Below are positions 1 to 64,000 of a stretch of 64,000 nt of DNA, piece by piece (position 1 is the stretch's first letter; every line of letters starts with the position of its first letter). The position numbers were made by a program, and so were the translations under genes. Origin of the DNA: Aestuariivirga sp. (GTDB lineage: Bacteria > Pseudomonadota > Alphaproteobacteria > Rhizobiales > Aestuariivirgaceae); NCBI RefSeq assembly GCF_020252395.1, contig NZ_JADCDB010000024.1, forward strand, positions 1 through 64,000, in the 5' to 3' direction. The notes under the pieces were generated by a model. The model saw only the letters and a list, made by a program, of their open reading frames with translations. It was not told where the DNA came from and did no database searches.

Positions 1-136
1 GACGCTCAGAACACGTTCACGCAGATCTTGAGAATAGGCAACTCCCATCGCAGGTCTCCATGCCGAATCAACATGAACACTGAATCACCAAACAGGCCCT
101 AAGAAAATCCGCGATTCCGCTAAGCGTGAAAATGCT

Positions 137-2140
137 CTAGAAGGCCCCGGTCGTCACCCGTCTGATCGCCCGCCGCGCCCCGTCGGCGATGGCGCTTGCC
201 CAGTCGCCGGCCTCAGTCTGGTAGACGAGTTGCAGGCTTGGGTACCACAGGCTGGGGCTCTCCCCGCCCCAATACCAGTGGCGGCCGTTGCCGGCGGGCG
301 CCAGCACAACGGCGGGCTTGCCCAGCGCGCCCGCCAGATGGGCCGTGACATTGTCGATGGTGAACACCACGTCGCATAGGTCGATCAGCGCCAGCAGGCC
401 CTCAATGTCGTGGAACACGTCGACATCCGCGGCCACAGGCACCGCAATGCCGAAGCGGTTCTCCACCTCCGCGATCGCCTCCGCCACTTCGCCATATTGC
501 AGATTGACGAAGCGCAGGCCCGGGCTCTGCAGCAGCGGTGCGAAATCGGCCAGCGTCACGCTGCGGTGCCGCCCCAACTTGGGGTTGCCGCTGCGCCAGG
601 ACACGCCGCAGACCGGGCCATGGGCCAGGTCCGGATTGGCATCGAGCACCCGCGCGCGCCGGCCGGCATCCGCCGCGAAAACCGGATAGCGCCGCGCGGC
701 AATCCGCGCCGCATCGAGTTTCAGCAGGTGGCCGAGGTCGCCCATCGGCGCCTGTGCCGCAAAGGGACCGGCGATGGTTTCGATCATGTCCTTCCGGTCC
801 AGCAGCGTGAGCTGCGGGAAGGCGCGTGACAAGGCGGGGTGCAGCCGCCGGTCCGCCGACAGGGCGAGCTTGACGGATGGGTCGATCAGCGGCAGCAGCG
901 TGGCGAAGAACACCTCATCGCCCAGGCCCTGTTCGCCCCAGATCAGAAGTTCGCCGCCGACTGCGCCTCCGTCCCAGGCGGGGATGGCGGTCTGCGGCTT
1001 GGCGCCCTTGTCTTCCTCGGCGGCCCAGCGCTGCAGGTAGCCCGCAAAGCCCCGCGCGAAGTCGTGCCTGCGCAGCAGCAGCAGCGAGGCATTGTATTGC
1101 GCAAGCGCCAGGCCGGGCTTGAGGCTGATCGCCCGCTCATAGCTCGCCAGCGATTCGTCCAGCCTTTCGAGATCGGCCAGCGCATTGCCGCGCGCGCACC
1201 AGGCCTCGGCGGAACCGGGCTTCAGCGCCACGGCCTTGTCGTGCTCCGCCAGCGCCTCCGTCAGGCGGCCCATCTGCTCCAAAGCGCCGGCACGGTTGGT
1301 GTAGGCCTCGGCATAATCCGGCTTCAGGCTGATGGCCCGGCCGAAGCTCTCCAGCGCCTCCTCGAAGCGGCCCAGTTCCTTCAGTGCATTGCCGCGGTTG
1401 CTGTGGCCCTCGGCATAGTCAGGCTTCAGCTTCAGCGCCTTGTCATGGCTTTCCAGCGCCTCGGCGTGGCGGCCCAGCCTCGCCAGGGCATTGCCGCGGT
1501 TGCTGTAGGCTTCGGCATAGTCGGGTTTCAGCTGAAGGGCGCGGTCATAGCTATCCATCGCCTCGCCATAGCGGCGCAGCTCCTTCAGCACATTGCCGCG
1601 ATTGCCATGGGCCTCGGCATAGCCGGGCCTCAGGCCGATCGCCCGGTCATAGCACGCCAGCGCCTCCGCGAAGCGGCCCTCCTCCTTGAGCAGGATGCCC
1701 ATGTTGTTGTGAGCCTCCGCAAGGCGCGGCGCCAGGCGCACCGCCTGCCCGAAGCCCGCCAGCGCCTCTGCCGTGCGCCCCAGCTCCTTCAGCGCGTTGC
1801 CGCGCTCCAAGTGATAGAGCGGTTCGGCTGCGGCAAGCGCCAGGGCGCGGTCGAAGCTTGCCAGCGCCTCCTCCGGATGGCCGAGACTCAGCAGCGCATG
1901 GCCGAGATTGTAATGCGCCCCGGCAAAATCGCTCCGTACACCGATCGCCTTCCGGATGAGGGCCACACCCTCCGCCAGCGCGCCGGACTGGACGAGAACG
2001 AGGCCGAGCAGGTGCAAACTGTCGAAGTGGCGGGGGTCCTTCTTCAGCACCTGCGCGTAAAGCGCCTGCGCGGCGGCGAGGTCGCCCCGCTGGTGAAGGG
2101 CGAGCGCCATTTGAAAGTTGTTCTTGTCGTCAAGCGGCAT
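137..2140 (-). CDS. TPR protein with C-terminal GT9-like glycosyltransferase domain (copy 1)
   Basis: Protein of 667 aa. About ten near-identical 34-residue TPR units fill residues ~7-370 (cores such as AYSNRGNALARLGR and LKPDYAEAHSN). A GT-B type domain follows (~390-660), with PAWDGG, LLIWGEQGLGDEVF and NVTAHLAGALGKPAVVL, resembling the family 9/heptosyltransferase nucleotide-sugar fold. No signal peptide or membrane segment, so it should be cytoplasmic, with the TPR superhelix binding a protein partner. The same architecture is known in FlmG-type flagellin glycosyltransferases, but the substrate here is unknown. It lies 49 bp after a sulfotransferase-like gene on the same strand and has two paralogues at 5.2-9.9 kb. 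The ATG at 2140 has no clear Shine-Dalgarno sequence. Confidence 0.85.
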   Translation of the reverse strand: MPLDDKNNFQMALALHQRGDLAAAQALYAQVLKKDPRHFDSLHLLGLVLVQSGALAEGVALIRKAIGVRSDFAGAHYNLGHALLSLGHPEEALASFDRALALAAAEPLYHLERGNALKELGRTAEALAGFGQAVRLAPRLAEAHNNMGILLKEEGRFAEALACYDRAIGLRPGYAEAHGNRGNVLKELRRYGEAMDSYDRALQLKPDYAEAYSNRGNALARLGRHAEALESHDKALKLKPDYAEGHSNRGNALKELGRFEEALESFGRAISLKPDYAEAYTNRAGALEQMGRLTEALAEHDKAVALKPGSAEAWCARGNALADLERLDESLASYERAISLKPGLALAQYNASLLLLRRHDFARGFAGYLQRWAAEEDKGAKPQTAIPAWDGGAVGGELLIWGEQGLGDEVFFATLLPLIDPSVKLALSADRRLHPALSRAFPQLTLLDRKDMIETIAGPFAAQAPMGDLGHLLKLDAARIAARRYPVFAADAGRRARVLDANPDLAHGPVCGVSWRSGNPKLGRHRSVTLADFAPLLQSPGLRFVNLQYGEVAEAIAEVENRFGIAVPVAADVDVFHDIEGLLALIDLCDVVFTIDNVTAHLAGALGKPAVVLAPAGNGRHWYWGGESPSLWYPSLQLVYQTEAGDWASAIADGARRAIRRVTTGAF

Positions 2141-2189
2141 GCAAAGTCGTCAATGAGAACGGTTCCAGCTCGTCAGTTTCGGGTTCGCC

Positions 2190-2954
2190 TCATGTGCCCA
2201 GCGTGTATTGATATGTGTCGATCTCTTCGGCGAAGATCGAAAGGATCAAATCCTTGCCTTCTTCAAACCCAGTGAACATCGTCGCGGCCGTGGCTGACGC
2301 CGGACGGTAGCTGCCCTTCGCACGGATGTTTCCGAATTCCCGGTAGAGGGAACCTGGCAGTCCCACCCGCTCGGCAAAAGCAGCGATGTCCGCTTCAAAC
2401 TTCTCATAGCGAATCATGACGTCGACCGCGGTTTTTCCACCGATATGGGTTATGGTGCGGTTCGACGCGAAGAATCCGGGATTGGGCCGGATATTCCTGA
2501 CATAGGCTGCTTGGATCTCCGTCCGTTTCGCAAATTCTTGGATGAGCCAGCGTCGGAAATCCTCCTGGGATGTTGGCCCTGAGCGCGACCGCTCCCAGAA
2601 ATACCAGCTTACGGCGCTATCGAAGGGATTGCGAATGATGGAGACCTTCAGGTAGGCGTCGAAGAGTTCCTGACCCATTATGAACCGAACCTTTGCGGCT
2701 TCGATATGGTTGCGGTACTGCACCTCAGTTCGATCCGCAAACTCGAAATCCATATCGGCCTTCGGCCGCGCGAGGTAGTTCTGCGGCCCTCGATAGCCAA
2801 GCGACGCCCGGATGGCTTCGTCCGAGGGGGCAATGGGGGTAACCACGTCCTCGGGTGCGGTGTATTTCGACAGCAAGATCTCGAAACTGGTGCCGGCCGT
2901 CTTGCGCGTCTTAAGAAAGATAAATCGCTTCGCGTGGCAGATAATCATGCCCAT
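2190..2954 (-). CDS. Sulfotransferase family 2-like protein
   Basis: Protein of 254 aa from the ATG at 2954 (a second in-frame ATG at 2948 is as likely). The frame is open further upstream, but that extension looks unlike the family and crosses the divergent gene's control region. Near the N-terminus FLKTRKTAGTSFE matches the 5'-phosphosulfate loop of PAPS-dependent sulfotransferases (usual form HIPKTAGTS), and SIIRNPFDSAVSWYFW matches the 3'-phosphate-binding segment. The expected role is sulfation of a cell-surface glycan. It is divergent from the gene at 3102 and followed by a TPR-glycosyltransferase. One of four such genes within 3 kb; substrate unknown. Confidence 0.7.
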   Translation of the reverse strand: MGMIICHAKRFIFLKTRKTAGTSFEILLSKYTAPEDVVTPIAPSDEAIRASLGYRGPQNYLARPKADMDFEFADRTEVQYRNHIEAAKVRFIMGQELFDAYLKVSIIRNPFDSAVSWYFWERSRSGPTSQEDFRRWLIQEFAKRTEIQAAYVRNIRPNPGFFASNRTITHIGGKTAVDVMIRYEKFEADIAAFAERVGLPGSLYREFGNIRAKGSYRPASATAATMFTGFEEGKDLILSIFAEEIDTYQYTLGT

Positions 2955-3101
2955 TACCCTAACTTCAGCATTGAATATCATCGCCGATTGCAACATTGCT
3001 GTCTTAGCAATTCCAATCCATGCTCGTCGACCGGAAACTACCTGTTCCGGCTCGGGGCGGCACGGACGGGAAACGCTTCCATTATAAGGAGATAGGAACC
3101 G

Positions 3102-3767
3102 ATGGCTGACTACCGGAATGGCTATGCGCCTTTCCCAGATACGATGATTGTCTCGGCGGAGCGATCCGGCCTCAACCTTGTCCGCCACGCCTGCGAGGCG
3201 TTGAGCGGCCGGCGCACGCCGGGGAAGATTCATCTCGTAAAGGAAGGCCCGCTGCTGTTTCACCGCACCCACTTTGCCGGCCACAGCGGGCCGCCCATGG
3301 GCCCCTTTGCGCCACTCTTCAATCCCGAAGGCACGAGCAGCTATTCCAAGGCGATCTTACTTCTGCGCGACCCCGCCGAAAGCTTCGTGCGAGCGTTCGG
3401 CAAGAACTTGCTGCAGATGAAGCAGTATTGCCGGAACATTCAGCTGTTTGACTCTTTCGCCGGCAAGAAGCTTCTCGTCACCTATGACGATCTTGTGAGC
3501 GGTGACGATTCGCTGCGCACAATTTTCAAATTTCTGGGGATTGCCGACACCTTCGATTCCTCGAAACTCGACAAGATCAGAACGGACGGCATCGAGTGGT
3601 ACAACAAGAACCAGCCATCTGGATCGCAGACCCGAGGTGATCCAAGACTCCTCCGGGCGCACCAGGCTGCACTCGAACCTGCCGAGCGCCAGGCACTCGA
3701 CATATTCCTCCGGGCTGATCTCGGCCCGCTCGCTTCCGCTTATCTGTCGCGCTGGAACTTCGGCTAA
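3102..3767 (+). CDS. Sulfotransferase-like P-loop protein
   Basis: Protein of 221 aa with a strong Shine-Dalgarno AAGGAGAT about 7 bases before the ATG, which fixes the start. MIVSAERSGLNL is a variant of the PRSGST-type PAPS-binding loop of sulfotransferases. AILLLRDPAESFVRAF matches the 3'-phosphate-binding strand and helix (RDPxxSxxS type). It is shorter than most sulfotransferases (250-300 aa). It is the only forward gene in the 0.1-12.7 kb stretch, divergent from the gene ending at 2190 and convergent with the one at 3816. Its product probably acts on the same glycans as its neighbours, but this is inferred from position only. Confidence 0.6.
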   Translation: MADYRNGYAPFPDTMIVSAERSGLNLVRHACEALSGRRTPGKIHLVKEGPLLFHRTHFAGHSGPPMGPFAPLFNPEGTSSYSKAILLLRDPAESFVRAFGKNLLQMKQYCRNIQLFDSFAGKKLLVTYDDLVSGDDSLRTIFKFLGIADTFDSSKLDKIRTDGIEWYNKNQPSGSQTRGDPRLLRAHQAALEPAERQALDIFLRADLGPLASAYLSRWNFG

Positions 3768-3815
3768 CGAAATCCCCTGGCTTGCCGGGCGCAACGGTGC
3801 ATGACGTGCGCCGCT

Positions 3816-4520
3816 CTAACGATGTTTCTCGAGCCACTTCACACAGACGTCGTAGAACACCATGTCGCGCGCGTACCAGCGCTGCAGATTTTCTTTGGCG
3901 AGATCGCTGAGATCGGGAGTATTCGAGTAGTCATTGCTGTGAGCGCTCGCAGAATCCTTGGCTGGCCGGAGATCCCGGAGCGCGACTTTCATGCCGAAAC
4001 GCGCCAGGAGCGCGTCGAAATCGGCGGCGAAGTTTTCCTGACGGACGATCCAGACAGGCGGCCGCGCGTCGAGAAAGCCGATACGTTCGAACCAGTCGAT
4101 CTGCTGCATTGACGTATGCCGGATGGCGCTGATGGCCTGCGCCGCGATCAGCCCACGCGCATCTGTACGGAACAGCGCCTCGGCAAGGTCATTTGCATGT
4201 TCGAAGGCGCCGAAGGCCATGGTTTCTGCCCTGGACCACTCGACATAGATACGGGGCTGGCCTTTTCGCTTACGCGAGTAGAAGCCTGACTTGAAGCGGG
4301 TGATCGGGTTGCGGATCGAGAAGAAATAAGCGATCTGCTCTGGCACCACATAGAGTTTTGTCGCATGAGACAGCTGGCGGATAAACAGGCCATGCACCGT
4401 CAATTGCTGCGCAAGGTGCATGATCTGGGTGCCGGCATTCTTGCCGATGTGCAAGAACGCAAGTTCTCGCGCCCGATTGGCATTCGTTGCCGGCTGCTGG
4501 TCTGGCGGCTTACCGGTCAT
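3816..4520 (-). CDS. Sulfotransferase family 2-like protein
   Basis: Protein of 234 aa. The frame opens at a TTG overlapping the upstream stop, but the ATG at 4520 is preceded by AGGGGAG at good spacing and is the better start. FLHIGKNAGTQI is the 5'-phosphosulfate-binding loop (family form HIPKTGGT; here K-N-A-G-T). AYFFSIRNPITRFKSGFYSRK is the 3'-phosphate segment (RNPxxRxxSxY), written here with its core IRNPITRFKSGFYS. It is the last gene of a five-gene reverse operon (9876 to 3816) of TPR-GT, GT8-like, TPR-GT, sulfotransferase and sulfotransferase. It lies 14 bp behind its neighbour. Probable role: sulfating a sugar attached by the adjacent transferases. Confidence 0.75.
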   Translation of the reverse strand: MTGKPPDQQPATNANRARELAFLHIGKNAGTQIMHLAQQLTVHGLFIRQLSHATKLYVVPEQIAYFFSIRNPITRFKSGFYSRKRKGQPRIYVEWSRAETMAFGAFEHANDLAEALFRTDARGLIAAQAISAIRHTSMQQIDWFERIGFLDARPPVWIVRQENFAADFDALLARFGMKVALRDLRPAKDSASAHSNDYSNTPDLSDLAKENLQRWYARDMVFYDVCVKWLEKHR

Positions 4521-4534
4521 TGCGCGCTCCCCTG

Positions 4535-5176
4535 TCAAGTGTCGGCGCCGGCGCCATAACCGAAAGCCTCGAAATCCTCGGCATAGACCTCGCGGATCAG
4601 CGCGATGTCGGCGGCATTCGGCTCCACCTTGCGCGCCGATGACGTGTTCACGACCGGCAGCCTGAGCTCGCCCTGCGGCGCGAAGCCGACATCGGCCAGC
4701 ACCTGGCGCACGATGGGCTCGAGTCCGGCCTCGTACTTGAAGATTTTCGTCACCTTCTCGCCGACGAAGCGCACCTGCGGTTTGAAGTGCCCGGCGGCGA
4801 TATTCTCGTCATTGCGGTATTCGGCGAACATGTGGCGCAGAAAGTGCCCGAAATCCAGCTTCGCCAGCGTCTCCGCCTGGGTGGATTTCTCCACCGCCCA
4901 CTTGTACTGCGAAACCATCCGCTTCACCGGGTCGCGCACGATGGCGAAGCTGTATAGACGATTGAGCTCGAACAGGCGGCTCAGCATCTCATAGTCGTAG
5001 TGCGCCGGGGGCACCTTGATATAGGGCCGCACCGGCATGTAGGCCGGCGGATCGAAATAGCCGGCAAAGCCCACGCCGCGGAAAAAAGTCTCAACCGCCG
5101 TGCCCCCCGTCTTGGGGACGTGGACGAACAGGAAGGTCTTTTCGAACGCGTCCTTGCGGTACTGGTAGAGCGGCAT
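4535..5176 (-). CDS. Sulfotransferase family 2 domain protein
   Basis: Protein of 213 aa. FLFVHVPKTGGTAVETFF near the N-terminus is a textbook 5'-PAPS loop (HxPKTGGT). SFAIVRDPVKRMVSQYKWA is the 3'-phosphate-binding motif (RDPxxRxxSxY). It is the clearest member of the four-gene sulfotransferase group in this window. The start is ATG at 5176 with a CGGAAG-type ribosome site. It sits 30 bp behind a TPR-GT gene and 14 bp ahead of a second sulfotransferase gene, in one reverse operon. No signal peptide, so it is probably cytosolic or peripheral and uses cytosolic PAPS. Acceptor unknown. Confidence 0.85.
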   Translation of the reverse strand: MPLYQYRKDAFEKTFLFVHVPKTGGTAVETFFRGVGFAGYFDPPAYMPVRPYIKVPPAHYDYEMLSRLFELNRLYSFAIVRDPVKRMVSQYKWAVEKSTQAETLAKLDFGHFLRHMFAEYRNDENIAAGHFKPQVRFVGEKVTKIFKYEAGLEPIVRQVLADVGFAPQGELRLPVVNTSSARKVEPNAADIALIREVYAEDFEAFGYGAGADT

Positions 5177-5206
5177 TCCGGCGCTTCCGTTGTGTCACCG
5201 GCACAT

Positions 5207-7519
5207 CTAGCGCGCCAGGCGCGCTGCGTCGAGGCCGCGGATCAGCCGGCCGGCCTCGGCCAGCGCCGCGTCCCATTCGCCGATGCGCTGCTGGTAGACG
5301 AGGCTGAGGCTCGGATACCACAGGCTCTGCCGCTCGCCGCCCCAGTACCAGTGGCGGCTCTTGCCGCGCGGCACGAGGACGATCGCGGATTTGCCGAGGG
5401 CGCCGGCGAAATGCGCCGTCACATTGTCGATGGTCAGCACCACGTCGCACAGGGCGATGGCCGCCGCCAGCCCGTCGAGGTCGCCGAACAGGTCGAGGCC
5501 CTCAAGGCTTCGCACGTCGAGGCCGTGCTGGCGGCGCGCCGCGTCAAGCTCCGCCGCCACGTCACCATACTGCAGGTTGACTAGGCTGAAGCCGCTGCCG
5601 GCGAGAACGGGCGCCAGCGCGCCAAGACCGAGGCTGCGCGCCGCACCCAGCTTCGGATTGCCGCTGCGCCAGGACAGGCCGCAGACCGGCCGCCTTGCGA
5701 GAACCGGATTATCGGCGAGCAGCTGCTGCCGGCGCTCCGGCGAGGCGATGAGATAGGGCATGCGCCGCCGGGCGCGCGCTGCGCCATCCACCCCGAGCAG
5801 GTGCCCCAGATCGCCCAGCGGGGCCTGCGCGGCGAAATTGCCGGCAATCTCCTCGCGGATGTCCGCGCGGTCGCACAGCGGCAGGCCCGGGAAAGAGCGG
5901 CGGTAGAGCGGGTGGAGCCGCCGGTCCGCCGCCACGGTGACGGCGGACAACCCCGGATCGAGCAGAGACAGCAGCGAGGCATAGAACACCTCGTCGCCGA
6001 CCCCCTGCTCGCCCCACAGCAGCAGCGGGCCGCCGGGTGCGCCGCCGTCCCATGCGGGGATGGCGGTCCGCGGCATCAGCCCCACGAAATCCGGCGTGTT
6101 CCAGCGGGTGCGGTGGAGCGCGAAGCCGAGCGGGAGATCCTGCGCCTCGAGGGCGGAAATCGATTTGTTGTAGCGCATCGCGTCGGCTCCGGGGTTGAGC
6201 GCGATGGCGCGGTCGAAGCTCGCGTGCGAATCGTCCAGCCGGCCCAGCTCGCGCAGCACGTTGCCGCGGTTGGAATAGGCCTCGGCATAGTCCGGGCGGA
6301 GCGCGATGGCCCGGTCGAAACTTTCCATTGCCTCCTCCAGGCGGTTCAGCTCCTTCAGCGCGCTGCCGCGGTTGAGATGGAATTCGGCGCCCTGAGGCTT
6401 CAGCGACACGGCCCTGCCGTGGCTTGCCAAGGCCTCCTCGAAGCGCATCAGCCCGGCTAATACATTGCCGCGGTTGCTGTGGGCCTCGGCGAAATCGGGG
6501 TTGAGCGCAAGGGCGCAGTCGAGGCTCTCCAGCGCCTCGTCCATCCGGCCCAGCTCGTTCAGCGCGGCGCCGCGGCTGCTATGCGATTCGGCATGGTTGG
6601 GGTTGCTGGCGATGGCCCGGTCAAAGGCCGCCACCGCCTCCGCAAGGCGGCCCTGCCCGCGAAGCAGCTTGCCGAGATTATATTGCGCCTCGGCCGAGCC
6701 CGGCTCGAGCGCGGTGGCGCGGCGCATCCACTCCTCCGCTTCCGCGGGGCGCCCGAGGGCGGCAAGCGCGATGCCGCGGCCCATCTGCGCCTGGAAAAAG
6801 CCCGGCGCCAGGGCCAGCGCGCGGTCATAGCCGGCGAGCGCCGCCGCCGTCTCGCCCTGTTCCATCAGCGCGTTGGCGCGGCCGCAATGGGCTTCGGCGA
6901 AATCGGGCTTGAGCGCGATGGCGCGGTCATAATCGGCAATGGCCTCGCCGCCGCGGCCCAGCGCCGCCAGCGCATCGCCGCGGTTAACATAGGCCGGCGC
7001 GAAGCCTGCGGCGCGGCCGATCGCCTCGCCGAAGCTCGCCACCGCCTCCGCGCCGCGCCCCAGCCGGCGCAGCGCCAGGCCGCGGTTGTTCCATGCCATG
7101 AGCATGGCCGGGTCGAGCCTCAAAGCCGCGTCATAGCGTTCGACGGCGGCGGGAAGCCTGCCCAGATCCTGGAGACAGTTGCCCAGATTGTAATGCGCCT
7201 CGCGCGATTTCGGATTGAGCTTCGCCGCCTTGCCGAAGGCCTCCGCCGCCTCGGGCTGGCGGCCGAGCGCGCGCAGGATCATGCCATGGGTGTTGAAGGC
7301 GTCGGCCATGTCGCGCCGCACGCCCAGCGCCTTTTCGATTTGCGCCAGCGCGGTGTCGAGCTCGCGGCGGTGAAAGCTCGCCAGCGCCACGATGTGCAGG
7401 GCATCGAAATTGCGCGGCTCCGTGAGCAGGATCGTCCGCGCCGCGGCAATGGCGCCGGCCAGGTCGCCGCCCTGGAGCAGCCCCACCGCCTGGCGCAGCC
7501 TGGTGAGCGTGTTGGACAT
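5207..7519 (-). CDS. TPR protein with C-terminal GT9-like glycosyltransferase domain (copy 2)
   Basis: Protein of 770 aa, the largest of three paralogues. Around thirteen TPR units fill residues ~5-480, with recurring cores such as FAEAHSNRGNVLAGL and DYAEAYSNRGNVLRELGR. The GT-B domain (~490-760) repeats the landmarks of the other copies: AIPAWDGG, LLLWGEQGVGDEVF, LSWRSGNPKLG and NVTAHFAGALGKSA. The extra TPR units relative to copies 1 and 3 suggest expansion by recombination between near-identical 102-bp repeats. It lies 12 bp behind the GT8-like gene and 30 bp ahead of a sulfotransferase gene. Cytoplasmic glycosyltransferase, possibly acting on protein (FlmG-like layout); acceptor not known. 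Confidence 0.85.
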   Translation of the reverse strand: MSNTLTRLRQAVGLLQGGDLAGAIAAARTILLTEPRNFDALHIVALASFHRRELDTALAQIEKALGVRRDMADAFNTHGMILRALGRQPEAAEAFGKAAKLNPKSREAHYNLGNCLQDLGRLPAAVERYDAALRLDPAMLMAWNNRGLALRRLGRGAEAVASFGEAIGRAAGFAPAYVNRGDALAALGRGGEAIADYDRAIALKPDFAEAHCGRANALMEQGETAAALAGYDRALALAPGFFQAQMGRGIALAALGRPAEAEEWMRRATALEPGSAEAQYNLGKLLRGQGRLAEAVAAFDRAIASNPNHAESHSSRGAALNELGRMDEALESLDCALALNPDFAEAHSNRGNVLAGLMRFEEALASHGRAVSLKPQGAEFHLNRGSALKELNRLEEAMESFDRAIALRPDYAEAYSNRGNVLRELGRLDDSHASFDRAIALNPGADAMRYNKSISALEAQDLPLGFALHRTRWNTPDFVGLMPRTAIPAWDGGAPGGPLLLWGEQGVGDEVFYASLLSLLDPGLSAVTVAADRRLHPLYRRSFPGLPLCDRADIREEIAGNFAAQAPLGDLGHLLGVDGAARARRRMPYLIASPERRQQLLADNPVLARRPVCGLSWRSGNPKLGAARSLGLGALAPVLAGSGFSLVNLQYGDVAAELDAARRQHGLDVRSLEGLDLFGDLDGLAAAIALCDVVLTIDNVTAHFAGALGKSAIVLVPRGKSRHWYWGGERQSLWYPSLSLVYQQRIGEWDAALAEAGRLIRGLDAARLAR

Positions 7520-7531
7520 CAGCGGCTGCGC

Positions 7532-8212
7532 CTATTTCCCCAGGCCTTCCTCGGTGCGGCTGAGCGCCGCGTGCCAAAGCTCCGCCATGTCCGTGCCGCG
7601 GTAGCCGGCAAAGCATGGCGTGCCGAGCGTATAATGCACCAGCTTCGCCGCCGGATTGGCGTCATATTCGATGGCCAGCCAGTTCCATTCCTTCGGGATT
7701 TCGCCGATCAGCTCGTCGCCGAGCCAGGTGAAACGGTGCAGGAAGGCTCCGTCCTTCGCTGCGACAAAGCCGGGGTCGAGCTGGCGGTTGGCCGGATGCG
7801 CGCAGTTCCACAGGATAACGCTGGACCAGTTCTTGCGCGGATAGTTCTCATTCTTATTACCGAGATACTTGGTCGTGGCCTTGGTCTTGTAGTCGTGTTT
7901 GGCCACCATCACCGCCTTCGAAGGGTCGCGCAGCCGCCACAGCTCGGCGATGTCGGCGTTGCAGACCATGTCGCCGTCGGCGAAGATCGCCCAACCCTGG
8001 TAGCCCATCAGATAGGGCGTGAGGAAACGCGTATAGATGAACACATTGCTGCCGTCGCGGTGGCGCTCGGTATAGCCCGCGATGACCCGTGGATTGAGCG
8101 GCAGGAACTGCACCGGCAGGCTCGCCTTTTCAATCACGCTCTGGCAGAACACGTGATAGGCGATGGCCTCGCGCTGGTCGAAGCCGACGATGAGATTGAT
8201 GCGCTCTGTCAT
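7532..8212 (-). CDS. GT8-like (GT-A fold) glycosyltransferase
   Basis: Protein of 226 aa. Its ATG at 8212 overlaps the stop of the upstream TPR-GT gene (ATGA), implying translational coupling. The upstream extension of the frame lies inside that gene and is rejected. RINLIVGFDQREAIAYHVF at the N-terminus and FADGDMVCNADIAELW (a DxD-type metal and nucleotide-sugar site) point to a GT-A enzyme related to family 8. Later residues WNWLAIEYD and LVHYTLG resemble the C-terminal acceptor and His-containing region of that family. No membrane segment is seen. It is the second gene of the five-gene operon, so it probably extends or primes the glycan handled by the neighbouring TPR transferases. Confidence 0.7.
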   Translation of the reverse strand: MTERINLIVGFDQREAIAYHVFCQSVIEKASLPVQFLPLNPRVIAGYTERHRDGSNVFIYTRFLTPYLMGYQGWAIFADGDMVCNADIAELWRLRDPSKAVMVAKHDYKTKATTKYLGNKNENYPRKNWSSVILWNCAHPANRQLDPGFVAAKDGAFLHRFTWLGDELIGEIPKEWNWLAIEYDANPAAKLVHYTLGTPCFAGYRGTDMAELWHAALSRTEEGLGK

Positions 8213-9876
8213 AGACTGTCCTTTACCGCCATCACCGCCGCTGCGATGGCGGCCTGCCATTGCCCTGGACTGTCCTGGGCGATGCGCCGCAGGCTTGGAT
8301 ACCATAGGTTGTTGGGTCCACCCTGCCAATACCACAGGCAGCCTTTGCCAGAAGGCACCATCGCGACGCCCTGTTTCGCCAGGGCGCCGGCAAGATGCGC
8401 CGTGACGTTGGAAGTGGTCAGCACCGCGCCGCAGAGATCGACGAGGGCGAGGAGCCCGTCGATGTCGTTGAGAACGTCGAGCCCTTCCGCCCGATGCACG
8501 GTCACGCCGAGGGCCGCCCGCACCTCGGCGATCTCATCCTCCACCTCGCCATACTGCAGGTTCACGAAGCTTACGCCCGGCGTGGCCAGCAGCGGGGCCA
8601 GATCCATCAGGCGGAGGCTCTTCTCGGGGCCGAACTTCTTGTTCGCGCTCTTCCACGACAGTCCGCACGCCGGATGACGCGCAAGAAAGGGATTGTCGCG
8701 GCGCAGCGCATCGCGACGTGCTGCATTGGCCACCAGGAACGGCATGCGCCGCGCCGCGATCAGCGCTGCATCGACGTTTAGCAGCGCGCCGAGATCGCCC
8801 AGCGCTGCCTGCGCGGTGAAACGCCCCTCGGGCGGCAGCGCGCCATCGATGAACGTCAGGTGCGGGCAGGAGCGGCGCAGAATGGCGAGGAGCCGCCGGT
8901 CAACGGCCACGGTAGCGCTGAGGCCCTCCGGCAGCAATGACAGCAGCGAGGCATGGAAAATCTCGTCGCCGATCCCCTGCTCGCCCCACAGCAGCACATG
9001 GCCCTCCGGCCGCCCATCCCAGGCGGGCAAGTCCGTCACCAGCTTCGGACTGGTGAAGGCCGGGCTCCTCCAGCGCCAGGAATAGAGGCCGAAGCCCTCG
9101 CCGAAGCGCCCCAGCCCCAGCAGCAGAAGCGACTTGTTGTGCTGCGCCTCGGCATAATCCGGCCGCAGCCGCAGCGCCGCGTCAAAGCTCTCCAGCGCCG
9201 CGCCGGAACGCCCCATCTCAACCAGCGCATTGGCCCGGTTGTAATGGGCTTCGGCATAGGCCGGGCGCAATGCGATGGCCCGGTCATGGCAGGCCAGCGC
9301 CTCTTCAAGCTGCCCCAGCTCCTTCAAAGCATTGCCGCGGTTGCTGTGCGCCTCCGCATAGCGCGGGCGGAGCGCGATCGCCGCATCATAGCTCGTCACC
9401 GCCTCATCCAGCCGGCCGGTGTCCCTGAGCGCGATGCCGCGGTTGTTGTGTGCTTCCGCCAGCTGCGGGTCCAGCCGCAACGCGGCATCATAGGCGGCGA
9501 TCGCCTCGCTGTCGCGCTTCAGGTCCTTCAGCGCATTCCCGGCTTCGAGGTGATATTGCGCATCGCCGGGCTTGAGAGCCAGCGCCTGGCGCAAGCTGTC
9601 CAGCGCCTCGGCAGGCCGCCCCAGCGTCAGCAGCGCATTGCCGAGATTGTAATGCGCCTCGGCGAAGCCCGGCCGCAGCGCAATGGCGCGGCGGATCAGC
9701 TCGGCGCCTTTCTGCGCCTCATCCGACTGAACGAGGGTGAGCCCCATCAGGTGCAGGCTGTCGAAATGCCGGGGGTCCAGCGCCAGCACCTGAGCATAGA
9801 GCGCCTGCGCCGCGGCAAGCTTGCCGCTCTGATGCAACGCCAGCGCCTTCCGGAAAATGTCGTTCGGCGCGGCCAC
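8209..9876 (-). CDS. TPR protein with C-terminal GT9-like glycosyltransferase domain (copy 3)
   Basis: Protein of 555 aa with a GTG start at 9876. About seven TPR units (~5-260) with cores like RYAEAHSNRGNALKELG. The GT-B domain (~285-550) has DLPAWDGRPEGHVLLWGEQG, GDEIFHASLLSL, LSWKSANKKFG and NVTAHLAGALAKQG. It is the first gene of the reverse operon that runs to 3816, and its stop overlaps the next start by 4 bp. About 80 bp separate it from the preceding VIT-like gene, leaving room for the operon promoter. Least TPR-rich of the three paralogues, and its GT domain is somewhat diverged (SANKKFG for SGNPKLG), so donor or acceptor may differ. Confidence 0.85.
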   Translation of the reverse strand: MAAPNDIFRKALALHQSGKLAAAQALYAQVLALDPRHFDSLHLMGLTLVQSDEAQKGAELIRRAIALRPGFAEAHYNLGNALLTLGRPAEALDSLRQALALKPGDAQYHLEAGNALKDLKRDSEAIAAYDAALRLDPQLAEAHNNRGIALRDTGRLDEAVTSYDAAIALRPRYAEAHSNRGNALKELGQLEEALACHDRAIALRPAYAEAHYNRANALVEMGRSGAALESFDAALRLRPDYAEAQHNKSLLLLGLGRFGEGFGLYSWRWRSPAFTSPKLVTDLPAWDGRPEGHVLLWGEQGIGDEIFHASLLSLLPEGLSATVAVDRRLLAILRRSCPHLTFIDGALPPEGRFTAQAALGDLGALLNVDAALIAARRMPFLVANAARRDALRRDNPFLARHPACGLSWKSANKKFGPEKSLRLMDLAPLLATPGVSFVNLQYGEVEDEIAEVRAALGVTVHRAEGLDVLNDIDGLLALVDLCGAVLTTSNVTAHLAGALAKQGVAMVPSGKGCLWYWQGGPNNLWYPSLRRIAQDSPGQWQAAIAAAVMAVKDSL

Positions 9877-9956
9877 GGTTTTGGGTCCAGTCCTTCATGC
9901 GGCGGTGTTGCGGGGTCCTCTATCACCCACGGCCGGACAGCGTCCAGCGTGACGGA

Positions 9957-10619
9957 CTAACCACCGAGCGCAATGGTGAGCGCCACCAGCACCGCGCCGA
10001 GGATCACCATGGCGCCCGCCGTCCACCACGGCGAAAAGCCCGAGGCCCGGCCATAGGCATGGCCGATCAGCGCCAGCATGGCGAGGCCGATGCCATTCGA
10101 TACCCGCATCGCCGAGTCCAGGTCCGACATGAACACGAAGGGCAGGATCACCGGAAAGGTGGAGGCGACCACGATCAGGAACACGCTGAAAGCGCCGCGC
10201 AGGTCGTCGCGCGTTACCGGCGGCGCTGTTGATTCGAGCGGAAGATCCGCGATACGCTGGCGGATGCGATCCGTCATCTCGTCCGTCAACTCGCCGCTCA
10301 CCAGCGGCGGCAGGTTGTCGCGGATCAGGGCACGCGCCTCGGCATGGCTGCGCGCCCGCTTCACCGCCAGCACCGTCTTGCGGCCGCCGCCGCGGTCGTT
10401 GAGCCGCGCCATCACGAACATGATGGCGTCGATCAGCCCCCAGGCGATGTTGCAGCCCAGCGCCGCGATCAGCATCACCCGCACCTCGCCGTGATCCGCC
10501 GTTGCCACGCTCAGAGATCCGGTGAAGCTCATCACCATGATCAGGCCGAACAGAATTTCTGCCAGCCGCTCGCCAGGTTCGAGCACAGGGTTGCGGGGTT
10601 GCGGGGCAGCTTCAGGCAT
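9957..10619 (-). CDS. VIT1/CCC1-like integral membrane protein
   Basis: Protein of 220 aa from the ATG at 10619; the upstream in-frame extension overlaps the antiporter gene and lacks family features. After a short Pro-rich N-terminus, GERLAEILFGLIMVMSFTGS forms the first membrane helix. Further helices lie near residues 45-70, 135-155, 165-185 and 195-218. The layout with a charged middle loop recalls the CCC1/VIT family of iron and manganese transporters and related alphaproteobacterial proteins, but the residues of a metal-binding domain are not obvious. It lies 11 bp behind a Ca2+/H+ antiporter gene on the same strand, so a role in divalent-cation handling is plausible. Function unproven. 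Confidence 0.6.
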   Translation of the reverse strand: MPEAAPQPRNPVLEPGERLAEILFGLIMVMSFTGSLSVATADHGEVRVMLIAALGCNIAWGLIDAIMFVMARLNDRGGGRKTVLAVKRARSHAEARALIRDNLPPLVSGELTDEMTDRIRQRIADLPLESTAPPVTRDDLRGAFSVFLIVVASTFPVILPFVFMSDLDSAMRVSNGIGLAMLALIGHAYGRASGFSPWWTAGAMVILGAVLVALTIALGG

Positions 10620-10630
10620 CGCCGGGAACC

Positions 10631-11710
10631 TCAGACGGGTGGCATGACATAGAGCGTCACCGCGAAGATCGCATAGATCATCAGCATCAGCAGGCCCAGA
10701 AACCATGCGGCATGGCCGCTCGCCGTGGTCAGCGCCGCGGCGAGCGTGGCGACGAAGATCATCACCACCGCGCCGGGCCAGAACTGCAGCGACATGGGCG
10801 CGGGGCCTAGCACATGGCTGAGCAGCACCAGCACCGGCGCCACGAACAGCGCGATCTGCGCCGCACTGCCGAAGGAAATGCCGAGGCTGAGGTCGAGCCG
10901 GTTCTTGCGCGCCGCGCTGAAGGCGGCCGTCATCTCCGCCGCCGCGCCCACGATGGCCACGACCACGAAACCCATGAAGGCCGGCGACAGGCCAAGTTCC
11001 GCCGACGCGCCGGTCAGCGAGGCCACGAACACCTCGCTCGCCAGCGCCACCGCCACCGTGGCGCCGACCAGCACGCCGATGGCGAGCCCCAGCGGCCAGG
11101 CCTCGCCCTCTTCCGTCTCATGCGCTGCGGCGGAGAAATATTTGCGGTGTGTGCCGAGCGTGAACACCAGACTGAATCCATAGGCCGCCAGCAGGATGAC
11201 GGCGATGGCTGGGCTGAGCGCGGGCGGCAGCGTCTGCTGGTCCATGCCGGCGAGCGCGGAGGGGACCATCAGTCCGAAGGCCGCGAGGAACAGCAGGCCC
11301 ACCTGCAGCCGCGTGCTGGCACGGTTAAAGTCCTGCACATGGTGGCGCAGCCCGCCGAGCAGAAAGCACATGCCGGTCATGAACAGCGCATTGGTGACGA
11401 TGGCGCCGGCGATCGTCGCCTTCACCAGCAGATATTCGCCCGCCTGCAGCGCGGCGATCGCGATCAGCAATTCGGTGAGGTTGCCCAGCGTGGCGTTGAG
11501 CAGCCCGCCGATGGCATCGCCAGTGCGCACCGCCACCTGCTCCGTGGCAAGGCTCAGCAGTGCGGCCAGCGGCACAATGGCGAGAATGGAGAGAAGAAAG
11601 GTTAGCGTATGGGCAGCGGGCGCCGCGGCTTCCGCGATGAGCGGGGCTGGAACCGCCGGCAGAAGCCACAGCACTTTGTTGCCGCGAATGGCGTCGAGCA
11701 GATTACCCAT
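10631..11710 (-). CDS. Calcium/proton antiporter (CaCA superfamily, CAX/ChaA type)
   Basis: Protein of 359 aa with about eleven hydrophobic segments. The two alpha repeats of the CAX family are visible: GGLLNATLGNLTELLIAIAA in the first half (residues ~68-87), and SPAFMGFVVVAIVGAAAEM with downstream LDLSLGISFGSAAQIALF in the second. The acidic Glu in each (GNLTE, GAAAE) is the expected cation site. It should exchange cytosolic Ca2+ for protons across the inner membrane. Length matches the bacterial family (350-370 aa). It is followed 11 bp later by the VIT-like gene and probably forms a two-gene operon with it. Confidence 0.9.
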   Translation of the reverse strand: MGNLLDAIRGNKVLWLLPAVPAPLIAEAAAPAAHTLTFLLSILAIVPLAALLSLATEQVAVRTGDAIGGLLNATLGNLTELLIAIAALQAGEYLLVKATIAGAIVTNALFMTGMCFLLGGLRHHVQDFNRASTRLQVGLLFLAAFGLMVPSALAGMDQQTLPPALSPAIAVILLAAYGFSLVFTLGTHRKYFSAAAHETEEGEAWPLGLAIGVLVGATVAVALASEVFVASLTGASAELGLSPAFMGFVVVAIVGAAAEMTAAFSAARKNRLDLSLGISFGSAAQIALFVAPVLVLLSHVLGPAPMSLQFWPGAVVMIFVATLAAALTTASGHAAWFLGLLMLMIYAIFAVTLYVMPPV

Positions 11711-11757
11711 GCACTTTTCCTCCTGCCGCGCCGCCGCGGCCGTTCATGCGAAGCCAC

Positions 11758-12723
11758 TCACGCTGCCCCCGCGGCCGAGGTCATCCACGCCTGCGCGAAG
11801 TGGCGGATCACGATCGAATTGTTGCGCTGCGCGTCGGGTCCCGGCCCGCGGTTGATGCGGCCGAGGCTGGTGCGGCCATAGAAACCGCGGTGCAGCTTGG
11901 GCTGGTAGTTGGCGCGCCGCGACGGAATGACGAAGCGCCGCGCCCGGCAATGCGCGCTGATCCACACGTCGTCGACGAAGAAGGCCTCCGGCGGGGCCTG
12001 GCTGTAATCGGTGACCGCGGTAAGATCGAAGAAGGCGGGCCGCACGAGATAGCCCGAGAGGCCCTGTACGATGTCAACCTCAACCGGCTGGCGAAGCCGT
12101 CGCGCCCGCACCGGCGCCGGTGGCAGCATGTTGAGGTTGCTCCACAGCGTGGTGGGCCGGTCGATCAGGTCGGCCGGCACCACCCAGCCGCTCATGCAGA
12201 AGGCGGCATCGGGCTGGCGCTCCGCCGCCGCCACCAGGCCGGCCACCAGATTGGCGGGATAGATGCGGTCGTCATCGACCACGATGACCGGCGTCTGCGG
12301 CGCCTCCGCCGCGAGCGTCGGCAGCAGCTTGGTCGCCGGGCCTGCGTCCTCGCACCAGCGGATGTGCACGCCTGCAAGTCCCTCGAGAAAGGCCGGCGCC
12401 TCATAGTCCACCGCCTCGCGCTTCGAAAAGCGGGGCAGGTTCAGCACGATGCGCTCCGGAGCCAGGCTCTGGCGCAGCAGGCTCTTCAGCGTGCGCCCGA
12501 TCAGCGGCAGGCGGCTGGGGATGGAGGTGAGCGAGACCACGGCGGGCGTGCGCCGCGGATTCGCCGCCCAGCGGGCATCAAGTTGGGCGAGGCTCATGCG
12601 GCTCAGCGCAAGCTCGTCCGCCACGTCGCGGATCAGCGTCTCGCCCTCGAAGAAATCATGGATGCCGATCGCCGCCGCGGTTCCGCCAAGGCCCAGCAGG
12701 GCGGCCCCGATGCCGCTCAGCAT
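11758..12723 (-). CDS. GT2-like glycosyltransferase
   Basis: Protein of 321 aa. Residues ~60-80 (PAVVSLTSIPSRLPLIGRTL) look like the first strand and nucleotide loop of a GT-A enzyme, and TPVIVVDDDRIYPANLV (~140-156) supplies the DxD metal site. FSGYLV-type and FFVDDVWISAHC segments further on resemble acceptor-site regions where an Asp-Asp-x-Trp serves as catalytic base. The first ~25 residues are hydrophobic (LSGIGAALLGLGGTAAAIGI) and may anchor it in the membrane. It is transcribed away from pgpA and 47 bp ahead of the antiporter gene. A surface-glycan role is likely from the neighbourhood; the exact sugar is unknown. Confidence 0.65.
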   Translation of the reverse strand: MLSGIGAALLGLGGTAAAIGIHDFFEGETLIRDVADELALSRMSLAQLDARWAANPRRTPAVVSLTSIPSRLPLIGRTLKSLLRQSLAPERIVLNLPRFSKREAVDYEAPAFLEGLAGVHIRWCEDAGPATKLLPTLAAEAPQTPVIVVDDDRIYPANLVAGLVAAAERQPDAAFCMSGWVVPADLIDRPTTLWSNLNMLPPAPVRARRLRQPVEVDIVQGLSGYLVRPAFFDLTAVTDYSQAPPEAFFVDDVWISAHCRARRFVIPSRRANYQPKLHRGFYGRTSLGRINRGPGPDAQRNNSIVIRHFAQAWMTSAAGAA

Positions 12724-12821
12724 GGCGAAAGTTTTCTACGTGCCCACATGGGCTTATGTTAAGAGAACGACAGCAGAAAGTCAGCGGGAAACTTCGTGCG
12801 CAGAGAGTTTCGGGGGCCGGC

Positions 12822-13307
12822 ATGAAGGCGGAGTTTCGTCACATGGCGAAGCCGTCCGTGGCGCTGGCGCTCAGCTTCGGCCTTGGCCTTGCGCCGTGGA
12901 TGCCGGGCACCTTCGGCGCGGCTGGGGCCTTCCTGCTCTATCCCCTGGTGATTCATCTGCCATGGCTGCTGCAAGGCGTTCTGGCGCTGGCTCTGCTGGC
13001 GCTGGGCTGCCTCGCCTGCGGCCGCGCCGCCGCCGTGCTGGGAAGCGAAGATCCCTCCGCCATCGTCTGGGACGAGACGGTGGGCATGCTGATCGTGCTG
13101 GTGCTGACGCCGGCAACGCCGCTGTCGTGGCTCCTGGGCTTCCTGGCCTTCCGCGTGCTCGACATCAACAAGCCCTGGCTCATCGGCCGGGCGGAGGAGA
13201 GTTTTTCGGGCGGTGCCGCCATTATGGCGGACGATGCGCTGGCGGGCGCTGCGGCGGCCGGCATTGTGTGGGCGGCCCTCGGCCTCCTTCAGGCCGTCAC
13301 GGTATGA
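12822..13307 (+). CDS. pgpA: Phosphatidylglycerophosphatase A
   Basis: Removes phosphate from phosphatidylglycerophosphate in the inner membrane, giving phosphatidylglycerol. Family landmarks: SFGLGLAPWMPGTFGAAGA (usual GLSPxAPGTxGS), the acidic catalytic stretch IVWDETVGM, FRVLDINKPW, and GGAAIMADDALAG near the end. 161 aa with four membrane helices, close to the usual 155-175. The start is uncertain: ATG at 12822 follows a run of G, while ATG at 12843 has GGCGGAG upstream; the longer open frame to 12756 is unlikely. Its 3' end overlaps the convergent DUF4833 gene by 11 bp. A core phospholipid gene inside an otherwise accessory-looking region. Confidence 0.9.
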   Translation: MKAEFRHMAKPSVALALSFGLGLAPWMPGTFGAAGAFLLYPLVIHLPWLLQGVLALALLALGCLACGRAAAVLGSEDPSAIVWDETVGMLIVLVLTPATPLSWLLGFLAFRVLDINKPWLIGRAEESFSGGAAIMADDALAGAAAAGIVWAALGLLQAVTV

Positions 13308-13818
13308 AGCTTTCCATCACCGGCTTGCCGGTCGCCAGCGAATAGCCATAGAGGTCCACCTTGCTGACGCTCGGCACGCTGCCGCTTTCGTCGAGGTGCA
13401 GATAGGCATAGCCGAGCACGCTGGGCTCGCCCGCCACCTTCGCCTCCAGGCGCGGCACGCCATCGACGAGCTTCAGCAGTGCCGGCCGGTTCTGATAGGA
13501 TACGACGCGCACAAGAAAGCTGCCGGGCATGCCCTGCGCCGGCTCGGATTTTACGCCGAAGGCGAAGTTGCGCTCGATCGTCGAGAGGTCCTTCTTCTCG
13601 CCCTCGTCGTTGAAGCGCCGCCAGAACGCCTCCACCGGCTGCCTGGGGTCGAGCTTGCCGCCGGCGAGGCGGGCAACATAAACGATTGTGTTGGAGTTCA
13701 TCGAGCGCTGTACATAGAATACTTGGTTAGGCTCGCGCGGCACGGGGTAGCTGTCCCCGGCCGCAGCAGGCATGAGCGCGGAGGCAAGCAGCAGCAGCGC
13801 CGCGGCTGCCCGCTTCAT
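13297..13818 (-). CDS. DUF4833 domain protein with signal peptide
   Basis: Protein of 173 aa. The ATG at 13818 overlaps the stop of the CDP-alcohol phosphotransferase (ATGA) and has AGAAAGG just upstream. A clear signal peptide (MKRAAAALLLLASALMPAAA, cut after AAA-G) implies export to the periplasm. The mature part holds NQVFYVQRSMNSNTIVYVAR and FGVKSEPAQGMPGSFLVRVV, typical of DUF4833, a family of unknown function. A larger frame reading through upstream is an artefact. It closes a three-gene operon with an FGGY kinase and a CDP-alcohol phosphotransferase, so it may handle the headgroup or the lipid made by them on the periplasmic side; that is inference only. Confidence 0.7.
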   Translation of the reverse strand: MKRAAAALLLLASALMPAAAGDSYPVPREPNQVFYVQRSMNSNTIVYVARLAGGKLDPRQPVEAFWRRFNDEGEKKDLSTIERNFAFGVKSEPAQGMPGSFLVRVVSYQNRPALLKLVDGVPRLEAKVAGEPSVLGYAYLHLDESGSVPSVSKVDLYGYSLATGKPVMESFIP

Positions 13819-14414
13819 CCTTTCTCCTGCAGCAGCTTCTTCGCCCGCAGGAAACGCTGCGCGGCGGTGAGGTGGGTGAGGATGGCAAGCAGCCATAGTG
13901 CCCAGGGGATGACGCCGGCATGCGCGCCCACCAGGCTCTGGCAGACCAGCGCCAGGCAGATGAAGAAGATCCGCTCCTGGCGTTCGAACAGGTCCGGCCA
14001 GGCGGCGTTGTCGACCTTGGTCTCCATCGCCGCGCGGGCTTTCATGTAGCTCGTCAGGAAGGCGCCGGACAGCGCGAAATAGCCCGCCGCCCAGGCATCG
14101 CTCACATAGGCGAGTGCGGCGAGCGCGATCATTTCCTGATAACGGTCGGCGATGGCGTCGAGATAGCCGCCGAACTTCGAGCTCTCGCGCCTGATGCGCG
14201 CCACCGCGCCGTCGAGCGAGTCGGCCGAGAAGGCGATGGCGAGGCCCACCGCATACCAGAACGGCGCGCGGTGCCAGACATAGGCGAGGCTGACGAGGGC
14301 GATCAGGCCAAGCCCCATCAGCGTCACCTGATTGGCGGTAAAGACGCGCGCCAGCGGCCGCGCCGGCGCTTCCCACAGGGGATCGATGTATTTCTTGAAC
14401 AATCCGTCGATCAT
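13815..14414 (-). CDS. CDP-alcohol phosphatidyltransferase family protein
   Basis: Integral membrane enzyme that joins a CDP-activated alcohol to a second alcohol or phospho-alcohol, releasing CMP. The family signature D-x2-D-G-x2-A-R-x8-G-x3-D-x3-D is intact in DSLDGAVAR followed by GGYLDAIADR at residues ~77-105. Six membrane helices, 199 aa. The ATG at 14414 overlaps the kinase stop by 4 bp, so translation is coupled. Coupling to an FGGY sugar or polyol kinase suggests the acceptor is a phosphorylated polyol (for example inositol phosphate), which would fit with the inositol-3-phosphate synthase gene 9 kb away. The specific substrate cannot be read from the sequence. Confidence 0.8.
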   Translation of the reverse strand: MIDGLFKKYIDPLWEAPARPLARVFTANQVTLMGLGLIALVSLAYVWHRAPFWYAVGLAIAFSADSLDGAVARIRRESSKFGGYLDAIADRYQEMIALAALAYVSDAWAAGYFALSGAFLTSYMKARAAMETKVDNAAWPDLFERQERIFFICLALVCQSLVGAHAGVIPWALWLLAILTHLTAAQRFLRAKKLLQEKG

Positions 14415-15943
14415 CTGCCCGCATCCTGGAAGGCTGAGCGGAACCACCGCGCGTTGTTCTTATAGGCGTCGAGGAACAGCGCGAAACGCCGGTCGAAATA
14501 GGCCCTGCGCGAGGGATCGGGCCGGTAGACGGTTTCGGACGAGCGGTCGAAGCTTTTCGCCGCCTCCCACACGCTGGCGCGCCAACCAAGGCCGGCGGCG
14601 GCGATCGCCGCGGCGCCGCGCACCCCGGCATTGCGCGGGTCGCGCGCCACGGCGATGTCAGCGCCGAGGCAATCGGCCAGCGCCTGGCACAGCGTGGCGT
14701 TGAGCGCGCCGCCGCCCACCGCGCGCAGCAGATGCGCGTGCCTGGTGCCCTTTTGCCGGGCCACCGATTGCCAGGCCCAGCGGGTGTTGAGCGCCACGCC
14801 CTCGGTCACCGCCTGGCGCAGGCTGTCGCGCCCGTGCTGCAGCGAAAGGCCGAGAAAGGCGCCGCGCAGCCGGTTGTCGTCGACGGGCACGCGCTCGCCG
14901 GCGAGCCACGGCAGAAACAAGGGCGGCGCCACGCCGGGCGTCTCTTCCTCCAGCTCCGGGCCCATCACGCGGGCCAGCCAGTCGAGGCAGGAACCGGCAC
15001 TTTCCTGGGTGGCGATGAGCAGCGGCCGGTTGCCGAAGGGGCTCAGAATGGTGGCATAGCCCTCGCTGGCCGACAGCCGGCGGCCCGGATAGAAGCCGCT
15101 GATCCAGGAGCTGGTGCCAAGCGAGATGTGCAGCTCGCCATCCTCAACCGCGCCGCTGCCGATGGCGGCGGCGCAGACGTCGCCTGCCCCCGCGAAAACC
15201 GGCAGGCCCTCGGCCAGGCCCAGCTCAGTTGCGGCGGCCGCGGTGAGGCCGCCGGGCGAGGCCGTGCCCCCGATGATCTCAGGCAGCAGCTCGCGCGTCA
15301 GGCCGAAGCGCCCGATCAGCGCATCCGACCAGCCCTCCCGGCCTTTGCGCGTGTCCATCATCCAGGTGACATTGGCGAGATCGGCGGTGGTCACCGCATG
15401 GCCGGTGGCCCGCAGCAGCAGCCAGTCCTTCACGTCGAGCAGCTTCCACGCCTTTGCATAGACCTGCGGTTCATGCCGCTTCAGCCACAGCATCTTGGCC
15501 GGCGGATCCATGCCGTTGAGCGACGGCGCGCCATTGGTGAGGCGGATCGAGTTCAGCAGCTTGAACAGGCCATAGCCGATGACCTTGGGGAACCCGCCCA
15601 TCACCTCGCGCGCGATGGCGGCGGCACGCTTGTCGAGCCAGATCAGGCAGGGGCGCAGCGGCTGGCCTTCGCGGTCCACCGCCACCACGCCGCACATCTG
15701 CGAGGCGATGACCATGCCCGCCGCCCGCTCGCGCAGGCCAGGGCAACTGCTGGAGAGCTTGACCAGCGCGAGGCGCAGCGCCAGCCACCAGTCCAGCGGG
15801 TCCTGCTCGGCGCAGCCGGGGCCGGGATAGCTGACGGGATAGGCATGATCGGCGGAATGCAGGACGTCGAGACCGGGTCCGATCAGCCCCACCTTCAGGC
15901 TGCCGGTGCCGACGTCCACCGCAATGATGAGGTCTTGTTTCAC
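14411..15943 (-). CDS. FGGY-family carbohydrate kinase
   Basis: Protein of 510 aa with a GTG start at 15943. The N-terminal ATPase lobe shows DVGTGSLKVGL (phosphate-1 loop of the actin/hexokinase fold). The C-terminal lobe has RAVGGGALNATLCQALAD (adenosine motif) and NAGVRGAAAIAAAGLG. SFDRSSETVYRPDPSRRA near the end matches the family's C-terminus (YxPxxxxxxxY). It phosphorylates a sugar or polyol such as xylulose, ribulose, glycerol or an inositol; the substrate is not decided by visible residues. First gene of an operon with a CDP-alcohol phosphotransferase and a DUF4833 protein. That pairing is unusual for a catabolic kinase and suggests a role in making a lipid or glycan headgroup. Confidence 0.85.
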   Translation of the reverse strand: MKQDLIIAVDVGTGSLKVGLIGPGLDVLHSADHAYPVSYPGPGCAEQDPLDWWLALRLALVKLSSSCPGLRERAAGMVIASQMCGVVAVDREGQPLRPCLIWLDKRAAAIAREVMGGFPKVIGYGLFKLLNSIRLTNGAPSLNGMDPPAKMLWLKRHEPQVYAKAWKLLDVKDWLLLRATGHAVTTADLANVTWMMDTRKGREGWSDALIGRFGLTRELLPEIIGGTASPGGLTAAAATELGLAEGLPVFAGAGDVCAAAIGSGAVEDGELHISLGTSSWISGFYPGRRLSASEGYATILSPFGNRPLLIATQESAGSCLDWLARVMGPELEEETPGVAPPLFLPWLAGERVPVDDNRLRGAFLGLSLQHGRDSLRQAVTEGVALNTRWAWQSVARQKGTRHAHLLRAVGGGALNATLCQALADCLGADIAVARDPRNAGVRGAAAIAAAGLGWRASVWEAAKSFDRSSETVYRPDPSRRAYFDRRFALFLDAYKNNARWFRSAFQDAGR

Positions 15944-15988
15944 AATGCGCCGGAAACGAATTGAGGCTAAGGAGCCGTTATCGGGAAT

Positions 15989-16993
15989 ATGCCGGCAAGG
16001 TCAATTCAATTGTTCCAAGCACACAACAAGGCGGACGCCGCCGCAAGGCCGGTCGATGCGGTGATCACCTGGGTCGACGACCGCACGCCGGGCTACCGTG
16101 ACCTTCTGAAGACCTATGCGAAAGCCGTTCCCGACCTCGACCCTTCGCGCACCCGCGACAATCTGGAGATCCTGCGTTACAATCTTCGGCTGCTGGAACG
16201 CCATGCCCCCTGGGTGAACCGCGTCTTCCTCTTCACCTGCCGCCCGCAGGTTCCGGCTTGGCTTGACACGGCTCATCCGCGCCTCACCGTCGTCCATCAT
16301 GACGGGGTGATCGCGCCGGACCTGCTGCCCACCTTCAACTCCTTCGCCATCGTCAGCCACCTGCACCTGATCCCCGGCCTGGCGGAGACCTTCCTTTATC
16401 TCGAGGATGATATGCTGTTGCTGCGGGACGTGAGCCTCGCCGATTTCCGGGCTGCGGACGGCCGCCTCCTGGTGTTCGAAAAGCCGGCGGCAACCCCCAC
16501 TTATGAGGCGATCCGCGACCCCGCGAAGGAGCGCCCGTGGAACCTCGCCCTGGCGGAATCGAACCGCCTGCTTGATGACGCCTACGGCCCGGCGCGGCGC
16601 GGCTATGTCAACCACGTGCCGCTTCTGATCGACAGGGAGCAATGGCGCATCATGACGGAGCGCTTCGCCGAAGCCTTCGCCGCCACGCGCCAGGCGCGCT
16701 TCCGCGCTGCGGGCAATATCGCGCCGGAATATCTCTATCCGCAATTCATGCTCGCTGAAGGCAAGGCTGAACGCGCCAGCCCCGCGCAGCTCGCCGCCAG
16801 TTGCGGCTATGTGCCGCTTGAGGATTTCTGGCCGGTCACCGCGCTCAGCCTGTGGCGGGTGCGGCGCAGCCTGCCGAAATGGGTGACCCTCAACGACAAT
16901 TTCGGCAACAACCCGAGCCGCGTGACGGAGCGCATGGCGCAGAATTTCCTGCGCCGCGTGGCGCCTCAGCCCTCGGCCTTCGAGCGCGGGTGA
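15989..16993 (+). CDS. Stealth-family protein (polysaccharide phosphotransferase)
   Basis: Protein of 334 aa. Conserved region 1 is seen as PVDAVITWVDDRTPGY (~residues 20-36). Conserved region 2 covers RDNLEILRYNLRLLERHAPW, PTFNSFAIVSHLHLIPGL and TFLYLEDDMLLL (~60-150), and a later FWPVTALSLWRVRR block fits region 3/4. Known members move hexose-1-phosphate units from UDP-sugars to make phosphodiester-linked capsules. Cytoplasmic, no signal peptide. AAGGAG lies somewhat far (14 bases) upstream of the ATG. Divergent from the FGGY operon, and its 3' end overlaps the convergent GT4 gene by 28 bp. A phospho-sugar capsule or teichoic-acid-like polymer would fit with the cytidylyltransferase-like gene at 19.1 kb. 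Confidence 0.85.
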   Translation: MPARSIQLFQAHNKADAAARPVDAVITWVDDRTPGYRDLLKTYAKAVPDLDPSRTRDNLEILRYNLRLLERHAPWVNRVFLFTCRPQVPAWLDTAHPRLTVVHHDGVIAPDLLPTFNSFAIVSHLHLIPGLAETFLYLEDDMLLLRDVSLADFRAADGRLLVFEKPAATPTYEAIRDPAKERPWNLALAESNRLLDDAYGPARRGYVNHVPLLIDREQWRIMTERFAEAFAATRQARFRAAGNIAPEYLYPQFMLAEGKAERASPAQLAASCGYVPLEDFWPVTALSLWRVRRSLPKWVTLNDNFGNNPSRVTERMAQNFLRRVAPQPSAFERG

Positions 16994-18135
16994 CGCGTGG
17001 CATGGCGCGCCACTGCGTCACGGTAGAAGGCTTCGAAATCGCCGATGCGCGCCGTCACGTCGAACTGCCGGGCATGGCTGCGTCCCCAGTCCGCAAGTTC
17101 GGCGCGGAGCTCCGGATGGGCGAGAAGCTCGATGATTTTTTCTGCCAGCGCTGCAGCATCGCCCGCCGGCGTCAGCAGCGCCGCACCGCGCCCGGTCAGC
17201 ACCGTGCGGTAGCCTGCATTGTCAGCCCCGATCGCCGGCGTGCCGCTGGCCAGGGCTTCCGCCAGCACGATGCCGAAGCTCTCGCCATAGAGCGCTGGCG
17301 ACACCGCAAGGCGCGCGCCGCGCAGCAGCGCCAGCTGCGCAGTCTGCGAAGGCGACGGGATGACGTCGATCCAGCCCTGCCCAAGCCTCTCCTGCATCGC
17401 CAGCACGGCGCCACGCAGGTCGCCGTCGCCTGCCACCACGAAGCGTGGCCGCGGCAGGCCCGGCGGCAGCGGCGCCTGGCCGCCGGCGATGCGTGACACA
17501 GCCTCGAGCAGCACCTCCACGCCCTTGCGCGGCTCCAGCCGGCCGAGGAACAGCACATCCGCACGCTCTCCCTGCGGTGCCTTGTCGAGTGCGAAGAACG
17601 GCGACAGGCCGGTGACCGGCGGCAACACCACCGGCGTCACGCCGGAGGCGCCGGGGCGCAGATGGGCCAGCGGCGCCTCCGACACGGCAATCGCGCCGTC
17701 CAGGCGGGCCAGCAGATAACGGCTCAGCAGTTTGAACAGGCTGCGCAGTGCTGCCCCCGTGGCGCCCGGCGGCGGCGTGTCATGAAAGGTGGCGACGCGG
17801 GCCACCCCGACGCGGCGGAACAGCTGCCACGGCATCAGTGGGTCCCAGGGCGTGTGGAAATGCACCACATCGGGGCGCCAGCGCCGCAGTTCGGCGGCGA
17901 CCCGCGCCAGCTCCGCGCCGGAGGCCCATGTCACCTCGAAGCGCGTGCCGCCAAAGGCCACGCTGCGCATGCCGCCTAGCCGCCACAGGCCGCCGTCACT
18001 CGGCTTGCCCGCACCCGGTGCGATGATCAGCGTCGCGTGGCCGCGCGCCGCCAGCGCACCGGCCAGCGCATGCATGTGGCGCTGCACCCCGCCATGGCGA
18101 TCTGGGTCATAGGGGCAAACCTGAACGATCCTCAT
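16966..18135 (-). CDS. GT4-family (GT-B) glycosyltransferase
   Basis: Protein of 389 aa from the ATG at 18135; the further upstream frame runs into a repeat element and is rejected. RIVQVCPYDPDRHGGVQRH gives the glycine-rich N-terminal loop of GT4 enzymes. VLFLGRLEPRKGVEVLLEA (~residue 220) is the typical start of the C-terminal Rossmann lobe. ALYGESFGIVLAEALASGTP carries the E-x7-E signature (ESFGIVLAE). Retaining transferase using a nucleotide-activated sugar on the cytoplasmic face. Neighbours are Stealth (convergent) and PhyH (same strand, 111 bp away across a repeat). Likely part of the same surface glycan pathway. Confidence 0.88.
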   Translation of the reverse strand: MRIVQVCPYDPDRHGGVQRHMHALAGALAARGHATLIIAPGAGKPSDGGLWRLGGMRSVAFGGTRFEVTWASGAELARVAAELRRWRPDVVHFHTPWDPLMPWQLFRRVGVARVATFHDTPPPGATGAALRSLFKLLSRYLLARLDGAIAVSEAPLAHLRPGASGVTPVVLPPVTGLSPFFALDKAPQGERADVLFLGRLEPRKGVEVLLEAVSRIAGGQAPLPPGLPRPRFVVAGDGDLRGAVLAMQERLGQGWIDVIPSPSQTAQLALLRGARLAVSPALYGESFGIVLAEALASGTPAIGADNAGYRTVLTGRGAALLTPAGDAAALAEKIIELLAHPELRAELADWGRSHARQFDVTARIGDFEAFYRDAVARHATRHPRSKAEG

Positions 18136-18156
18136 GCGCCGGACGGTTCCGCGCTC

Positions 18157-18249
18157 GCGCAACGGGCCCTCAAGTGCACCTGCACTTGAGGGCGGAAAGT
18201 TGCGCCAGCTTTTGACTCTGGAGAATCTTTCGCTTCGCAAGCGATTCTA
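18157..18249. repeat. Palindromic intergenic repeat, family A, copy 1
   Basis: About 93 bp shared with copies at 43908 and 45556. It begins with a strong hairpin (CCCTCAAGTGCA / TGCACTTGAGGG, 18166-18191). This is followed by the conserved GGAAAGTTGCGCCAGCTT block and a second imperfect palindrome around TCTTTCGCTTCGCAAGCGAT. It fills the gap between the GT4 and PhyH genes and just overlaps the PhyH stop codon. Likely a non-autonomous mosaic palindromic element like those of rhizobial genomes; the hairpin could also end transcripts or stabilise mRNA ends. Confidence 0.8.
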
Positions 18250-18999
18250 GACCTTGTACTCATAGGCCTTGCCCGGCTCGCGCTCGCAGTCGGGCGGGAA
18301 GCTCTTGCGTTTGTCGGCATAATATTGCACCCGCCAGTTGCCGTCGGCGGCGCGGTTGTAGGTGATGTAAAGCACCCGGCGCGGCTTTGCCGTCATGTTG
18401 GGCGCGGAGCGGTGCGGCGCATAGGAATCGAAGAAGATCGCGTCCCCCGGCGCGGTGGGCACGGAAATGAAGTCCATGCCCTTCATCTGCTCCGCCGTCA
18501 GCGGTTTCCACAGATCGCCGATCAGGCCGCGGTCGTGGTGGCCCGCCACCATCTCCAGACAGCCGTTTTCGGCGGTGCAGGGATCGACGCTCACCATGGC
18601 CGTGAGATGGAAGCCGGAATACTTGCCCCAGTCGGCCTGCGCGTCCTGGTGCGGCTCGAAGCCGGCGCCACCCGGCAGCTTGAAATTGATTTTCTCCTTG
18701 AACAGCACCGCCTCGTCACCGAGCAGCTGCGCGCTGACGCCCTTGAGTTCCGGCCCGTCGCACAGGGCGCGGAAGCCGTCATGATAGGGATAGAAATTCT
18801 CGATTCGTTGCAACAGGCGCGCGCCATCGCCGCGCGCCGTCTCGAAATATTTCATCGCCTGGCCCGGCGTTTCGGGCCAGGCCTCCACTTCGCCGGTCCA
18901 GGCGATGAGGCGGCTGAGCGCAGGTCCCGAAAACAACTTGCGGATAATGATATAACCGGTGCTGCGGAACTGCTCGATGTCCTGTTTGGTCAATTGCAT
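18247..18999 (-). CDS. Phytanoyl-CoA dioxygenase (PhyH) family protein
   Basis: Protein of 250 aa from the ATG at 18999. It is an Fe(II)/2-oxoglutarate oxygenase: the HxD iron ligands appear as FEPHQDAQADWG (~residues 126-137), and the distal His with the 2-oxoglutarate Arg as SYAPHRSAPN (~200). FKEKINFKLPGGAGFEPHQD is the usual run-up to the first motif. Cytosolic. It is divergent from a cytidylyltransferase-like gene with 98 bp between starts. Family members hydroxylate fatty acyl chains, phosphonates and small metabolites. In this setting hydroxylation of an acyl or long-chain base, or of a phosphonate headgroup, are both possible; neither is shown by the sequence. Confidence 0.8.
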   Translation of the reverse strand: MQLTKQDIEQFRSTGYIIIRKLFSGPALSRLIAWTGEVEAWPETPGQAMKYFETARGDGARLLQRIENFYPYHDGFRALCDGPELKGVSAQLLGDEAVLFKEKINFKLPGGAGFEPHQDAQADWGKYSGFHLTAMVSVDPCTAENGCLEMVAGHHDRGLIGDLWKPLTAEQMKGMDFISVPTAPGDAIFFDSYAPHRSAPNMTAKPRRVLYITYNRAADGNWRVQYYADKRKSFPPDCEREPGKAYEYKV

Positions 19000-19097
19000 G
19001 ACAGGCCTCGATCTTGACTCGACGGCCCGCAATGCTACAGGCGGCGGATGTTTGTCGAGCAGTTTCTTTTTCCGCAACCGCATGGGGTGAGGGTGGG

Positions 19098-19838
19098 ATG
19101 ATCAGCCAGGCGCTAATCCTTGCGGCAGGCCGCGGTGTGCGGATGGGCCCGCGCGGGCAAAACATTCCCAAGGGCTTCATCGCGCTGGGCGGCGTGCCGC
19201 TGGTGGCGCGCTCGCTGGCCCTGCTGGCAGGCGCAGGCATCCGTGATGTCACCATCGTCACCGGCCACCTCGCCGAATTCTACACACGGCTATCGCCTCC
19301 CACTGGCCTGTCGCTCACCCTTCTGCATAATCCGCTCTATGCCGAAAAGGGCAGCTTCGAAAGCCTGCGCATCGGGCTTTCGGCCATGCGCGGCGATTTC
19401 CTGCTGCTCGAGTCGGACATCGTCTATGAGCCGCGCGCACTCGCCACGGTTCTCGCGTCGCCGCATGACAGCCTGATCCTCGCCTCCGGTCCCACCGGTG
19501 CTGGCGACGAGGTCTATGTCTGGGCGGACGGTGCGGCCGGAACCGCGCGCTTCCGCGCCATGTCGAAGTCGCGGACGGCGCATGCCGATGCGCCCTTTGG
19601 CGAGCTGGTGGGCATCTCGAAGCTGTCGCGCCAGCTCTCCGCCAAACTGGCGCAGCACGCCGCCGAAGCCAGACCCGAGGCCGATTACGAAAGCGCCATC
19701 GTGCGGGCCGCGGGCCACATTGTCATCGCCTGCCAGCGCGTCGATGACCTGCTGTGGGGCGAGATCGACGACGAGGCCATGCTGGCCCGCGTCGAAACGG
19801 CGCTGTGGCCGCGTATCCTGGCAGCGGGCTTGAGTTGA
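19098..19838 (+). CDS. Nucleotidyltransferase, LicC/PntC-like (CTP:phosphocholine or phosphonate type)
   Basis: Protein of 246 aa; GAGGGTGGG directly upstream favours the ATG at 19098. ALILAAGRGVRMGPRGQN with PKGF is the nucleotide-binding loop and Lys of sugar-nucleotide pyrophosphorylases. ESDIVYEP (~residue 115) provides the metal-binding Asp. The middle part, YAEKGSFESLRIGLSAMRGDF, recalls LicC and PntC, which make CDP-choline or CDP-aminoethylphosphonate, rather than hexose enzymes; FGELVGISKLS also fits that subgroup. It should activate a small phospho-alcohol, phosphonate or sugar as its CDP (or NDP) derivative. No PEP mutase or choline kinase is in the window, so substrate is open. 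Divergent from PhyH. Confidence 0.7.
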   Translation: MISQALILAAGRGVRMGPRGQNIPKGFIALGGVPLVARSLALLAGAGIRDVTIVTGHLAEFYTRLSPPTGLSLTLLHNPLYAEKGSFESLRIGLSAMRGDFLLLESDIVYEPRALATVLASPHDSLILASGPTGAGDEVYVWADGAAGTARFRAMSKSRTAHADAPFGELVGISKLSRQLSAKLAQHAAEARPEADYESAIVRAAGHIVIACQRVDDLLWGEIDDEAMLARVETALWPRILAAGLS

Positions 19839-19843
19839 GGCTG

Positions 19844-21529
19844 CTATGACGCCGCCGCGCTGGCGGCCCTGGCCGGCGGCAGCGCCTCCTCGGTCATCTT
19901 GCCATTCTCGAAGGACAAGACCCGGTCGCAGCAATTGAGCCAGGCCAGGTCATGAGTTGACACGATCACCGTCTTGCCTTGCTGCTTCAGCCACGGCACC
20001 AGCACGTTGAAGAAATATTTCCGGCGCTCCGGGTCCTGGTCGGCCACGAACTCGTCGAGCACCAGCACGTTGCGGTCTTCCAGCAGCGCCACGGCCAGCG
20101 CCAGGCGCCGCCTTTGCCCCGCGGAGAGGTCGATGCGGGTGATGCCGTCGGGCTGGATCCGGGTGATGCCGTCGAGATGGACCTTCCTGACCATCTCGTC
20201 GGCCGTGTCCTGCGTCACGTCCTCGAGGCCATAGAGCTGGCGGAACACGTGGAACTGCGTAAAGACGGCGGAGAACTGCGCACGGTAGGCATCCATGCTG
20301 GCGAAATTCACCGGCGCGCCATCGACTTCGATGCTGCCCGCGGTGGGCTCAAGCAGGCCTGTCAGCACGTTCATGAAGGTCGTCTTGCCGGAACCGTTGC
20401 TGCCGACGAGGAACACCACCTCGCCGCGCCGGAGCTCGAAATCGAGCGGGCCGAGCGCGAAGCTGCTCGTCTCGCGCGCGGCATAGCGGGTCTCGATGCC
20501 GCGGAGCGCGATCTTCTCGAACTTCGGCGCTCTGGCGGGCAGGGTGTAGCCCGGGCTTTCGCCGGCGGCGCGCTCGATTTCGGCCAGCTCGCGCGCCAGG
20601 TCGTCGATGCGCATATAGGAGACAAGCGTGCCGATGACCGCGGGATAGCTCGATACGATTTGCTCGAAGGGTGTGAGCGAGAACAGGACGAGGGTCAGAA
20701 CCTGGAAGGTGACGACCGATTCGGTGCGCACCAGATAGGGCACCAGGAACACGATGCCGGCGAACAGCAGGAACTTGAGCGCGTGAACGGAGGATTCGCC
20801 GGTTTCGTAGATGATGTTCACGCGAATGAGCACCTTCCGCAACCGCTCCAGCACGCGGTCGATGTCGCCGCTGAAACTGTCGCGGCGCCGCCGGTGCAGG
20901 CGCAGTTCGCGAAAGCCGCGCAGCATCTCCGACACGCGCTCGAAATAAGCAACCTCCAGCGCGCGCCCATCGTCGTTGAGGCGCGCCATTTTTTTCTGCT
21001 GGAGATGATAGGACAGCGTGCCGCCGATCATGACGAGAATGACGAAAAAGCCCGCCACCAGGGAATAATAGAACACCTGCGGCACGGCGATCGTCAGGAA
21101 GATGACGGCCGGCATCATGTTGAGGACGGTGTTGGTGAAGCCCGCCACGGCGCTCACGTCGGTGGTGAGGATGTGGTAGAGCGCGCCATGCTCGCGCCGG
21201 TCGATAAGGCTCGGCTGGGCCTTCAGCAGACCTCGGATCAGCCGCAGGCGGACGTTGTTGATGACCTTTGTCGTCACCACCGTGGCGAGGATCTGGTACA
21301 GGAAGGTGGCGGCGATCACGGTGACGAACGTGGCGATGAACATCGGCAGCCATACCGACATCGTCTCGTGCACGGGCGACGCTGCGGCCTTGTTCACCAC
21401 CATCATCACCCAGTCGCGCGACAGACCGGCGACCAGCGCCAGCCCCAGCACGAGGTACTTCAGCCGCTGCGGCGCATGCGACCACAGGAACTTCAGCATG
21501 GGCATGAGGCTGTTGAAAATGCTGTTCAC
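19844..21529 (-). CDS. SyrD/PvdE-type ABC exporter (fused permease-ATPase)
   Basis: Protein of about 561 aa. N-terminal half: six membrane helices. C-terminal half: ATPase with Walker A VGSNGSGKTT, signature LSAGQRRRLALAVALLEDR, Walker B VLVLDEFVADQDP and H-loop STHDLAW. The E-F-x-A-D-Q-D-P after Walker B is typical of the cyclic-peptide/siderophore exporter subgroup (SyrD, PvdE) rather than MsbA. It probably acts as a homodimer moving a lipid-linked or amphipathic product out of the cytosol. Start is uncertain: GTG at 21529 chosen, ATG at 21505 possible; the ORF further upstream is not family-like. Divergent from the gene at 21677 with 147 bp between, so a shared control region is likely. 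Confidence 0.85.
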   Translation of the reverse strand: MNSIFNSLMPMLKFLWSHAPQRLKYLVLGLALVAGLSRDWVMMVVNKAAASPVHETMSVWLPMFIATFVTVIAATFLYQILATVVTTKVINNVRLRLIRGLLKAQPSLIDRREHGALYHILTTDVSAVAGFTNTVLNMMPAVIFLTIAVPQVFYYSLVAGFFVILVMIGGTLSYHLQQKKMARLNDDGRALEVAYFERVSEMLRGFRELRLHRRRRDSFSGDIDRVLERLRKVLIRVNIIYETGESSVHALKFLLFAGIVFLVPYLVRTESVVTFQVLTLVLFSLTPFEQIVSSYPAVIGTLVSYMRIDDLARELAEIERAAGESPGYTLPARAPKFEKIALRGIETRYAARETSSFALGPLDFELRRGEVVFLVGSNGSGKTTFMNVLTGLLEPTAGSIEVDGAPVNFASMDAYRAQFSAVFTQFHVFRQLYGLEDVTQDTADEMVRKVHLDGITRIQPDGITRIDLSAGQRRRLALAVALLEDRNVLVLDEFVADQDPERRKYFFNVLVPWLKQQGKTVIVSTHDLAWLNCCDRVLSFENGKMTEEALPPARAASAAAS

Positions 21530-21676
21530 GATCGGGACGCCGGCTCTGCCTGTTGACGTGCTGCACGCCGGCAACCGTGGCTTGCCGAACTGTGCGGCAC
21601 TTGATAGACACAGCCGCGGATGGCCACAATAGGAAGTTGATTTGACCGGTCCTTCGGACATCCCCCCGGCCAGCAC

Positions 21677-23365
21677 ATGACGGACGCTTCGTCAGGCCAG
21701 CCGTTGGTCGTGACTGCGGCCGATCGCCGTTTTGCCCGCACCCTGTCGCAGTTCCTGCTGTCGGCCGAGCGCCACGGCGAGCACCGGCGCTGCCGCTGGG
21801 CCATCTACGACTTGGGCCTTCTCGACGCGGACCGCGCCCTGCTCGCCCGCCGCTTTCCCTGGGCCGCGCTGCGGCCTTTTGTCTTCGCCGGCCTGCCGCC
21901 GCACGTGGCGCTGGCTGCCGGCAGCTATGCCTGGAAGCCGCTTGCCATCCGCGAGGCTGCGGCCGGCGAGGCGGGGCCGGTGTTCTGGTTCGACAGCGGC
22001 ACCGTCCTGCGCCAGCCGCTGGAGGCGGGCCTGCAGGCGCTGCGCGCCCAGGGCTTCTGGGGCCTGCGCAGCCAGATGCCGCTGGCCCAGAAATGCGATC
22101 CGCGCGTTCTTGAGGCGCTCGCCGTGCCGCCCGAGGTCCGGCATTTTCGCGAATATGCCGCTGGTGCGGTCGGCTTCGACCTGTCCTCACCCCTGGGCCG
22201 CCGCCTCGTTGACGGCTGGGCCCGCCACGCCCTGATCCCGGAGCACATCGTGCCGGAGGGTTATGCGCCCTTCCACAAGCATGACCAGGCCCTGCTCAAC
22301 TGCCTGCTGGCGCGGGAGGCTTTTGCCGGCGCCTTCGCCCCAACGACGGCGGAGATCGACATCAGCTCGTTCTCGCCGAGTCCCATGGTATCGACCCGAA
22401 ACTTCGTTTCGGACCATATGCCACTTGCCGCCGACCCCCTGTTGCGCGCCCGCCAGCATCTGTACAAGGCCGCCGACCGGGCCTACCACCGGCTGCGCCA
22501 CTTCGACGATACCCGCATCGACGGGTTATGCCGCCGTTGGAAGGAGCATTTCTCGGTCAGGCTCAGGGATGCCGCAAGCGGCCGTGACACCCCGATCCCC
22601 GGTCCGGCCGGAGGCTACTACGCCGATCCCTTTGTCTGGCAGCGCGATGGCAGGACCTGGCTTTTCGTCGAGGAGTTCGTCTACGCCCGCGACCGCGGCC
22701 ACATCAGCGTGCTGGAGCTTGATGGCGGCGGCCACGTCGCCTCCGCCCGGCCGGTACAGTTCCTGCCGTCTTTTGCGGCACTGGACTGCCATGCCTCGTT
22801 TCCGTTCATCTTCAGCCATGGCGGCGAGATCTGCATGATCCCGGAGACCCATGAGCGACAGGCGATCGACCTCTTCGTCTGCGACCGTTGGCCGGACCGC
22901 TGGCAGCTGGCCCGGCGGCTGCTCTTCGGCATCGACGCGGTTGACACCATGGCGGTCGAGCATGAGGGGCGGTGGTATCTCATCACCTCGGTCCGGGGCG
23001 GGGCATGGCCTAACCGCCACCTCGAGATCCACCATTCCGCCGGTCTGTTGTCCGGTTGCTTCGAACCGCATCCCGTCAACAACCGCGGTGTCTACGGCGA
23101 CAACGATTTTGGCACCGGCCGCAACGCCGGACTCATCACGCGCAATCACGACGGCAGCCTCATGCGCCTCATGCAGCGGAGCAGCCGCTACTATGGCGAA
23201 GGTCTGCAACCTATGCGGATTACCGATCTTTCTCCAGCAAGCTTCACGGAAGTCGCAGCTACGTCAATTGATTTCCTGCCCGGAATTCCACAGAATTTCC
23301 CCTCGCACCACATGTCGAGAATGGGTGATGTAATCGTTTACGACACCCGCGATCGCGCCCGGTGA
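21677..23365 (+). CDS. Two-domain protein: GT-like N-terminus plus GINT1_N-like beta-propeller domain
   Basis: Protein of 562 aa. The first ~245 residues look like a small glycosyltransferase-type domain (VVTAADRRFARTLSQFL at the start, PVFWFDSGTVLRQPLEAG with an acidic site, HKHDQALLNCLLAR later). From ~300 to 560 there is a different domain: GYYADPFVWQRDGRTWLFVE, ASFPFIFSHGGEICMIPET, QAIDLFVCDRWPDRWQLA and DTMAVEHEGRWYLITS. This matches the N-terminal domain of glucosamine inositolphosphorylceramide transferase 1 (GINT1_N), also found in bacterial formyltransferase-like proteins. No signal peptide. It is the first gene before inositol-3-phosphate synthase (120 bp gap). A role in glycosylating an inositol lipid is attractive but inferred. 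Confidence 0.65.
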   Translation: MTDASSGQPLVVTAADRRFARTLSQFLLSAERHGEHRRCRWAIYDLGLLDADRALLARRFPWAALRPFVFAGLPPHVALAAGSYAWKPLAIREAAAGEAGPVFWFDSGTVLRQPLEAGLQALRAQGFWGLRSQMPLAQKCDPRVLEALAVPPEVRHFREYAAGAVGFDLSSPLGRRLVDGWARHALIPEHIVPEGYAPFHKHDQALLNCLLAREAFAGAFAPTTAEIDISSFSPSPMVSTRNFVSDHMPLAADPLLRARQHLYKAADRAYHRLRHFDDTRIDGLCRRWKEHFSVRLRDAASGRDTPIPGPAGGYYADPFVWQRDGRTWLFVEEFVYARDRGHISVLELDGGGHVASARPVQFLPSFAALDCHASFPFIFSHGGEICMIPETHERQAIDLFVCDRWPDRWQLARRLLFGIDAVDTMAVEHEGRWYLITSVRGGAWPNRHLEIHHSAGLLSGCFEPHPVNNRGVYGDNDFGTGRNAGLITRNHDGSLMRLMQRSSRYYGEGLQPMRITDLSPASFTEVAATSIDFLPGIPQNFPSHHMSRMGDVIVYDTRDRAR

Positions 23366-23484
23366 CGGAGCTTTCCAAGCGTCCGGCAGCTTTCCAACGA
23401 CGCCGATGATCCGCTTGTCTAACCACAAATTCTGTGACAGTTGTCCCAGTAACTCGAATTTGAATTGTTCTTGCGGGGGATATC

Positions 23485-24573
23485 GTGATTCGCACCGCGA
23501 TCGTGGGTGTTGGGAACTGCGCCAGTTCACTGGTTCAGGGCGTTCATTATTGCCGCGCCAAGGGCGCGTCCGCCCTCGGCGTCCCCTTCCCCAAGCTGGG
23601 ACCTTATACCCCTGAAAACATTGAATTTGTTGTGGCCTTTGACATTGATGGACGCAAGGTGGGGCGTGATCTGTCGGAGGCCGTGTTCGCCGCGCCGAAC
23701 TGCACCGCCGTCTTCCACGCCGACGTGCCGAAACTCAATGTCGCGGTGGGCCGCGGACCGAGCCTCGACGGCATGACGGCCTTCCTCGGAAACCAGGCGT
23801 CCCAGCGCAGCTTCGTGCCCAGCCCGGCCCCGGAAATGACGGCCGCTGAAGTGGTCTCTGCCCTCAAGGCGGCGCGGACCGAGGTGGTAATCAGCTTTCT
23901 TCCCGTCGGCTCGCAACAGGCGAGCGAATTCTATGCCAGCTGCGCTCTCGAAGCCGGTGCTGCCTTCGTCAACGCCATTCCGGTGTTTCTGGCCAGCAAC
24001 CCCTCCTGGGCAAACGCCTTCAAGCAGCGCGGACTGCCGATTCTCGGAGATGATTTCAAGGCGCAGGTCGGCGCGACCATCGTCCACCGCATGCTTGCGC
24101 ATCTGTTCGACATGCGGGGTGCGGTTCTCGACCGGTCCTACCAGCTGAATGTCGGCGGCAACACCGACTTCCTGAACATGATGGACCACAACCGCCTGCT
24201 CAGCAAACGCGAATCCAAGACGGAAGCGGTGCAGTCCGTGCTCGAAAACCGCCTCAGCGACGACAATGTGCGGATCGGGCCCTCCGATTACGTTCCGTGG
24301 CTGAACGACCAGAAGGTCGGCTATGTCCGTCTTGAGGGCCGGCTGCTCGGCGGCGTCCCCATGAACATGGAGGTCAGGCTTTCGGTGGAGGATTCGCCCA
24401 ATGCCGCGGCCATGGCGTTGTCGGCGATCCGCTGCGCCAAGATTGCGCTCGACCGCAAGCTGTCGGGGGCGATCTGGGAGGCTTCCGCTTTCCTGTTCAA
24501 GCACCCGCCCCGTCAGCTCCAGGATGACGAAGGCATGCGACTGCTCGTGGACTTTGCCGACGGAAGGCTCTGA
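23485..24573 (+). CDS. ino1: Inositol-3-phosphate synthase
   Basis: NAD-dependent isomerase converting glucose-6-phosphate to 1D-myo-inositol 3-phosphate in the cytosol. Recognised by AIVGVGNCASSLVQGVHY (Rossmann loop, residues 4-21), LGDDFKAQVGATIVHR, QLNVGGNTDFLNMM with the Lys-containing SKRESKTEAVQS, GPSDYVPWL, and VEDSPNAAAMAL. These features place it in the short form (about 360 aa) of actinobacteria and archaea rather than the 500-aa eukaryotic one. Start is GTG at 23485 preceded by GCGGGGGA. The 3-ketosphinganine-reductase-like gene begins 8 bp downstream. Supplies the inositol headgroup for the surrounding lipid genes, or a compatible solute; the former fits the neighbours better. 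Confidence 0.93.
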   Translation: MIRTAIVGVGNCASSLVQGVHYCRAKGASALGVPFPKLGPYTPENIEFVVAFDIDGRKVGRDLSEAVFAAPNCTAVFHADVPKLNVAVGRGPSLDGMTAFLGNQASQRSFVPSPAPEMTAAEVVSALKAARTEVVISFLPVGSQQASEFYASCALEAGAAFVNAIPVFLASNPSWANAFKQRGLPILGDDFKAQVGATIVHRMLAHLFDMRGAVLDRSYQLNVGGNTDFLNMMDHNRLLSKRESKTEAVQSVLENRLSDDNVRIGPSDYVPWLNDQKVGYVRLEGRLLGGVPMNMEVRLSVEDSPNAAAMALSAIRCAKIALDRKLSGAIWEASAFLFKHPPRQLQDDEGMRLLVDFADGRL

Positions 24574-24581
24574 TCCGAGAC

Positions 24582-25388
24582 ATGCCGGGGCACGCAATTA
24601 TCACGGGCGGAAGCAGCGGCATCGGTCTGGCGGCCGCAAAGCAGTTGTGCTCGCGCGGTGTTTCGGTTTCCCTCGTTGCCCGCAATCGCGACAAACTGGC
24701 CGCGGCACGGGAGATGTTGCTCGCCGCAGCAAACGGCCAGGTGGCCGTTCAGACATTCTCGGCAGATGTGCGCGACCCCGATGGTTTGAAGCAGGCGATT
24801 GCCTCCGCAGTGGACAGCCTCGGCCCGCCCGGCTGGGGCATTTGCTCGGCCGGGATCGTGATCCCGGGAACCTTCGTCAAGCAGACACTGCGCGATCATG
24901 AAGACCAGTGGCGAACCAACTACCTCGGTTCGCTGCAGTTCGCGCATTTCATTCTGCCGCATCTGGAGAAATCATCGAGGCCCAGGCTGGTGCTTATCGC
25001 ATCGGGTGCGGCCTTCGCCGGCCTGTACGGATACAGCTCCTACGGCCCAGCCAAGTTCGCGGTGCGCGGACTGGCGGAAAGCCTGCGGGTGGAACTCAAG
25101 CCGCGCAATGTCTCCGTCACCATCGCGTTTCCCGGCGATACCGACACGCCGCAACTGCGCTCGGAGTTGAAGTTGCGGCCGAAAGTGACGAGCCAACTGG
25201 CCAGCGGCGTCGGGGTGATGAGCCCCGATGCCGTTGCAAAGGGCATCATCGCGGCAGCAGAGCGCGGCGATTTCCAGGTCACATTTGGCTGGCAGCTCCG
25301 CCTGCTGGCGCGAACTCACAGCCTGATCGCCCCGCTTCTCCGCAGCTATCAGGATCGGCTGGTCAAGCGTTCCGGCGAGGACTTGTGA
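24582..25388 (+). CDS. SDR oxidoreductase, 3-ketodihydrosphingosine reductase-like
   Basis: Protein of 268 aa. AIITGGSSGIGLAAAKQL (residues 5-22) is the NADP loop, and YSSYGPAKFAVRGLAESLR holds the catalytic Tyr-x3-Lys with upstream Ser (LIASGAAFAGLYG). Several stretches resemble eukaryotic KDSR more than general SDRs: SLVARNRDKLAAA, the FSADVRDP cofactor segment, TNYLGSLQFAHFILPHL, and in particular FPGDTDTPQL (KDSR: PPDTDTPG). This suggests reduction of 3-ketosphinganine to sphinganine, so a sphingoid base may be made. No serine palmitoyltransferase lies in the window. It is 8 bp after inositol-3-phosphate synthase and overlaps the CdsA-like start by 4 bp (GTGA). Confidence 0.72.
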   Translation: MPGHAIITGGSSGIGLAAAKQLCSRGVSVSLVARNRDKLAAAREMLLAAANGQVAVQTFSADVRDPDGLKQAIASAVDSLGPPGWGICSAGIVIPGTFVKQTLRDHEDQWRTNYLGSLQFAHFILPHLEKSSRPRLVLIASGAAFAGLYGYSSYGPAKFAVRGLAESLRVELKPRNVSVTIAFPGDTDTPQLRSELKLRPKVTSQLASGVGVMSPDAVAKGIIAAAERGDFQVTFGWQLRLLARTHSLIAPLLRSYQDRLVKRSGEDL

Positions 25389-26281
25389 CGCCACTCATCA
25401 CCGTCGCCCTGCTGGCGCAGGCGATCGGGTTTGCCTTTGGCTTCGGCGCCCTGCTTCTCGGAATTCTCACCGTCCTTCCGGGCAGCCGGTCTGTGGCGCG
25501 TCAGCTTTGGCCCGTTCTCGCGTCGGAGGCCGCAATCCTGGCCGTTGGCGTGCTGCCGTGGTTGTTGCCGCGAGACTTCCTCTTGCCCCTTATACTGATT
25601 GCCGCTGCACGCATCGGCTATGAAAGCGGCTGCGTGCATGGCGTGACAGCCGGAAGGAACTTCAACGCCGGCTATCTGCTTGCACTCGTTGCAGCCAGCG
25701 GACTGGCATGGTTCATGACGTCCGCCTATTTTCTTCCGGCTGCGGCATTCTTGGCTGGCGTGGCGCTGGCGGCAACACGTCTTACAGCAGGAAAATCCGT
25801 CATCGGAAGTCTGGCACGCTTCTCCGTGTTCCCACTCCTGCCGCTTGCTGCATTCAGCCACGCCGCGCATGATGCAGACTCTGCACCGCTGCTTGTGCTG
25901 GCTTTCTTCCTGGTGGAGATCCTCGACAGTTTTTCCCTGCTGGGCGGAAAGCTTCTTGGCAGAACGCCGCTGGTTCCGCGTCTCAGTCCGCGCAAGACCT
26001 GGGAAGGGCTCGCGACCGGACTTTCTGCGATGCTCATCGCCGTGCTGTCTCTTGCCATGTGGCTGGATCTGCCGCTATTGCAAGGGCTCGTTGCCTGCGG
26101 GCTTGTGGCGATTGCGGCCATCGCAGGCGATTTGCTGGGTTCCCTCGCAAAGCGGCACGCCGGCGTGAAGGACTATCCGGCCGTCATGACCGTCCAGGGC
26201 GGTCTTCTCGACATCGCCGATTCGTGGATCGTCGCTGGCCCCTGTCTGGTGGGGTTCTTCGCATTGCTCGGCTGGCGCTAG
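25385..26281 (+). CDS. Divergent CdsA-like (CTP:phosphatidate) cytidylyltransferase
   Basis: Protein of 298 aa from a GTG at 25385 that overlaps the SDR stop. About eight membrane helices. The C-terminal signature reads SLAKRHAGVKDYPAVM then GGLLDIADSW (residues ~250-285). This keeps the S-x2-K-R-x4-K-D and G-G-x2-D-x2-D-S core of CdsA but lacks the PGHGG His and the Arg of the usual LDRxDS. Earlier SPRKTWEG also matches the family (SPKKTxEG). It should make a CDP-activated lipid from CTP and a phosphatidate-like acceptor. Substitutions and its place in the operon hint at an unusual acceptor. It converges with the MaoC-like gene (4 bp overlap). Confidence 0.8.
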   Translation: MTPLITVALLAQAIGFAFGFGALLLGILTVLPGSRSVARQLWPVLASEAAILAVGVLPWLLPRDFLLPLILIAAARIGYESGCVHGVTAGRNFNAGYLLALVAASGLAWFMTSAYFLPAAAFLAGVALAATRLTAGKSVIGSLARFSVFPLLPLAAFSHAAHDADSAPLLVLAFFLVEILDSFSLLGGKLLGRTPLVPRLSPRKTWEGLATGLSAMLIAVLSLAMWLDLPLLQGLVACGLVAIAAIAGDLLGSLAKRHAGVKDYPAVMTVQGGLLDIADSWIVAGPCLVGFFALLGWR

Positions 26282-26679
26282 CTTTCTGCGCCGACGCCGC
26301 CGTCCAGCTTCACGAGGCGCGCATCGGCGACCGCCACGAGAACGCCCGTTCCGTCATGTGCCATAAGGCGAAGATGAGGCAGTCCTCCGGCTGGAGCGAT
26401 TGGCCTTGCGGAAATAGTCAAGCAAGAGCCCACGGCAACAGGGCGGGTGAAGTGCACGCGGAATTCGCCGATCCGATGCCCCGGGATCCTTTCAAGAAAG
26501 GCCTCGAAACGGCCTGCGATGAACATGCCGTGCAACACGGCGCCCCGGAGGCCTGCGGCACGCGCACTCTCATCGGAAAGGTGGAGCGGGTTCGTATCGC
26601 CCGAGGCCACGGCGAATGCCTGCACCTGCGCGGCCGTCACCGGGGCGGTCGTTTCCGCATCGGGGAGTTCAAGCGGCAT
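26278..26679 (-). CDS. MaoC-like hotdog dehydratase
   Basis: Protein of 133 aa. Start at the ATG at 26679; the frame upstream lies inside the preceding gene. SGDTNPLHLSDESARAAGLR (residues ~28-47) is the hydratase-2 motif with the Asp and His active site. GAVLHGMFIAGRF and VHFTRPVAVG complete the hotdog fold. It catalyses (de)hydration of 3-hydroxyacyl chains bound to CoA or ACP. Last gene of the reverse acyl operon (plsC-like, ACP, KAS, hotdog, MaoC) and overlaps its upstream neighbour by 11 bp. With the neighbouring half-hotdog protein it may form a heterodimeric dehydratase. Confidence 0.8.
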   Translation of the reverse strand: MPLELPDAETTAPVTAAQVQAFAVASGDTNPLHLSDESARAAGLRGAVLHGMFIAGRFEAFLERIPGHRIGEFRVHFTRPVAVGSCLTISARPIAPAGGLPHLRLMAHDGTGVLVAVADARLVKLDGGVGAES

Positions 26680-27052
26680 GCTTCGGGTCCGGCGCAAGAA
26701 CGATCTCCGAGACAAGGACGGCGCAGCATCGTCCGGCTGTGTCCCGCAATGTCTGCTCGATCCGCAATCGATCATTGCCGAGGTCCAACAGGCGGATGTC
26801 GCAGCAGTAGTCAGCGGCGCTGCGGAGCGGCCGGTCTGCCCGGTATTCCTGCGCGACGTGGATGGGCAAGCGGTCCCGGCTGAGTTCCGTCAGGGCCGCC
26901 ACCACCGTTTCCGCCGTTGCAGCGCGAAGCGCCATACCGAGCATCGCGCCACCGCTGCCGACACCGAGCGCCATGCGGTAAGCTTCGACCTCTTCCGGTT
27001 CCATACGGAACGGGAAGGTTGGCACGGCGAGCCATCCTCCAGCATCAGTCAC
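26669..27052 (-). CDS. Hotdog-fold protein, possible partner of the MaoC-like dehydratase
   Basis: Protein of 127 aa with a GTG start at 27052, 6 bp after the KAS stop. VPTFPFRMEPEEVEAYRMAL at the N-terminus and the later IHVAQEYRADRPLRSAADY resemble the non-catalytic N-terminal MaoC half seen in split or fused hydratases (FAS1_DH_region type). The catalytic D-x4-H motif is missing here, while the next gene has it. A heterodimer of the two products is therefore likely. It probably acts on the same ACP-linked chain as the adjacent KAS and ACP. Identification rests on weak motif similarity plus context. Confidence 0.55.
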   Translation of the reverse strand: MTDAGGWLAVPTFPFRMEPEEVEAYRMALGVGSGGAMLGMALRAATAETVVAALTELSRDRLPIHVAQEYRADRPLRSAADYCCDIRLLDLGNDRLRIEQTLRDTAGRCCAVLVSEIVLAPDPKHAA

Positions 27053-27058
27053 GGCCCA

Positions 27059-28273
27059 CTACGCCCTGCGCAGGATCAGGCTGGCATTGATGCCGCCAAA
27101 GGCGAAGGAATTCGACATCGCAGCAGGAATGTCGACGGCTCGTGCGACGTTCGGCACCGGATCGGGAATGCAGTTACGGTCCGGTCCGAGCCAATTGAGG
27201 GTGGGCGGTGCAATCCCGCTCTCGAGGGCCCGCACGGTGATCAGAAGCTCGAGTGCCCCCGCAGCGCCCAGTGTGTGGCCGTGAACCGGCTTCGTTGAGG
27301 AGACCGAAAGCTTATCGAGCCTTCCGCCGAAGACTCGCCGCAGCGCCTCGCTTTCTGACCGGTCGTTGAGAATGGTGCCCGTGCCATGTGCATTGACGTA
27401 GGCGATGTCTGCCACATCGAGCTTAGCGTCTGCCAGGGCAAGCTCCATCGCGCCGGCTGCGCCCGCCGCGTCAGGCCGCACGATGTCACCGGCATCGCTG
27501 GTCGTACCGAAACCGGCGAGCTCCGCACGGGGACGGACCCCACGCGCACGGGCGGACTCCTCTGTTTCAAGCATGAGCACTGCCGCGCCTTCGCCAAGGG
27601 TCATGCCATCGCGCCCTGAGGAAAATGGACGGCATTCGCCCAAGGTCATCACGCGAAGCGTCTCCCAGGCGCGGAAAGTGGCCGGCGTAATGAGACACTC
27701 GCTTCCGCCCACCAGGGCCCGCTCGGCCACGCCCTGCCGTAACAGCATCAGCCCAAGACTGATCGCTTGGCTCGCAGAGGAGCACGCGCTGGACACCGCC
27801 AGCGACATTCCACGCGCCCCGAATGCCATGGAAAGCTGTGACGCCGCTGCATTGGGCATGACCTTGGGAATGGTCATGGGATCTGTCCGCTCGCGCGTCT
27901 GATAGAACTTGAAATGCTCGATATCGGACGTCGTGGCGCCGCCGATGCTGCTGCCGACGAGAACAGCGGTGCGCGGACCCAGAGCCTCTGCCAGAGGCCA
28001 ACAGGCATCGGCGAGCGCCTCACGCGCCGCCACGATTGCCATCTGCGCGAAGCGGTCCGTCGACCGGACGATCTCGGGCGGCAGCAGACTGGCCGCATCG
28101 AAGAAGGGCAGATGCGCTGCCCGCTTGACCAGCTGATTGGCGGTGCGTGGCAGAGCAATTTCCTGGACACCCGTTCGGCCATCCCTTGCGGCCTGCCAGA
28201 GAGCTTCCGCTCCAAGGCCTAGGGCCGTGACGGCCCCCAATCCGGTGACGAAGACGCGCGGGCGGGAGATCAT
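27059..28273 (-). CDS. Beta-ketoacyl-ACP synthase (KAS I/II, FabF-like)
   Basis: Condensing enzyme joining malonyl-ACP to an acyl chain. The Cys-His-His triad is present: nucleophile in AVSSACSSASQAI (~residue 160), then NAHGTGTILNDRSE (~295) and SSTKPVHGHTLGAAGALE (~330). 404 aa, family length. The start overlaps the ACP stop by one base (TGATG). With a dedicated ACP and two hotdog proteins but no ketoreductase in the operon, it looks like a specialised elongation or unusual-chain module rather than bulk fatty-acid synthesis. The opposing KDSR-like SDR could supply a reduction step. Confidence 0.92.
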   Translation of the reverse strand: MISRPRVFVTGLGAVTALGLGAEALWQAARDGRTGVQEIALPRTANQLVKRAAHLPFFDAASLLPPEIVRSTDRFAQMAIVAAREALADACWPLAEALGPRTAVLVGSSIGGATTSDIEHFKFYQTRERTDPMTIPKVMPNAAASQLSMAFGARGMSLAVSSACSSASQAISLGLMLLRQGVAERALVGGSECLITPATFRAWETLRVMTLGECRPFSSGRDGMTLGEGAAVLMLETEESARARGVRPRAELAGFGTTSDAGDIVRPDAAGAAGAMELALADAKLDVADIAYVNAHGTGTILNDRSESEALRRVFGGRLDKLSVSSTKPVHGHTLGAAGALELLITVRALESGIAPPTLNWLGPDRNCIPDPVPNVARAVDIPAAMSNSFAFGGINASLILRRA

Positions 28274-28530
28274 CAGGTGATCGTCTTCTCCAGATGCGGC
28301 CGCAGCGCCGCCACGAATTCACCCACCGTGCGGGCATCGGACAGCGAACCATCGACAGGGATATAGGCTCCGAACTCCTCCTCCACCGCCATCAGGATCA
28401 CGATGACGTCAGCCGAAGCGATCCCAAGACTGTCGAGGGTTGCATCAGAAGCGAGTTTCGCGCGGTCAATCAGTCCCTCCCGCGACACAATCGCGAGCAG
28501 CCGATCGTCAATTTCGTCTGAAGCATCCAT
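28273..28530 (-). CDS. Acyl carrier protein
   Basis: Protein of 85 aa, acidic. The phosphopantetheine Ser lies in LDSLGIASADV (residues ~34-44), where the DSL core is intact. Four-helix ACP pattern with VIVILMAVEEEFG after the site. ATG at 28530; stop overlaps the KAS start by one base. A dedicated ACP beside KAS and hotdog genes is common for secondary lipids such as sphingolipids, arylpolyenes or long-chain lipid A acyls. It differs from the usual housekeeping AcpP, which carries GADSLD. About 105 bp separate it from the PlsC-like gene, in which no feature stands out. Confidence 0.9.
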   Translation of the reverse strand: MDASDEIDDRLLAIVSREGLIDRAKLASDATLDSLGIASADVIVILMAVEEEFGAYIPVDGSLSDARTVGEFVAALRPHLEKTIT

Positions 28531-28635
28531 CTAAGGCAAATAATCCCGGCGCAAGAATGGGTTGTAACAAACAATCTAGAAAGGCGCGGATCAACTGTCT
28601 ACAGACGTTCGCTGAAATCCGGCCGTGTCCGCCGC

Positions 28636-29376
28636 CTAAACGCGCAGCTCGGCGAGTTTGCCGGTGGCCTCCTCGATTTCGCTTTGAAGACGCTGTCTGA
28701 ATGCCGCGCGTGGCAGGCCGGTCCCGATCGGCGGCAGGAATTCGAGAACGATGAGGCCTGCGCGGGGCGCCAGCGATCTTGCAGGCCAAACCCGGCCTGA
28801 ATTCACTGCCACGGGCACGCAGTCGCACTTGAGGATTGCATAAAGGAGTTCGACTCCCCGCTTGTAGTCAGGCGGCGCGCCCACCTCGCGTCGCGATCCC
28901 TCCGGGAAAATCAAGACGGGGCGGCCCTGCGCATGGGCTTGGCGCGCCGCACCTAGGAGATGCCGTGCTGATTCGAGGTCTCCGGAGCGGTCGACCCCGA
29001 TGTGGCCGAGGCGCCGCAGCGCCCAGCCGAACAGGGGAATGGACAGCAGTTCCCGTTTCAGGATAATGACGGGATCTTCCAGAATGTATTGCAGGATGAG
29101 GGTCTCGAAGCCGGACTGATGCTTGGCGGCGACAAGGACGGCCCCCTTTGCCGCATTGAGGCTACCCCTGATCTCCCAGCGGAGCCCGAGTACGGCGCGC
29201 AGCAGCCAGAGGACACTCCGGAGAAATGATCGCACGATGGCGAGACACCAGCTGCGGGGAGCGAAGAAAATGGGCAGCAACAAGGCATAACACAGGGTGA
29301 GCGCGGCCACGGCTGTCCAGAACACGATCAGCTGCGCCACTCTTCGCGGCAAGAACAGGGCCGCATCCGGCGCCAT
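28636..29376 (-). CDS. 1-acyl-sn-glycerol-3-phosphate acyltransferase (PlsC-like)
   Basis: Protein of 246 aa. AAKHQSGFETL contains the catalytic H-x4-acidic motif (Glu in place of Asp, as in other alphaproteobacterial homologues), and FPEGSRREVG is motif III. Two membrane segments lie near the N-terminus (AQLIVFWTAVAALTLCYALL). It transfers an acyl chain from ACP or CoA to a lysophosphatidate-type acceptor at the inner membrane. First gene of the reverse acyl operon. The ACP-dependent chain made by the downstream KAS may be its donor. Divergent from the GT32 gene with 229 bp between starts. Confidence 0.88.
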   Translation of the reverse strand: MAPDAALFLPRRVAQLIVFWTAVAALTLCYALLLPIFFAPRSWCLAIVRSFLRSVLWLLRAVLGLRWEIRGSLNAAKGAVLVAAKHQSGFETLILQYILEDPVIILKRELLSIPLFGWALRRLGHIGVDRSGDLESARHLLGAARQAHAQGRPVLIFPEGSRREVGAPPDYKRGVELLYAILKCDCVPVAVNSGRVWPARSLAPRAGLIVLEFLPPIGTGLPRAAFRQRLQSEIEEATGKLAELRV

Positions 29377-29605
29377 TGCCGTTATGCCTCAGACGGGAGA
29401 ATGCGCTGTGTCCTCAATGCCTTCTCCAGAGTTTTGCCGTTGGCCGGAAACCGGGCTAAAGATGTTGCTGGCGGCGGTCAAGTCCGTTGGCCCCAAAGGA
29501 CAAGGATTGGCAGTCTGACGCTGCAGCAAGGCCAGAGTAGTGACGTTCTTCCAGGAGATTTCAGTAGGGTCCGCCCCGCTCGCGGCGCCAGCGATAGGAA
29601 CACCG

Positions 29606-30511
29606 ATGACAATCCCAAAGAAACTGTTCCAGACGGCGAAGGCCTACGACATTCTGCCGGGCGAGATCAAAGACAATATCCGCAGCCTGAGGGACCTCAA
29701 TCCCGATTGGGACTACAGCTTTTTTGACGACGCCGCAGTCAAGGCCTATCTGGAAGCACACCTCAGTCCTGAGGACTGGGAGGCGGTCCAACTGGTGAAC
29801 CCGCGCTTCGGCGTGGTCCTCGCCGATCTATTCCGATATCTGGTCATCTATCGTGAGGGTGGTGTCTATCTCGACATCAAAAGCACTGCACGCAAGCCGC
29901 TCACGGCCGCTCTGGATCTGGATTGCGGATTTGTCCTTTCGCAGTGGCCCAACAAGATCGGTGAGAACTATGTGGGCTATGGCCTCCACCCCGAACTCTC
30001 GGATGTTCCGGGTGGCGAGTTTCAGCAGTGGAACATCATCGCGGCGCCACGCCACCCGTTTCTGCAGGCGGCCGTGCGGCAGGTGATCGTAAACATCAAG
30101 TCTTACACACCCGGGCGCTTCGGCACCGATGCCTATGGCGTGTTGCGCCTGTCAGGACCGATCGCCTACACGCGGGCCATCTATCCGCTGCTCGACCACT
30201 TTGCCTACCAGGCGGTCGATCTTGCCCAATGGGGCATCCACTACAGTCTCTATGGCAACGACGGCGGCCTGCAGCAACAGCATCAGTCCGCGGTGCCAGG
30301 CCATTATTCCAAGGTCCGGGAACCGGTCGTGCTCAAGGAGGTCTATGTCGAACCACCCCAACCCGTCATCGCCAAACTCGCGGACCTGCTCGCAAAGGAA
30401 CTTCGCGACAACATTGGTCTCGTGCTGAAGCTTGCCGTTCTCTCGATTGCCGCGACGCTTGCACTGGTGGTTGCCCTCGTGTTTCTGGCGGCAGTTGCCA
30501 TATTTCGCTAG
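29606..30511 (+). CDS. GT32-family glycosyltransferase with C-terminal membrane segment
   Basis: Protein of 301 aa. The ATG at 29606, with AGGAAC just upstream, starts right before PKKLFQTAKA, the usual GT32 beginning (IPKxIHQ). A GTG at 29540 would add 22 unlikely residues. LADLFRYLVIYREGGVYLDI (~80-100) is the family core with the DxD-type site (here YLDI-K). The last 35 residues (LKLAVLSIAATLALVVALVF) form one or two membrane helices. GT32 includes yeast mannosyltransferases acting on inositol phosphoceramide (Sur1, Csh1) as well as capsule enzymes. Given the inositol and KDSR-like genes nearby, a glycolipid acceptor is plausible. Confidence 0.78.
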   Translation: MTIPKKLFQTAKAYDILPGEIKDNIRSLRDLNPDWDYSFFDDAAVKAYLEAHLSPEDWEAVQLVNPRFGVVLADLFRYLVIYREGGVYLDIKSTARKPLTAALDLDCGFVLSQWPNKIGENYVGYGLHPELSDVPGGEFQQWNIIAAPRHPFLQAAVRQVIVNIKSYTPGRFGTDAYGVLRLSGPIAYTRAIYPLLDHFAYQAVDLAQWGIHYSLYGNDGGLQQQHQSAVPGHYSKVREPVVLKEVYVEPPQPVIAKLADLLAKELRDNIGLVLKLAVLSIAATLALVVALVFLAAVAIFR

Positions 30512-30575
30512 CAGGGACTGGCCGGTGGATGTTTCATGCAGTTCGGGCCATTGCGGCGGGTGAGGCGGGTGACGG

Positions 30576-31502
30576 ATGACCGATACGGTAACGCGCACAA
30601 GCATTGCCATACTCGTATGCACGTGCGATCGTCCCGAACTCTTGCGGCGCCTCCTGGGCGCATTGGCGCGGGAAGTGAAAGACTCGGACTGCTTAACGCT
30701 GGCGGTGGTCGTCATCGATAATGGTGCAATTCCGGTTCGGCACATTGCGGAGCAATTCGGACACGTCCTGCCTGTCAAGTACCGGCGTCTTGAGCGGAGC
30801 GGGCTTGTTGTCGCCCGCAATGCAAGTCTCGGCGTGGCATTGGCGCACAAGCCGGAATTCCTGGTCTTCATTGACGACGATGAGGTGCCGATGCACGGCT
30901 GGCTGGGCAATCTCGTGGCGGCGGCCGTGACGGGGCAGCTGGACATTGCGACAGGACCCGTCGTTCCGGATTTTGCGGCGCCGCCACCTGATTGGGCGAT
31001 CGACTTCTTCCGCAAGTCAGGCAGCACATACTGCACGTCCAATCTCATCCTCCGGACGTCCATGCTCCTGCCTGGCGAAGAAAACTGGTTCAATCCGGCA
31101 TTCAACCTCACGGGTGGCGAAGACAACGAGTTCCTGAACCGGCTGGCGCGGCAGGGAGCGGTCCACGGCATTGCCGGGAATGCAATCGTCAGCGAAACCA
31201 TCCCCGGCGGGCGCCTGACACTCGGATTTGTGCTGCGGCACGGGCTTCGAGACGGCGTGGTTGTGGCACAGAAAGTGATGATCGGCAAAGAAGGCCCCGC
31301 GAAAAAGATGTTGCTCTGCCTCGGCAAGGCGGCGCAGAAGGCGGGCTTCGGACTGAATCACCTTTTCTGGTCTCTCACCGACCCAGCCAGATTCTATCGC
31401 GCCGCTGATGATTTCGCGGCCTGCGGTGGCATCCTGTCACGGCTTGCGGGTGTGCCGTTCGCCTTCTACGGCACAGCAGGCAAGCGACGAGAATTCATCT
31501 GA
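30576..31502 (+). CDS. GT2-family glycosyltransferase
   Basis: Protein of 308 aa. SIAILVCTCDRPELLRRLLG at the N-terminus is the GT-A nucleotide-sugar start. FLVFIDDDEVPMHGWLGNL (~residue 95) contains the DxD metal site. LTGGEDNEFLNRLARQG holds the ED catalytic-base region. A weak hydrophobic stretch near the C-terminus could lie at the membrane surface. It is 64 bp after the GT32 gene on the same strand, likely the same transcript. It is the last intact gene before the IS remnant. Probably the second sugar-adding step of the same glycan or glycolipid. Confidence 0.85.
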   Translation: MTDTVTRTSIAILVCTCDRPELLRRLLGALAREVKDSDCLTLAVVVIDNGAIPVRHIAEQFGHVLPVKYRRLERSGLVVARNASLGVALAHKPEFLVFIDDDEVPMHGWLGNLVAAAVTGQLDIATGPVVPDFAAPPPDWAIDFFRKSGSTYCTSNLILRTSMLLPGEENWFNPAFNLTGGEDNEFLNRLARQGAVHGIAGNAIVSETIPGGRLTLGFVLRHGLRDGVVVAQKVMIGKEGPAKKMLLCLGKAAQKAGFGLNHLFWSLTDPARFYRAADDFAACGGILSRLAGVPFAFYGTAGKRREFI

Positions 31503-31531
31503 ACTTTCACTTCAACACAGACGACGCCAGC

Positions 31532-32302
31532 TGACCTGCCACTGAGCTTTCATCTATTGGCTTCTAGAGCCTTGACCTGTTGTATGCCCTGTGGGGCGGG
31601 TTGAGCAACAAGTTGGCATGCGGAGCCCCGGAGGGGTGCAGCGTGCCAGCCTGTTGCGGCGAACTTCGCGGCGAATGCCGCGGGCGTCTCGTAGGTCAGC
31701 GACGAATGCGGCCTTGTGGTGTTGCAGTCCTCAGCCCACGAGGCGGCCGCTTCCCGGGCTTGGTCGAGGCTGAAGAACAGCGTCTCATTCAGCAGCCAGT
31801 CCCGCATCTTGCCATTGAAGCTCTCGACATAGCTGTTCTGCATCGGTTTCCCTTGCCTGATGTAGCGCCACTCGACGCGCTGGTTCTTCGCCCAGGTGGA
31901 GATGGCGTGGGAGGAGAACTCTGTTCCATTGCCGCTGACGATCATGCCGGGGCGGCCTCTCCGCTCGACGAGAGCCGTGAGCTCTCTGGCAATCCGGTGG
32001 CCGGAAATCGAGGTGTCCGGGATGGCGGCCAGACATTCGTGAGTGACGTCATCGACGACGTCGCGGACCCTGAAGCGCCGGCCATTGGCCATATGGTCAC
32101 GGACGAAGTCCGGCGGCCAGCACAGGCATTCGGCTTCGCCTCTCCGGGGAAGGGCACCCGGACGCCAACGGCCCACTTGCGGCCCTTGCGCTTTTCTCAC
32201 GCCAAGTCCTTTCTTCCGTGAACCGCTTTCTCTTCATCGTCTGTTTCCGTCTCTTGGGCTGGACTCTAGATCTGTCCGGAGGAAATCTGCAGGAGGAGGT
32301 CA
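31532..32302 (-). mobile_element. Decayed IS3-family (IS407-like) insertion sequence
   Basis: About 771 bp bounded by imperfect inverted repeats: the left end reads TGACCTGCCACTGAG and the right end, on the other strand, TGACCTCCTCCTGCAG, both with TTTC-TC further in. Only the first ~10 codons of orfA (MKRKRFTEE, near 32230) and the C-terminal two-thirds of orfB remain. An internal deletion removed the rest, since a full element would be ~1.2 kb. No matching target duplication is seen (flanks CAGC and GAGG), so the ends may have been rearranged. It lies between the GT2 gene and tRNA-Gly. Confidence 0.8.
31550..32200 (-). pseudogene. IS3-family transposase OrfB remnant
   Basis: The readable part runs from about [20 protein letters not shown] to the end, with [36 protein letters not shown] and [10 protein letters not shown]-type blocks of the integrase core. 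The N-terminal helix-turn-helix and first part are lost by deletion. The second catalytic Asp is also gone: VSGNGTEF stands where active members have VSDNGTEF, a single-base GAC to GGC change. The first Asp ([11 protein letters not shown]) and the final Glu (YVESFNG) remain. The product cannot be an active transposase. Confidence 0.85.
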
Positions 32303-32466
32303 GAGGCACTCAAGGCGGCTAACCCTTAGGAATTGACCCAAGTTGATGGTAAATGGGGGTCGGAATAAAGGAAATCCGTTCACGATCCGGCTACGCCAGA
32401 ATACTCCTAAAACGGACCCGGTCGCCCGAAGACGATTTTCTAAGTCAGTTATTTTCGTTGAGAAAT

Positions 32467-32541
32467 TGGAGCGGGCGAGGCGAATCGAACGCCCGACCCT
32501 AACCTTGGCAAGGTTATGCTCTACCCCTGAGCTACGCCCGC
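32467..32541 (-). tRNA. tRNA-Gly (GCC anticodon)
   Basis: Reading the minus strand, GCGGGCGTAGCTCAGGGGTA starts the acceptor and D arms. CTTGCCAAG is the anticodon arm with GCC. TCGGGCGTTCGATTCG gives the T arm with the GTTCGAT loop. The 3' acceptor strand pairs fully with the 5' end, followed by U and an encoded CCA. Total 75 nt. Its 3' end faces the IS remnant and the glycan/lipid region, the usual orientation for integration next to tRNA genes, although no integrase or att repeat was found in the window. Confidence 0.97.
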
Positions 32542-32651
32542 TTCCATGGCCTGACCGGACGCCGCCGGTGGGTGGCAGGCTTATTGCCTAACTCGCCGCG
32601 AAATGCAAGAACAAGATCATTCCGATCTTTCACTAGGGACATTCGGCCGCC

Positions 32652-33143
32652 ATGCCTGCGACCCGCGACGATCTGTTTGCCCGTTTCGAGGCCTTGGGCC
32701 TTGAGACCACCACCCGGGACCATGCCCCCGTCTTTACCGTGGAGGAGGCCCGGGCGCTGCGGGGCGAGATTCCCGGCGGGCACTGCAAGAACCTGTTCCT
32801 GAAGGATGACAAGGGCAATATCTGGCTCATCGTCTGCCTGGAGGAGGCGCAGGTGGACCTGAAGGCGGCCCCGGCCAGGATTGGCTCCCGGCGGCTGTCC
32901 TTCGGCAAGCCGGAGTTGCTTCGGGAGGTTCTGGGGGTGGAGCCAGGCTCAGTGACGCCTTTCGGGTTGATCAATGACACCGAAAAGCGCGTTAACGTTG
33001 TGCTGGACGCCGCCATGATGGCGCATGAGCTGGTCAATTACCACCCGCTGGAGAACACCGCGACGACCACCATCCGCCCGGCGGACCTCGTCACCTTCAT
33101 CCGCTCCTGCGGGCATGAGCCGAAGGTAGTGGCGGTGGCCTGA
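32652..33143 (+). CDS. proX: Prolyl-tRNA editing protein ProX (YbaK/EbsC domain)
   Basis: Free-standing deacylase that hydrolyses Ala-tRNA(Pro), protecting translation fidelity. 163 aa, the usual length. Diagnostic stretches: DHAPVFTVEEA, CKNLFLKDDKGNIWLIV with the conserved Lys, GVEPGSVTPFGLINDTEKRV and NYHPLENTATTTIRPADL. Cytosolic. It lies just past tRNA-Gly on the opposite strand and starts the core-gene half of the window. It stands 72 bp before a thioredoxin-TPR gene on the same strand; cotranscription possible. Confidence 0.92.
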   Translation: MPATRDDLFARFEALGLETTTRDHAPVFTVEEARALRGEIPGGHCKNLFLKDDKGNIWLIVCLEEAQVDLKAAPARIGSRRLSFGKPELLREVLGVEPGSVTPFGLINDTEKRVNVVLDAAMMAHELVNYHPLENTATTTIRPADLVTFIRSCGHEPKVVAVA

Positions 33144-33215
33144 GGCGCAGCGTCATTGAAAAGAAGAAGGGTTTGCTCCACATAGGGGGCAGAGACAGTT
33201 TCGAAGGGCAGTTCC

Positions 33216-34142
33216 ATGAGCATGACATTCGGCGGCCAGTCCGCCGGCGGCCCCGCCCCGTCCGCGGCGGGCGAGCTGATCAAGGACTCCAACACCCAGG
33301 CCTTCATGAAGGATGTGATCGAGGCGTCGCGCCAGCAGCCCGTCATCGTTGATTTCTGGGCGCCGTGGTGCGGGCCCTGCAAGCAGCTTGGTCCGGCGCT
33401 GGAAAAGGTTGTGAAGGCCGCCAATGGGAAGGTGCGCATGGTCAAGATCAATGTGGACGAGAACCAGCAGCTCGCCCAGCAGATGCGCATCCAGTCCATT
33501 CCCGCGGTCTATGCCTTCGTCAACGGCCAGCCGGTCGATGGCTTCATGGGCGCGCTGCCCGAGGGCCAGATCAAGCAGTTTATCGACCGCCTCGGCGGCC
33601 AGGGCAGCATGGCCGAGGAGATCGAGGCAGTTCTGGCCGATGCCCGCGATCTTGCCGGGCAAATGGATTACCAGAACGCCGCCCAGCTCTTCGCGCAGAT
33701 CCTGCAGGCCGACCGTGAGAACGTGGGCGCCATCGCCGGTCTCGCGCGCTGCGAAATGGCGCTGGGTGACCTGAAAAATGCGCAGAAGACACTCGCCCTC
33801 GTTCCGCCCGCCAAGGCCAACGATCCAGAGGTGCTGAGCGTGAAGGCGCAGCTCGAACTGGCGCTGAACCCGGTCGATACTTCCGAGATCGGCACGCTCA
33901 AGGCGAAGGTGGAGGCGAACCCGGATGACTTCCAGTCGCGGCTCGAGCTCGCCATGCTGCTCAACGGCGCCAACGAGCGCGAGGCGGCAACCGACCAGTT
34001 GATCTACATCATCAAGAAGATGCGGGCGTGGAACGATGAGGCGGCGCGAAAGCAGCTCGTCAAGTTCTTCGAGGCCTGGGGCCCGAAGGACGAGTTCACC
34101 ATCGCCGGCCGCCGCAAGCTCTCTTCAGTCTTGTTCTCCTAA
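33216..34142 (+). CDS. Thioredoxin-domain protein with TPR region (CnoX/YbbN type)
   Basis: Protein of 308 aa. Thioredoxin domain at ~20-125 with the redox site FWAPWCGPCKQ (residues ~46-56), then helical repeats (~130-300, such as YQNAAQLFAQILQADRENVG and LAMLLNGANEREAATDQLI). The layout matches the chaperedoxin CnoX (YbbN), which binds unfolding proteins and cooperates with chaperonins. Here the CxxC is complete, unlike E. coli YbbN (SxxC), so redox activity is likely. ATG at 33216 has AAGGG upstream; an ATG at 33222 is also possible. Stop overlaps the next start by one base (TAATG). Confidence 0.88.
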   Translation: MSMTFGGQSAGGPAPSAAGELIKDSNTQAFMKDVIEASRQQPVIVDFWAPWCGPCKQLGPALEKVVKAANGKVRMVKINVDENQQLAQQMRIQSIPAVYAFVNGQPVDGFMGALPEGQIKQFIDRLGGQGSMAEEIEAVLADARDLAGQMDYQNAAQLFAQILQADRENVGAIAGLARCEMALGDLKNAQKTLALVPPAKANDPEVLSVKAQLELALNPVDTSEIGTLKAKVEANPDDFQSRLELAMLLNGANEREAATDQLIYIIKKMRAWNDEAARKQLVKFFEAWGPKDEFTIAGRRKLSSVLFS

Positions 34143-34810
34143 TGGGCATCTTCGACCGCTATCGCGGGCCGCAGGAACTGCCGCAGCGCATTCCGGTGTT
34201 TCCGCTCGCCGGCGCGCTGCTGCTGCCACGCGCCGACCTGCCGCTCAATATCTTCGAGCCGCGCTACCTCGCGATGATAGAGCATGCGCTCGCCAACGAC
34301 AAGCTGATCGGCATCATTCAGCCGGCGGCCGCCGAAGCGGCGGGCGATGTTCCGCCGCTGATGAAGGTTGGCTGCGTGGGGCGCATCACCTCATGGGCGG
34401 AAACGCCCGATGACCGGATGCTGATCACGCTCACGGGTGTCGCACGCTTCCAGATTGTCGACGAGCTCGACGCCGGAACGCCGTTCCGCCAGGTGATCGC
34501 CGACTACCATCCTTTCGCAGCGGACCTTGCCATGGGGGCGGGCGCTGCCGAGGTGAACCGCCCGGCGCTGCTCAAGGTGTTCCGCGACTATCTCGACGCC
34601 AACAACATGAGTGCCGACTGGCAGGAAGTGGACCAGGCCCCGACCGAGGTGCTGGTCAACACGCTGTCGCTCTTGGCGCCCTATCCGCCGCAGGAGAAGC
34701 AGGCATTGCTTGAGGCGCCGGATTTGAGGACGCGCGCGGACGTGCTTGTGGCCTTGACCGAAGTGGCGCTGAGCAAGATGGGCAAGGGCGCCAAGCCGCG
34801 CCTGCAATAG
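34142..34810 (+). CDS. LON peptidase substrate-binding domain protein
   Basis: Protein of 222 aa made of the N-terminal (substrate-binding) domain of Lon without ATPase or protease parts. RIPVFPLAGALLLPRADLPL and NIFEPRYLAMIEHAL are the hallmark, followed by VGCVGRITSWAE and DRMLITLTGVARFQI. Many alphaproteobacteria carry this gene directly after the thioredoxin-TPR gene, as here with a one-base overlap. Function is not firmly known; it is presumed to take part in protein quality control with its partner. Cytosolic. Confidence 0.92.
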   Translation: MGIFDRYRGPQELPQRIPVFPLAGALLLPRADLPLNIFEPRYLAMIEHALANDKLIGIIQPAAAEAAGDVPPLMKVGCVGRITSWAETPDDRMLITLTGVARFQIVDELDAGTPFRQVIADYHPFAADLAMGAGAAEVNRPALLKVFRDYLDANNMSADWQEVDQAPTEVLVNTLSLLAPYPPQEKQALLEAPDLRTRADVLVALTEVALSKMGKGAKPRLQ

Positions 34811-34819
34811 GGGTTCACC

Positions 34820-35005
34820 ATGGCCGATATCCGCACCGATCCGCGCCTTTTAGAATTGCTCGTCTGCCCCGTCACCAAGACCAGACTGCAATATGACGCC
34901 GGAAAGCAGGAGCTGATCTCGCGCGCGGCCGGCCTCGCCTACCCGATCCGTGATGGCATTCCCATCATGCTTCCCGATGAGGCGCGCGAGATCAACCGTG
35001 AATGA
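34820..35005 (+). CDS. Trm112 family protein
   Basis: Protein of 61 aa. [18 protein letters not shown] and [20 protein letters not shown] are the family pattern (usual CPxC reduced to CPVT here, with only one Cys). Trm112 proteins are small partners or activators of methyltransferases; in bacteria their role is poorly defined. It starts 9 bp after the LON-domain gene and overlaps the following GTG start by 8 bp, so all three are probably translated from one mRNA. Confidence 0.92.
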
Positions 35006-35351
35006 ACCCTGGCCGGAGGAGCTGCGGCTCGCGGACGGCGGCAGCGACTTGCACGTGCGCTTCGATACGGGCGAGCAGGTGGCGCTGGCGGCGGAATATC
35101 TGCGCGTCGAGAGCCCCAGTGCGGAAGTGAAGGGTCATGGCCCAGGCCAGGAGCAGCTGGTCTGGGGCAAGCGCAATGTGAAGATCGCGCGGCTCGAACC
35201 CGTGGGTACTTACGCGGTGCGCATCGTGTTCGATGACGGGCATGCGACGGGCCTCTATACTTGGCCCTATCTCCTGAAGCTCGGGCGCGAGCACTGCACG
35301 CTGTGGCCCGCCTATCTCGGAAAGCTCAAGGCGGCGGGTTTCAGCCGCTAA
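34998..35351 (+). CDS. DUF971 domain protein (gamma-butyrobetaine hydroxylase N-domain-like)
   Basis: Protein of 117 aa from a GTG at 34998 overlapping the Trm112 stop. ATG starts earlier in this frame fall within trm112 and are rejected. [52 protein letters not shown] and [12 protein letters not shown] are the conserved parts. Related proteins act in Fe-S cluster or carnitine metabolism; its exact role here is not known. No Cys/His zinc motif stands out. Converges on ubiH with a 4 bp overlap. Confidence 0.85.
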
Positions 35352-36586
35352 ACTTTCTCACCGCGCAACAGCCGCGGCAGGTCTCCCGAGATGCCGGCGG
35401 CTTCCGACACGAACATCGACTTCATGCCGCCCATGCGGTTCACGGTCATCAGGCCGGCGCGGCGGAGGAGCGTCAGCACCGGGTTGGTGTTGGCGAAGAG
35501 CCGGTTCATGCCGTCCATCATGGCGCCCGTCGCCACCGTGTCGAAGCGGCGCCACTGGGTGTAGCGGTCGAGCACCGGCTCGCTGCCGATGTCGAGGCCA
35601 AGCGCCGCCGCATCATGGATGCAGTCGGCGAGTGCCGCCACATCGCGAAGGCCCAGGTTGAAGCCCAGCCCTGCCAGCGGATGCAGCACATGCGCCGCAT
35701 CGCCGGCGAGGGCCAAGCGCGGGCCGGTGAAGGTCTCGGCCAGATACATGGCCAGCGGATAGCCGTGGCGGCCGGAGATGAGCCTCACCTCGCCCAGATG
35801 GTTGCCGAAGCGCAGCTTCAGCTCGTCCTCGAACTCTTTCATCGGCAGTTTCAGCATGCGCTGTGCCGACTCCGTGCGCTCCGACCAGACGAGCGATGAG
35901 CGGTTGCCGGGGAGCGGCAGAATGGCGAAGGGGCCGGACGGCGTGAAGTGTTCCTCCGCACGGCCATTGTGCGGGAGCTCGTGCTCCACCGTGGCGACGA
36001 GGCCCATCTGGTCATAGGGCCAGCCGATCAGCTTGATGCCCGCCGCCTCTCGCGCCGGTGAATTGCGGCCGTCGGCGGCGGCGATGAGGGGCGCCTTCAG
36101 CACCGTGCTGTCGGCAAGCTTCACGGCGGCGAGCCCGGGCTTGAAATGATAATGCTCCACCGCCTGCCCGACGCAGAAGCGGATGTGGGGCGATTTCTGC
36201 GCGTCCTCCAGCATGGCGCCATAGAGGAAGCGGTTCTCGATCATGTGGGCGGAGGGGCCGCCCTTCATGTCGGCCTCGCCGAACTGGAGGAGCACGGGGC
36301 GCGCGCCGCCGGGAATGGCGCTGTCGGTGACGATGATCTCGGCCATGGGCTGGGCGTGGTGCGCCACCTTGTCCCAAATGCCGAGCGATTCGAACATGCG
36401 GCGCGCCGCGGCGGTGATGGCGGAGGCGCGGCCGTCGAAGGCATTGGTGGAGAAGGAGCGCGGGTCCTTCAGGTCCACTACCACCACATACAGCGGGCGC
36501 TTCACTTGCGTGCCGCCCAGAGCCAGGGCTGCGGCCAGGCCGTTCAGCGCGGCGCCGATGACGATGACGTCGGGAGACTTGCTCAT
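35348..36586 (-). CDS. UbiH/UbiF-type FAD-dependent monooxygenase
   Basis: Protein of 412 aa probably hydroxylating the ring of a ubiquinone precursor at the inner membrane. DVIVIGAALNGLAAALAL is the FAD Rossmann loop (G-A-A-L-N-G variant of GxGxxG). IAADGRNSPAREAAGI is the DG motif. LALAGDAAHVLHPLAGLGFNLGLRD (given here by its core GDAAHVLHPLAGLGFNLGL) is the UbiH/COQ6 signature near residue 290. Which ring position it serves (C1, C5 or C6) cannot be told. Start ATG at 36586. The gene is alone on this strand between the trm112 operon and glnK. Confidence 0.9.
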   Translation of the reverse strand: MSKSPDVIVIGAALNGLAAALALGGTQVKRPLYVVVVDLKDPRSFSTNAFDGRASAITAAARRMFESLGIWDKVAHHAQPMAEIIVTDSAIPGGARPVLLQFGEADMKGGPSAHMIENRFLYGAMLEDAQKSPHIRFCVGQAVEHYHFKPGLAAVKLADSTVLKAPLIAAADGRNSPAREAAGIKLIGWPYDQMGLVATVEHELPHNGRAEEHFTPSGPFAILPLPGNRSSLVWSERTESAQRMLKLPMKEFEDELKLRFGNHLGEVRLISGRHGYPLAMYLAETFTGPRLALAGDAAHVLHPLAGLGFNLGLRDVAALADCIHDAAALGLDIGSEPVLDRYTQWRRFDTVATGAMMDGMNRLFANTNPVLTLLRRAGLMTVNRMGGMKSMFVSEAAGISGDLPRLLRGEKV

Positions 36587-36764
36587 GAACCCTGTTTCGC
36601 CGGTTTGCGGCGGGAAATACAGGTGGTTCAGCGTCGCGGATCAACTGCCTTAAGTTTAGGCAGGTGAATAGATCACACCGAGAGATGACCGATTTTTAAT
36701 CAGGATCGCAAAATGGTGACTCATATTTCACCACAGAATCAAGGATTTAGCTGCAGCGCAGAAG

Positions 36765-36780
36765 TGGCATGAAACTTGTG
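36765..36780 (+). promoter_or_regulatory. Candidate sigma-54 promoter of glnK-amtB
   Basis: TGGCATGAAACTTGTG: consensus TGGCACG-N4-TTGCW with two changes (C to T in the -24 box, C to T in the -12 box) and exact GG-to-TTG spacing. It ends 33 bases before the glnK ATG, leaving room for a short leader with GGGGAG. glnK-amtB operons are commonly sigma-54/NtrC driven, which supports the reading. No clear NtrC half-site pair was found upstream. Confidence 0.65.
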
Positions 36781-36813
36781 ATGGCTCTTCTACACCAACC
36801 ACGGGGAGTAGGC

Positions 36814-37152
36814 ATGAAATTCATCATTGCAGTGATCAAGCCCTTCAAGCTTGAGGAGGTGCGCGAGGCGCTGGGGGCGCTGGGCATCCAGGGCATCACG
36901 GTCACCGAGGTGCGCGGCCATGGCCGGCAGCGCGGCCACACCGAATTCTACCGCGGCGCAGAATACACCGTGAGCTTCGTGCCCAAAGTGAAGCTCGAAC
37001 TCGCGGTCGACGAGCACATGGCCGACAAGGTCATCGAGGCGATCCAGACCACCGGCCAGACCGGCCAGATCGGCGACGGCAAGATCTTCGTGCTGCCGCT
37101 CGAACAGGCCGTCCGCATCCGCACCGGCGAGTCCGGTACGGCGGCCCTCTAA
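36814..37152 (+). CDS. glnK: PII nitrogen regulatory protein GlnK
   Basis: Protein of 112 aa, trimeric sensor of 2-oxoglutarate, ATP/ADP and nitrogen state. MKFIIAVIKPFKLEEVREAL starts the protein; the open frame before it is not family-like, and GGGGAG precedes this ATG. The T-loop keeps the uridylylation Tyr51 (FYRGAEY). Nucleotide-site motifs TGQIGDGKIFVLPLE and VRIRTGESG are intact. Directly upstream of amtB (25 bp), as in nearly all such pairs. It binds and closes AmtB when nitrogen is plentiful. Preceded by the sigma-54-like site at 36765. Confidence 0.96.
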   Translation: MKFIIAVIKPFKLEEVREALGALGIQGITVTEVRGHGRQRGHTEFYRGAEYTVSFVPKVKLELAVDEHMADKVIEAIQTTGQTGQIGDGKIFVLPLEQAVRIRTGESGTAAL

Positions 37153-37177
37153 TCACAGCATCAAGGAGCAGTTTCCG

Positions 37178-38713
37178 ATGATTTCTCCGACCATCACCAA
37201 GAGGCTGGCACTCGCAGCGGCGGGACTGGGCCTCACCCCGCTTTTCGTCACCGCTGCGGAGGCCGCGGCCACCGTCAACAAGGGCGACACCACCTGGATG
37301 CTGATCGCCACCTGCATGGTGGTGCTGATGACCGTGCCGGGCCTCGCGCTGTTCTATGGCGGCCTGGTGCGCGCCAAGAACGTGCTGTCGGTGCTGATGC
37401 AGGTGCTGACGGTGTTTTCGATCGTCTCCATCCTGTGGGTGATCTACGGCTATTCCGTCGCCTTCACATCGAATGCCAGCGCGGCGCTCAACCCCTTCTT
37501 CGGCGGCTTCTCCAAGCTGATGCTGGGGGGCGTCACGGCCGCCTCCGAGGTTGGCACCTTCTCCAAGGAAACCAACATTCCGGAACTGGCCTTCGTCATC
37601 TTCCAGATGACTTTTGCCTGCATCACGCCGGCCCTCATCATCGGCGCCTTCGCCGAGCGCATGAAGTTCCAGGCCGTGCTGCTGTTCATGGTGCTGTGGT
37701 TCACCTTCGCCTATCTGCCCATGGCGCACATGGTGTGGTTCTGGGCCGGACCTGACGCCTACACGCTGTCGGCGGACAATCTGGCGTTGGTCAGTTCGCT
37801 CGTCGGCGAGGATAAGGCCAGGCAGCTGCTCGACGCGCTGGCCGCCGCAACGACGGATGACGCCAAGGCCGCGGTGCTCGGCGAATATGCCGCCCTCGTC
37901 AATGCCGGCAATGGCTATCTGTTCAGCCTCGGCGCCCTCGACTTCGCGGGCGGCACGGTGGTGCACATCAATGCCGGAATCGCCGGCCTCGTCTGCGCCC
38001 TGTTCCTCGGCAAGCGCGTAGGCTATGGCCGCGACCCGATCACGCCGCACAACCTGACCTTTGTGCTCACCGGCGCCGGCCTGCTGCTGTTCGGCTGGTA
38101 CGGCTTCAATGCTGGTTCGAGCCTGGAGGCCAATGGCCTCACCGCGCTGATCATCCTCAACACCACCATCGCGGCGAGTGCGGCGGCACTGGCCTGGATG
38201 GGTGGCGAATGGATCTTCCGCGGCCACCCAAGCCTGCTCGGCGGCGCCTCGGGCGCGGTCGCAGGCCTCGTTGCCATCACGCCGGCCTGCGGCTTCGTCG
38301 GCCCCGGCGGCGCCATCCTCATCGGCATCGCCGCGGGCTTCCTCTGCCTGTGGGCGGTGGTCGTGCTTAAGGCCAAGCTCGGCTATGACGACGCGCTCGA
38401 CGTGTTCGGCGTGCATGGCGTGGGCGGCATCCTCGGCGCGCTGCTGACCGGTGTTTTCGTCAACCCGGCGCTGGGCGGCACGGGCGTCACCGATTATCTT
38501 GCGGCGGGTCCCACCGCGGCGGTTGCCGCCTATTCCTTCGGCAGTCAGATGTATGCGCAGGTGATGGCTGTAATCGTCGCCGTTGTCTGGACTGCGGCGG
38601 TTTCTGCCGTGGCGCTGTTCATCTGCAAGGCGGTCACCGGCCTGCGCGTCAAGGAGCAGGAGGAGCGCGAGGGCCTCGACCTCGTCGATCACGGCGAACG
38701 CGCCTACAATTGA
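37178..38713 (+). CDS. amtB: Ammonium transporter
   Basis: Protein of 511 aa, longer than the common ~430. N-terminal signal-like helix (LALAAAGLGLTPLFVTAAEA), then eleven membrane helices. The twin pore histidines lie in GGTVVHINAGIAGLV and VFGVHGVGGILGA; the Phe gate and the Asp region DVFGVHG are also present. An extra ~55-residue segment sits in a periplasmic loop after AHMVWFW (roughly residues 190-250, rich in Ala, Asp and Leu), accounting for most of the added length. Conducts ammonium across the inner membrane and is blocked by GlnK encoded just upstream. Confidence 0.95.
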   Translation: MISPTITKRLALAAAGLGLTPLFVTAAEAAATVNKGDTTWMLIATCMVVLMTVPGLALFYGGLVRAKNVLSVLMQVLTVFSIVSILWVIYGYSVAFTSNASAALNPFFGGFSKLMLGGVTAASEVGTFSKETNIPELAFVIFQMTFACITPALIIGAFAERMKFQAVLLFMVLWFTFAYLPMAHMVWFWAGPDAYTLSADNLALVSSLVGEDKARQLLDALAAATTDDAKAAVLGEYAALVNAGNGYLFSLGALDFAGGTVVHINAGIAGLVCALFLGKRVGYGRDPITPHNLTFVLTGAGLLLFGWYGFNAGSSLEANGLTALIILNTTIAASAAALAWMGGEWIFRGHPSLLGGASGAVAGLVAITPACGFVGPGGAILIGIAAGFLCLWAVVVLKAKLGYDDALDVFGVHGVGGILGALLTGVFVNPALGGTGVTDYLAAGPTAAVAAYSFGSQMYAQVMAVIVAVVWTAAVSAVALFICKAVTGLRVKEQEEREGLDLVDHGERAYN

Positions 38714-38738
38714 CCTGATCTATCCTGTATCGGCATCG

Positions 38739-38766
38739 GACCCGGCGGGGGTGCCTCCGCCGGGTC
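38739..38766 (+). terminator. Hairpin after amtB, probable terminator
   Basis: Perfect 10-bp stem GACCCGGCGG / CCGCCGGGTC with an 8-base loop, 26 bp past the amtB stop and followed by TCTTGAT. The T-tract is weak, so it may act only partly or as an mRNA 3' end. It separates glnK-amtB from ftsK. Confidence 0.65.
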
Positions 38767-38867
38767 TCTTGATACCCCCTTAAACCCAGCCTTAACCACG
38801 GCCCGGCGAGAATAGCCTTAACCATGTGTTAGGGCCGGCGGAGCGTCTGCCCGGCGGAGGCTTTGTG

Positions 38868-41456
38868 ATGGCTTATCAACCGTCCTACGACACCGACGAC
38901 AGTGCGGTTCCCGCCGCGGTCCGGATCTTCTTCATGCGCCGCTTGTTCGAGGCGGCCGGCGCCATTCTGTTCCTCGGCCTCATCGCCGCCAGCCTGTCGC
39001 TGGCCTCCTGGTCCGTGGATGACCCCTCCCTCAACCATGCACTCGACCGCACGGCGCGCAACTGGCTGGGTTATCCAGGCGCCGTCGCCGCCGACGAGCT
39101 GATGCAGTTTTTCGGTCTCGGCGTGCTGGTGCTTCTGGCGATCCCCATGCGCTGGGCGATGGGCTTTCTGGCCCATGACGGACTGCCGCGCCCGCTGCGT
39201 CAGTCTATCTCGTGGATCCTGTGCACACTCGCGGCCTGTGCCACGCTTGCGGCCGTCCCTGCTCCGTCCAGCTGGTCGCTCACATCGGGCCTCGGCGGCA
39301 ATGCCGGGGACGTCATCCACAACCTCCTGATGATGGTGCTGGCGATAGCCATCTCCGGCTGGGTCCCGACGCTCGCCACCGGCCTCCTCATGCTGGCGAT
39401 GACGGTGTTCTTCGGGCTGCGTGCGCTGGGCGTCAGCCGCGCCGCCGCCGTCGAGCAGGCCGCGGCTGCGCCAAGCCGAAGCCGCAAGGCCTTGCGCGCC
39501 GCGGGCTCGGGGATTGGCGTGGCCCTCCGCTCGCTTGGCGGACTCTGGTCGCGCTGGCGCGAGCTGCGCCGGGCGGAAGCCCAGTACGAGCAGCAGCAGG
39601 GCGATGCCGACGATATCATCCGCCGCCTTGCCCCGCAGACCGAAACACCGCGCCGCGGCCGGAGCCCGACGGCGGCGCGCATCGAGCCCACTTTCTCCGC
39701 CCGCCGTCCTGCCCCTCTCCTCGAGGATGAGGAGCCTGCGGCGGAAGACTACGCAGGGGAGGAACAGTCCTCCGCCGGGGAAGACGGCTACGAAACCGGA
39801 CCGGAGTATGCCGGGGAAGAGGAGGCCGCGGAAGACAGCACCCGCGCTCCCAAGGTGACGCGCTCCAACAAGCCTCTGAAGCAAGGCAAGCGCCTGAAGA
39901 AGGACATGCAGCCGGGCCTCGGCTTCGGCGCCGCGCCGGAATACGAGCTGCCGCCGCTCACTCTCCTGGCCGAACCGAAGCGCGTAGGCAAGCCCGCCGA
40001 ACTCTCCGACGAGGCGCTGGAGCAGAATGCCCGCATGCTGGAAGGCGTGCTCGACGATTTCGGCGTGAAGGGTCAGATCCTAAAGGTGCGCCCGGGCCCG
40101 GTGGTGACACTCTACGAGCTTGAACCTGCACCGGGCATCAAATCGTCGCGCGTCATTTCGCTGGCCGACGACATCGCGCGGTCGATGAGCGCCATCTCGG
40201 CGCGTGTCGCCGTCGTTCAGGGCCGCAATGCCATCGGCATCGAACTGCCCAACGCCAGGCGCGAGACGGTGTTCCTGCGCGAGATGCTGGGCTCCGAGGC
40301 CTTCGAGAAGACCACCCTTAACCTCGCTATGGCGCTCGGCAAGAACATCGGCGGCGAACCGGTATTCGCCGATCTCGCGCGCATGCCGCATCTGCTGATC
40401 GCCGGCACAACGGGCTCCGGAAAGTCGGTGGGCATCAATACCATGATCCTGTCGCTGCTCTACAGGCTGCCGCCGGAGCGCTGCAAGCTGATCATGATCG
40501 ACCCCAAGATGCTGGAATTGTCCGTATACGAAGGAATTCCGCATCTCCTCGCCCCCGTCGTCACCGATCCGCGCAAGGCGGTGGTCGCCCTGAAATGGGC
40601 GGTGCGCGAGATGGAAGAGCGCTATCGCAAGATGTCCAAGGTCGGCGTGCGCAACATAGACGGCTACAATGCGCGCATGAAGCAGGCCGCCCAGAAGGGC
40701 GAGGAGTTGCACCGCACCGTCCAGACCGGCTTCGACCCCGAGACGGGCGAGCCCGTCTTCGAGAAGGAGGCGATGGACCTCTCGCCCATACCCTATATCG
40801 TGGTCATCATCGACGAGATGGCCGACCTTATGATGGTGGCGGGCAAGGATATCGAGGGAGCCGTGCAGCGCCTGGCCCAGATGGCGCGTGCTGCCGGGAT
40901 CCACGTGATAATGGCAACCCAGCGCCCCTCCGTCGATGTCATCACCGGCACCATCAAGGCCAATTTCCCCACCCGTGTCTCCTTCCAAGTCACCTCCAAG
41001 ATCGACAGCCGTACGATCTTGGGCGAGCAGGGGGCAGAACAGCTGCTTGGCCAGGGCGACATGCTCTACATGGCCGGCGGAGGGCGAATCTCGCGTCTAC
41101 ACGGCCCCTTCGTGTCGGATGACGAGGTGGAGAAGATCGTCGCTCACCTCAAGGCGCAGGGCGATCCGCTTTACGTCGAGGCGGTTACCGAAGAGCCGGA
41201 GGACGGCGCCTTTGGCGAGGGCGGCGGCATGGCGGGTGAAGGCGGCGGCTCTGGCGACGACCTTTACGACCAGGCGGTGCAGGTCGTGCTGCGCGACAAG
41301 AAGGTCTCGACCTCCTATGTGCAGCGCCGCCTGCAGGTGGGCTACAACAAGGCTGCAAGCCTCATCGAGCGGATGGAACGGGAGGGGCTGATCTCGGCTG
41401 CCAATGCCACGGGAAAACGCGAAATCCTGGCGCCGGGGGACAGCGCCCGGGACTGA
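38868..41456 (+). CDS. ftsK: DNA translocase FtsK
   Basis: Septum-bound DNA pump that clears chromosome ends and aligns dif sites at division. 862 aa from the ATG at 38868, preceded by GGCGGAGG. Four membrane helices lie in the first ~190 residues. An acidic low-complexity linker follows (~290-340, many Glu and Asp). The RecA-like motor has Walker [16 protein letters not shown] (~513) and Walker [15 protein letters not shown] (~640). The C-terminal gamma winged helix, [20 protein letters not shown], binds the KOPS guide sequence. All parts are intact. Confidence 0.97.
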
Positions 41457-41568
41457 CATTTGCGTTATCTCCGGCCCTTGCCTCAAAATTGGCCCGTTCT
41501 TGCAGAAAAGCCTGCCATGACCTAGAAGCCCGGGCGATTTGCGCCGCCCCCAATCCGGAAAGAACAGG

Positions 41569-42216
41569 ATGACCAGTCCCTTGCAGCTCTCGCGCCGTGC
41601 CTTCCTGGGAGTGGCCTTCGCCACTGCCGCCGCCCTTCCGGCTCAGGCCACGGAGCCGATCGAGCTGAGCGCGGAGCAGAAGACGGCGATCGGCGCTATT
41701 TCCGGTTATCTGAACAGCTTCAAGACCTTGCAGGGCGAGTTCACGCAAATAAGCCCGAAAGGCAACATGTCGCAGGGGATTTTCTACATCGCGAAGCCGG
41801 GCAAGATGCGCTTCGAATATGCCCCACCCAATCCCTTCCTGATCGTGGCGGACGGCACCTGGCTCACCATCAAGAACGTCAAGAAGGAGAAGGGCGACCA
41901 GTTCCCCCTCTCCCAGACGCCGCTGCGCCTCGTGCTGGGCGACAAGGTGGACATCCTGGGCGATACCAACATCATCGACTTCCAGGACCAGGACGGCATT
42001 ACCACCGTCACCGTCGAGGACAAGAAGAACACGCTGGGCAACGGCCAGTTGACACTGGTCTATGACCAGGCCCGCAAGGCGCTGCAGCAGTGGATCGTCA
42101 CCGACAGCAAGGGCCGCAAGACCACCGTTTCGCTCGAGAACCTGCAGGCAGGCATCGATCCGGATCCGAAGCTCTTCGTGGTCAAGATCAAGCGCGAGAG
42201 CAAGAATGGTCCGTAG
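41569..42216 (+). CDS. lolA: Outer-membrane lipoprotein carrier protein LolA
   Basis: Protein of 215 aa from the ATG at 41569. The signal region LSRRAFLGVAFATAAALPA has an Arg-Arg pair in SRRAFLG, resembling a Tat signal, with cleavage after AQA. The mature part has LQGEFTQISPKGNMSQGIFY, KPGKMRFEYAPPNPFLIVAD and LVLGDKVDILGD, typical of LolA. It carries lipoproteins across the periplasm from LolCDE to the outer membrane. It lies ~110 bp after ftsK, a frequent alphaproteobacterial order. Confidence 0.93.
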   Translation: MTSPLQLSRRAFLGVAFATAAALPAQATEPIELSAEQKTAIGAISGYLNSFKTLQGEFTQISPKGNMSQGIFYIAKPGKMRFEYAPPNPFLIVADGTWLTIKNVKKEKGDQFPLSQTPLRLVLGDKVDILGDTNIIDFQDQDGITTVTVEDKKNTLGNGQLTLVYDQARKALQQWIVTDSKGRKTTVSLENLQAGIDPDPKLFVVKIKRESKNGP

Positions 42217-42330
42217 CGCAGATTATCCGCGCAGGCGGGCGCCTTCTCGCGCTTTCGCCGGTTGGGTGTTCTCTGCGTCTTGGCGGCCCCGGCCATCCGG
42301 CAAATCGTTCGGCTGTTGCGAGAGGGCCTC

Positions 42331-42952
42331 ATGAATTCGATTGCCGTCAACGTTTTGATGGACCCCGACCCGCGGACGGCCGAACGGGCGCGCGCCGTGA
42401 ACGCGCGACTCAGGGCCGATTTTCCGCGGGGCTTCGCGCTCGACGGCAACCACGCTCCGCATGTGACGCTGGTGCAATGCTTCATCGACCGGGCCAGGCT
42501 TGGCGAGGCGGCGCAGGCCGTGTCCGCCGCGCGGTCCGGTGAACTGGCACAGCAAGGCAACGGGCCTCTATGCCCTGAGCGACGGAAAGCTTGGGCTGGC
42601 CGGCATCGTCATCACGCCGACGGATGACTTGCGGCGCGTGCAGCAGCAGGTCATCGGCGCGATCTCTCCATTCGCCACGCCGGAGGGAACGGCCGCCGCC
42701 TTCGCGCCCCGCCCCGATGGCGAAGAGATCGGGGCGGCGACGGTCGACTATGTGAAGGGTTTCATCGGCGCGCGCACGGGGCAGAATTACAACGCCCATC
42801 TGACGGTGGGCATCGGGACCCACGATTTCGTCGAGACGCTGAAGGCGGAGCCCTTCGAGAGCTTCCCCGTCCGCGCCGTATCGGTGAGCCTCTATCAGCT
42901 CGGCGACTACGGGACGGCCCGTAAGAAGCTGGAGCACCTTCATGACTGCTGA
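42331..42952 (+). pseudogene. 2'-5' RNA ligase/2H phosphoesterase family gene with a frameshift
   Basis: Two frames together make one protein of about 205 aa. The first part, from the ATG at 42331 with GAGAGGG upstream, has ALDGNHAPHVTLVQCFID (first H-x-T motif). The second (frame shifted by one from about 42535-42560) has KATGLYALSDGKLGLAGIVI and NYNAHLTVGIGT (second H-x-T). An extra base or loss of two near GCCGCGCGGTCC would explain it. Either a real loss of function or a sequencing error. The stop overlaps the next gene's start by 11 bp. Confidence 0.75.
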
Positions 42953-43877
42953 TCCGCTGCCGTCGTGGAATGACTGCGCGGCAAAGCGCGGCATCGTCTC
43001 GTTTCTGGCGCACGTGACGGATGACGCCTCGCCCGGCTTCGTGCCGCTGCCGGAGCGTGTGGCGGTGTTCGACAATGACGGCACGCTGTGGCCGGAGAAC
43101 CCGATCCCCTTTCAAGCGGCCTTCGGCTTCCACGAATTATGCCGGCGCGTTGCGGCGGAGCCGGAACTTTCCGCATCGCCCATGGTTCAGGCGGCGCTGG
43201 CGGGCGACTTCGGCGCTCTGGTGGCGGATGGCTATGCCGGGCTGAGAGAGGTGATCGCGCTCAGCCATGCGGAGATTACCACCGATGCCTTCCGCGATGC
43301 CGTCGAAACCTGGCTTGCGGCGGCGCGGCATCCGCGCTTCGGGCGGCGCTACGACGATCTGACCTACCAGCCGATGCGGGAGTTGCTGCGCCTTCTCGAT
43401 GACGCGGGGTTCAAGAATTTCATCGTGTCCGGCGGCGGCGCGGATTTCATGCGGGTGTGGGTCGAGCGCGTCTATGGCATTCCGCACGAGCGCGTGGTGG
43501 GATCGGCGGGACGAGCATCCTTCGCGTTGCGCGACGGGGTGCCGGTGCTGACCAAGTCGCTGGACCACCTCTTCGTCAACGACAAGGAGGCCAAGCCCGC
43601 GGGCATCCACCAGTTCATCGGCCGGCGGCCGGTCATCTGCTGCGGCAACAGCGATGGCGACCATGCCATGCTGCAATACACCACCATCGGCAACCCGCGC
43701 CCGAGCTTCGGCCTGATCGTGCACCATACGGATGCCGAGCGCGAATATGCCTATGACGCGGTGACGAAGAGCACGGGAAAGCTGGTTGCAGCGCTGGCGG
43801 AGGCGCCCGGGCGCGGCTGGCAGGTCGTCGACATGAAGCGGGACTGGAACACGGTGTTCGGCCCCGCCGGCTCGTGA
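42942..43877 (+). CDS. HAD-family hydrolase (phosphoserine phosphatase-like)
   Basis: Protein of 311 aa. The catalytic D-x-D motif is AVFDNDGTLWPEN (Asp44 and Asp46). The second motif lies in NFIVSGGGADFMRVW, the Lys region in LTKSLDHLFVNDKEAKPAG, and the acidic motif IV in VICCGNSDGDHAML. Resembles bacterial phosphatases annotated as phosphoserine or phosphorylcholine-type HAD enzymes; the substrate is not clear. No signal peptide, cytosolic. It overlaps the upstream 2H-type gene by 11 bp. A repeat array follows its stop. Confidence 0.85.
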   Translation: MTADPLPSWNDCAAKRGIVSFLAHVTDDASPGFVPLPERVAVFDNDGTLWPENPIPFQAAFGFHELCRRVAAEPELSASPMVQAALAGDFGALVADGYAGLREVIALSHAEITTDAFRDAVETWLAAARHPRFGRRYDDLTYQPMRELLRLLDDAGFKNFIVSGGGADFMRVWVERVYGIPHERVVGSAGRASFALRDGVPVLTKSLDHLFVNDKEAKPAGIHQFIGRRPVICCGNSDGDHAMLQYTTIGNPRPSFGLIVHHTDAEREYAYDAVTKSTGKLVAALAEAPGRGWQVVDMKRDWNTVFGPAGS

Positions 43878-43907
43878 CGGCTTGCCAGCCAGGCTGTCCC
43901 GCGGCCG

Positions 43908-44019
43908 GCGCAACGGGCCATCGAGTGCATTGCGCTTGATGGCGGAAAGTTGCGCCAGCTTATTGAATTTGGAGCATCTTTCGCCTCGCAAGTGAGTCCG
44001 CTTGCTCGCACGATGCTCT
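43908..44019. repeat. Palindromic intergenic repeat, family A, copy 2
   Basis: Same family as 18157 and 45556. The first palindrome is decayed (GCCATCGAGTGCA / GCGCTTGATGGC). The core GGCGGAAAGTTGCGCCAGCTT and GGAGCATCTTTCGCCTCGCA are retained, and it ends with GCTTGCTCGCACGATGCTC, which copy 1 lacks. It lies between the HAD gene and xthA, directly joined to a family B element. Confidence 0.8.
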
Positions 44020-44020
44020 C

Positions 44021-44132
44021 GCGCATGTTCCGGTCAGACGGACTCACCTGATCGACAAGAACATACGCCAGATCAACAGCTTGAGCATGATCTTATCGCA
44101 AAAGCGGTTCCACTTTCGCGGATCATGCTCTA
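44021..44132. repeat. Palindromic intergenic repeat, family B, copy 1
   Basis: About 112 bp with two hairpins. The outer one pairs GCGCATGTTC with GAACATACGC; the second pairs GAGCATGATC with GGATCATGCTC around a GCAAAAG / CTTTCGC stem. The other copy is at 59353. The GAGCATGATC...GATCATGCTC type is widespread in Hyphomicrobiales genomes. Located directly upstream of xthA. Confidence 0.8.
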
Positions 44133-44142
44133 AGACCGGAGC

Positions 44143-44952
44143 ATGAGCCTCAAGGTCGCCACCTGGAACATCAATTCTGTCCGTCTCCGCATCGGGCTGG
44201 TCGGCAAGCTTCTCGATCGCTGGCAGCCGGACATTCTGTGCCTGCAGGAAACCAAGTGTCCGCAGGGCCAGTTTCCCTCAGGTCCCATCCGCGACGCGGG
44301 CTACGAGCACATCGCCGAGTTCGGCCAGAAGGGCTATCATGGTGTTGCCATTGTCTCGAAGCGGCCGTTCCTGGCGCAGTCCACGAAGCCGTTCTGCGGC
44401 AAGGAGGATTGCCGCCACATCCAGGTGACGATCGCCGGCAGGAAGCCGGTGACGATCCATAATCTCTATGTGCCGGCGGGCGGCGACGAGCCGGACCCCA
44501 GGATCAATGGGAAATTTGCTCACAAGCTCCAGTTCATCGACGAGCTCGAAGCCTGGTTCGGCAAGGGCTGCGTGCCGAAGGGGCATGAGAGCATTCTTGC
44601 CGGCGATCTCAACATCGCGCCGCTGGAACATGACGTTTGGTCGCACAAGGATCTGTTGAAGGTCGTCAGCCACACGCCGGTCGAGACAGAGGGCCTGCTG
44701 CGCATCCAGAAGAAGGGCAAGTGGGTTGACCTGTTGCGCCAGCACGTGCCGGCGGATCAGAAGCTCTATACCTGGTGGAGCTACCGCGCCAGGGACTGGC
44801 TGGCGGCGGATCGCGGCCGCCGGCTCGACCACATCTGGTCGACGGCGGGCTTGGCGCCTCATTGCAAGAAGATCGACATTCTCAAGGAAGCGCGCGGCTG
44901 GGACCAGCCCTCGGACCACGTGCCGGTGATGGCGAGCTTCACCGCCGCCTGA
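44143..44952 (+). CDS. xthA: Exodeoxyribonuclease III (AP endonuclease)
   Basis: Protein of 269 aa, Mg-dependent DNA repair enzyme cutting at abasic sites and removing 3' blocks. Visible motifs: LKVATWNINSVRLRIGL, DILCLQETKCPQGQFP with the metal Glu, HNLYVPAGGDEPD, ILAGDLNIAP, and DHIWSTAGLAPH through SDHVPVMASF with the catalytic His. Family length and intact active site. Starts just 10 bp past a repeat element, so its promoter must lie in or before that element. It ends next to the convergent cNMP-binding gene with no gap. Confidence 0.95.
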   Translation: MSLKVATWNINSVRLRIGLVGKLLDRWQPDILCLQETKCPQGQFPSGPIRDAGYEHIAEFGQKGYHGVAIVSKRPFLAQSTKPFCGKEDCRHIQVTIAGRKPVTIHNLYVPAGGDEPDPRINGKFAHKLQFIDELEAWFGKGCVPKGHESILAGDLNIAPLEHDVWSHKDLLKVVSHTPVETEGLLRIQKKGKWVDLLRQHVPADQKLYTWWSYRARDWLAADRGRRLDHIWSTAGLAPHCKKIDILKEARGWDQPSDHVPVMASFTAA

Positions 44953-45420
44953 TCAGACCGACTTGAAGGAGCGCGCCTTCTCGAACTGCCTGCGGGTGGC
45001 TTCGAGATCGCCCATCACCAGGTCGAGCCGGCGTGACAGCACGCCGAACACGGCGGTGCCGAATTCGGGAAATTCGCGGGCAAGCCGCATGAACAATTCA
45101 CGGTCGATGCGGGCGGTGGACATGCTGTTGACCGCCGTGGCCGTGACTGAATAGGGCCGATCGCCGATCATCGCGATCTCGCCCAGGAGCGAGCCTTCGC
45201 CAAAGGAGCCGAGTGGCCCCGCATCGGTGGATGAAAGACGGGCCTCGCCGCTGAGAATGAGGAAGGCTGCCGCGCCCTTGTTGCCCTGACGGATGAGGAA
45301 CTCGCCGGCGGAGAAGTTCTGCCGCGGGGCGGAAAAGGCCAGCAGCTGCAGGTGAACGGCATCGCACTCCGAGAAGATCGGAATGCTGCGCAAAGTCTCG
45401 ACGTCCGCCCTAACGCTCAT
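44953..45420 (-). CDS. Cyclic nucleotide-binding domain protein
   Basis: Protein of 155 aa from the ATG at 45420. CNB fold: GEFLIRQGNKGAAAFLILSG, then the phosphate-binding cassette LLGEIAMIGDRPYSVTATAV with the Glu and Arg that hold cyclic nucleotides. C-terminal helix LDLVMGDLEATRRQFEKA. No DNA-binding helix-turn-helix follows, so it is not a CRP-type regulator. It may be a small cyclic-nucleotide-sensing protein acting on a partner. Between xthA and the cenR-like gene; a family A repeat lies upstream of it. Confidence 0.8.
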   Translation of the reverse strand: MSVRADVETLRSIPIFSECDAVHLQLLAFSAPRQNFSAGEFLIRQGNKGAAAFLILSGEARLSSTDAGPLGSFGEGSLLGEIAMIGDRPYSVTATAVNSMSTARIDRELFMRLAREFPEFGTAVFGVLSRRLDLVMGDLEATRRQFEKARSFKSV

Positions 45421-45555
45421 CAAATCCCAGCCCGGCCCCGCTTGTTTTCGTCCTTGGCGCATGATCCGATCGGGTGCAATCGCCCGATCGACAGGAACAA
45501 GCGCCAGACTCTTCGAGGTTCGTTTACATGAGGCGGGGCGGGCCGCCAAGCTTAG

Positions 45556-45666
45556 AGCATCGTGCGAGCAAGTGGAATCGCTTGCGAAGCGAAAGATGCT
45601 CCAGAATCAAAAGCTGGCGCAACTTTACGCCCTCAAGTGCGAATGCACTTGAGGGCCCGTTGCGCT
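45556..45666. repeat. Palindromic intergenic repeat, family A, copy 3 (inverted)
   Basis: Reverse orientation to copies 1 and 2. Reading the plus strand: GAGCATCGTGCGAGCAAGTG, CTTGCGAAGCGAAAGATGCT, AAGCTGGCGCAACTTTACG, then the hairpin GCCCTCAAGTGC / GCACTTGAGGGC. The hairpin ends about 25 bp before the stop side of the cenR-like gene and could serve as its 3' end. Confidence 0.8.
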
Positions 45667-45679
45667 AAGGGGCTGGAGC

Positions 45680-46366
45680 TCAGGGGACGAGCTTGTAGCC
45701 ACCCCCTTCGGTGATCAGGATCTCGGCACGCGATGGGTCGCGCTCCATTTTCTGGCGGAGCCGGTAGACATGGGTTTCCAGCGTGTGGGTGGTGACCCCG
45801 CCATTATAGCCCCAAACTTCCTGCAGCAGCACGTCGCGGCCGATGGTCTGCTCGCTCGAACGGAGCAGGAACTTGATGATGGCGGTTTCCTTCTCGGTCA
45901 GCCTGATCTTGCGGTCGCCTGCGCCCAGCAGCAGCTTGGCCGAGGGCTTGAAGGTGTAGGGGCCGACCTTGAAGGTGGCGTCCTCGCTGTGCTCGTGCTG
46001 GCGGAGATGGGCGCGGATCCGCGCCAGGAGCACGGCAAAGCGGAACGGCTTGGTCACATAGTCATTGGCGCCGGAATCCAGCCCGAGGATAATGCCCGCC
46101 TCGGAGGCCTCGGCAGTCAGCAGGATCACCGGCCCCCGGTAGCCGTTCTTGCGGATGATCTTGCAGGCCTCGCGGCCGTCCATGTCGGGGAGGTTCACAT
46201 CGAGGATGACAAGGTCCGGCGCGTCCGCCTTGACGGCCTTGACGCCGGCTGTGGCTGTGGCGGCCTCGATGACAGTGAATTCGTCATGGAGGGAGAATTG
46301 CTCGGTCAGCGTCTCGCGCAGCATGTCGTCGTCATCGACGATGATGATCTTCTTCGTGCTGCCCAT
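45680..46366 (-). CDS. cenR: OmpR-family response regulator, CenR-like
   Basis: Protein of 228 aa. Receiver domain with acidic pocket IIIVDDDDM, phospho-acceptor Asp in LVILDVNLPDMDG and the Lys in DYVTKPF. The winged-helix part has IRLTEKETAIIKFLLRS and EVWGYNGGVTTHTLETHVYR. The linker FRFAVLLARIRAHLRQHEHS and VGPYTFKPSAKLLL closely resemble Caulobacter CenR, an envelope regulator paired with CenK. No histidine kinase lies alongside, so the partner would be encoded elsewhere. The gene symbol rests on recalled similarity. Confidence 0.8.
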   Translation of the reverse strand: MGSTKKIIIVDDDDMLRETLTEQFSLHDEFTVIEAATATAGVKAVKADAPDLVILDVNLPDMDGREACKIIRKNGYRGPVILLTAEASEAGIILGLDSGANDYVTKPFRFAVLLARIRAHLRQHEHSEDATFKVGPYTFKPSAKLLLGAGDRKIRLTEKETAIIKFLLRSSEQTIGRDVLLQEVWGYNGGVTTHTLETHVYRLRQKMERDPSRAEILITEGGGYKLVP

Positions 46367-46417
46367 CGCTACCTCTTGCCCCGAAGTCTTTGAAATCGCT
46401 TGCCCCGGCGAGGCTGA

Positions 46418-46996
46418 ATGTTAAGGTGTCACATGGCCTTTTCAAGGCCGAAGTGCCGGAAATTCCGCCCCGTGAGAAGAACTCTCCAGACCATCCGCGT
46501 CCTCACCCGCAACGCGACGGCGGCAGCGGGCCTGCTGAAGGTGGGCGAGATGACCTTTCCCTGCTCTATTGGCCGTTCCGGCAAACGCTTCCTGAAGCGC
46601 GAAGGCGACGGGGCGAGCCCAAGGGGCGACTGGCAGGTCCGCCGCCTGTTCTACCGAGCCGACAAGGGCCTGCCGCCGCGCACCGGCATTAAGGCGCAGG
46701 CGATACGCGATTGCCATGGCTGGTGCGAGACGGTGGGCGACCGCAACTACAACCGCCTCGTCCGCATTCCCTATGCCACGTCGCACGAGACGATGAAGCG
46801 GCCTGACCAACTTTATGACGTCGTCATCGAACTTTCCCACAATGAGCGGCCGCGGGTGCAGGGGCATGGCAGTGCGGTGTTCTTCCATCTCCGTCAGCCC
46901 GGCGGCGGCCCCACGGCGGGCTGCGTCGCGGTGTCGATGCGCGACATGCGCATCATCCTGGGCCTGATCGGGCCGCAGACGAAGATCCGAATCTAA
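46418..46996 (+). CDS. YkuD-type L,D-transpeptidase family protein
   Basis: Protein of 192 aa. The catalytic block HGSAVFFHLRQPGGGPTAGC holds the H-x6-H and the T-x-G-C nucleophile (Cys near 168). GDGASPRGDWQVRR is the usual front part of the domain. No clear signal peptide (N-terminus MLRCHMAFSRPKCRKFRP is basic), which is unusual for an enzyme working on peptidoglycan; such short forms are often annotated as ErfK/YbiS/YkuD proteins. ATG at 46418 or 46433. Divergent from cenR; overlaps the convergent YggS gene by 4 bp. Confidence 0.85.
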   Translation: MLRCHMAFSRPKCRKFRPVRRTLQTIRVLTRNATAAAGLLKVGEMTFPCSIGRSGKRFLKREGDGASPRGDWQVRRLFYRADKGLPPRTGIKAQAIRDCHGWCETVGDRNYNRLVRIPYATSHETMKRPDQLYDVVIELSHNERPRVQGHGSAVFFHLRQPGGGPTAGCVAVSMRDMRIILGLIGPQTKIRI

Positions 46997-47652
46997 CCGC
47001 GCGTTCCGAAGATGGCGGAACCCACCCGCACATAGGTGGCCCCGCAGGCGATGGCCGTGGCGTAGTCGCCGCTCATGCCCATGGAGAGCTGGCTGAGGCC
47101 GTTGCGCCGGGCGATTTCCGCCAGCAGGGAAAAGTGCGGGGCCGGGTCCTCCCCGGCGGGGGGAATGCACATCAGCCCTGAGATCTCGAGGCCGTGCAAC
47201 TCCCGGCATTCGGCGAGGAACGCATCGGCCCGATCCGGGTCAATCCCGGCCTTCTGCGGCTCGCGGCCGGTGTTGACCTGGACGAAGAGCTTCACCGGCT
47301 TGGCCTGCTTGCGCATTTCCTTGGCAATCTCCGCCGCGATCTTGGGGCGGTCCACCGTGTGGATGGCGTCGAAGAGCTGCACCGCCTCGGCTGTCTTGTT
47401 GGACTGCAGCGGCCCGATCAGGTGCAGCTCGACGTCTGGCCAGTCCATCTTGAGGGCCGGCCACTTGGCCTTCGCCTCCTGCACGCGGTTTTCGCCGAAG
47501 ACACGCTGGCCTGCCTCGATGACCGGGATGATCTCCGGCCCGTCGAAGGTCTTGGACACGGCGATGAGGGTGACGCTGTCCGGCGCCCGGTGAGCCTGCC
47601 GGGTGGCCGCCGCCACCCCGTTCAGCAGCTTTTTCAGACCCTCGTGGACCAT
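46993..47652 (-). CDS. YggS-family pyridoxal-phosphate homeostasis protein
   Basis: Protein of 219 aa. The ATG at 47652 has GACAGGAG upstream and is better than the open-frame ATG at 47673. PLP-binding Lys in [20 protein letters not shown]. Further marks: [46 protein letters not shown], and [21 protein letters not shown] (here by its core [13 protein letters not shown]). PROSC/YggS proteins bind PLP and balance vitamin B6 pools rather than acting as racemases. Convergent with the YkuD gene and divergent from leuS (99 bp apart), a common alphaproteobacterial order. Confidence 0.95.
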
Positions 47653-47751
47653 GCCGGAAACTCCTGTCAGCACGCTGCTTTAGGCCAAGCTTGCAGGGCT
47701 TTTCAAGGACTGGTACCAGCGTGGCGACCGATCCCGCCCCGTTTCGACAGG

Positions 47752-50334
47752 ATGACTGCCGTGAGCACCGAACGTTACAACCCGCGCGACGCCGAACCGC
47801 GCTGGCAGAAGCATTGGACCGACGCCAAGAGCTTCGAGGCCAGGGAAGACGCCGCGCGCCCCAAGTATTACGTGCTCGAGATGTTCCCATATCCCTCGGG
47901 CCGCATCCACATGGGGCACGTGCGCAACTACACCATGGGAGATGTGATCGCGCGCTTCCGCCGGGCGCTGGGCTACAATGTGCTCCACCCCATGGGCTGG
48001 GATGCCTTCGGCATGCCGGCGGAAAACGCCGCTATCGACCGCGGCGTCCACCCCAAGTCCTGGACCTATGACAACATCGCCACCATGAAGCGCCAGCTCC
48101 AGTCCATGGGATTGGCTCTGGACTGGAGCCGCGAGATCGCCACCTGCGATCCCTCCTACTACCGCCACGAACAGGCGATGTTCATCGACTTCATGAAGGC
48201 GGGCCTTGTCGAGCGCAAGGTGTCGATGGTGAACTGGGACCCCGTGGACCATACGGTGCTTGCCAACGAGCAGGTGATCGACGGGCGCGGCTGGCGCTCG
48301 GGCGCCTTGGTCGAGAAGCGCGAGCTGGCGCAGTGGTTCCTGAAGATCACGGCTTACTCGGACGAACTGCTCTCGGCGCTCGACGGTCTCACGAAGTGGC
48401 CGGAAAAAGTGCGGCTGATGCAGAAGAACTGGATCGGCCGTTCGGAGGGTATGCGATTCTCCTTCGCGCTGGAGGACGAAGCTGGCCAAGCGCTGGACGA
48501 GCGCCTCACCGTCTACACCACGCGCCACGACACGATCTTCGGCGCCAGCTTCTGCGCCATTTCGGCCGACCATGAGCTGGCGCGGCGCCTGTCCGGGAAG
48601 GACGCCGGGCTCGCGTCATTCCGCCGCGAAGCCGCGGCACTCGGCACGTCCGAAGAGACGATCGAGCGCGCCGAAAAGAAGGGCTGCGCACTGGGCCTTT
48701 ATGCCCGCCACCCCTTCCGCCCCGGCGTGCGGCTCCCGGTCTATGCCGCGAACTTCGTGCTGATGGGCTATGGCGAGGGCGCCATCTTCGGCTGTCCCGC
48801 GCATGACCAGCGCGACCTCGACTTTGCGCGCAAGTATGATCTGCCGGTCATACCCGTGGTGGCGCCGAAGGGCACGGACCCGGCGACCTTCGAAGTCGGC
48901 ACTGAAGCTTTCCTCGAAAAGGAAGGCGACAACACCGTTCTCATCAACTCTGAATTCCTCGATGGCATGAGTGTGCCTGAGGCCAAGGCCGATATCGCCG
49001 CGCGCATGGAGAAGATGGGCATCGGCGAGCGCAAGGTGAATTTCCGCCTGCGCGACTGGGGCGTCTCTCGCCAGCGCTACTGGGGTTGCCCGATCCCGGT
49101 CATTCACTGCGCCTCCTGCGGCATCGTTCCGGTACCGAAGGACCAGCTGCCGGTGACGCTACCCGAGGACGTGACCTTCGACAAGCCGGGCAACCCGCTT
49201 GAGCACCACCCGGCGTGGAAGCACGTCGACTGCCCGAGCTGCGGCAAACCGGCGAAGCGCGAGACGGACACCTTCGACACCTTCATCGACTCGTCGTGGT
49301 ATTACGCGCGCTTCTGCTCGCCGCACGCGGCGGACCCGGTCAGCATGCCTGCATCGAAATACTGGATGGGTGTGGATCAGTATATCGGCGGCGTGGAGCA
49401 TGCGATCCTGCACTTGCTCTACTCGCGCTTTTATGCGCGCGCCATGACGGCGACGGGCCACCTCGCCGTCAAGGAGCCCTTCGAGAGCCTGTTCACGCAA
49501 GGGATGGTCATCCACGAAACCTTCCGTAAACGGAATGGCGAGTGGGTGCTGCCGGCGGATGCCGTCCACAAGGACGGCAAATGGGTGCATGCCGGGACGG
49601 GCGAACCGCTCGAGGTGGGCGGTGTCGAGAAGATGTCGAAGTCGAAGAAAAATGTGGTCGACCCCGATGACATCATCGCCCGCTATGGCGCCGACACGGC
49701 GCGCTGGTTCATGCTGTCCGATACGCCGCCCGAGCGCGACATTGAGTGGACGGAGGCCGGCGCCGAGGGCGCCTGGCGCTTCACCCAGCGCGTCTGGCGT
49801 CTCGTCAACGACTCCGCCGCCTATGCCGGAGGCAGCGATGCCGCGGCTTCGCTGGAACTGCGCCGCGTGGCCCACAAGTCGCTCGCTGCCGTCACGGATG
49901 ATCTTTCCTCGCTGCGCTTCAACCGCGCCATCGCGCGTATCTATGAGCTGGCCAACGCGTTGGGTGCGGCCCTCTCCGCGGACAAGGCTGACGCAGCCTC
50001 GGTGAAGGAAGCAGCCGAGTTCCTCGTCCTCACCTCCGCCCCCATGATGCCCCACCTCGCCGAAGAGTGCTGGCAGGCCATGAAGAAACCCGGCTTTGTC
50101 GTCGACACCGCCTGGCCCAAGTCCGATCCAGTTCTGCTAGCGGATGACCAGGTGACCATTGCTGTACAGGTGAACGGTAAGCGCCGTGACGAGATCACGG
50201 TGGCCAAGGACTTGGACCCCAAGGCGGTGGAGGAACTGGCGCTGAAGCTCGGGTCGGTGGCGCGCGCGCTGGAGGGCAGGCCGGTGAAGAAAGTGATTGT
50301 GGTGCCCGGCCGTATCGCCAATATTGTCGGCTGA
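47752..50334 (+). CDS. leuS: Leucyl-tRNA synthetase
   Basis: Protein of 860 aa charging tRNA-Leu. Class I motifs: [18 protein letters not shown] (HIGH site, ~residue 44) and [16 protein letters not shown] (KMSKS, ~626). The editing domain has [17 protein letters not shown] and [18 protein letters not shown]-terminal [11 protein letters not shown] is the tRNA-binding end. ATG at 47752 sits close to AGG; a GTG at 47761 (VSTERYN) has better Shine-Dalgarno spacing. The frame is open for 186 codons upstream but that is antisense to the yggS gene. Overlaps lptE by one base. Confidence 0.97.
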
Positions 50335-50843
50335 TGCCGAGGCTTCCTGCCATCCTGCTGACGGTAGCCGCGCTGGCGCTGGCCGGCTGCGGCTACCGTC
50401 CCATGTATGCCTCCTCGGCCGGCAATCCGGGCGTTGCCGGCAGCCTGATGGCGATCTCCATCCCCGAGGCCTCCGACCGCACAGGGCAGCTTATCCGCAA
50501 CGAGCTCATCTCCTCGATGCAGACCGGCAAGGGCGAGGAGGAGCGCTACCTCCTCAATCTCACCACCACCCTGGCCGATAATGAGGTAATCCAGAACAAG
50601 CAGCCCAATGTGACGCGGCAGGCCATCCTGATCACCACCAATTACGAACTGGTGGACCGCACCACCGGCAAGGTGGTGACCAAGGGCACGACTTTCTCCC
50701 GCGTGCCCTACGACGTGGTCCGCCAGCCCTTCGCCGACCTGCAGGCCCAGAGGGACGCCACCGAGCGCGCGGCGCGCGAAGTGGGCGGCGACGTCCGCAC
50801 CAGGCTCGCCGCCTTCTTCGCCAAGCAACAGCATAGCTCATGA
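50334..50843 (+). CDS. lptE: LPS-assembly lipoprotein LptE
   Basis: Protein of 169 aa. Signal peptide with lipobox LALAGCGYRPMY (lipidation Cys19). The GYRPMY start of the mature part and IRNELISSMQTGKGEEERY are typical for alphaproteobacterial LptE. It plugs the LptD barrel in the outer membrane during lipopolysaccharide export. Start overlaps the leuS stop (TGATG) and its stop overlaps holA (ATGA), so leuS-lptE-holA form one translationally coupled operon, the standard order in many Proteobacteria. Confidence 0.92.
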   Translation: MPRLPAILLTVAALALAGCGYRPMYASSAGNPGVAGSLMAISIPEASDRTGQLIRNELISSMQTGKGEEERYLLNLTTTLADNEVIQNKQPNVTRQAILITTNYELVDRTTGKVVTKGTTFSRVPYDVVRQPFADLQAQRDATERAAREVGGDVRTRLAAFFAKQQHSS

Positions 50844-51877
50844 CAGCCATTAAGCCCGCGGGGCTCGATGCCTTTCTCCGCAAACCCGATCCCGCCATCG
50901 CCGCCATCCTGATCCATGGCGAGGAGGGTGATGCGGTGCACGAACTCGCCCAGCGGGCTGTGAAGAAGGTGGCGGGCTCGCTCGACGACCCCTTCACCGT
51001 GGCGGCGCTGACCGATCAGGATGTTGCCTCCGACCCGGCCCGGCTCATCGACGAGGTGCAGTCGATCTCGATGTTCGGCGGCTCCAAGGCGGTGTGGGTG
51101 AAGGGCGTGGGCGAGGGCTTCCTCAAGGCCGCGCTGCCGCTGCTCGAGGGCAAGGCCAAGGGCAATCTGGTGGTGGCGGAAGCCGCCGCGCTGCCCAAGA
51201 ACTCGCAGCTCCGCGCCCAGTTCGAGAGGAGCCCGCATGCGCTGCTTCTTCCGCTCTACGAGGCGGAAGCGAGCGAGATCGCCGCCATGGTGGAGCAACT
51301 GCTCCAGAAGGATGATCTGAAGATCGGGCAGGACGCACTGGCGCGCTTCATCGAACTCGCCGGCCCGGCGCGTGGCCTCGCCAGGCGCGAGGCGGAGAAG
51401 CTGGCGCTCTATTGCCTCGGCCGCGATCGGGTGAGCGTGGAGGATGTGGAGGCGATCTGCGGCAACGACACGGGCTCGACGCCTGACGCGCTGGCGGATG
51501 CGGTGTTCGGCGGCGAGGTGGAGGAGGCGGACCGGTTGTTCCACGATCTCGTGCGCGGCGGGCATGACGCCGGGCGGCTGCTCGGCGTTGTCCACGGTCA
51601 GGCGCTGAAGCTTGCCGAATTCCGCATCGCCATCGACCGCGGCGCAACGGCCGATCAGATGGTGAAGCAGGCGCGCCCGCCGGTGTTCTTCCGCCGCCAG
51701 CGGCTGGTCATTGCGCAGTTGCGGGCCTGGGGCCTGTCCGACCTCGTCACGGCAGGCAGCACCTTGTCCGCCAATGTGCTGGCGGCGCGCCAGAACAGCG
51801 AACTGGCGCAGGCCATTGCCGGGCGCTGCCTCCTGTCGCTGGCGCGCAAGGGCCTTGCGCTGCGGCTCGACCGCTGA
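50840..51877 (+). CDS. holA: DNA polymerase III delta subunit
   Basis: Protein of 345 aa, part of the clamp loader, opening the beta sliding clamp. AILIHGEEGDAVHELAQRAV at the N-terminus, SMFGGSKAVWVKGV, AGPARGLARREAEKLALYCL and VEDVEAICGNDTGST are the family pattern. The HDLVRGGHDAGRLLGVVHGQ stretch belongs to the C-terminal collar. Cytosolic. Overlaps lptE by 4 bp. Family length and no irregularity. Confidence 0.93.
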   Translation: MTAIKPAGLDAFLRKPDPAIAAILIHGEEGDAVHELAQRAVKKVAGSLDDPFTVAALTDQDVASDPARLIDEVQSISMFGGSKAVWVKGVGEGFLKAALPLLEGKAKGNLVVAEAAALPKNSQLRAQFERSPHALLLPLYEAEASEIAAMVEQLLQKDDLKIGQDALARFIELAGPARGLARREAEKLALYCLGRDRVSVEDVEAICGNDTGSTPDALADAVFGGEVEEADRLFHDLVRGGHDAGRLLGVVHGQALKLAEFRIAIDRGATADQMVKQARPPVFFRRQRLVIAQLRAWGLSDLVTAGSTLSANVLAARQNSELAQAIAGRCLLSLARKGLALRLDR

Positions 51878-51941
51878 AGCGTCTCTCAACGCTGGCGCAA
51901 GCTGGCTGGCGCACAGTGCGCTCAGGGGGCCGCGGCGCGCA

Positions 51942-52394
51942 ATGGCAGAGAAACTCACCGACATTCTCACCTATGTTTTTTCCCTGGCGCTGGCGGCCGG
52001 GGTCATCGCCTTTGCCGCCTACAAGGTGGTGGCGCTCAACGGCATGGATGACCCGCCCGCCAATCTCGGACTCAATTTTCCGGCGCCCAAACGCAAGGTG
52101 ATCACGGATGGCCCGGCAGGCGCTGATCCGCTCACCACGCAGTCGCTCGGCGCGGTTCCTCGCGCCGGCGCCGGCGATACGCCCGGCGCCGTTCTCGCCT
52201 ATGAGCTTCTCACCGTGGTGGATAGCGTGGCCTTCGTGGCGGTCGACAGCGATGCGGGCAAGACGCTGGTGCCGGTAACCATCGGCAGCAAGCTGCCCGG
52301 CGGCCTCACCGTGTCCGGGATGGGCCGCCGCGGCGGGCGCTGGTGGCTGGCCGCCGGCCCGCTGCGGATCGAGCAGGGCCTGCCCGCTCAGTAA
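51942..52394 (+). CDS. Membrane-anchored hypothetical protein
   Basis: Protein of 150 aa from the ATG at 51942. One membrane helix near the N-terminus (YVFSLALAAGVIAFAAYKVV, residues ~11-30), then a soluble domain likely in the periplasm. The later part (LAYELLTVVDSVAFVAVDSD, LVPVTIGSKLPGGLTVSGM) looks like a beta-rich region. No family is recognised with confidence. It starts 64 bp after holA and converges with the DUF4175 gene (7 bp overlap). An upstream extension of the frame lies in holA and is rejected. Confidence 0.6.
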   Translation: MAEKLTDILTYVFSLALAAGVIAFAAYKVVALNGMDDPPANLGLNFPAPKRKVITDGPAGADPLTTQSLGAVPRAGAGDTPGAVLAYELLTVVDSVAFVAVDSDAGKTLVPVTIGSKLPGGLTVSGMGRRGGRWWLAAGPLRIEQGLPAQ

Positions 52395-54913
52395 AGGCCT
52401 TTCAGCAGCCGGTCGATGTAGTCGCGCTCGATTTTCGGCAGGTTCGATTCGCCGGCGCGGGAGCGCAGCATCTCGAGGATTTGGCGGGCGCGCTCCATGG
52501 CGAGCTCGGAGGGCAACATGTTCTTGGCCGGACCCTGGTCCTCGCCGCTGCTCGGCAAAGGGCGGCCCAGCGGGTCACGGTCATCGCCGCGCGCCTCGCC
52601 GTTCTGCCCTTGCGAATCCTGCTGGCCGCGCGACTGCTGCATCAGCTGCTCGGCCATGCCTTTGGCGCCTTCCCGCAGATTCTGCATCGCCTCGCCCTGT
52701 TCGCCCAGCGCCTGCTCGCGGTCGCCCTGGCGCAGCGAACCTTCGGAGCGGTTCATGTTCTTGCCTGCCTGGCCGAAGGAGCGCGGCGCCTCCATGCCGT
52801 TCCGGCCGAACTGATTCATCAGGTCTTCCAGCATCCGGCTCAGCTCCTGCTGGCGGTCGCCCAGGCTTCCCGTGCCAGACTGATTGCCCTCGCCCGGCTG
52901 CTGGCCGGTGTTGGGCGGGTCTTCCCCGCCCATGCCCTGCTGCGGCATGCGCTGGGTCTCGTCCATCAGCTTCTGCTGCTGGCGCATCAGGTCGGTGAGC
53001 TTGTCGAGCATCTGGCCCAGCGGGCTCTCCTGACCCTGGCCCTGGCCCTGCTGCGGCATGCCCGGCCTCAGGTTGCGGAGAATGTCCTCGAGCTGCGAGA
53101 GCAACTGCTGGGCGGCTTCGTTTTTGCCGCTCTTCGACAGCTTGTCGATCATGTCCAGCATCTTCTGCAGGTCCTGCGGCGTCACCATTTTGCCCGGGGG
53201 CGGGCTGGCCTCTTTCTGCTGGCCTTCGGCGAGGCGCTTCTGCGCCTCCTTCATCATTGAGTCCATGTAGCGGTTGAGTGCCTGGCGCAGCTTCTCCGTC
53301 AGCTCGGCGATGCGCTCCGGCGGCGCACCTTGCTTCAGCGCCTTCTCGAGTTCCTTGCGCAGCGCTTCGAGCTCCGCCTTGGCGTCGGCATAGGCGCCGT
53401 CCTCCACATTGACGGCGATCTGCCAGAGGTCGCCGATGGCGGTGTCGATGCCGGCGCGATCCTCCGCGGCGCGCAGGTGCGAGCGCACGGCGGCAATGGC
53501 GATCTGCGTGCCGGAACGGTCGATCAGGCCCCTGGGATAGGTGAGGATGGCATCAAGCATCTCGGCCACGCCGCCCGCCTCCTGCGGGTTGAGAATGAGG
53601 CGGCGGCGCTGCTCGATGAGGGCGCGGGCCAGCGGTTTGGTGAACACGCGCTCTGGCAGACGGAAATTGCGCTTGGCGCTTTCGGTGGTGTGGCCGGCGG
53701 CATCGCGCGCGGTCAAGCTCATCTCCACCATGAAGCCAGCCCAGGGGTGCTCGGCCACATCGGCTTTGGATTCGCCCGCCTCGTCCTTGGGCGAGGCTTT
53801 GCGCAGGCCGATCTTGAGCTTCGGAGGATCGAACTCGAAGATGCCGGGGCCGGTGAAGCCCACGCCCTCGTCCTGATCATCGGCAAGATAAATGTCGGCG
53901 GTGACGCCGGTGACGCCATAATCGTCCGCCACCTTCCATTTCGCCGTCAGCATGCCGGAGGAATCGCCCGTCGGGGCGGCCGTGACCTCCACCCTGGGCG
54001 CGGCATCGGGAATGAGCGCGATGCGCCAGGCGCCGAGGTCGCGGCCGCCATCCGTCACCTTGACATTGGCGGGGCGGGTGAGCGTCACGTCGGCCTGGAA
54101 CAACCCATCCGCGATATTCACCTTCGGCTTCAAGCCGGTGATCTCGGGCGTTGCCGCATCGCCGTCGAAGAGTTCATGGAAGCTGAGCTGGGGCGCCTTC
54201 GCCCCGGCAATGCGCAGCGACAGCACGGAATTCTCCGGCACGTGCAACTCCGGGTCCTGCTTCAGGCGTTCGGCCATGGCGGCGCTGGTGAGCAGCAGGG
54301 GCGGCTTGCCGGTGTAGGCAGGAGGCTTCAGCCAGGCATCCAGCGCCAGTTCCGGCTGCGCACCGGGCGGCGCGAACGTGAAGCTGCCGTAAAGGCTGCC
54401 ACGGATGTCGCCCGGACCCAGCAGGATCGCAGCGGCCAGCGCCAGCGCAACGGGCAGGCGGAGGGCGCGCGGGTCGATATCGCGCCAGCGGGAGCGCGGA
54501 ACACCGGCCTCGAGATCGCCCAGGCCCTTGAGCTGGCGCAGGCGGTGCTCCTCCCACAGCGCCTTCTGTACAGGGCCGTCGGCCCCGCTGGGGAGCCGGT
54601 CATCGCGCGCCGAGACGGGGCGGTGGGAAAGGCCGGATATCTGCTCGACGCGGCGCATTGCCTCATGGCGGCTGGGCCAGCGGAGGCCGAAGACGGGCCG
54701 GAGCGACCAGAGGAAGGCCAGCGCCCAGGCCACCATAGGAATGGCCCGCACCCAGGCTGGCAGCATTGGCAACAGGCCGGCGATCACCAGGGCCGCGGCG
54801 GCAGCCAGGAGCACCAGCGGCCAGTGCAGCGCCGCCCACACGCGCTCGAAACCCAGGGCCAGGCGGGCCTGGGCAATCTTGTGGTCGACGTGGGTCGCGC
54901 GGGGATTTGCCAT
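52388..54913 (-). CDS. DUF4175 / TIGR02302-type membrane protein
   Basis: Protein of 841 aa from the ATG at 54913 (an ATG at 54946 is possible). Two membrane helices lie near residues 30-75 and another near 155-170. A long extracytoplasmic region with beta-sandwich-like stretches follows (~190-470), then an alpha-helical, Gln/Gly/Met-rich low-complexity tail (~560-800) with runs such as MPQQGQGQGQ. This pattern is the alphaproteobacterial TIGR02302 family, found next to lysA and argH; function unknown, perhaps envelope-related. 79 bp after lysA on the same strand. Confidence 0.85.
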   Translation of the reverse strand: MANPRATHVDHKIAQARLALGFERVWAALHWPLVLLAAAAALVIAGLLPMLPAWVRAIPMVAWALAFLWSLRPVFGLRWPSRHEAMRRVEQISGLSHRPVSARDDRLPSGADGPVQKALWEEHRLRQLKGLGDLEAGVPRSRWRDIDPRALRLPVALALAAAILLGPGDIRGSLYGSFTFAPPGAQPELALDAWLKPPAYTGKPPLLLTSAAMAERLKQDPELHVPENSVLSLRIAGAKAPQLSFHELFDGDAATPEITGLKPKVNIADGLFQADVTLTRPANVKVTDGGRDLGAWRIALIPDAAPRVEVTAAPTGDSSGMLTAKWKVADDYGVTGVTADIYLADDQDEGVGFTGPGIFEFDPPKLKIGLRKASPKDEAGESKADVAEHPWAGFMVEMSLTARDAAGHTTESAKRNFRLPERVFTKPLARALIEQRRRLILNPQEAGGVAEMLDAILTYPRGLIDRSGTQIAIAAVRSHLRAAEDRAGIDTAIGDLWQIAVNVEDGAYADAKAELEALRKELEKALKQGAPPERIAELTEKLRQALNRYMDSMMKEAQKRLAEGQQKEASPPPGKMVTPQDLQKMLDMIDKLSKSGKNEAAQQLLSQLEDILRNLRPGMPQQGQGQGQESPLGQMLDKLTDLMRQQQKLMDETQRMPQQGMGGEDPPNTGQQPGEGNQSGTGSLGDRQQELSRMLEDLMNQFGRNGMEAPRSFGQAGKNMNRSEGSLRQGDREQALGEQGEAMQNLREGAKGMAEQLMQQSRGQQDSQGQNGEARGDDRDPLGRPLPSSGEDQGPAKNMLPSELAMERARQILEMLRSRAGESNLPKIERDYIDRLLKGLY

Positions 54914-54992
54914 AATCAGCGGCAGCATAGCACGGATGACGGCCAAAATGCGCCAAGGCGCGGATCACAATCGCGACAAGCTCCCGAAACCG

Positions 54993-56264
54993 TCACTTTT
55001 TCTCCTGCCAGGCGGCCAGCCGGTCGAGCCCGATCAGCTCCTCATAGGTCTGGCGGGGGCGGACGAGGGCCCATTTGCCGCCCTTCACCAGGACTTCCGG
55101 CACCAAGGGCCTCGTGTTGTAGGTGCCGGACTGCACCGCGCCATAGGCCCCCGCCGTCATGGTGGCGAGAAGGTCGCCCGGCTCGACCTTCGGCAGCTTG
55201 CGGCCCTTGGCGAGGTAGTCGCCCGACTCGCAGACGGGGCCGACGACATCGGTCATCATGGTCCCGCCGCCGGTGGGCTCCTCCACCGGGATGATCTCGT
55301 GATAGGCATCATAGAGGGTGGGGCGGATCAGATCGTTCATCGCCGCGTCCTGGATGACGAAGTGCTTCTCCGTCCCGTCCTTCACATAGATCACGCGGGA
55401 GACCAGTACGCCGGCATTGCCGACGATCATGCGGCCGGGCTCCAGCACGAACTTGAGATTCAGGTGGCCCAGCGTTTTCTTGACCATGGCCGCATATTCG
55501 TCCGGATGCGGAGGAATGTCGTTGTCTCCGCGATAGGGCACTCCCAGGCCTCCCCCTAAGTCGAGGTGGCGGATGTTGTGGCCGTCCTTGCGCAGCTCCC
55601 CGGTCAGTTCGTCCATCAGCCGGAAGGCCTTCTCGAAGGGTTCGAGCCCGGTGATCTGGCTGCCGATGTGCATGTCGATGCCGGCAACGTCGATCGCGGG
55701 CAGCGCCGCGGCGCGGGCATAGACCTCGCGGGCGCGCTTGTAGGAAATGCCGAACTTGTCCTCGGCCTTGCCGGTGGAAATCTTGTGATGCGTCCTGGCA
55801 TCGACGTCCGGGTTGACGCGGATCGACACCGTGGCGCGCTGGCCGACGCGCTTGGCGACTTCGGAGAGGAGCTCGAGTTCCGGTTCCGACTCGACATTGA
55901 AGCAGGCGATGCCCTCGCGCAGCGCCAGCGCCATCTCGCGCGGCGTCTTGCCGACGCCGGAGAACACGATCTTGCGGGCGGGAACTCCGGCGGAGAGCGC
56001 ACGGCGCAATTCGCCTTCCGAGACCACGTCCATGCCCGCCCCCAGCTCCGCCATGGTGCGGATCACGGCCTGGTTGGAATTCGCCTTCATCGCATAGCAG
56101 ATCATGTGGTCGGCGCCGGCGAAGGCATCATGCATGACCTTGTAATGGCGTTCCAGCGTGGCGCTGGAATAGCAGTAGAAGGGCGTGCCGATGTCCTCGG
56201 CCAGCGCCTTGAGGCTCACGTCCTCGGCATGGAGCACGCCGTCGCGATAGGCAAAATGATGCAT
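54993..56264 (-). CDS. lysA: Diaminopimelate decarboxylase
   Basis: Protein of 423 aa catalysing the last step of lysine synthesis (meso-diaminopimelate to lysine), PLP-dependent. The PLP Lys lies in MICYAMKANSNQAVIRTM (~residue 57), the Gly-rich phosphate site in HLDLGGGLGVPY, the substrate region in EPGRMIVGNAG, and the Cys-Glu-x-x-Asp motif in GPVCESGDYLAKGRKLP. Start ATG at 56264 only 3 bp after lptM. Part of the argH-lptM-lysA-TIGR02302 gene string typical for alphaproteobacteria. Confidence 0.96.
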   Translation of the reverse strand: MHHFAYRDGVLHAEDVSLKALAEDIGTPFYCYSSATLERHYKVMHDAFAGADHMICYAMKANSNQAVIRTMAELGAGMDVVSEGELRRALSAGVPARKIVFSGVGKTPREMALALREGIACFNVESEPELELLSEVAKRVGQRATVSIRVNPDVDARTHHKISTGKAEDKFGISYKRAREVYARAAALPAIDVAGIDMHIGSQITGLEPFEKAFRLMDELTGELRKDGHNIRHLDLGGGLGVPYRGDNDIPPHPDEYAAMVKKTLGHLNLKFVLEPGRMIVGNAGVLVSRVIYVKDGTEKHFVIQDAAMNDLIRPTLYDAYHEIIPVEEPTGGGTMMTDVVGPVCESGDYLAKGRKLPKVEPGDLLATMTAGAYGAVQSGTYNTRPLVPEVLVKGGKWALVRPRQTYEELIGLDRLAAWQEKK

Positions 56265-56267
56265 TGT

Positions 56268-56387
56268 CTATTGGGCCTGTTGCGTCTCGGTGGGCGTCTC
56301 GGTTGACTTGGGCGGCTGCGGGTCGCCCTTTATGCCGCAGCCGGCAAGGGCGAGAGACATCGCGGCAAGCAGGAGAACGGTTTTCAT
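56268..56387 (-). CDS. lptM: Small lipoprotein LptM (YifL-like)
   Basis: Only 39 aa. Signal peptide and lipobox SLALAGCGIKGDP with lipidation Cys17. The motif CGIKGDPQPP matches the CG(L/Q/I)KGPL core of LptM, which helps fold the LptD/LptE lipopolysaccharide translocon. The rest is Pro/Thr/Gln-rich. ATG at 56387, 5 bp after argH and 3 bp before lysA, the standard position of this gene. Its partner LptE is encoded 5.5 kb away in this window. Confidence 0.9.
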   Translation of the reverse strand: MKTVLLLAAMSLALAGCGIKGDPQPPKSTETPTETQQAQ

Positions 56388-56392
56388 CTCAG

Positions 56393-57775
56393 TCATCCTT
56401 TCAGCAGCTTGAGCCAGCGCTTCGCCTCGCGCGTCACGTTTTTCGGCGAGGTTCCGCCGAAGCTCGTGCGCGAGGCGACGGAGGCTTCGACGGTGAGCAC
56501 CTTGTAGACGTCTTTCGTGATGCGCGTCTCGACCGACTGCATCGCGGCGAGCGGCAGTTCGGGCAGGCCGCAGCCGTGCCTTTCGGCCAGCGCCACGAGG
56601 CTGCCCGTCACGTGGTGCGCGTCGCGGAACGGCATCTTCAGTGTACGGACAAGCCAGTCGGCGAGATCCGTCGCGGTCGAAAAGCCCGCGGCCGCGGCCT
56701 TGCGCATCTCGTCCTCGTCCGGGGCCATGTCCTTCACCATGCCGGTCGTGGCGGCGATCGCCAGCGACATGTTGTCGAAAGCGTCGAAGGCAGGCTCCTT
56801 GTCTTCCTGCATGTCCTTCGAATAGGCGAGCGGCAGGCCCTTCATCGCCGTCAGGAGCGACAGGAGCGCGCCGATGATGCGGCCGGGCTTGGCGCGCACC
56901 AGTTCGGCGGCATCCGGGTTCCGCTTCTGCGGCATGATGGAGGAGCCGGTGGTGAACTTGTCCGACAGCTTCACGAAGTTGAACTGGCTCGTCGACCAGA
57001 TGACGATTTCCTCCGCCAGCCGCGACAGATGCATCGAGCAGATGGCGCAGGCCGAGAGAGTCTCGAGCACGAAGTCGCGGTCGGCCACCGTGTCGAGCGA
57101 GTTGCGCGTCGGGCGGTCGAAGCCCAGGGCGGCAGCCGTCATGTGGCGGTCGATGGGGAAGCTCGTTCCGGCCAGCGCCGCCGCACCCAGCGGATTTTCG
57201 TTCATGCGCTTGCGCGCATCGGCCAGGCGCGAACGGTCGCGCGCCAGCATCTCGACGTATGCCAGCATGTGGTGGCCGAAGGTCACGGGCTGGGCGGCCT
57301 GCAAGTGCGTGAATCCCGGCATGACGGTGTTCGCATGCTGTTCGGCCTTGGCCGCGAGCGCCAACTGCAGCTTCTTCAGCTGGGCATCGAGGTGGTCCAC
57401 CGTGTCGCGCACATAGAGCCGGAAGTCGAGCGCCACCTGGTCATTGCGCGAGCGTGCCGTGTGCAGGCGCCCGGCGGCTGGGCCGATGATGTCCTTCAGC
57501 CGGGATTCGACGTTGAGGTGGATGTCTTCCAGCGCCCGCGAGAACGTGAACGTGCCCGCCTCGATCTCGGCTTGCACCTGGCCGAGGCCCTTCGTAATTT
57601 CCGCGGCATCGGACTTCGAGATGATTCCCTGGGCGGCCAGCATCGCGGCATGCGCCTTCGAGCCTGCAATGTCCTGGGCGAACAGGCGCTTGTCGAAGCC
57701 GATCGAAGCGTTGATCTCCTCCATGATCGCGTCCGGCCCAGACTGGAAACGCCCGCCCCACATCTTGTTGGTCAT
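56393..57775 (-). CDS. argH: Argininosuccinate lyase
   Basis: Protein of 460 aa, splitting argininosuccinate into arginine and fumarate. [11 protein letters not shown] at the start, [19 protein letters not shown] (active-site loop), [19 protein letters not shown] with the catalytic His, and [18 protein letters not shown] (superfamily signature, ~residue 278). Family length, cytosolic. First gene of the reverse argH-lptM-lysA-TIGR02302 run; divergent from tlpA with 35 bp between starts, so promoters overlap. Confidence 0.97.
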
Positions 57776-57810
57776 CGAAAATCCTTCATTGCGTCCGAGA
57801 CAGACTGTCC

Positions 57811-58461
57811 ATGAGCACCAAGAAGAAAAACTCCAGCCCCCTGGCGCAGATTGCCGCCGGCGTTCTCATTCTCGCAGCGATTACGGGCTATTATCTGTAT
57901 GAGGCCGCCGGGCGCAAGGCCGGACCTGCGGAAACGGCGAGCGAGGCCGCGGCCCCGCCGCCCGCCGCCACCGGCGGCCTTTCGAGGGACCTCGCCACGG
58001 GTCCGCTGGCGGCCTTCCTGATTCACCCCGCGCCGAAGCCGCTGCCCGGCTTGAGCTTCCAGGACGGGACGGGCAATCCGCTGACGCTCGCCGACTGGAA
58101 AGGCCGCGTGGTGCTGCTGAACCTGTGGGCCACCTGGTGCGCGCCGTGCCGCAAGGAAATGCCGGACCTCTCGAAGCTCGAAAAGGAGCTGGGTTCCGGC
58201 GAATTCGAGGTCGTGGCCATCAGCGTCGACCGCAAAGGGGCGGAGGCCTCCGCCGCCTTCCTCCAGGAGACGGGCGTCGGCAATCTGAGGCTCTATGTCG
58301 AACCCTCGACCAAGATCGTCACCGATGTGCAGTCGGCGGGGCTTCCGGCGACGCTTCTCATCGACCGACAGGGTCGCGAGCTCGGCCGCATCCTGGGACC
58401 CGCCGACTGGGCGAGCACGGAAGCCGTGGCGCTCATAAAAGCGGCGCTGGCGCAGAAATAG
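57811..58461 (+). CDS. tlpA: Membrane-anchored thioredoxin-like protein, TlpA type
   Basis: Protein of 216 aa. One N-terminal membrane helix ([20 protein letters not shown], ~residues 12-31) holds the thioredoxin domain in the periplasm. The redox motif is [20 protein letters not shown] with CAPC, and [18 protein letters not shown] carries the cis-Pro. This matches rhizobial TlpA, a reductant needed for cytochrome aa3 assembly (Sco/Cu centre). The divergent placement next to argH is also that seen in rhizobia. Transcription is probably followed by the weak hairpin at 58572. Confidence 0.92.
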
Positions 58462-58571
58462 ACAGGTCGCCGGGATGGCTCAGGACGGGCATTCGGCCGA
58501 TCGGCTATGGGGGAGCGCCCTGTCCTGATTGGCGGAAAAGCAATCGTTACAAAGCCCAGCAATGAGCCTTA

Positions 58572-58591
58572 ATCCCGGCGAGGGCCGGGAT
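58572..58591 (+). terminator. Terminator-like hairpin downstream of tlpA
   Basis: Perfect 8-bp stem ATCCCGGC / GCCGGGAT with loop GAGG, then CGATCTTTGG. The T-tract is short, and it lies 110 bp past the tlpA stop, so its role is uncertain. Confidence 0.4.
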
Positions 58592-58737
58592 CGATCTTTG
58601 GTTCGGCATGTGCGGAGAGAAGGCGCGGTCCCGGCTTCCGCCGGCGCGGCGGTCTGAGCCGAAAGCCGATCTCAGTTGACCGCGCGCTGCTCCAGCGGCT
58701 GCCGCATCAGCACCGTAGACATTTTGAGAGCGCCAAC

Positions 58738-58944
58738 ATGCTTGAGCCGCTGACCGGGGAGTTCAAGCAACGCACCTGCGTCGTTTGTATTTTCCCCAAT
58801 GCGGCCTCATGCTGCCGCCAAATCCGGGCGCTCGCCGCCGAAACCTGCGAAGACTGGCTGGAGGACACCCGTTATACCGCACGGCAAAACATCATAGAGC
58901 GCAAGATGACCAGCTGCGCCACGCCGCTTTACCTCAATTCTTAA
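58738..58944 (+). CDS. Possible small Cys-rich protein (doubtful)
   Basis: A 68-aa frame from an ATG with GAGAG 7 bases upstream. It contains CVVC and CCRQ near residues 14-30, and four or five further charged or polar stretches, ending TSCATPLYLNS. It could be a tiny metal-binding or regulatory protein, but composition gives no strong coding signal and a reverse frame overlaps its end. No family recognised. Listed because it is the only plausible gene in a long gap. Confidence 0.2.
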   Translation: MLEPLTGEFKQRTCVVCIFPNAASCCRQIRALAAETCEDWLEDTRYTARQNIIERKMTSCATPLYLNS

Positions 58945-58992
58945 AGAATTCGCTGCGCCGAACCAGCCCACGGACATAACACAGGCTTCGTT

Positions 58993-59041
58993 TTGACCAG
59001 TTTTCCGACAGTGCAGTTGACCTTACGAAAACCCTGGTCAA
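58993..59041. promoter_or_regulatory. Inverted repeat upstream of the XRE gene, candidate operator
   Basis: TTGACCAG (58993-59000) and CTGGTCAA (59034-59041) form a perfect 8-bp inverted repeat, extended imperfectly inward by TTTTCCG and CGAAAAC. It ends 36 bases before the ATG of the XRE regulator, a fitting position for autoregulation. Direct evidence of binding is lacking. Confidence 0.4.
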
Positions 59042-59077
59042 TCTGCAAACATCGCCTTGCGGCCGGAGGGTGCTTAC

Positions 59078-59353
59078 ATGATGCAAAATGGAAAACGGGA
59101 GGGGGACCAAACCTGCTCCATCGATAGGTATGTGGGCAGCCGCCTGCGAGCCCTGCGAACCTCCCGGCGCCATTCGATCCTTCGTCTGGCGAAGCTGATG
59201 GGACTGCCGCCATTCGACCTTGCCCGCATTGAGAGCGGAACACGGCGGCTTTCCATTCCCGAACTGTGGACGTTGACGCGCATTTACGATGTCGAACCCC
59301 GTTATTTCTTCGGGGCCGATAGGCGTGGAGAACACAAACTTTGGAATTACTAG
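59078..59353 (+). CDS. XRE-family helix-turn-helix regulator
   Basis: Protein of 91 aa. ATG at 59078 with GGAGGG 8-10 bases upstream. Helix-turn-helix: LRALRTSRRHSILRLAKLMG with LPPFDLARIESGTRRLSIPE (the RIESG turn is typical of Cro/CI family). End: LTRIYDVEPRYFFG, the usual tail of small XRE regulators. Cytosolic DNA-binding dimer expected; target unknown, but the inverted repeat just upstream suggests it controls itself. It is followed by a family B repeat and the convergent permease gene. Confidence 0.85.
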   Translation: MMQNGKREGDQTCSIDRYVGSRLRALRTSRRHSILRLAKLMGLPPFDLARIESGTRRLSIPELWTLTRIYDVEPRYFFGADRRGEHKLWNY

Positions 59354-59462
59354 CGCATGTTCCGATTAGGCGGAACCGCCTAATCGAGAAGAACATGCGC
59401 CAGATCAAAGACTTGAGCATGATCTTATCGCAAAAGTGGATTCCACTTTTGCGGATCATGCC
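59353..59462. repeat. Palindromic intergenic repeat, family B, copy 2
   Basis: About 110 bp, same orientation as 44021. Two hairpins: GCGCATGTTC...GAACATGCGC enclosing GATTAGGCGG / CCGCCTAATC, then GAGCATGATC...GATCATGCC enclosing GCAAAAGTGG / CCACTTTTGC. Better preserved than the first copy. It sits between two convergent gene ends, so it may act as a bidirectional terminator. Confidence 0.85.
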
Positions 59463-59481
59463 ATAGGCGTGAAACGGTCGG

Positions 59482-60735
59482 TCAGGGCGGTGACGATGCA
59501 TGCACGGTTGACTTCGAAGGCCAGCGGGGAGCAAGAACCGCGGCGAGGCTGAGCAATGCCGGGTAAACGAGGTTCGATCCCTGCCAAAAACACAGCACGG
59601 CGACGAGCACGACGGCAGCCGCCGCAAGAAGGCGAGGTCCCGTGCCGGGCATCAGGCGGAACAGGGCCGCCCCGGCAATGCCATAGAGAATGAAGAAATT
59701 CTGTCCGGCTAAGGCTAACATGCGATCAAGGCCGAAATGCCAGATTTGGTCAGCCAAGAGCACGCACAGCAAGGTCGCAACCGTCGCCAGCGCGGCTCGA
59801 ACAGGTCTGCCATTCGATGTCCCAGCGAACCAACCCGGACATTGTCCTGACCGCGCGAGACTGAAGACAAGCCGGGAGACGCCCCATACCGCGCCTGTGA
59901 GATTGGCGAAGACGATCAGACACGCTGTAAGGCCCACAGCGCTCGGCCCCATTGGCCCAAGCACCGGCCCCACGACGCTTACGAAGGGTACTTCATAAAT
60001 CCCTTCGAGGTCGAATCGGCTGGCGGTAAACGCTGCTCCTCCATAGAGAGCGCACACCAGCAGAAATGAGCCAACCATCGCCTTCGGGAAGTCGGCTGCG
60101 GGGTTGCGGAACTCCTCCGCAATCCCTGCTCCGATTTCCCAGCCGGTAAAGGCGAAAAAGATCATCATGAACGGGGCGAAGGCGACCGTGATCGGATCCG
60201 AAATCCGATCAACCGCGGACCTGGCGGGTGGCGCCGTCACGATTCCTATGACGATCAGCACGGCGACCACCAGAACAGTCGCGGAGGCCAGACCTGTCAT
60301 TACGCGTGCCGCCCCGTCACCGGGAAGGAGATGCGGCACAAGAGCGAGCGTCACCAAGGCAATAGCATAGAGCGACGCAGAGCCTGGCAAGACTTGAGCC
60401 ATATAATGCCCGCCCACGAGAGCGATAGACGGCAGACCGAAGGCAACCGCGCCCAGCAGCAGAAAGGCTGCGACGCGTTGCGCCGCGGGTCCAAAAGCCT
60501 TCTCGGCATAAGAGGCGATGCCGCCAGCGTCGGGATATTGGCGGCCGAGGAGAACAAAGACAAGAACGAGCGGCGTCGCGGCGATGGCGCAAATGGCCCA
60601 GGCGATGGGCGCTTGAGGCCCCGCCACCTTCTGGGCCAGGCCGGGAAGTGTCAGGAGCCCAGCGCCCACGACAATGTTGAGAAGAATGGCGGTGCCCCGG
60701 GTCGCAGTCAGCGTGCGCCCAAGAGCCTCACCCAT
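59482..60735 (-). CDS. APC-superfamily amino acid permease
   Basis: Protein of 417 aa from the ATG at 60735, which overlaps the stop of the upstream gene by 8 bp. The in-frame extension upstream is rejected. Twelve membrane helices. ILLNIVVGAGLLTLPGLAQK is the first helix with the substrate-binding Gly-rich break. Later, FAFTGWEIGAGIAEEFRNP is the helix 6 break with the Glu-rich loop common in AAT/APC members. No substrate can be assigned. With the YqcI-like gene and the Lrp regulator it makes a small amino-acid-related unit. Confidence 0.85.
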   Translation of the reverse strand: MGEALGRTLTATRGTAILLNIVVGAGLLTLPGLAQKVAGPQAPIAWAICAIAATPLVLVFVLLGRQYPDAGGIASYAEKAFGPAAQRVAAFLLLGAVAFGLPSIALVGGHYMAQVLPGSASLYAIALVTLALVPHLLPGDGAARVMTGLASATVLVVAVLIVIGIVTAPPARSAVDRISDPITVAFAPFMMIFFAFTGWEIGAGIAEEFRNPAADFPKAMVGSFLLVCALYGGAAFTASRFDLEGIYEVPFVSVVGPVLGPMGPSAVGLTACLIVFANLTGAVWGVSRLVFSLARSGQCPGWFAGTSNGRPVRAALATVATLLCVLLADQIWHFGLDRMLALAGQNFFILYGIAGAALFRLMPGTGPRLLAAAAVVLVAVLCFWQGSNLVYPALLSLAAVLAPRWPSKSTVHASSPP

Positions 60736-61474
60736 TGTGCGAAACCTGCTGGCCCGATGCCGCCGGTATGGCGTTTGGCTGTTCTGTGTCTTCAAGAGCA
60801 GCATCTCTCCGCATCTTGAAGGGGCAACGGTCCGTCCTTGGTTCATTGGACTCCATCAGGCCGTATTGCCGCCATTCGATCTCGCCCGCCTCATAACTCC
60901 CAAGCGCCGGGCTGTGCGCCAATCCGTCATAGGCCTCAATTCGCTCGCGGATCCGCTGGCGTATCTTCCAGCCCGCCGGCGTATCTCCCGCCACCTTATC
61001 AAAGCGCTCCCGCGGATTGATCACGAGTGTGAGGGCCGGCCCCAGGTTCCGGCTGCGCCGCCGGCGATGGGCGGGATTGCTGATGTTGACGAAAATCTGC
61101 ACGCCTAAGAAACACATGGTCCAGTGCGGCGTGTGAGGATCTTTGGCAACCGTGCCGGGCCACGGCGCCGGATCGACATCATGCCAGAATTGAAGCACGC
61201 TCCACGCGATCTGGTGATAGCTGGCAACGCTCGGCGCAGCTACGCGTTCGGGATGGAACACCATGACAAGGGGCTCCGCCGTAGCCGGAGAACCATCCCA
61301 GCTTGCGGCACGCTCAAGATACTCAGCGAGATCAGATGCAGACTTCATGAAGGACGCCTTGCTAAGATCATCTACAAAGGAGAAAACAAGACGCTCGGTG
61401 CGGCTTGCGTGCTGAGCAAACAGGCAGGGAAACTGGCCTGTTCGGGTAATATGTTCGACTATAGAAGATGCCAC
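60728..61474 (-). CDS. YqcI/YcgG family protein
   Basis: Protein of 248 aa, GTG start at 61474 (an in-frame TAG lies 12 bases upstream). GQFPCLFAQHASRTERLVFS, VMVFHPERVAAPSVASYHQI, WTMCFLGVQIFVNISNPAH, RRRRSRNLGPALTLVINPRE and RIRERIEAYDGLAHSPALGSY match the family's conserved blocks. Biochemical role unknown; members are often next to amino-acid permeases and regulators. Not predicted to be secreted. Stop overlaps the permease start. Divergent from the Lrp-type regulator, with 193 bp between. Confidence 0.75.
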   Translation of the reverse strand: MASSIVEHITRTGQFPCLFAQHASRTERLVFSFVDDLSKASFMKSASDLAEYLERAASWDGSPATAEPLVMVFHPERVAAPSVASYHQIAWSVLQFWHDVDPAPWPGTVAKDPHTPHWTMCFLGVQIFVNISNPAHRRRRSRNLGPALTLVINPRERFDKVAGDTPAGWKIRQRIRERIEAYDGLAHSPALGSYEAGEIEWRQYGLMESNEPRTDRCPFKMRRDAALEDTEQPNAIPAASGQQVSHNG

Positions 61475-61623
61475 GTCCTTCCGCTACGGAAGATTTGGCA
61501 TGATCGCGTCAGCCATTTCAAGCTGATCTTGCATGATTAGCATCGGAAAGCTCCTTATCCGCCGGAATAAAAGGCTTCACGAGCCAGGAATTTCGGAGCA
61601 TCATTTAGACGGCGAGACCTTGA

Positions 61624-61637
61624 CCAATTCTGATTGG
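61624..61637. promoter_or_regulatory. Palindrome between YqcI-like and Lrp-like genes, candidate operator
   Basis: CCAATTCTGATTGG: 5-bp half-sites CCAAT and ATTGG around TCTG, 31 bases ahead of the ATG of the Lrp-type regulator. Divergent Lrp/AsnC regulators usually bind such palindromes to control themselves and the neighbouring transport genes. Only the sequence symmetry and position support it. Confidence 0.4.
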
Positions 61638-61667
61638 CCAAAAACGAGATGTTCGCGAGCCACTGTC

Positions 61668-62168
61668 ATGCAGGATGAACCCGCGCCGATACGTCCCTTC
61701 AGGCTGAACGCCAATGACCGGGCCATTCTGGCCCTGCTGGAGGAAGACGCCAAACGAACAACCACCGAGATTGCGTCGATTCTCGGAATCTCACGCACGA
61801 CGGTCAAGAACCGCATCGACCGCATGCGGGATCACGGCGTGATCAAGCGTTACACGATTGAGCTCGAAAACCCATCCGCTGAGGAAGGGCGTCCGTCAAC
61901 GGCGTTCTTCGTTGTGCAATTGAAGCGTCCGATCTGCCGGATTGTCTACCAGTCCATCCGTGGCTGGCCCGAGCTGCTGCAAGCGTGGTCCGTGACCGGG
62001 GAAACAGACTTCCTGGTGCTCGTCCGCACCACGGACAGTGAGCGGATCGAGCACCTGCGGGAACGTCTCATTCGCCACCCGGAGGTGCGCAACGTGACCA
62101 GACAATTGGTCTTGCAGGATTGGGTCCGCCGAGTTCAACCTTCGGCGGATTCCATGGTCGCGCCATAG
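61668..62168 (+). CDS. Lrp/AsnC-family transcriptional regulator
   Basis: Protein of 166 aa from the ATG at 61668. Earlier in-frame ATGs give residues without family character. The helix-turn-helix is NDRAILALLEEDAKRTTTEI with ILGISRTTVKNRIDRMRDHG. The C-terminal RAM domain has SVTGETDFLVLVRTTD and VRNVTRQLVLQDW. Expected octamer or dimer sensing an amino acid. Divergent from the YqcI-permease pair, which it probably controls. No effector can be named. Confidence 0.88.
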   Translation: MQDEPAPIRPFRLNANDRAILALLEEDAKRTTTEIASILGISRTTVKNRIDRMRDHGVIKRYTIELENPSAEEGRPSTAFFVVQLKRPICRIVYQSIRGWPELLQAWSVTGETDFLVLVRTTDSERIEHLRERLIRHPEVRNVTRQLVLQDWVRRVQPSADSMVAP

Positions 62169-62198
62169 ACTGACGGCGTGACGTGACGACGGTGGCGG

Positions 62199-63074
62199 TC
62201 AGCGCGTCGGCACCGGCGTTTCGCCCCTGTAGTCGTAGAAGCCGCGGTTGGTCTTGCGGCCGAGCCAGCCGGCTTCGACGTATTTGACCAGCAGCGGGCA
62301 GGGGCGGTATTTCGAATCCGCCAACCCGTCGTGCAGCACCTGCATCACGGAGAGGCAGGTGTCGAGGCCGATGAAATCGGCAAGTTCCAGCGGACCCATG
62401 GGGTGGCGCGCGCCGAGCTTCATGGCGGTGTCGATGGCTTCCACGCCGCCCACGCCTTCATAGAGCGTATAGATCGCCTCGTTGATCATCGGCAGCAGGA
62501 TGCGGTTGACGATGAAGGCGGGGAAGTCCTCGGAGACCGCGATGGTCTTCTTGAGCGAGGACGCGAATTCCTTGGCGACCGCGAAGGTTTGCTCGTCCGT
62601 GGCGATGCCGCGGATGAGCTCCACGAGCTCCATCACCGGCACGGGGTTCATGAAGTGGATGCCCATGAACTTTTCCGGGCGGTCGGTCGCTGCGGCAAGG
62701 CGCGTGATCGAGATCGAGGAGGTGTTGGAGCCGACGAGGCACTCAGGCTTCAGATGTGGGCAGAGCGCGGTGTAAATCTTGCGTTTGACCTGCTCGTCCT
62801 CGACAGCACTTTCGATGACGAGGTCATAGTCGCCGAAACCTTCATAGCCGTGCACCGGCTTGATTCGGGAGAGGGCAGCATCACGGCCGGCCTCCGACAG
62901 TTTGCCGGAGCGGACGCGCCGGGCGAGGTTGCCGTTGATCGTGGCGAGGCCGGCCTCGATCCGTTCCTTGCTGACGTCATAGAGACCCACGTCATAGCCC
63001 GCCAGCGCGCAGACATGCGCAATGCCGTTTCCCATCTGACCGGCGCCGATGACGCCGACTTTCCTGATCTGCAT
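62199..63074 (-). CDS. hbd: 3-hydroxybutyryl-CoA dehydrogenase
   Basis: Protein of 291 aa, NAD(P)-dependent, oxidising 3-hydroxybutyryl-CoA or the reverse. GVIGAGQMGNGIAHVCALAG is the Rossmann loop; VIESAVEDEQVKRKIY, SNTSSISITRLAAATDRPEKF, GIHFMNPVPVMELVELIRG (catalytic His-Asn region) and FIVNRILLPMINEAI follow, with HPMGPLELADFIGLDTCLSV near the end. Usual length (280-295). Located 230 bp after etfA, as in many alphaproteobacteria, linking it to beta-oxidation or polyhydroxybutyrate metabolism. Confidence 0.95.
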   Translation of the reverse strand: MQIRKVGVIGAGQMGNGIAHVCALAGYDVGLYDVSKERIEAGLATINGNLARRVRSGKLSEAGRDAALSRIKPVHGYEGFGDYDLVIESAVEDEQVKRKIYTALCPHLKPECLVGSNTSSISITRLAAATDRPEKFMGIHFMNPVPVMELVELIRGIATDEQTFAVAKEFASSLKKTIAVSEDFPAFIVNRILLPMINEAIYTLYEGVGGVEAIDTAMKLGARHPMGPLELADFIGLDTCLSVMQVLHDGLADSKYRPCPLLVKYVEAGWLGRKTNRGFYDYRGETPVPTR

Positions 63075-63253
63075 GATATCAAAGTGCCTGAATTCAACTG
63101 CCTCTGGAGCCTATATCGCGCCTGTTTGCAGGGCAAGAGCGTTTCGCATCTGCAGCAATAGCACTTTAGATTGGACTTCGCGGCGCCCTGCACGGATGAG
63201 CGGCACATTGATGGTTTCACATCAGGAAATGAGCGGCTTCTTTTCGTCCGTGT

Positions 63254-63282
63254 AAAGAAAAAGGGCGGCCAAGGCCACCCTT
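63254..63282 (-). terminator. Rho-independent terminator after etfA
   Basis: On the minus strand AAGGGTGGCC and GGCCGCCCTT form a 10-bp stem (one G-T pair) with a tight loop, followed by TTTCTTT. It lies about 22 bp past the etfA stop, so etfA transcripts end before hbd. Confidence 0.8.
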
Positions 63283-63304
63283 AACTCACCTTGATGTGAA
63301 GCGA

Positions 63305-64000
63305 TCACCTGCCCAGCTTGGCGAGTTCCGCGTCGAGTTCCGGGACCGCAGCGAAAAGGTCGGCCACCAGGCCGTAGTCCGCCACCTGAAAGATCGGCGC
63401 CTCTTCGTCCTTGTTGATGGCGACGATGATCTTCGAGTCCTTCATGCCGGCCAGATGCTGGATGGCGCCCGAGATGCCGACCGCAATATAGAGGTCGGGG
63501 GCGACCACCTTGCCGGTCTGGCCGACCTGATAGTCGTTTGGCACATAGCCCGCGTCGACCGCGGCGCGCGAGGCGCCCACGGCGGCGTTGAGCTTGGAGG
63601 CCACCGATTCCAGCAGCGTGAAGTTATCGCCGTTCTGCATGCCGCGGCCACCGGAGACGACAATCCTGGCCGAGGTGAGCTCCGGGCGGTCCGACTTCGA
63701 CAGGTTCTCGCCCTGGTAGGAGGAGAGGCCCGGATCGGCGGCAGCATCCATCTTGACGACGTCCGCCGAACCACCCTCACCCGCAGCCGGGAAGGAGGCG
63801 GTGCGCACGGTGATGACCTTCTTGGGGTCGGTCGACTGCACGGTCTGCACCGCGTTGCCGGCATAGATCAGGCGCACGAAGGTATCGGGCGATTTCACCT
63901 CCGAGATGTCGGACACCTGCATCACGTCAAGCAGGGCTGCAACGCGCGGCATGAAGTTCTTGCCATTGCCGGTGGCGGGCGAGACGATGTGGTCATAGGC
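63305..64000 (-). CDS. etfA: Electron transfer flavoprotein alpha subunit (partial, runs off right edge)
   Basis: The 232 residues shown are the C-terminal part of an ~310-aa protein; the frame continues through the window edge (upstream codons read [10 protein letters not shown] before MPRVAAL). FAD-binding signature: [37 protein letters not shown] and [20 protein letters not shown], then [14 protein letters not shown]. EtfAB passes electrons from acyl-CoA dehydrogenases to ETF-ubiquinone oxidoreductase. etfB is expected beyond the edge. A terminator follows the stop. Confidence 0.95.

What the first reader, a model, noticed from the sequence alone, without database searches (positions are those of the whole stretch)
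21677..31502. Candidate inositol-containing (possibly sphingoid) glycolipid pathway in an alphaproteobacterium
Seen together: GINT1_N-like protein, inositol-3-phosphate synthase, KDSR-like SDR and divergent CdsA in one run; an opposing ACP-KAS-hotdog-hotdog-PlsC operon; then GT32 (the family containing inositol-phosphoceramide mannosyltransferases) and GT2. Known: inositol lipids in bacteria are described mainly from actinobacteria and Bacteroidetes, and bacterial sphingolipid genes in Caulobacter lack an inositol synthase. Inferred: these genes make a glycosylated inositol (sphingo)lipid. Missing from the window: serine palmitoyltransferase and ceramide synthase.
Basis: partly seen in the sequence, partly recalled or inferred. 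Interest (0 to 1): 0.85.

Follow-up and report, generated by a model that had tools for sequence, protein, structure and literature searches.

The report
Inositol-lipid gene island in Alphaproteobacteria
A bacterium of the genus Aestuariivirga and many other Alphaproteobacteria carry a long, conserved set of genes, on which no paper was found here, that looks built to make, decorate and export an inositol lipid, perhaps with a sphingolipid-type anchor, a kind of molecule known mostly from eukaryotes.

Summary
Upstream lie the decisive missing genes: a CDP-alcohol transferase resembling phosphatidylinositol-phosphate synthase, a PgpA-type phosphatase, DUF4833, an FGGY kinase, a GT4 and a Stealth protein. 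The same genome (Aestuariivirga) also holds, on another contig, a Caulobacter-like ceramide operon (aasR-cerR-acpR-spt) and a candidate ceramide synthase. A core of INO1, KDSR-like SDR, divergent CdsA, LptF/G-like permeases, GT4, FGGY and PIP synthase is syntenic in many Rhizobiales and Rhodobacterales. There it often begins with an acyl:amino-acid synthase of its own clade, in genomes that mostly lack canonical serine palmitoyltransferase (suggestive of replacement; p 0.004-0.09 by how it is counted). The SDR groups with TSC10. The KAS-ACP-PlsC block belongs to some members only. Most likely this is an uncharacterised inositol-(sphingo)lipid synthesis and export island. The inositol-phospholipid part is well supported by sequence; the sphingoid anchor is plausible, not shown; no lipid was measured.

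The parts
11758..12723 (-). p321, conserved protein without Pfam/NCBIfam match; GT-A glycosyltransferase-like by eye only
   Evidence: homologues in 15 of 80 named PIPS loci; no family
12822..13307 (+). PgpA-family phosphatase, candidate PIP phosphatase
   Evidence: PF04608 120 bits; 32 of 80 named loci
13297..13818 (-). DUF4833 protein, N terminus signal-like by eye, beta-rich model without a solved relative
   Evidence: PF16117 97 bits; AF2 pLDDT 88.8; no PDB match at E<=0.001; 17 of 20 INO1-centred loci
13815..14414 (-). CDP-alcohol phosphatidyltransferase, candidate phosphatidylinositol-phosphate synthase
   Evidence: best NCBIfam archaetidylinositol phosphate synthase 118 bits (cut-off 180), PIPSynth 77 bits (cut-off 170); family profile hits 6h53 first, motif DxxDGxxAR..GxxxDxxxD and SYxKARA/ERxER kept
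14411..15943 (-). FGGY carbohydrate/polyol kinase, overlaps the PIP synthase gene by 4 bp
   Evidence: PF00370/PF02782; XylB 266 bits, below cut-off; best solved match xylulose kinase; 66 of 80 loci
15989..16993 (+). Stealth-family sugar-phosphate transferase
   Evidence: PF11380 102 bits; 38 of 80 loci
16966..18240 (-). GT4 glycosyltransferase, nearest NCBIfam model MshA (D-inositol-3-P glycosyltransferase, 55 bits, cut-off 462.5)
   Evidence: 65 of 80 loci, 60 of 80 at 35% identity or more
18247..19083 (-). PhyH-type dioxygenase (accessory)
   Evidence: PF05721; 5 of 80 loci
19098..19838 (+). MobA-like nucleotidyltransferase, possible CDP-polyol/CDP-inositol synthase
   Evidence: PF12804; Arch_glmU and inositol-1-P cytidylyltransferase models equal at 45 bits, both below cut-off; 34 of 80 loci
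19844..21676 (-). ABC exporter (fused TMD-NBD)
   Evidence: PF00664/PF00005; 44 of 80 loci at 35% identity or more
21677..23365 (+). two-domain protein: GT8-like N domain plus GINT1_N/GH43-like propeller (accessory)
   Evidence: AF2 model pLDDT 81.5 and Foldseek; 10 of 80 loci
23485..24573 (+). inositol-3-phosphate synthase INO1
   Evidence: PF01658; 379 bits to inositol-3-phosphate synthase 1gr0
24582..25388 (+). KDSR-like short-chain reductase
   Evidence: best PDB match TSC10 8jat; one side of a branch with TSC10, 100/99
25385..26281 (+). divergent CdsA-like CTP transferase
   Evidence: PF01148 100 bits; invariant S..KR....KD...GG..D..D in 11 members, with the GHGG and DR of CdsA (recalled) altered
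26278..26775 (-). MaoC-type hotdog dehydratase
   Evidence: PF01575 69 bits
26669..27052 (-). small protein, second hotdog only by position
   Evidence: no family
27059..28273 (-). beta-ketoacyl-ACP synthase II type
   Evidence: PF00109/PF02801; FabF 380 bits, below cut-off
28273..28530 (-). acyl carrier protein
   Evidence: PF00550 27 bits; DSL Ser site
28636..29376 (-). PlsC-type acyltransferase
   Evidence: PF01553; FPEG motif and H-x4-E
29540..30511 (+). GT32-type glycosyltransferase (local)
   Evidence: PF04488 37.6 bits; no match in 32 and 20 INO1-centred loci
30576..31502 (+). GT2 glycosyltransferase (local)
   Evidence: PF00535 46 bits; no match in 32 and 20 INO1-centred loci

Best explanation
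The locus is a dedicated inositol-lipid synthesis and export island. INO1 makes inositol-3-phosphate; the divergent CdsA makes a CDP-lipid; the PIP synthase-like enzyme joins the two to a lipid-phospho-inositol-phosphate; a PgpA-type phosphatase removes the terminal phosphate; GT4, Stealth and local glycosyltransferases extend the head group; the ABC exporter, and in relatives LptF/G-like permeases, carry the product towards the outer membrane. In most other carriers a dedicated amino-acid:acyl synthase (AOS) and the KDSR-like reductase could supply a sphingoid-type base, so the final lipid is more likely than not an inositol-phospho-sphingolipid. In Aestuariivirga, which has no such AOS in the locus, the base would come from the canonical SPT/CerR/CerS-like set on another contig, which also has LptF/G genes. 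Shown by sequence: gene identities, synteny, genome content. Inferred: substrates, order of steps, anchor, export. Unknown: the role of the FGGY kinase and how phosphoinositol would reach a sphingoid anchor.
For: PIP synthase-like gene with the full motif; PgpA; INO1; KDSR-like SDR. SPT over NCBIfam cut-off (588.6, cut-off 500) in an aasR-cerR-acpR-spt order, that of Caulobacter CC_1165-1162 (PMC11324152, passages). Synteny in 20 INO1-centred loci that I chose: CdsA 19, DUF4833 17, LptF/G 17, GT4 17, NTase 17, SDR 16, CPT2 15, PIPS 14, FGGY 14, AOS 13 of 20. INO1 in 40 of 41 PIPS-locus genomes. An AOS at E<=1e-60 in 36 of 41, within 12 kb of INO1 in 28. Replacement pattern: canonical SPT in 1 of 36 AOS-positive and 3 of 5 AOS-negative genomes (p=0.0036); weaker if only AOS lying in the cluster counts (1 of 30 against 3 of 11, p=0.052; within 12 kb of INO1, 1 of 28 against 3 of 13, p=0.086). 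An independent alphaproteobacterial locus (G355, L066) interleaves SPT, ACP, AasR-, CerR- and CerS-like genes, LptF/G, INO1, an inositol-P cytidylyltransferase-like NTase, a CDP-alcohol transferase and a GT32-type gene.
Against: No PAP2/AUR1-type inositol-phosphoceramide synthase among the window proteins scanned. 32 of the 41 genomes examined for CerS lack canonical SPT, and 30 of those 32 lack the candidate CerS too, so N-acylation is unexplained there. The cluster AOS scores best against bioF (316 bits), then Kbl (278) and SPT (272), none over cut-off, and its place between SPT and Kbl is unresolved. Eight of the 36 AOS hits are not near INO1 on the assembly, and those at about 40% identity were not shown to be of the clade. 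In the window itself PlsC-CdsA-PIPS-PgpA would make ordinary diacylglycerol-based PI. In the family, 66 of 69 genomes have SPT but 13 of 69 have INO1, so SPT there proves nothing about the island. The genomes are related, so Fisher p values are indicative only.
Confidence: 0.5

Rival explanations
1. The product is a diacylglycerol-based phosphatidylinositol glycolipid: KAS, ACP and hotdog tailor an acyl chain, PlsC and CdsA make a special CDP-diacylglycerol, PIPS and PgpA finish PI. The SDR reduces a 3-ketoacyl chain or acyl-DHAP, and the genome's ceramide pathway is unrelated.
For: PlsC, CdsA, PIPS and PgpA are all in the window. KAS, ACP and PlsC genes also lie within 5 kb of PIPS in L093 and L121. 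The known bacterial PIP synthase uses CDP-diacylglycerol (PMC9246714, passages). The AOS-for-SPT replacement loses significance under stricter counting.
Against: The SDR falls with TSC10 and is kept in Shimia and Stappia loci in which no KAS or PlsC was matched. The AOS next to INO1 in 28 of 41 genomes has no evident role in making diacylglycerol.
Confidence: 0.33
2. Inositol is not put on a lipid: INO1 feeds a soluble phosphodiester (di-inositol phosphate, through the NTase and a CDP-alcohol transferase) or inositol phosphate in a capsule (Stealth).
For: NTase and CDP-alcohol transferase resemble the two halves of the bifunctional IPCT/DIPPS model. Stealth is a sugar-phosphate transferase family (function recalled). 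Traces of inositol occur in B. thetaiotaomicron capsule (PMC9246714, passages).
Against: CdsA, AOS, KDSR-like SDR, LptF/G-like permeases and a Frag1/DRAM/Sfk1 protein travel with it. The PIPS profile hits PIP synthase structures before the IPCT/DIPPS structure 4mnd. CPT2 was not found in the window.
Confidence: 0.1
3. Several unrelated operons that happen to be neighbours.
For: GT32, GT2, PhyH, GINT1 and the KAS block are conserved in few loci.
Against: The core recurs together across genera and families.
Confidence: 0.04

Closest known systems
Bacteroides thetaiotaomicron inositol lipid cluster BT_1522-1526
   Same: MIPS, CDP-alcohol PIP synthase and PgpA-type PIP phosphatase together, in a sphingolipid maker (PMC9246714: section 10 and passages; PMC8791184: passages)
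   Different: No AUR1-like BT_1522 or GtrA-type BT_1524 seen among the window proteins; adds a dedicated CdsA, KDSR-like SDR, FGGY kinase, Stealth, GT4, DUF4833 and, in relatives, AOS and LptF/G-like permeases; MIPS is of the mycothiol INO1 type
Bacteroides vulgatus/Prevotella alternative cluster (NTase + CDP-alcohol transferase + HAD; PMC9246714 section 10)
   Same: NTase with a CDP-alcohol transferase beside MIPS; closest to locus L066 of G355 and to the NTase-CPT2 pair of many clusters
   Different: No HAD gene noted, though none was searched for; the window has the NTase but no CPT2
Caulobacter ceramide operon CC_1165-1162 with CC_1154 and lptF2/G2 (PMC11324152, passages)
   Same: aasR-cerR-acpR-spt order, LptF/G and an acyltransferase candidate in the own genome (L005)
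   Different: Lies on another contig than the window; Caulobacter decorates ceramide with phosphoglycerate; the word inositol does not occur in that paper's main text
Actinobacterial PI synthesis (Ino1, PIPS)
   Same: INO1 (379 bits to 1gr0) and PIPS (profile 66 bits to 6h53); the mycobacterial origin of both chains is recalled
   Different: Gene context and the extra lipid and export genes

Membership tests
PIP-route inositol phospholipid synthesis | inositol-3-phosphate synthase | tested here: met
   379 bits to 1gr0 over residues 2-357; PF01658 over cut-off; TIGR03450 not over cut-off
PIP-route inositol phospholipid synthesis | CDP-alcohol transferase of PIP synthase type | tested here: met
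   motif and SYxKARA/ERxER columns shared with 6h53 (that these line the inositol-phosphate pocket is recalled); NCBIfam equivalog cut-offs not reached
PIP-route inositol phospholipid synthesis | PIP phosphatase | tested here: inconclusive
   PgpA family over Pfam cut-off, but the substrate may be phosphatidylglycerophosphate; 32 of 80 loci
PIP-route inositol phospholipid synthesis | inositol lipid in extracts | not testable with these tools
   needs mass spectrometry
Bacteroides-type inositol phosphoceramide pathway | AUR1/BT_1522-like synthase | tested here: inconclusive
   no PAP2-type family hit among the window proteins scanned; the rest of the genome was not searched for it
3-ketodihydrosphingosine reductase | groups with a characterised KDSR | tested here: met
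   best PDB match TSC10; 11 cluster SDRs plus TSC10 against 7 other SDRs, support 100/99; one KDSR only, on a long branch, few outgroups
3-ketodihydrosphingosine reductase | activity on 3-ketosphinganine | not testable with these tools
   enzyme assay needed
Serine palmitoyltransferase (own genome, L005 9148-10356) | over curated equivalog cut-off and in an aasR-cerR-acpR-spt order | tested here: met
   588.6 bits, cut-off 500; 451 bits to SPT 2x8u; order
Serine palmitoyltransferase (cluster AOS of relatives) | falls in an SPT model or clade | tested here: not met
   L122 AOS over no SPT cut-off; 23 cluster AOS form a clade of their own, 100/99
Ceramide synthase CerS (own genome, L005 14676-15818) | N-acyltransferase co-occurring with SPT | tested here: inconclusive
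   in 9 of 9 canonical-SPT genomes and 2 of 32 others examined; no Pfam or NCBIfam hit; not compared with the CC_1154 sequence itself
Plant GINT1 glucosamine IPC transferase | GT64 catalytic domain (recalled) | tested here: not met
   only GINT1_N found in Pfam; N domain resembles LgtC and glycogenin
GT32 inositol-phosphoceramide mannosyltransferase | conserved with inositol genes | tested here: inconclusive
   window GT32 matched in 0 of 32 and 0 of 20 INO1-centred loci and 1 of 80 PIPS loci (flanks too short for the window's layout); but another Gly_transf_sug protein lies beside INO1 in G355

The most novel reading that the evidence does not exclude
A third bacterial route to inositol sphingolipids, widespread in Alphaproteobacteria: a previously unrecognised AOS clade plus KDSR makes a sphingoid base without canonical SPT or CerS, a divergent CdsA activates a lipid as its CDP form, a PIP synthase adds inositol phosphate, and an Lpt-like system exports the glycosylated product to the outer membrane. 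Aestuariivirga uses the Caulobacter-type SPT in place of the AOS.
Probability: 0.3. Interest if true: 0.8.

Novelty: new variant of a known kind. Interest (0 to 1): 0.6.

Why it matters
Inositol lipids are described as relatively rare in bacteria (abstract of PMC9246714). The same paper (section 10) found a lipid consistent with inositol phosphoceramide in the alphaproteobacterium Novosphingobium acidiphilum with no known genes to account for it. A defined gene island in named strains of Stappia, Shimia and Aestuariivirga makes the question directly testable, and would extend inositol (sphingo)lipids, KDSR-type chemistry and a further Lpt-like export line to many Alphaproteobacteria. It also gives DUF4833 (no paper found) and the cluster AOS clade a probable context. 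Whether N. acidiphilum itself has such a locus was not tested.

Tried and rejected
GINT1_N as an inositol-lipid marker: rejected (1 of 33 INO1-positive and 21 of 352 INO1-negative class genomes). My own guess that DUF4833 is BT_1524 was wrong: that gene is GtrA-type, and DUF4833 rings in none of 14 control genomes. DUF4833 fold search: no PDB match at E<=0.001. Island integration at tRNA-Gly 32467-32541: no second copy of its 3' end in the window. FGGY substrate: the profile matches xylulose, gluconate and glycerol kinase structures, no decision. Literature: eight searches listed no paper that I recognised as being on this island; the library holds only open-licence PMC papers and I read listings, not all texts.

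Other INO1 loci (L058-L060 in the family; L062-L064, L067-L078 and L080 in the class) lack the core and were not pursued; 12 of the 32 non-own class hits were not fetched with a wide neighbourhood. INO1-positive class genomes have canonical SPT more often (9 of 33 against 40 of 352, p=0.024), weak and not corrected for kinship. From the AOS tree four of the 25 loci with AOS were left out because their hit was shorter than 1000 bases (L097, L112, L119, L133); two more rows (L061, L079) were added.

Full report
1. Observation. The window is contig C17:1-64000 of a 3.49 Mb, 46-contig genome rated 100% complete. The genus is Aestuariivirga by inference: the same-genus locus G385:C20 lies on a contig of 505,639 bases, the length of A. 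litoralis NZ_QKVK01000003.1, and the two places agree.

2. Upstream lie PgpA, DUF4833, a CDP-alcohol transferase, an FGGY kinase, Stealth, GT4, PhyH, an NTase and an ABC exporter. DUF4833/CDP-alcohol transferase and CDP-alcohol transferase/FGGY overlap by 4 bp. The CDP-alcohol transferase is closest to archaetidylinositol phosphate synthase and PIP synthase models, below their cut-offs. A profile of nine family members finds 6h53, a CDP-diacylglycerol-inositol phosphatidyltransferase structure, first, and keeps the catalytic aspartates and the SYxKARA and ERxER segments. With INO1 (379 bits to 1gr0), the CdsA-like gene and PgpA, every step from inositol-phosphate synthesis to PI has a candidate.

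3. Ceramide genes. A search of the genome with a BioF/Kbl-family model found three acyl:amino-acid synthases: one beside a threonine dehydrogenase-like gene and one ALAS-like (both by eye), and an SPT over the NCBIfam cut-off (588.6 against 500; 451 bits to SPT 2x8u). The SPT follows an AMP-ligase, an epimerase-type reductase and an ACP, with LptF/G, a DAGK-type kinase and a 380-residue acyltransferase candidate nearby. This is the order of the Caulobacter ceramide genes (PMC11324152, passages read). That candidate CerS occurs in 9 of 9 genomes with canonical SPT and 2 of 32 without (one of the two a weak 28% match), among 41 examined.

4. Conservation. INO1 occurs in 33 of 385 class genomes, 13 of 69 family genomes and 9 of 37 of the genus, so it is patchy. 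Window proteins were searched against 32 INO1-centred loci (12 of 12 non-own family hits and 20 of 32 non-own class hits). INO1-SDR-CdsA with PIPS, FGGY and GT4 is seen in genus members whose contigs reach far enough (L050-L052, L054, L056), in another genus of the family (L057) and in two other families (L061, L079); the other loci lack this core. A scan of the 84,980-species collection with the PIPS alignment kept 80 of 84 relatives, by their titles mostly Rhodobacterales and Rhizobiales (Shimia, Stappia, Mesorhizobium and others), with two beta- and one gammaproteobacterial MAG and two odd MAGs. Within 10 kb of PIPS, tblastn at E<=1e-6 matched FGGY in 66, GT4 65, ABC 63, CdsA 55, SDR 49, LptF/G 49, Frag1 46, INO1 40, Stealth 38, NTase 34, CPT2 33, PgpA 32, DUF4833 27, AOS 25, p321 15, GINT1 10, KAS 7, ACP 5, PhyH 5, PlsC 2, MaoC 1, GT32 1, GT2 1 of 80. 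At 35% identity or more: FGGY 66, GT4 60, CdsA 53, SDR 48, ABC 44, INO1 39, Frag1 37, Stealth 37, NTase 34, PgpA 31, LptF/G 28, DUF4833 26, AOS 25, CPT2 9. 57 of 80 hold FGGY, GT4 and at least one of CdsA, SDR and INO1 at that level. Three of the 80 loci (L092, L137, L165) also gave query proteins. The 10 kb flanks miss genes that lie farther off, as INO1's far side and the KAS block do in the window's own layout. Twenty loci re-centred on INO1 (20 of the 40 INO1-positive genomes, chosen by me) show AOS-DUF4833-INO1-SDR-CdsA-(PgpA)-LptF/G-NTase-CPT2-GT4-Stealth-FGGY-PIPS-Frag1-ABC as the common order: CdsA 19, DUF4833 17, LptF/G 17, GT4 17, NTase 17, SDR 16, CPT2 15, PIPS 14, FGGY 14, AOS 13, Stealth 13, Frag1 10, PgpA 7 of 20. 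Against this, L190 held INO1 alone, and the Mesorhizobium loci carry only PgpA and PIPS of this set.

5. Sphingoid evidence. The SDR's best solved match is TSC10, a 3-ketodihydrosphingosine reductase (106 bits, next 86; as a profile 158 and 141). Eleven cluster SDRs plus TSC10 stand against seven other SDRs with support 100/99; TSC10 is a long branch and the only KDSR in the tree. By NCBIfam the window SDR's best models are general SDR models below cut-off. An AOS related to that of Shimia is present at E<=1e-60 in 36 of 41 PIPS-locus genomes, within 12 kb of INO1 in 28 of those 36. The 23 sampled AOS form their own clade. For the Shimia protein the best PDB match is SPT 8guh/3a2b (217 bits, Kbl 198), but by NCBIfam bioF comes first (316) and no model passes its cut-off, so I do not call it an SPT. 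Canonical SPT occurs in 6 of 50 PIPS-locus genomes (50 of the 80 loci tested). In the 41 tested for both, 1 of 36 AOS carriers and 3 of 5 non-carriers have it (p=0.0036; the other two non-carriers are Mesorhizobium). Counting only AOS that lies in the cluster gives p=0.052, and within 12 kb of INO1 p=0.086. So replacement is suggested, not shown.

6. An independent pointer. In G355 (L066), a different alphaproteobacterial locus puts SPT (667 bits, over cut-off), ACP, LptF/G, a CDP-alcohol transferase, an NTase whose best model is inositol-1-phosphate cytidylyltransferase (123 bits, below cut-off), INO1, a Gly_transf_sug (GT32-type) protein, an AasR-like ligase, a CerR-like epimerase, a fatty acid hydroxylase and a GNAT related to the candidate CerS within about 14 kb; G246 (L065) has part of it on a short contig. 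Inositol and canonical ceramide genes are thus physically joined elsewhere in the class.

7. GINT1_N is in 22 of 385 class genomes, but in only 1 (the own one) of the 33 with INO1. It does go with SPT (10 of 49 against 12 of 336, p=9e-5; kinship uncorrected). The window's GINT1 protein is predicted as a GT8-like domain plus a GH43-like propeller. GT32 and GT2 of the window have no match in the 32 and 20 INO1-centred loci. The KAS-ACP-hotdog-PlsC block occurs in three genus members (L049-L051; absent in L052), and KAS, ACP and PlsC within 5 kb of PIPS in L093 and L121; KAS, with or without ACP, lies 1-6 kb from AOS in L094, L104, L105 and L114.

8. Mechanism. Best reading: PIP-route inositol phospholipid, glycosylated and exported, with a sphingoid-type anchor more likely than not for the family at large. 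The FGGY kinase (66 of 80 loci) and the transfer of phosphoinositol to a sphingoid anchor are unexplained. No LptF/G, Frag1 or CPT2 relative was found in the window. A plain diacylglycerol PI glycolipid is the main rival, and for the window's own genus, with PlsC in place, it is about as likely.

9. Novelty. The parts are known families. The combination, the AOS clade, the divergent CdsA and the spread through Alphaproteobacteria were not found in print in the searches (open-licence library, listings). Heaver et al. (PMC9246714, section 10 read) left unexplained a PI-DHC-like lipid in an alphaproteobacterium. Names such as mycobacterial for 1gr0 and 6h53, Sphingobacterium for 3a2b/8guh, and the GT8, GH43 and GT64 labels are recalled.

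Noticed in passing
L066 970-14202 (G355) and L065 (G246): Compact locus joining SPT/ACP/AasR-like/CerR-like/CerS-like genes with INO1, an inositol-P cytidylyltransferase-like NTase, a CDP-alcohol transferase, a GT32-type gene, fatty acid hydroxylase and LptF/G: a candidate CDP-inositol-type inositol ceramide pathway.
   Followed up: partly
class genomes: GINT1_N-domain proteins co-occur with SPT rather than INO1 (10 of 22 carriers have SPT); in G026 and G158 the two lie about 7-9 kb apart.
   Followed up: partly
L081 8336-9085, L079 3273-4028, L056 8158-8844, L087 10651-11418: A Frag1/DRAM/Sfk1-type membrane protein (PF10277 over cut-off in the first two; below it in L122 and L103; the family that I recall as including PGAP2 of GPI remodelling) matched in 46 of 80 loci, often next to the ABC exporter; not found in the window.
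   Followed up: partly
L126, L127, L129, L130, L134, L138, L141, L142, L160: Mesorhizobium genomes carry a PgpA-PIPS pair without the rest of the island; the two tested (L127, L134) have INO1 elsewhere and neither AOS nor canonical SPT.
   Followed up: no
L062-L064, L077: Another alphaproteobacterial INO1 neighbourhood with, by eye, a methyltransferase, a histidine-phosphatase-like gene, epimerases and several glycosyltransferases; unrelated to the island.
   Followed up: no
window 31550-32200: Integrase-core gene (rve, rve_3), IS3-like by eye, between the island and tRNA-Gly 32467-32541; no repeat of the tRNA 3' end in the window.
   Followed up: yes
window 137-9876: Run of TPR-containing genes, a GT8 and a Sulfotransfer_2 gene beside the island, apparently also present in A. 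litoralis (L082).
   Followed up: no
L158, L150, L156, L164, L167: PIPS relatives in gamma- and betaproteobacterial, Omnitrophota and Micrarchaeota MAGs; L158 and L150 carry much of the island, L164 and L167 only PIPS, possibly binning errors.
   Followed up: no
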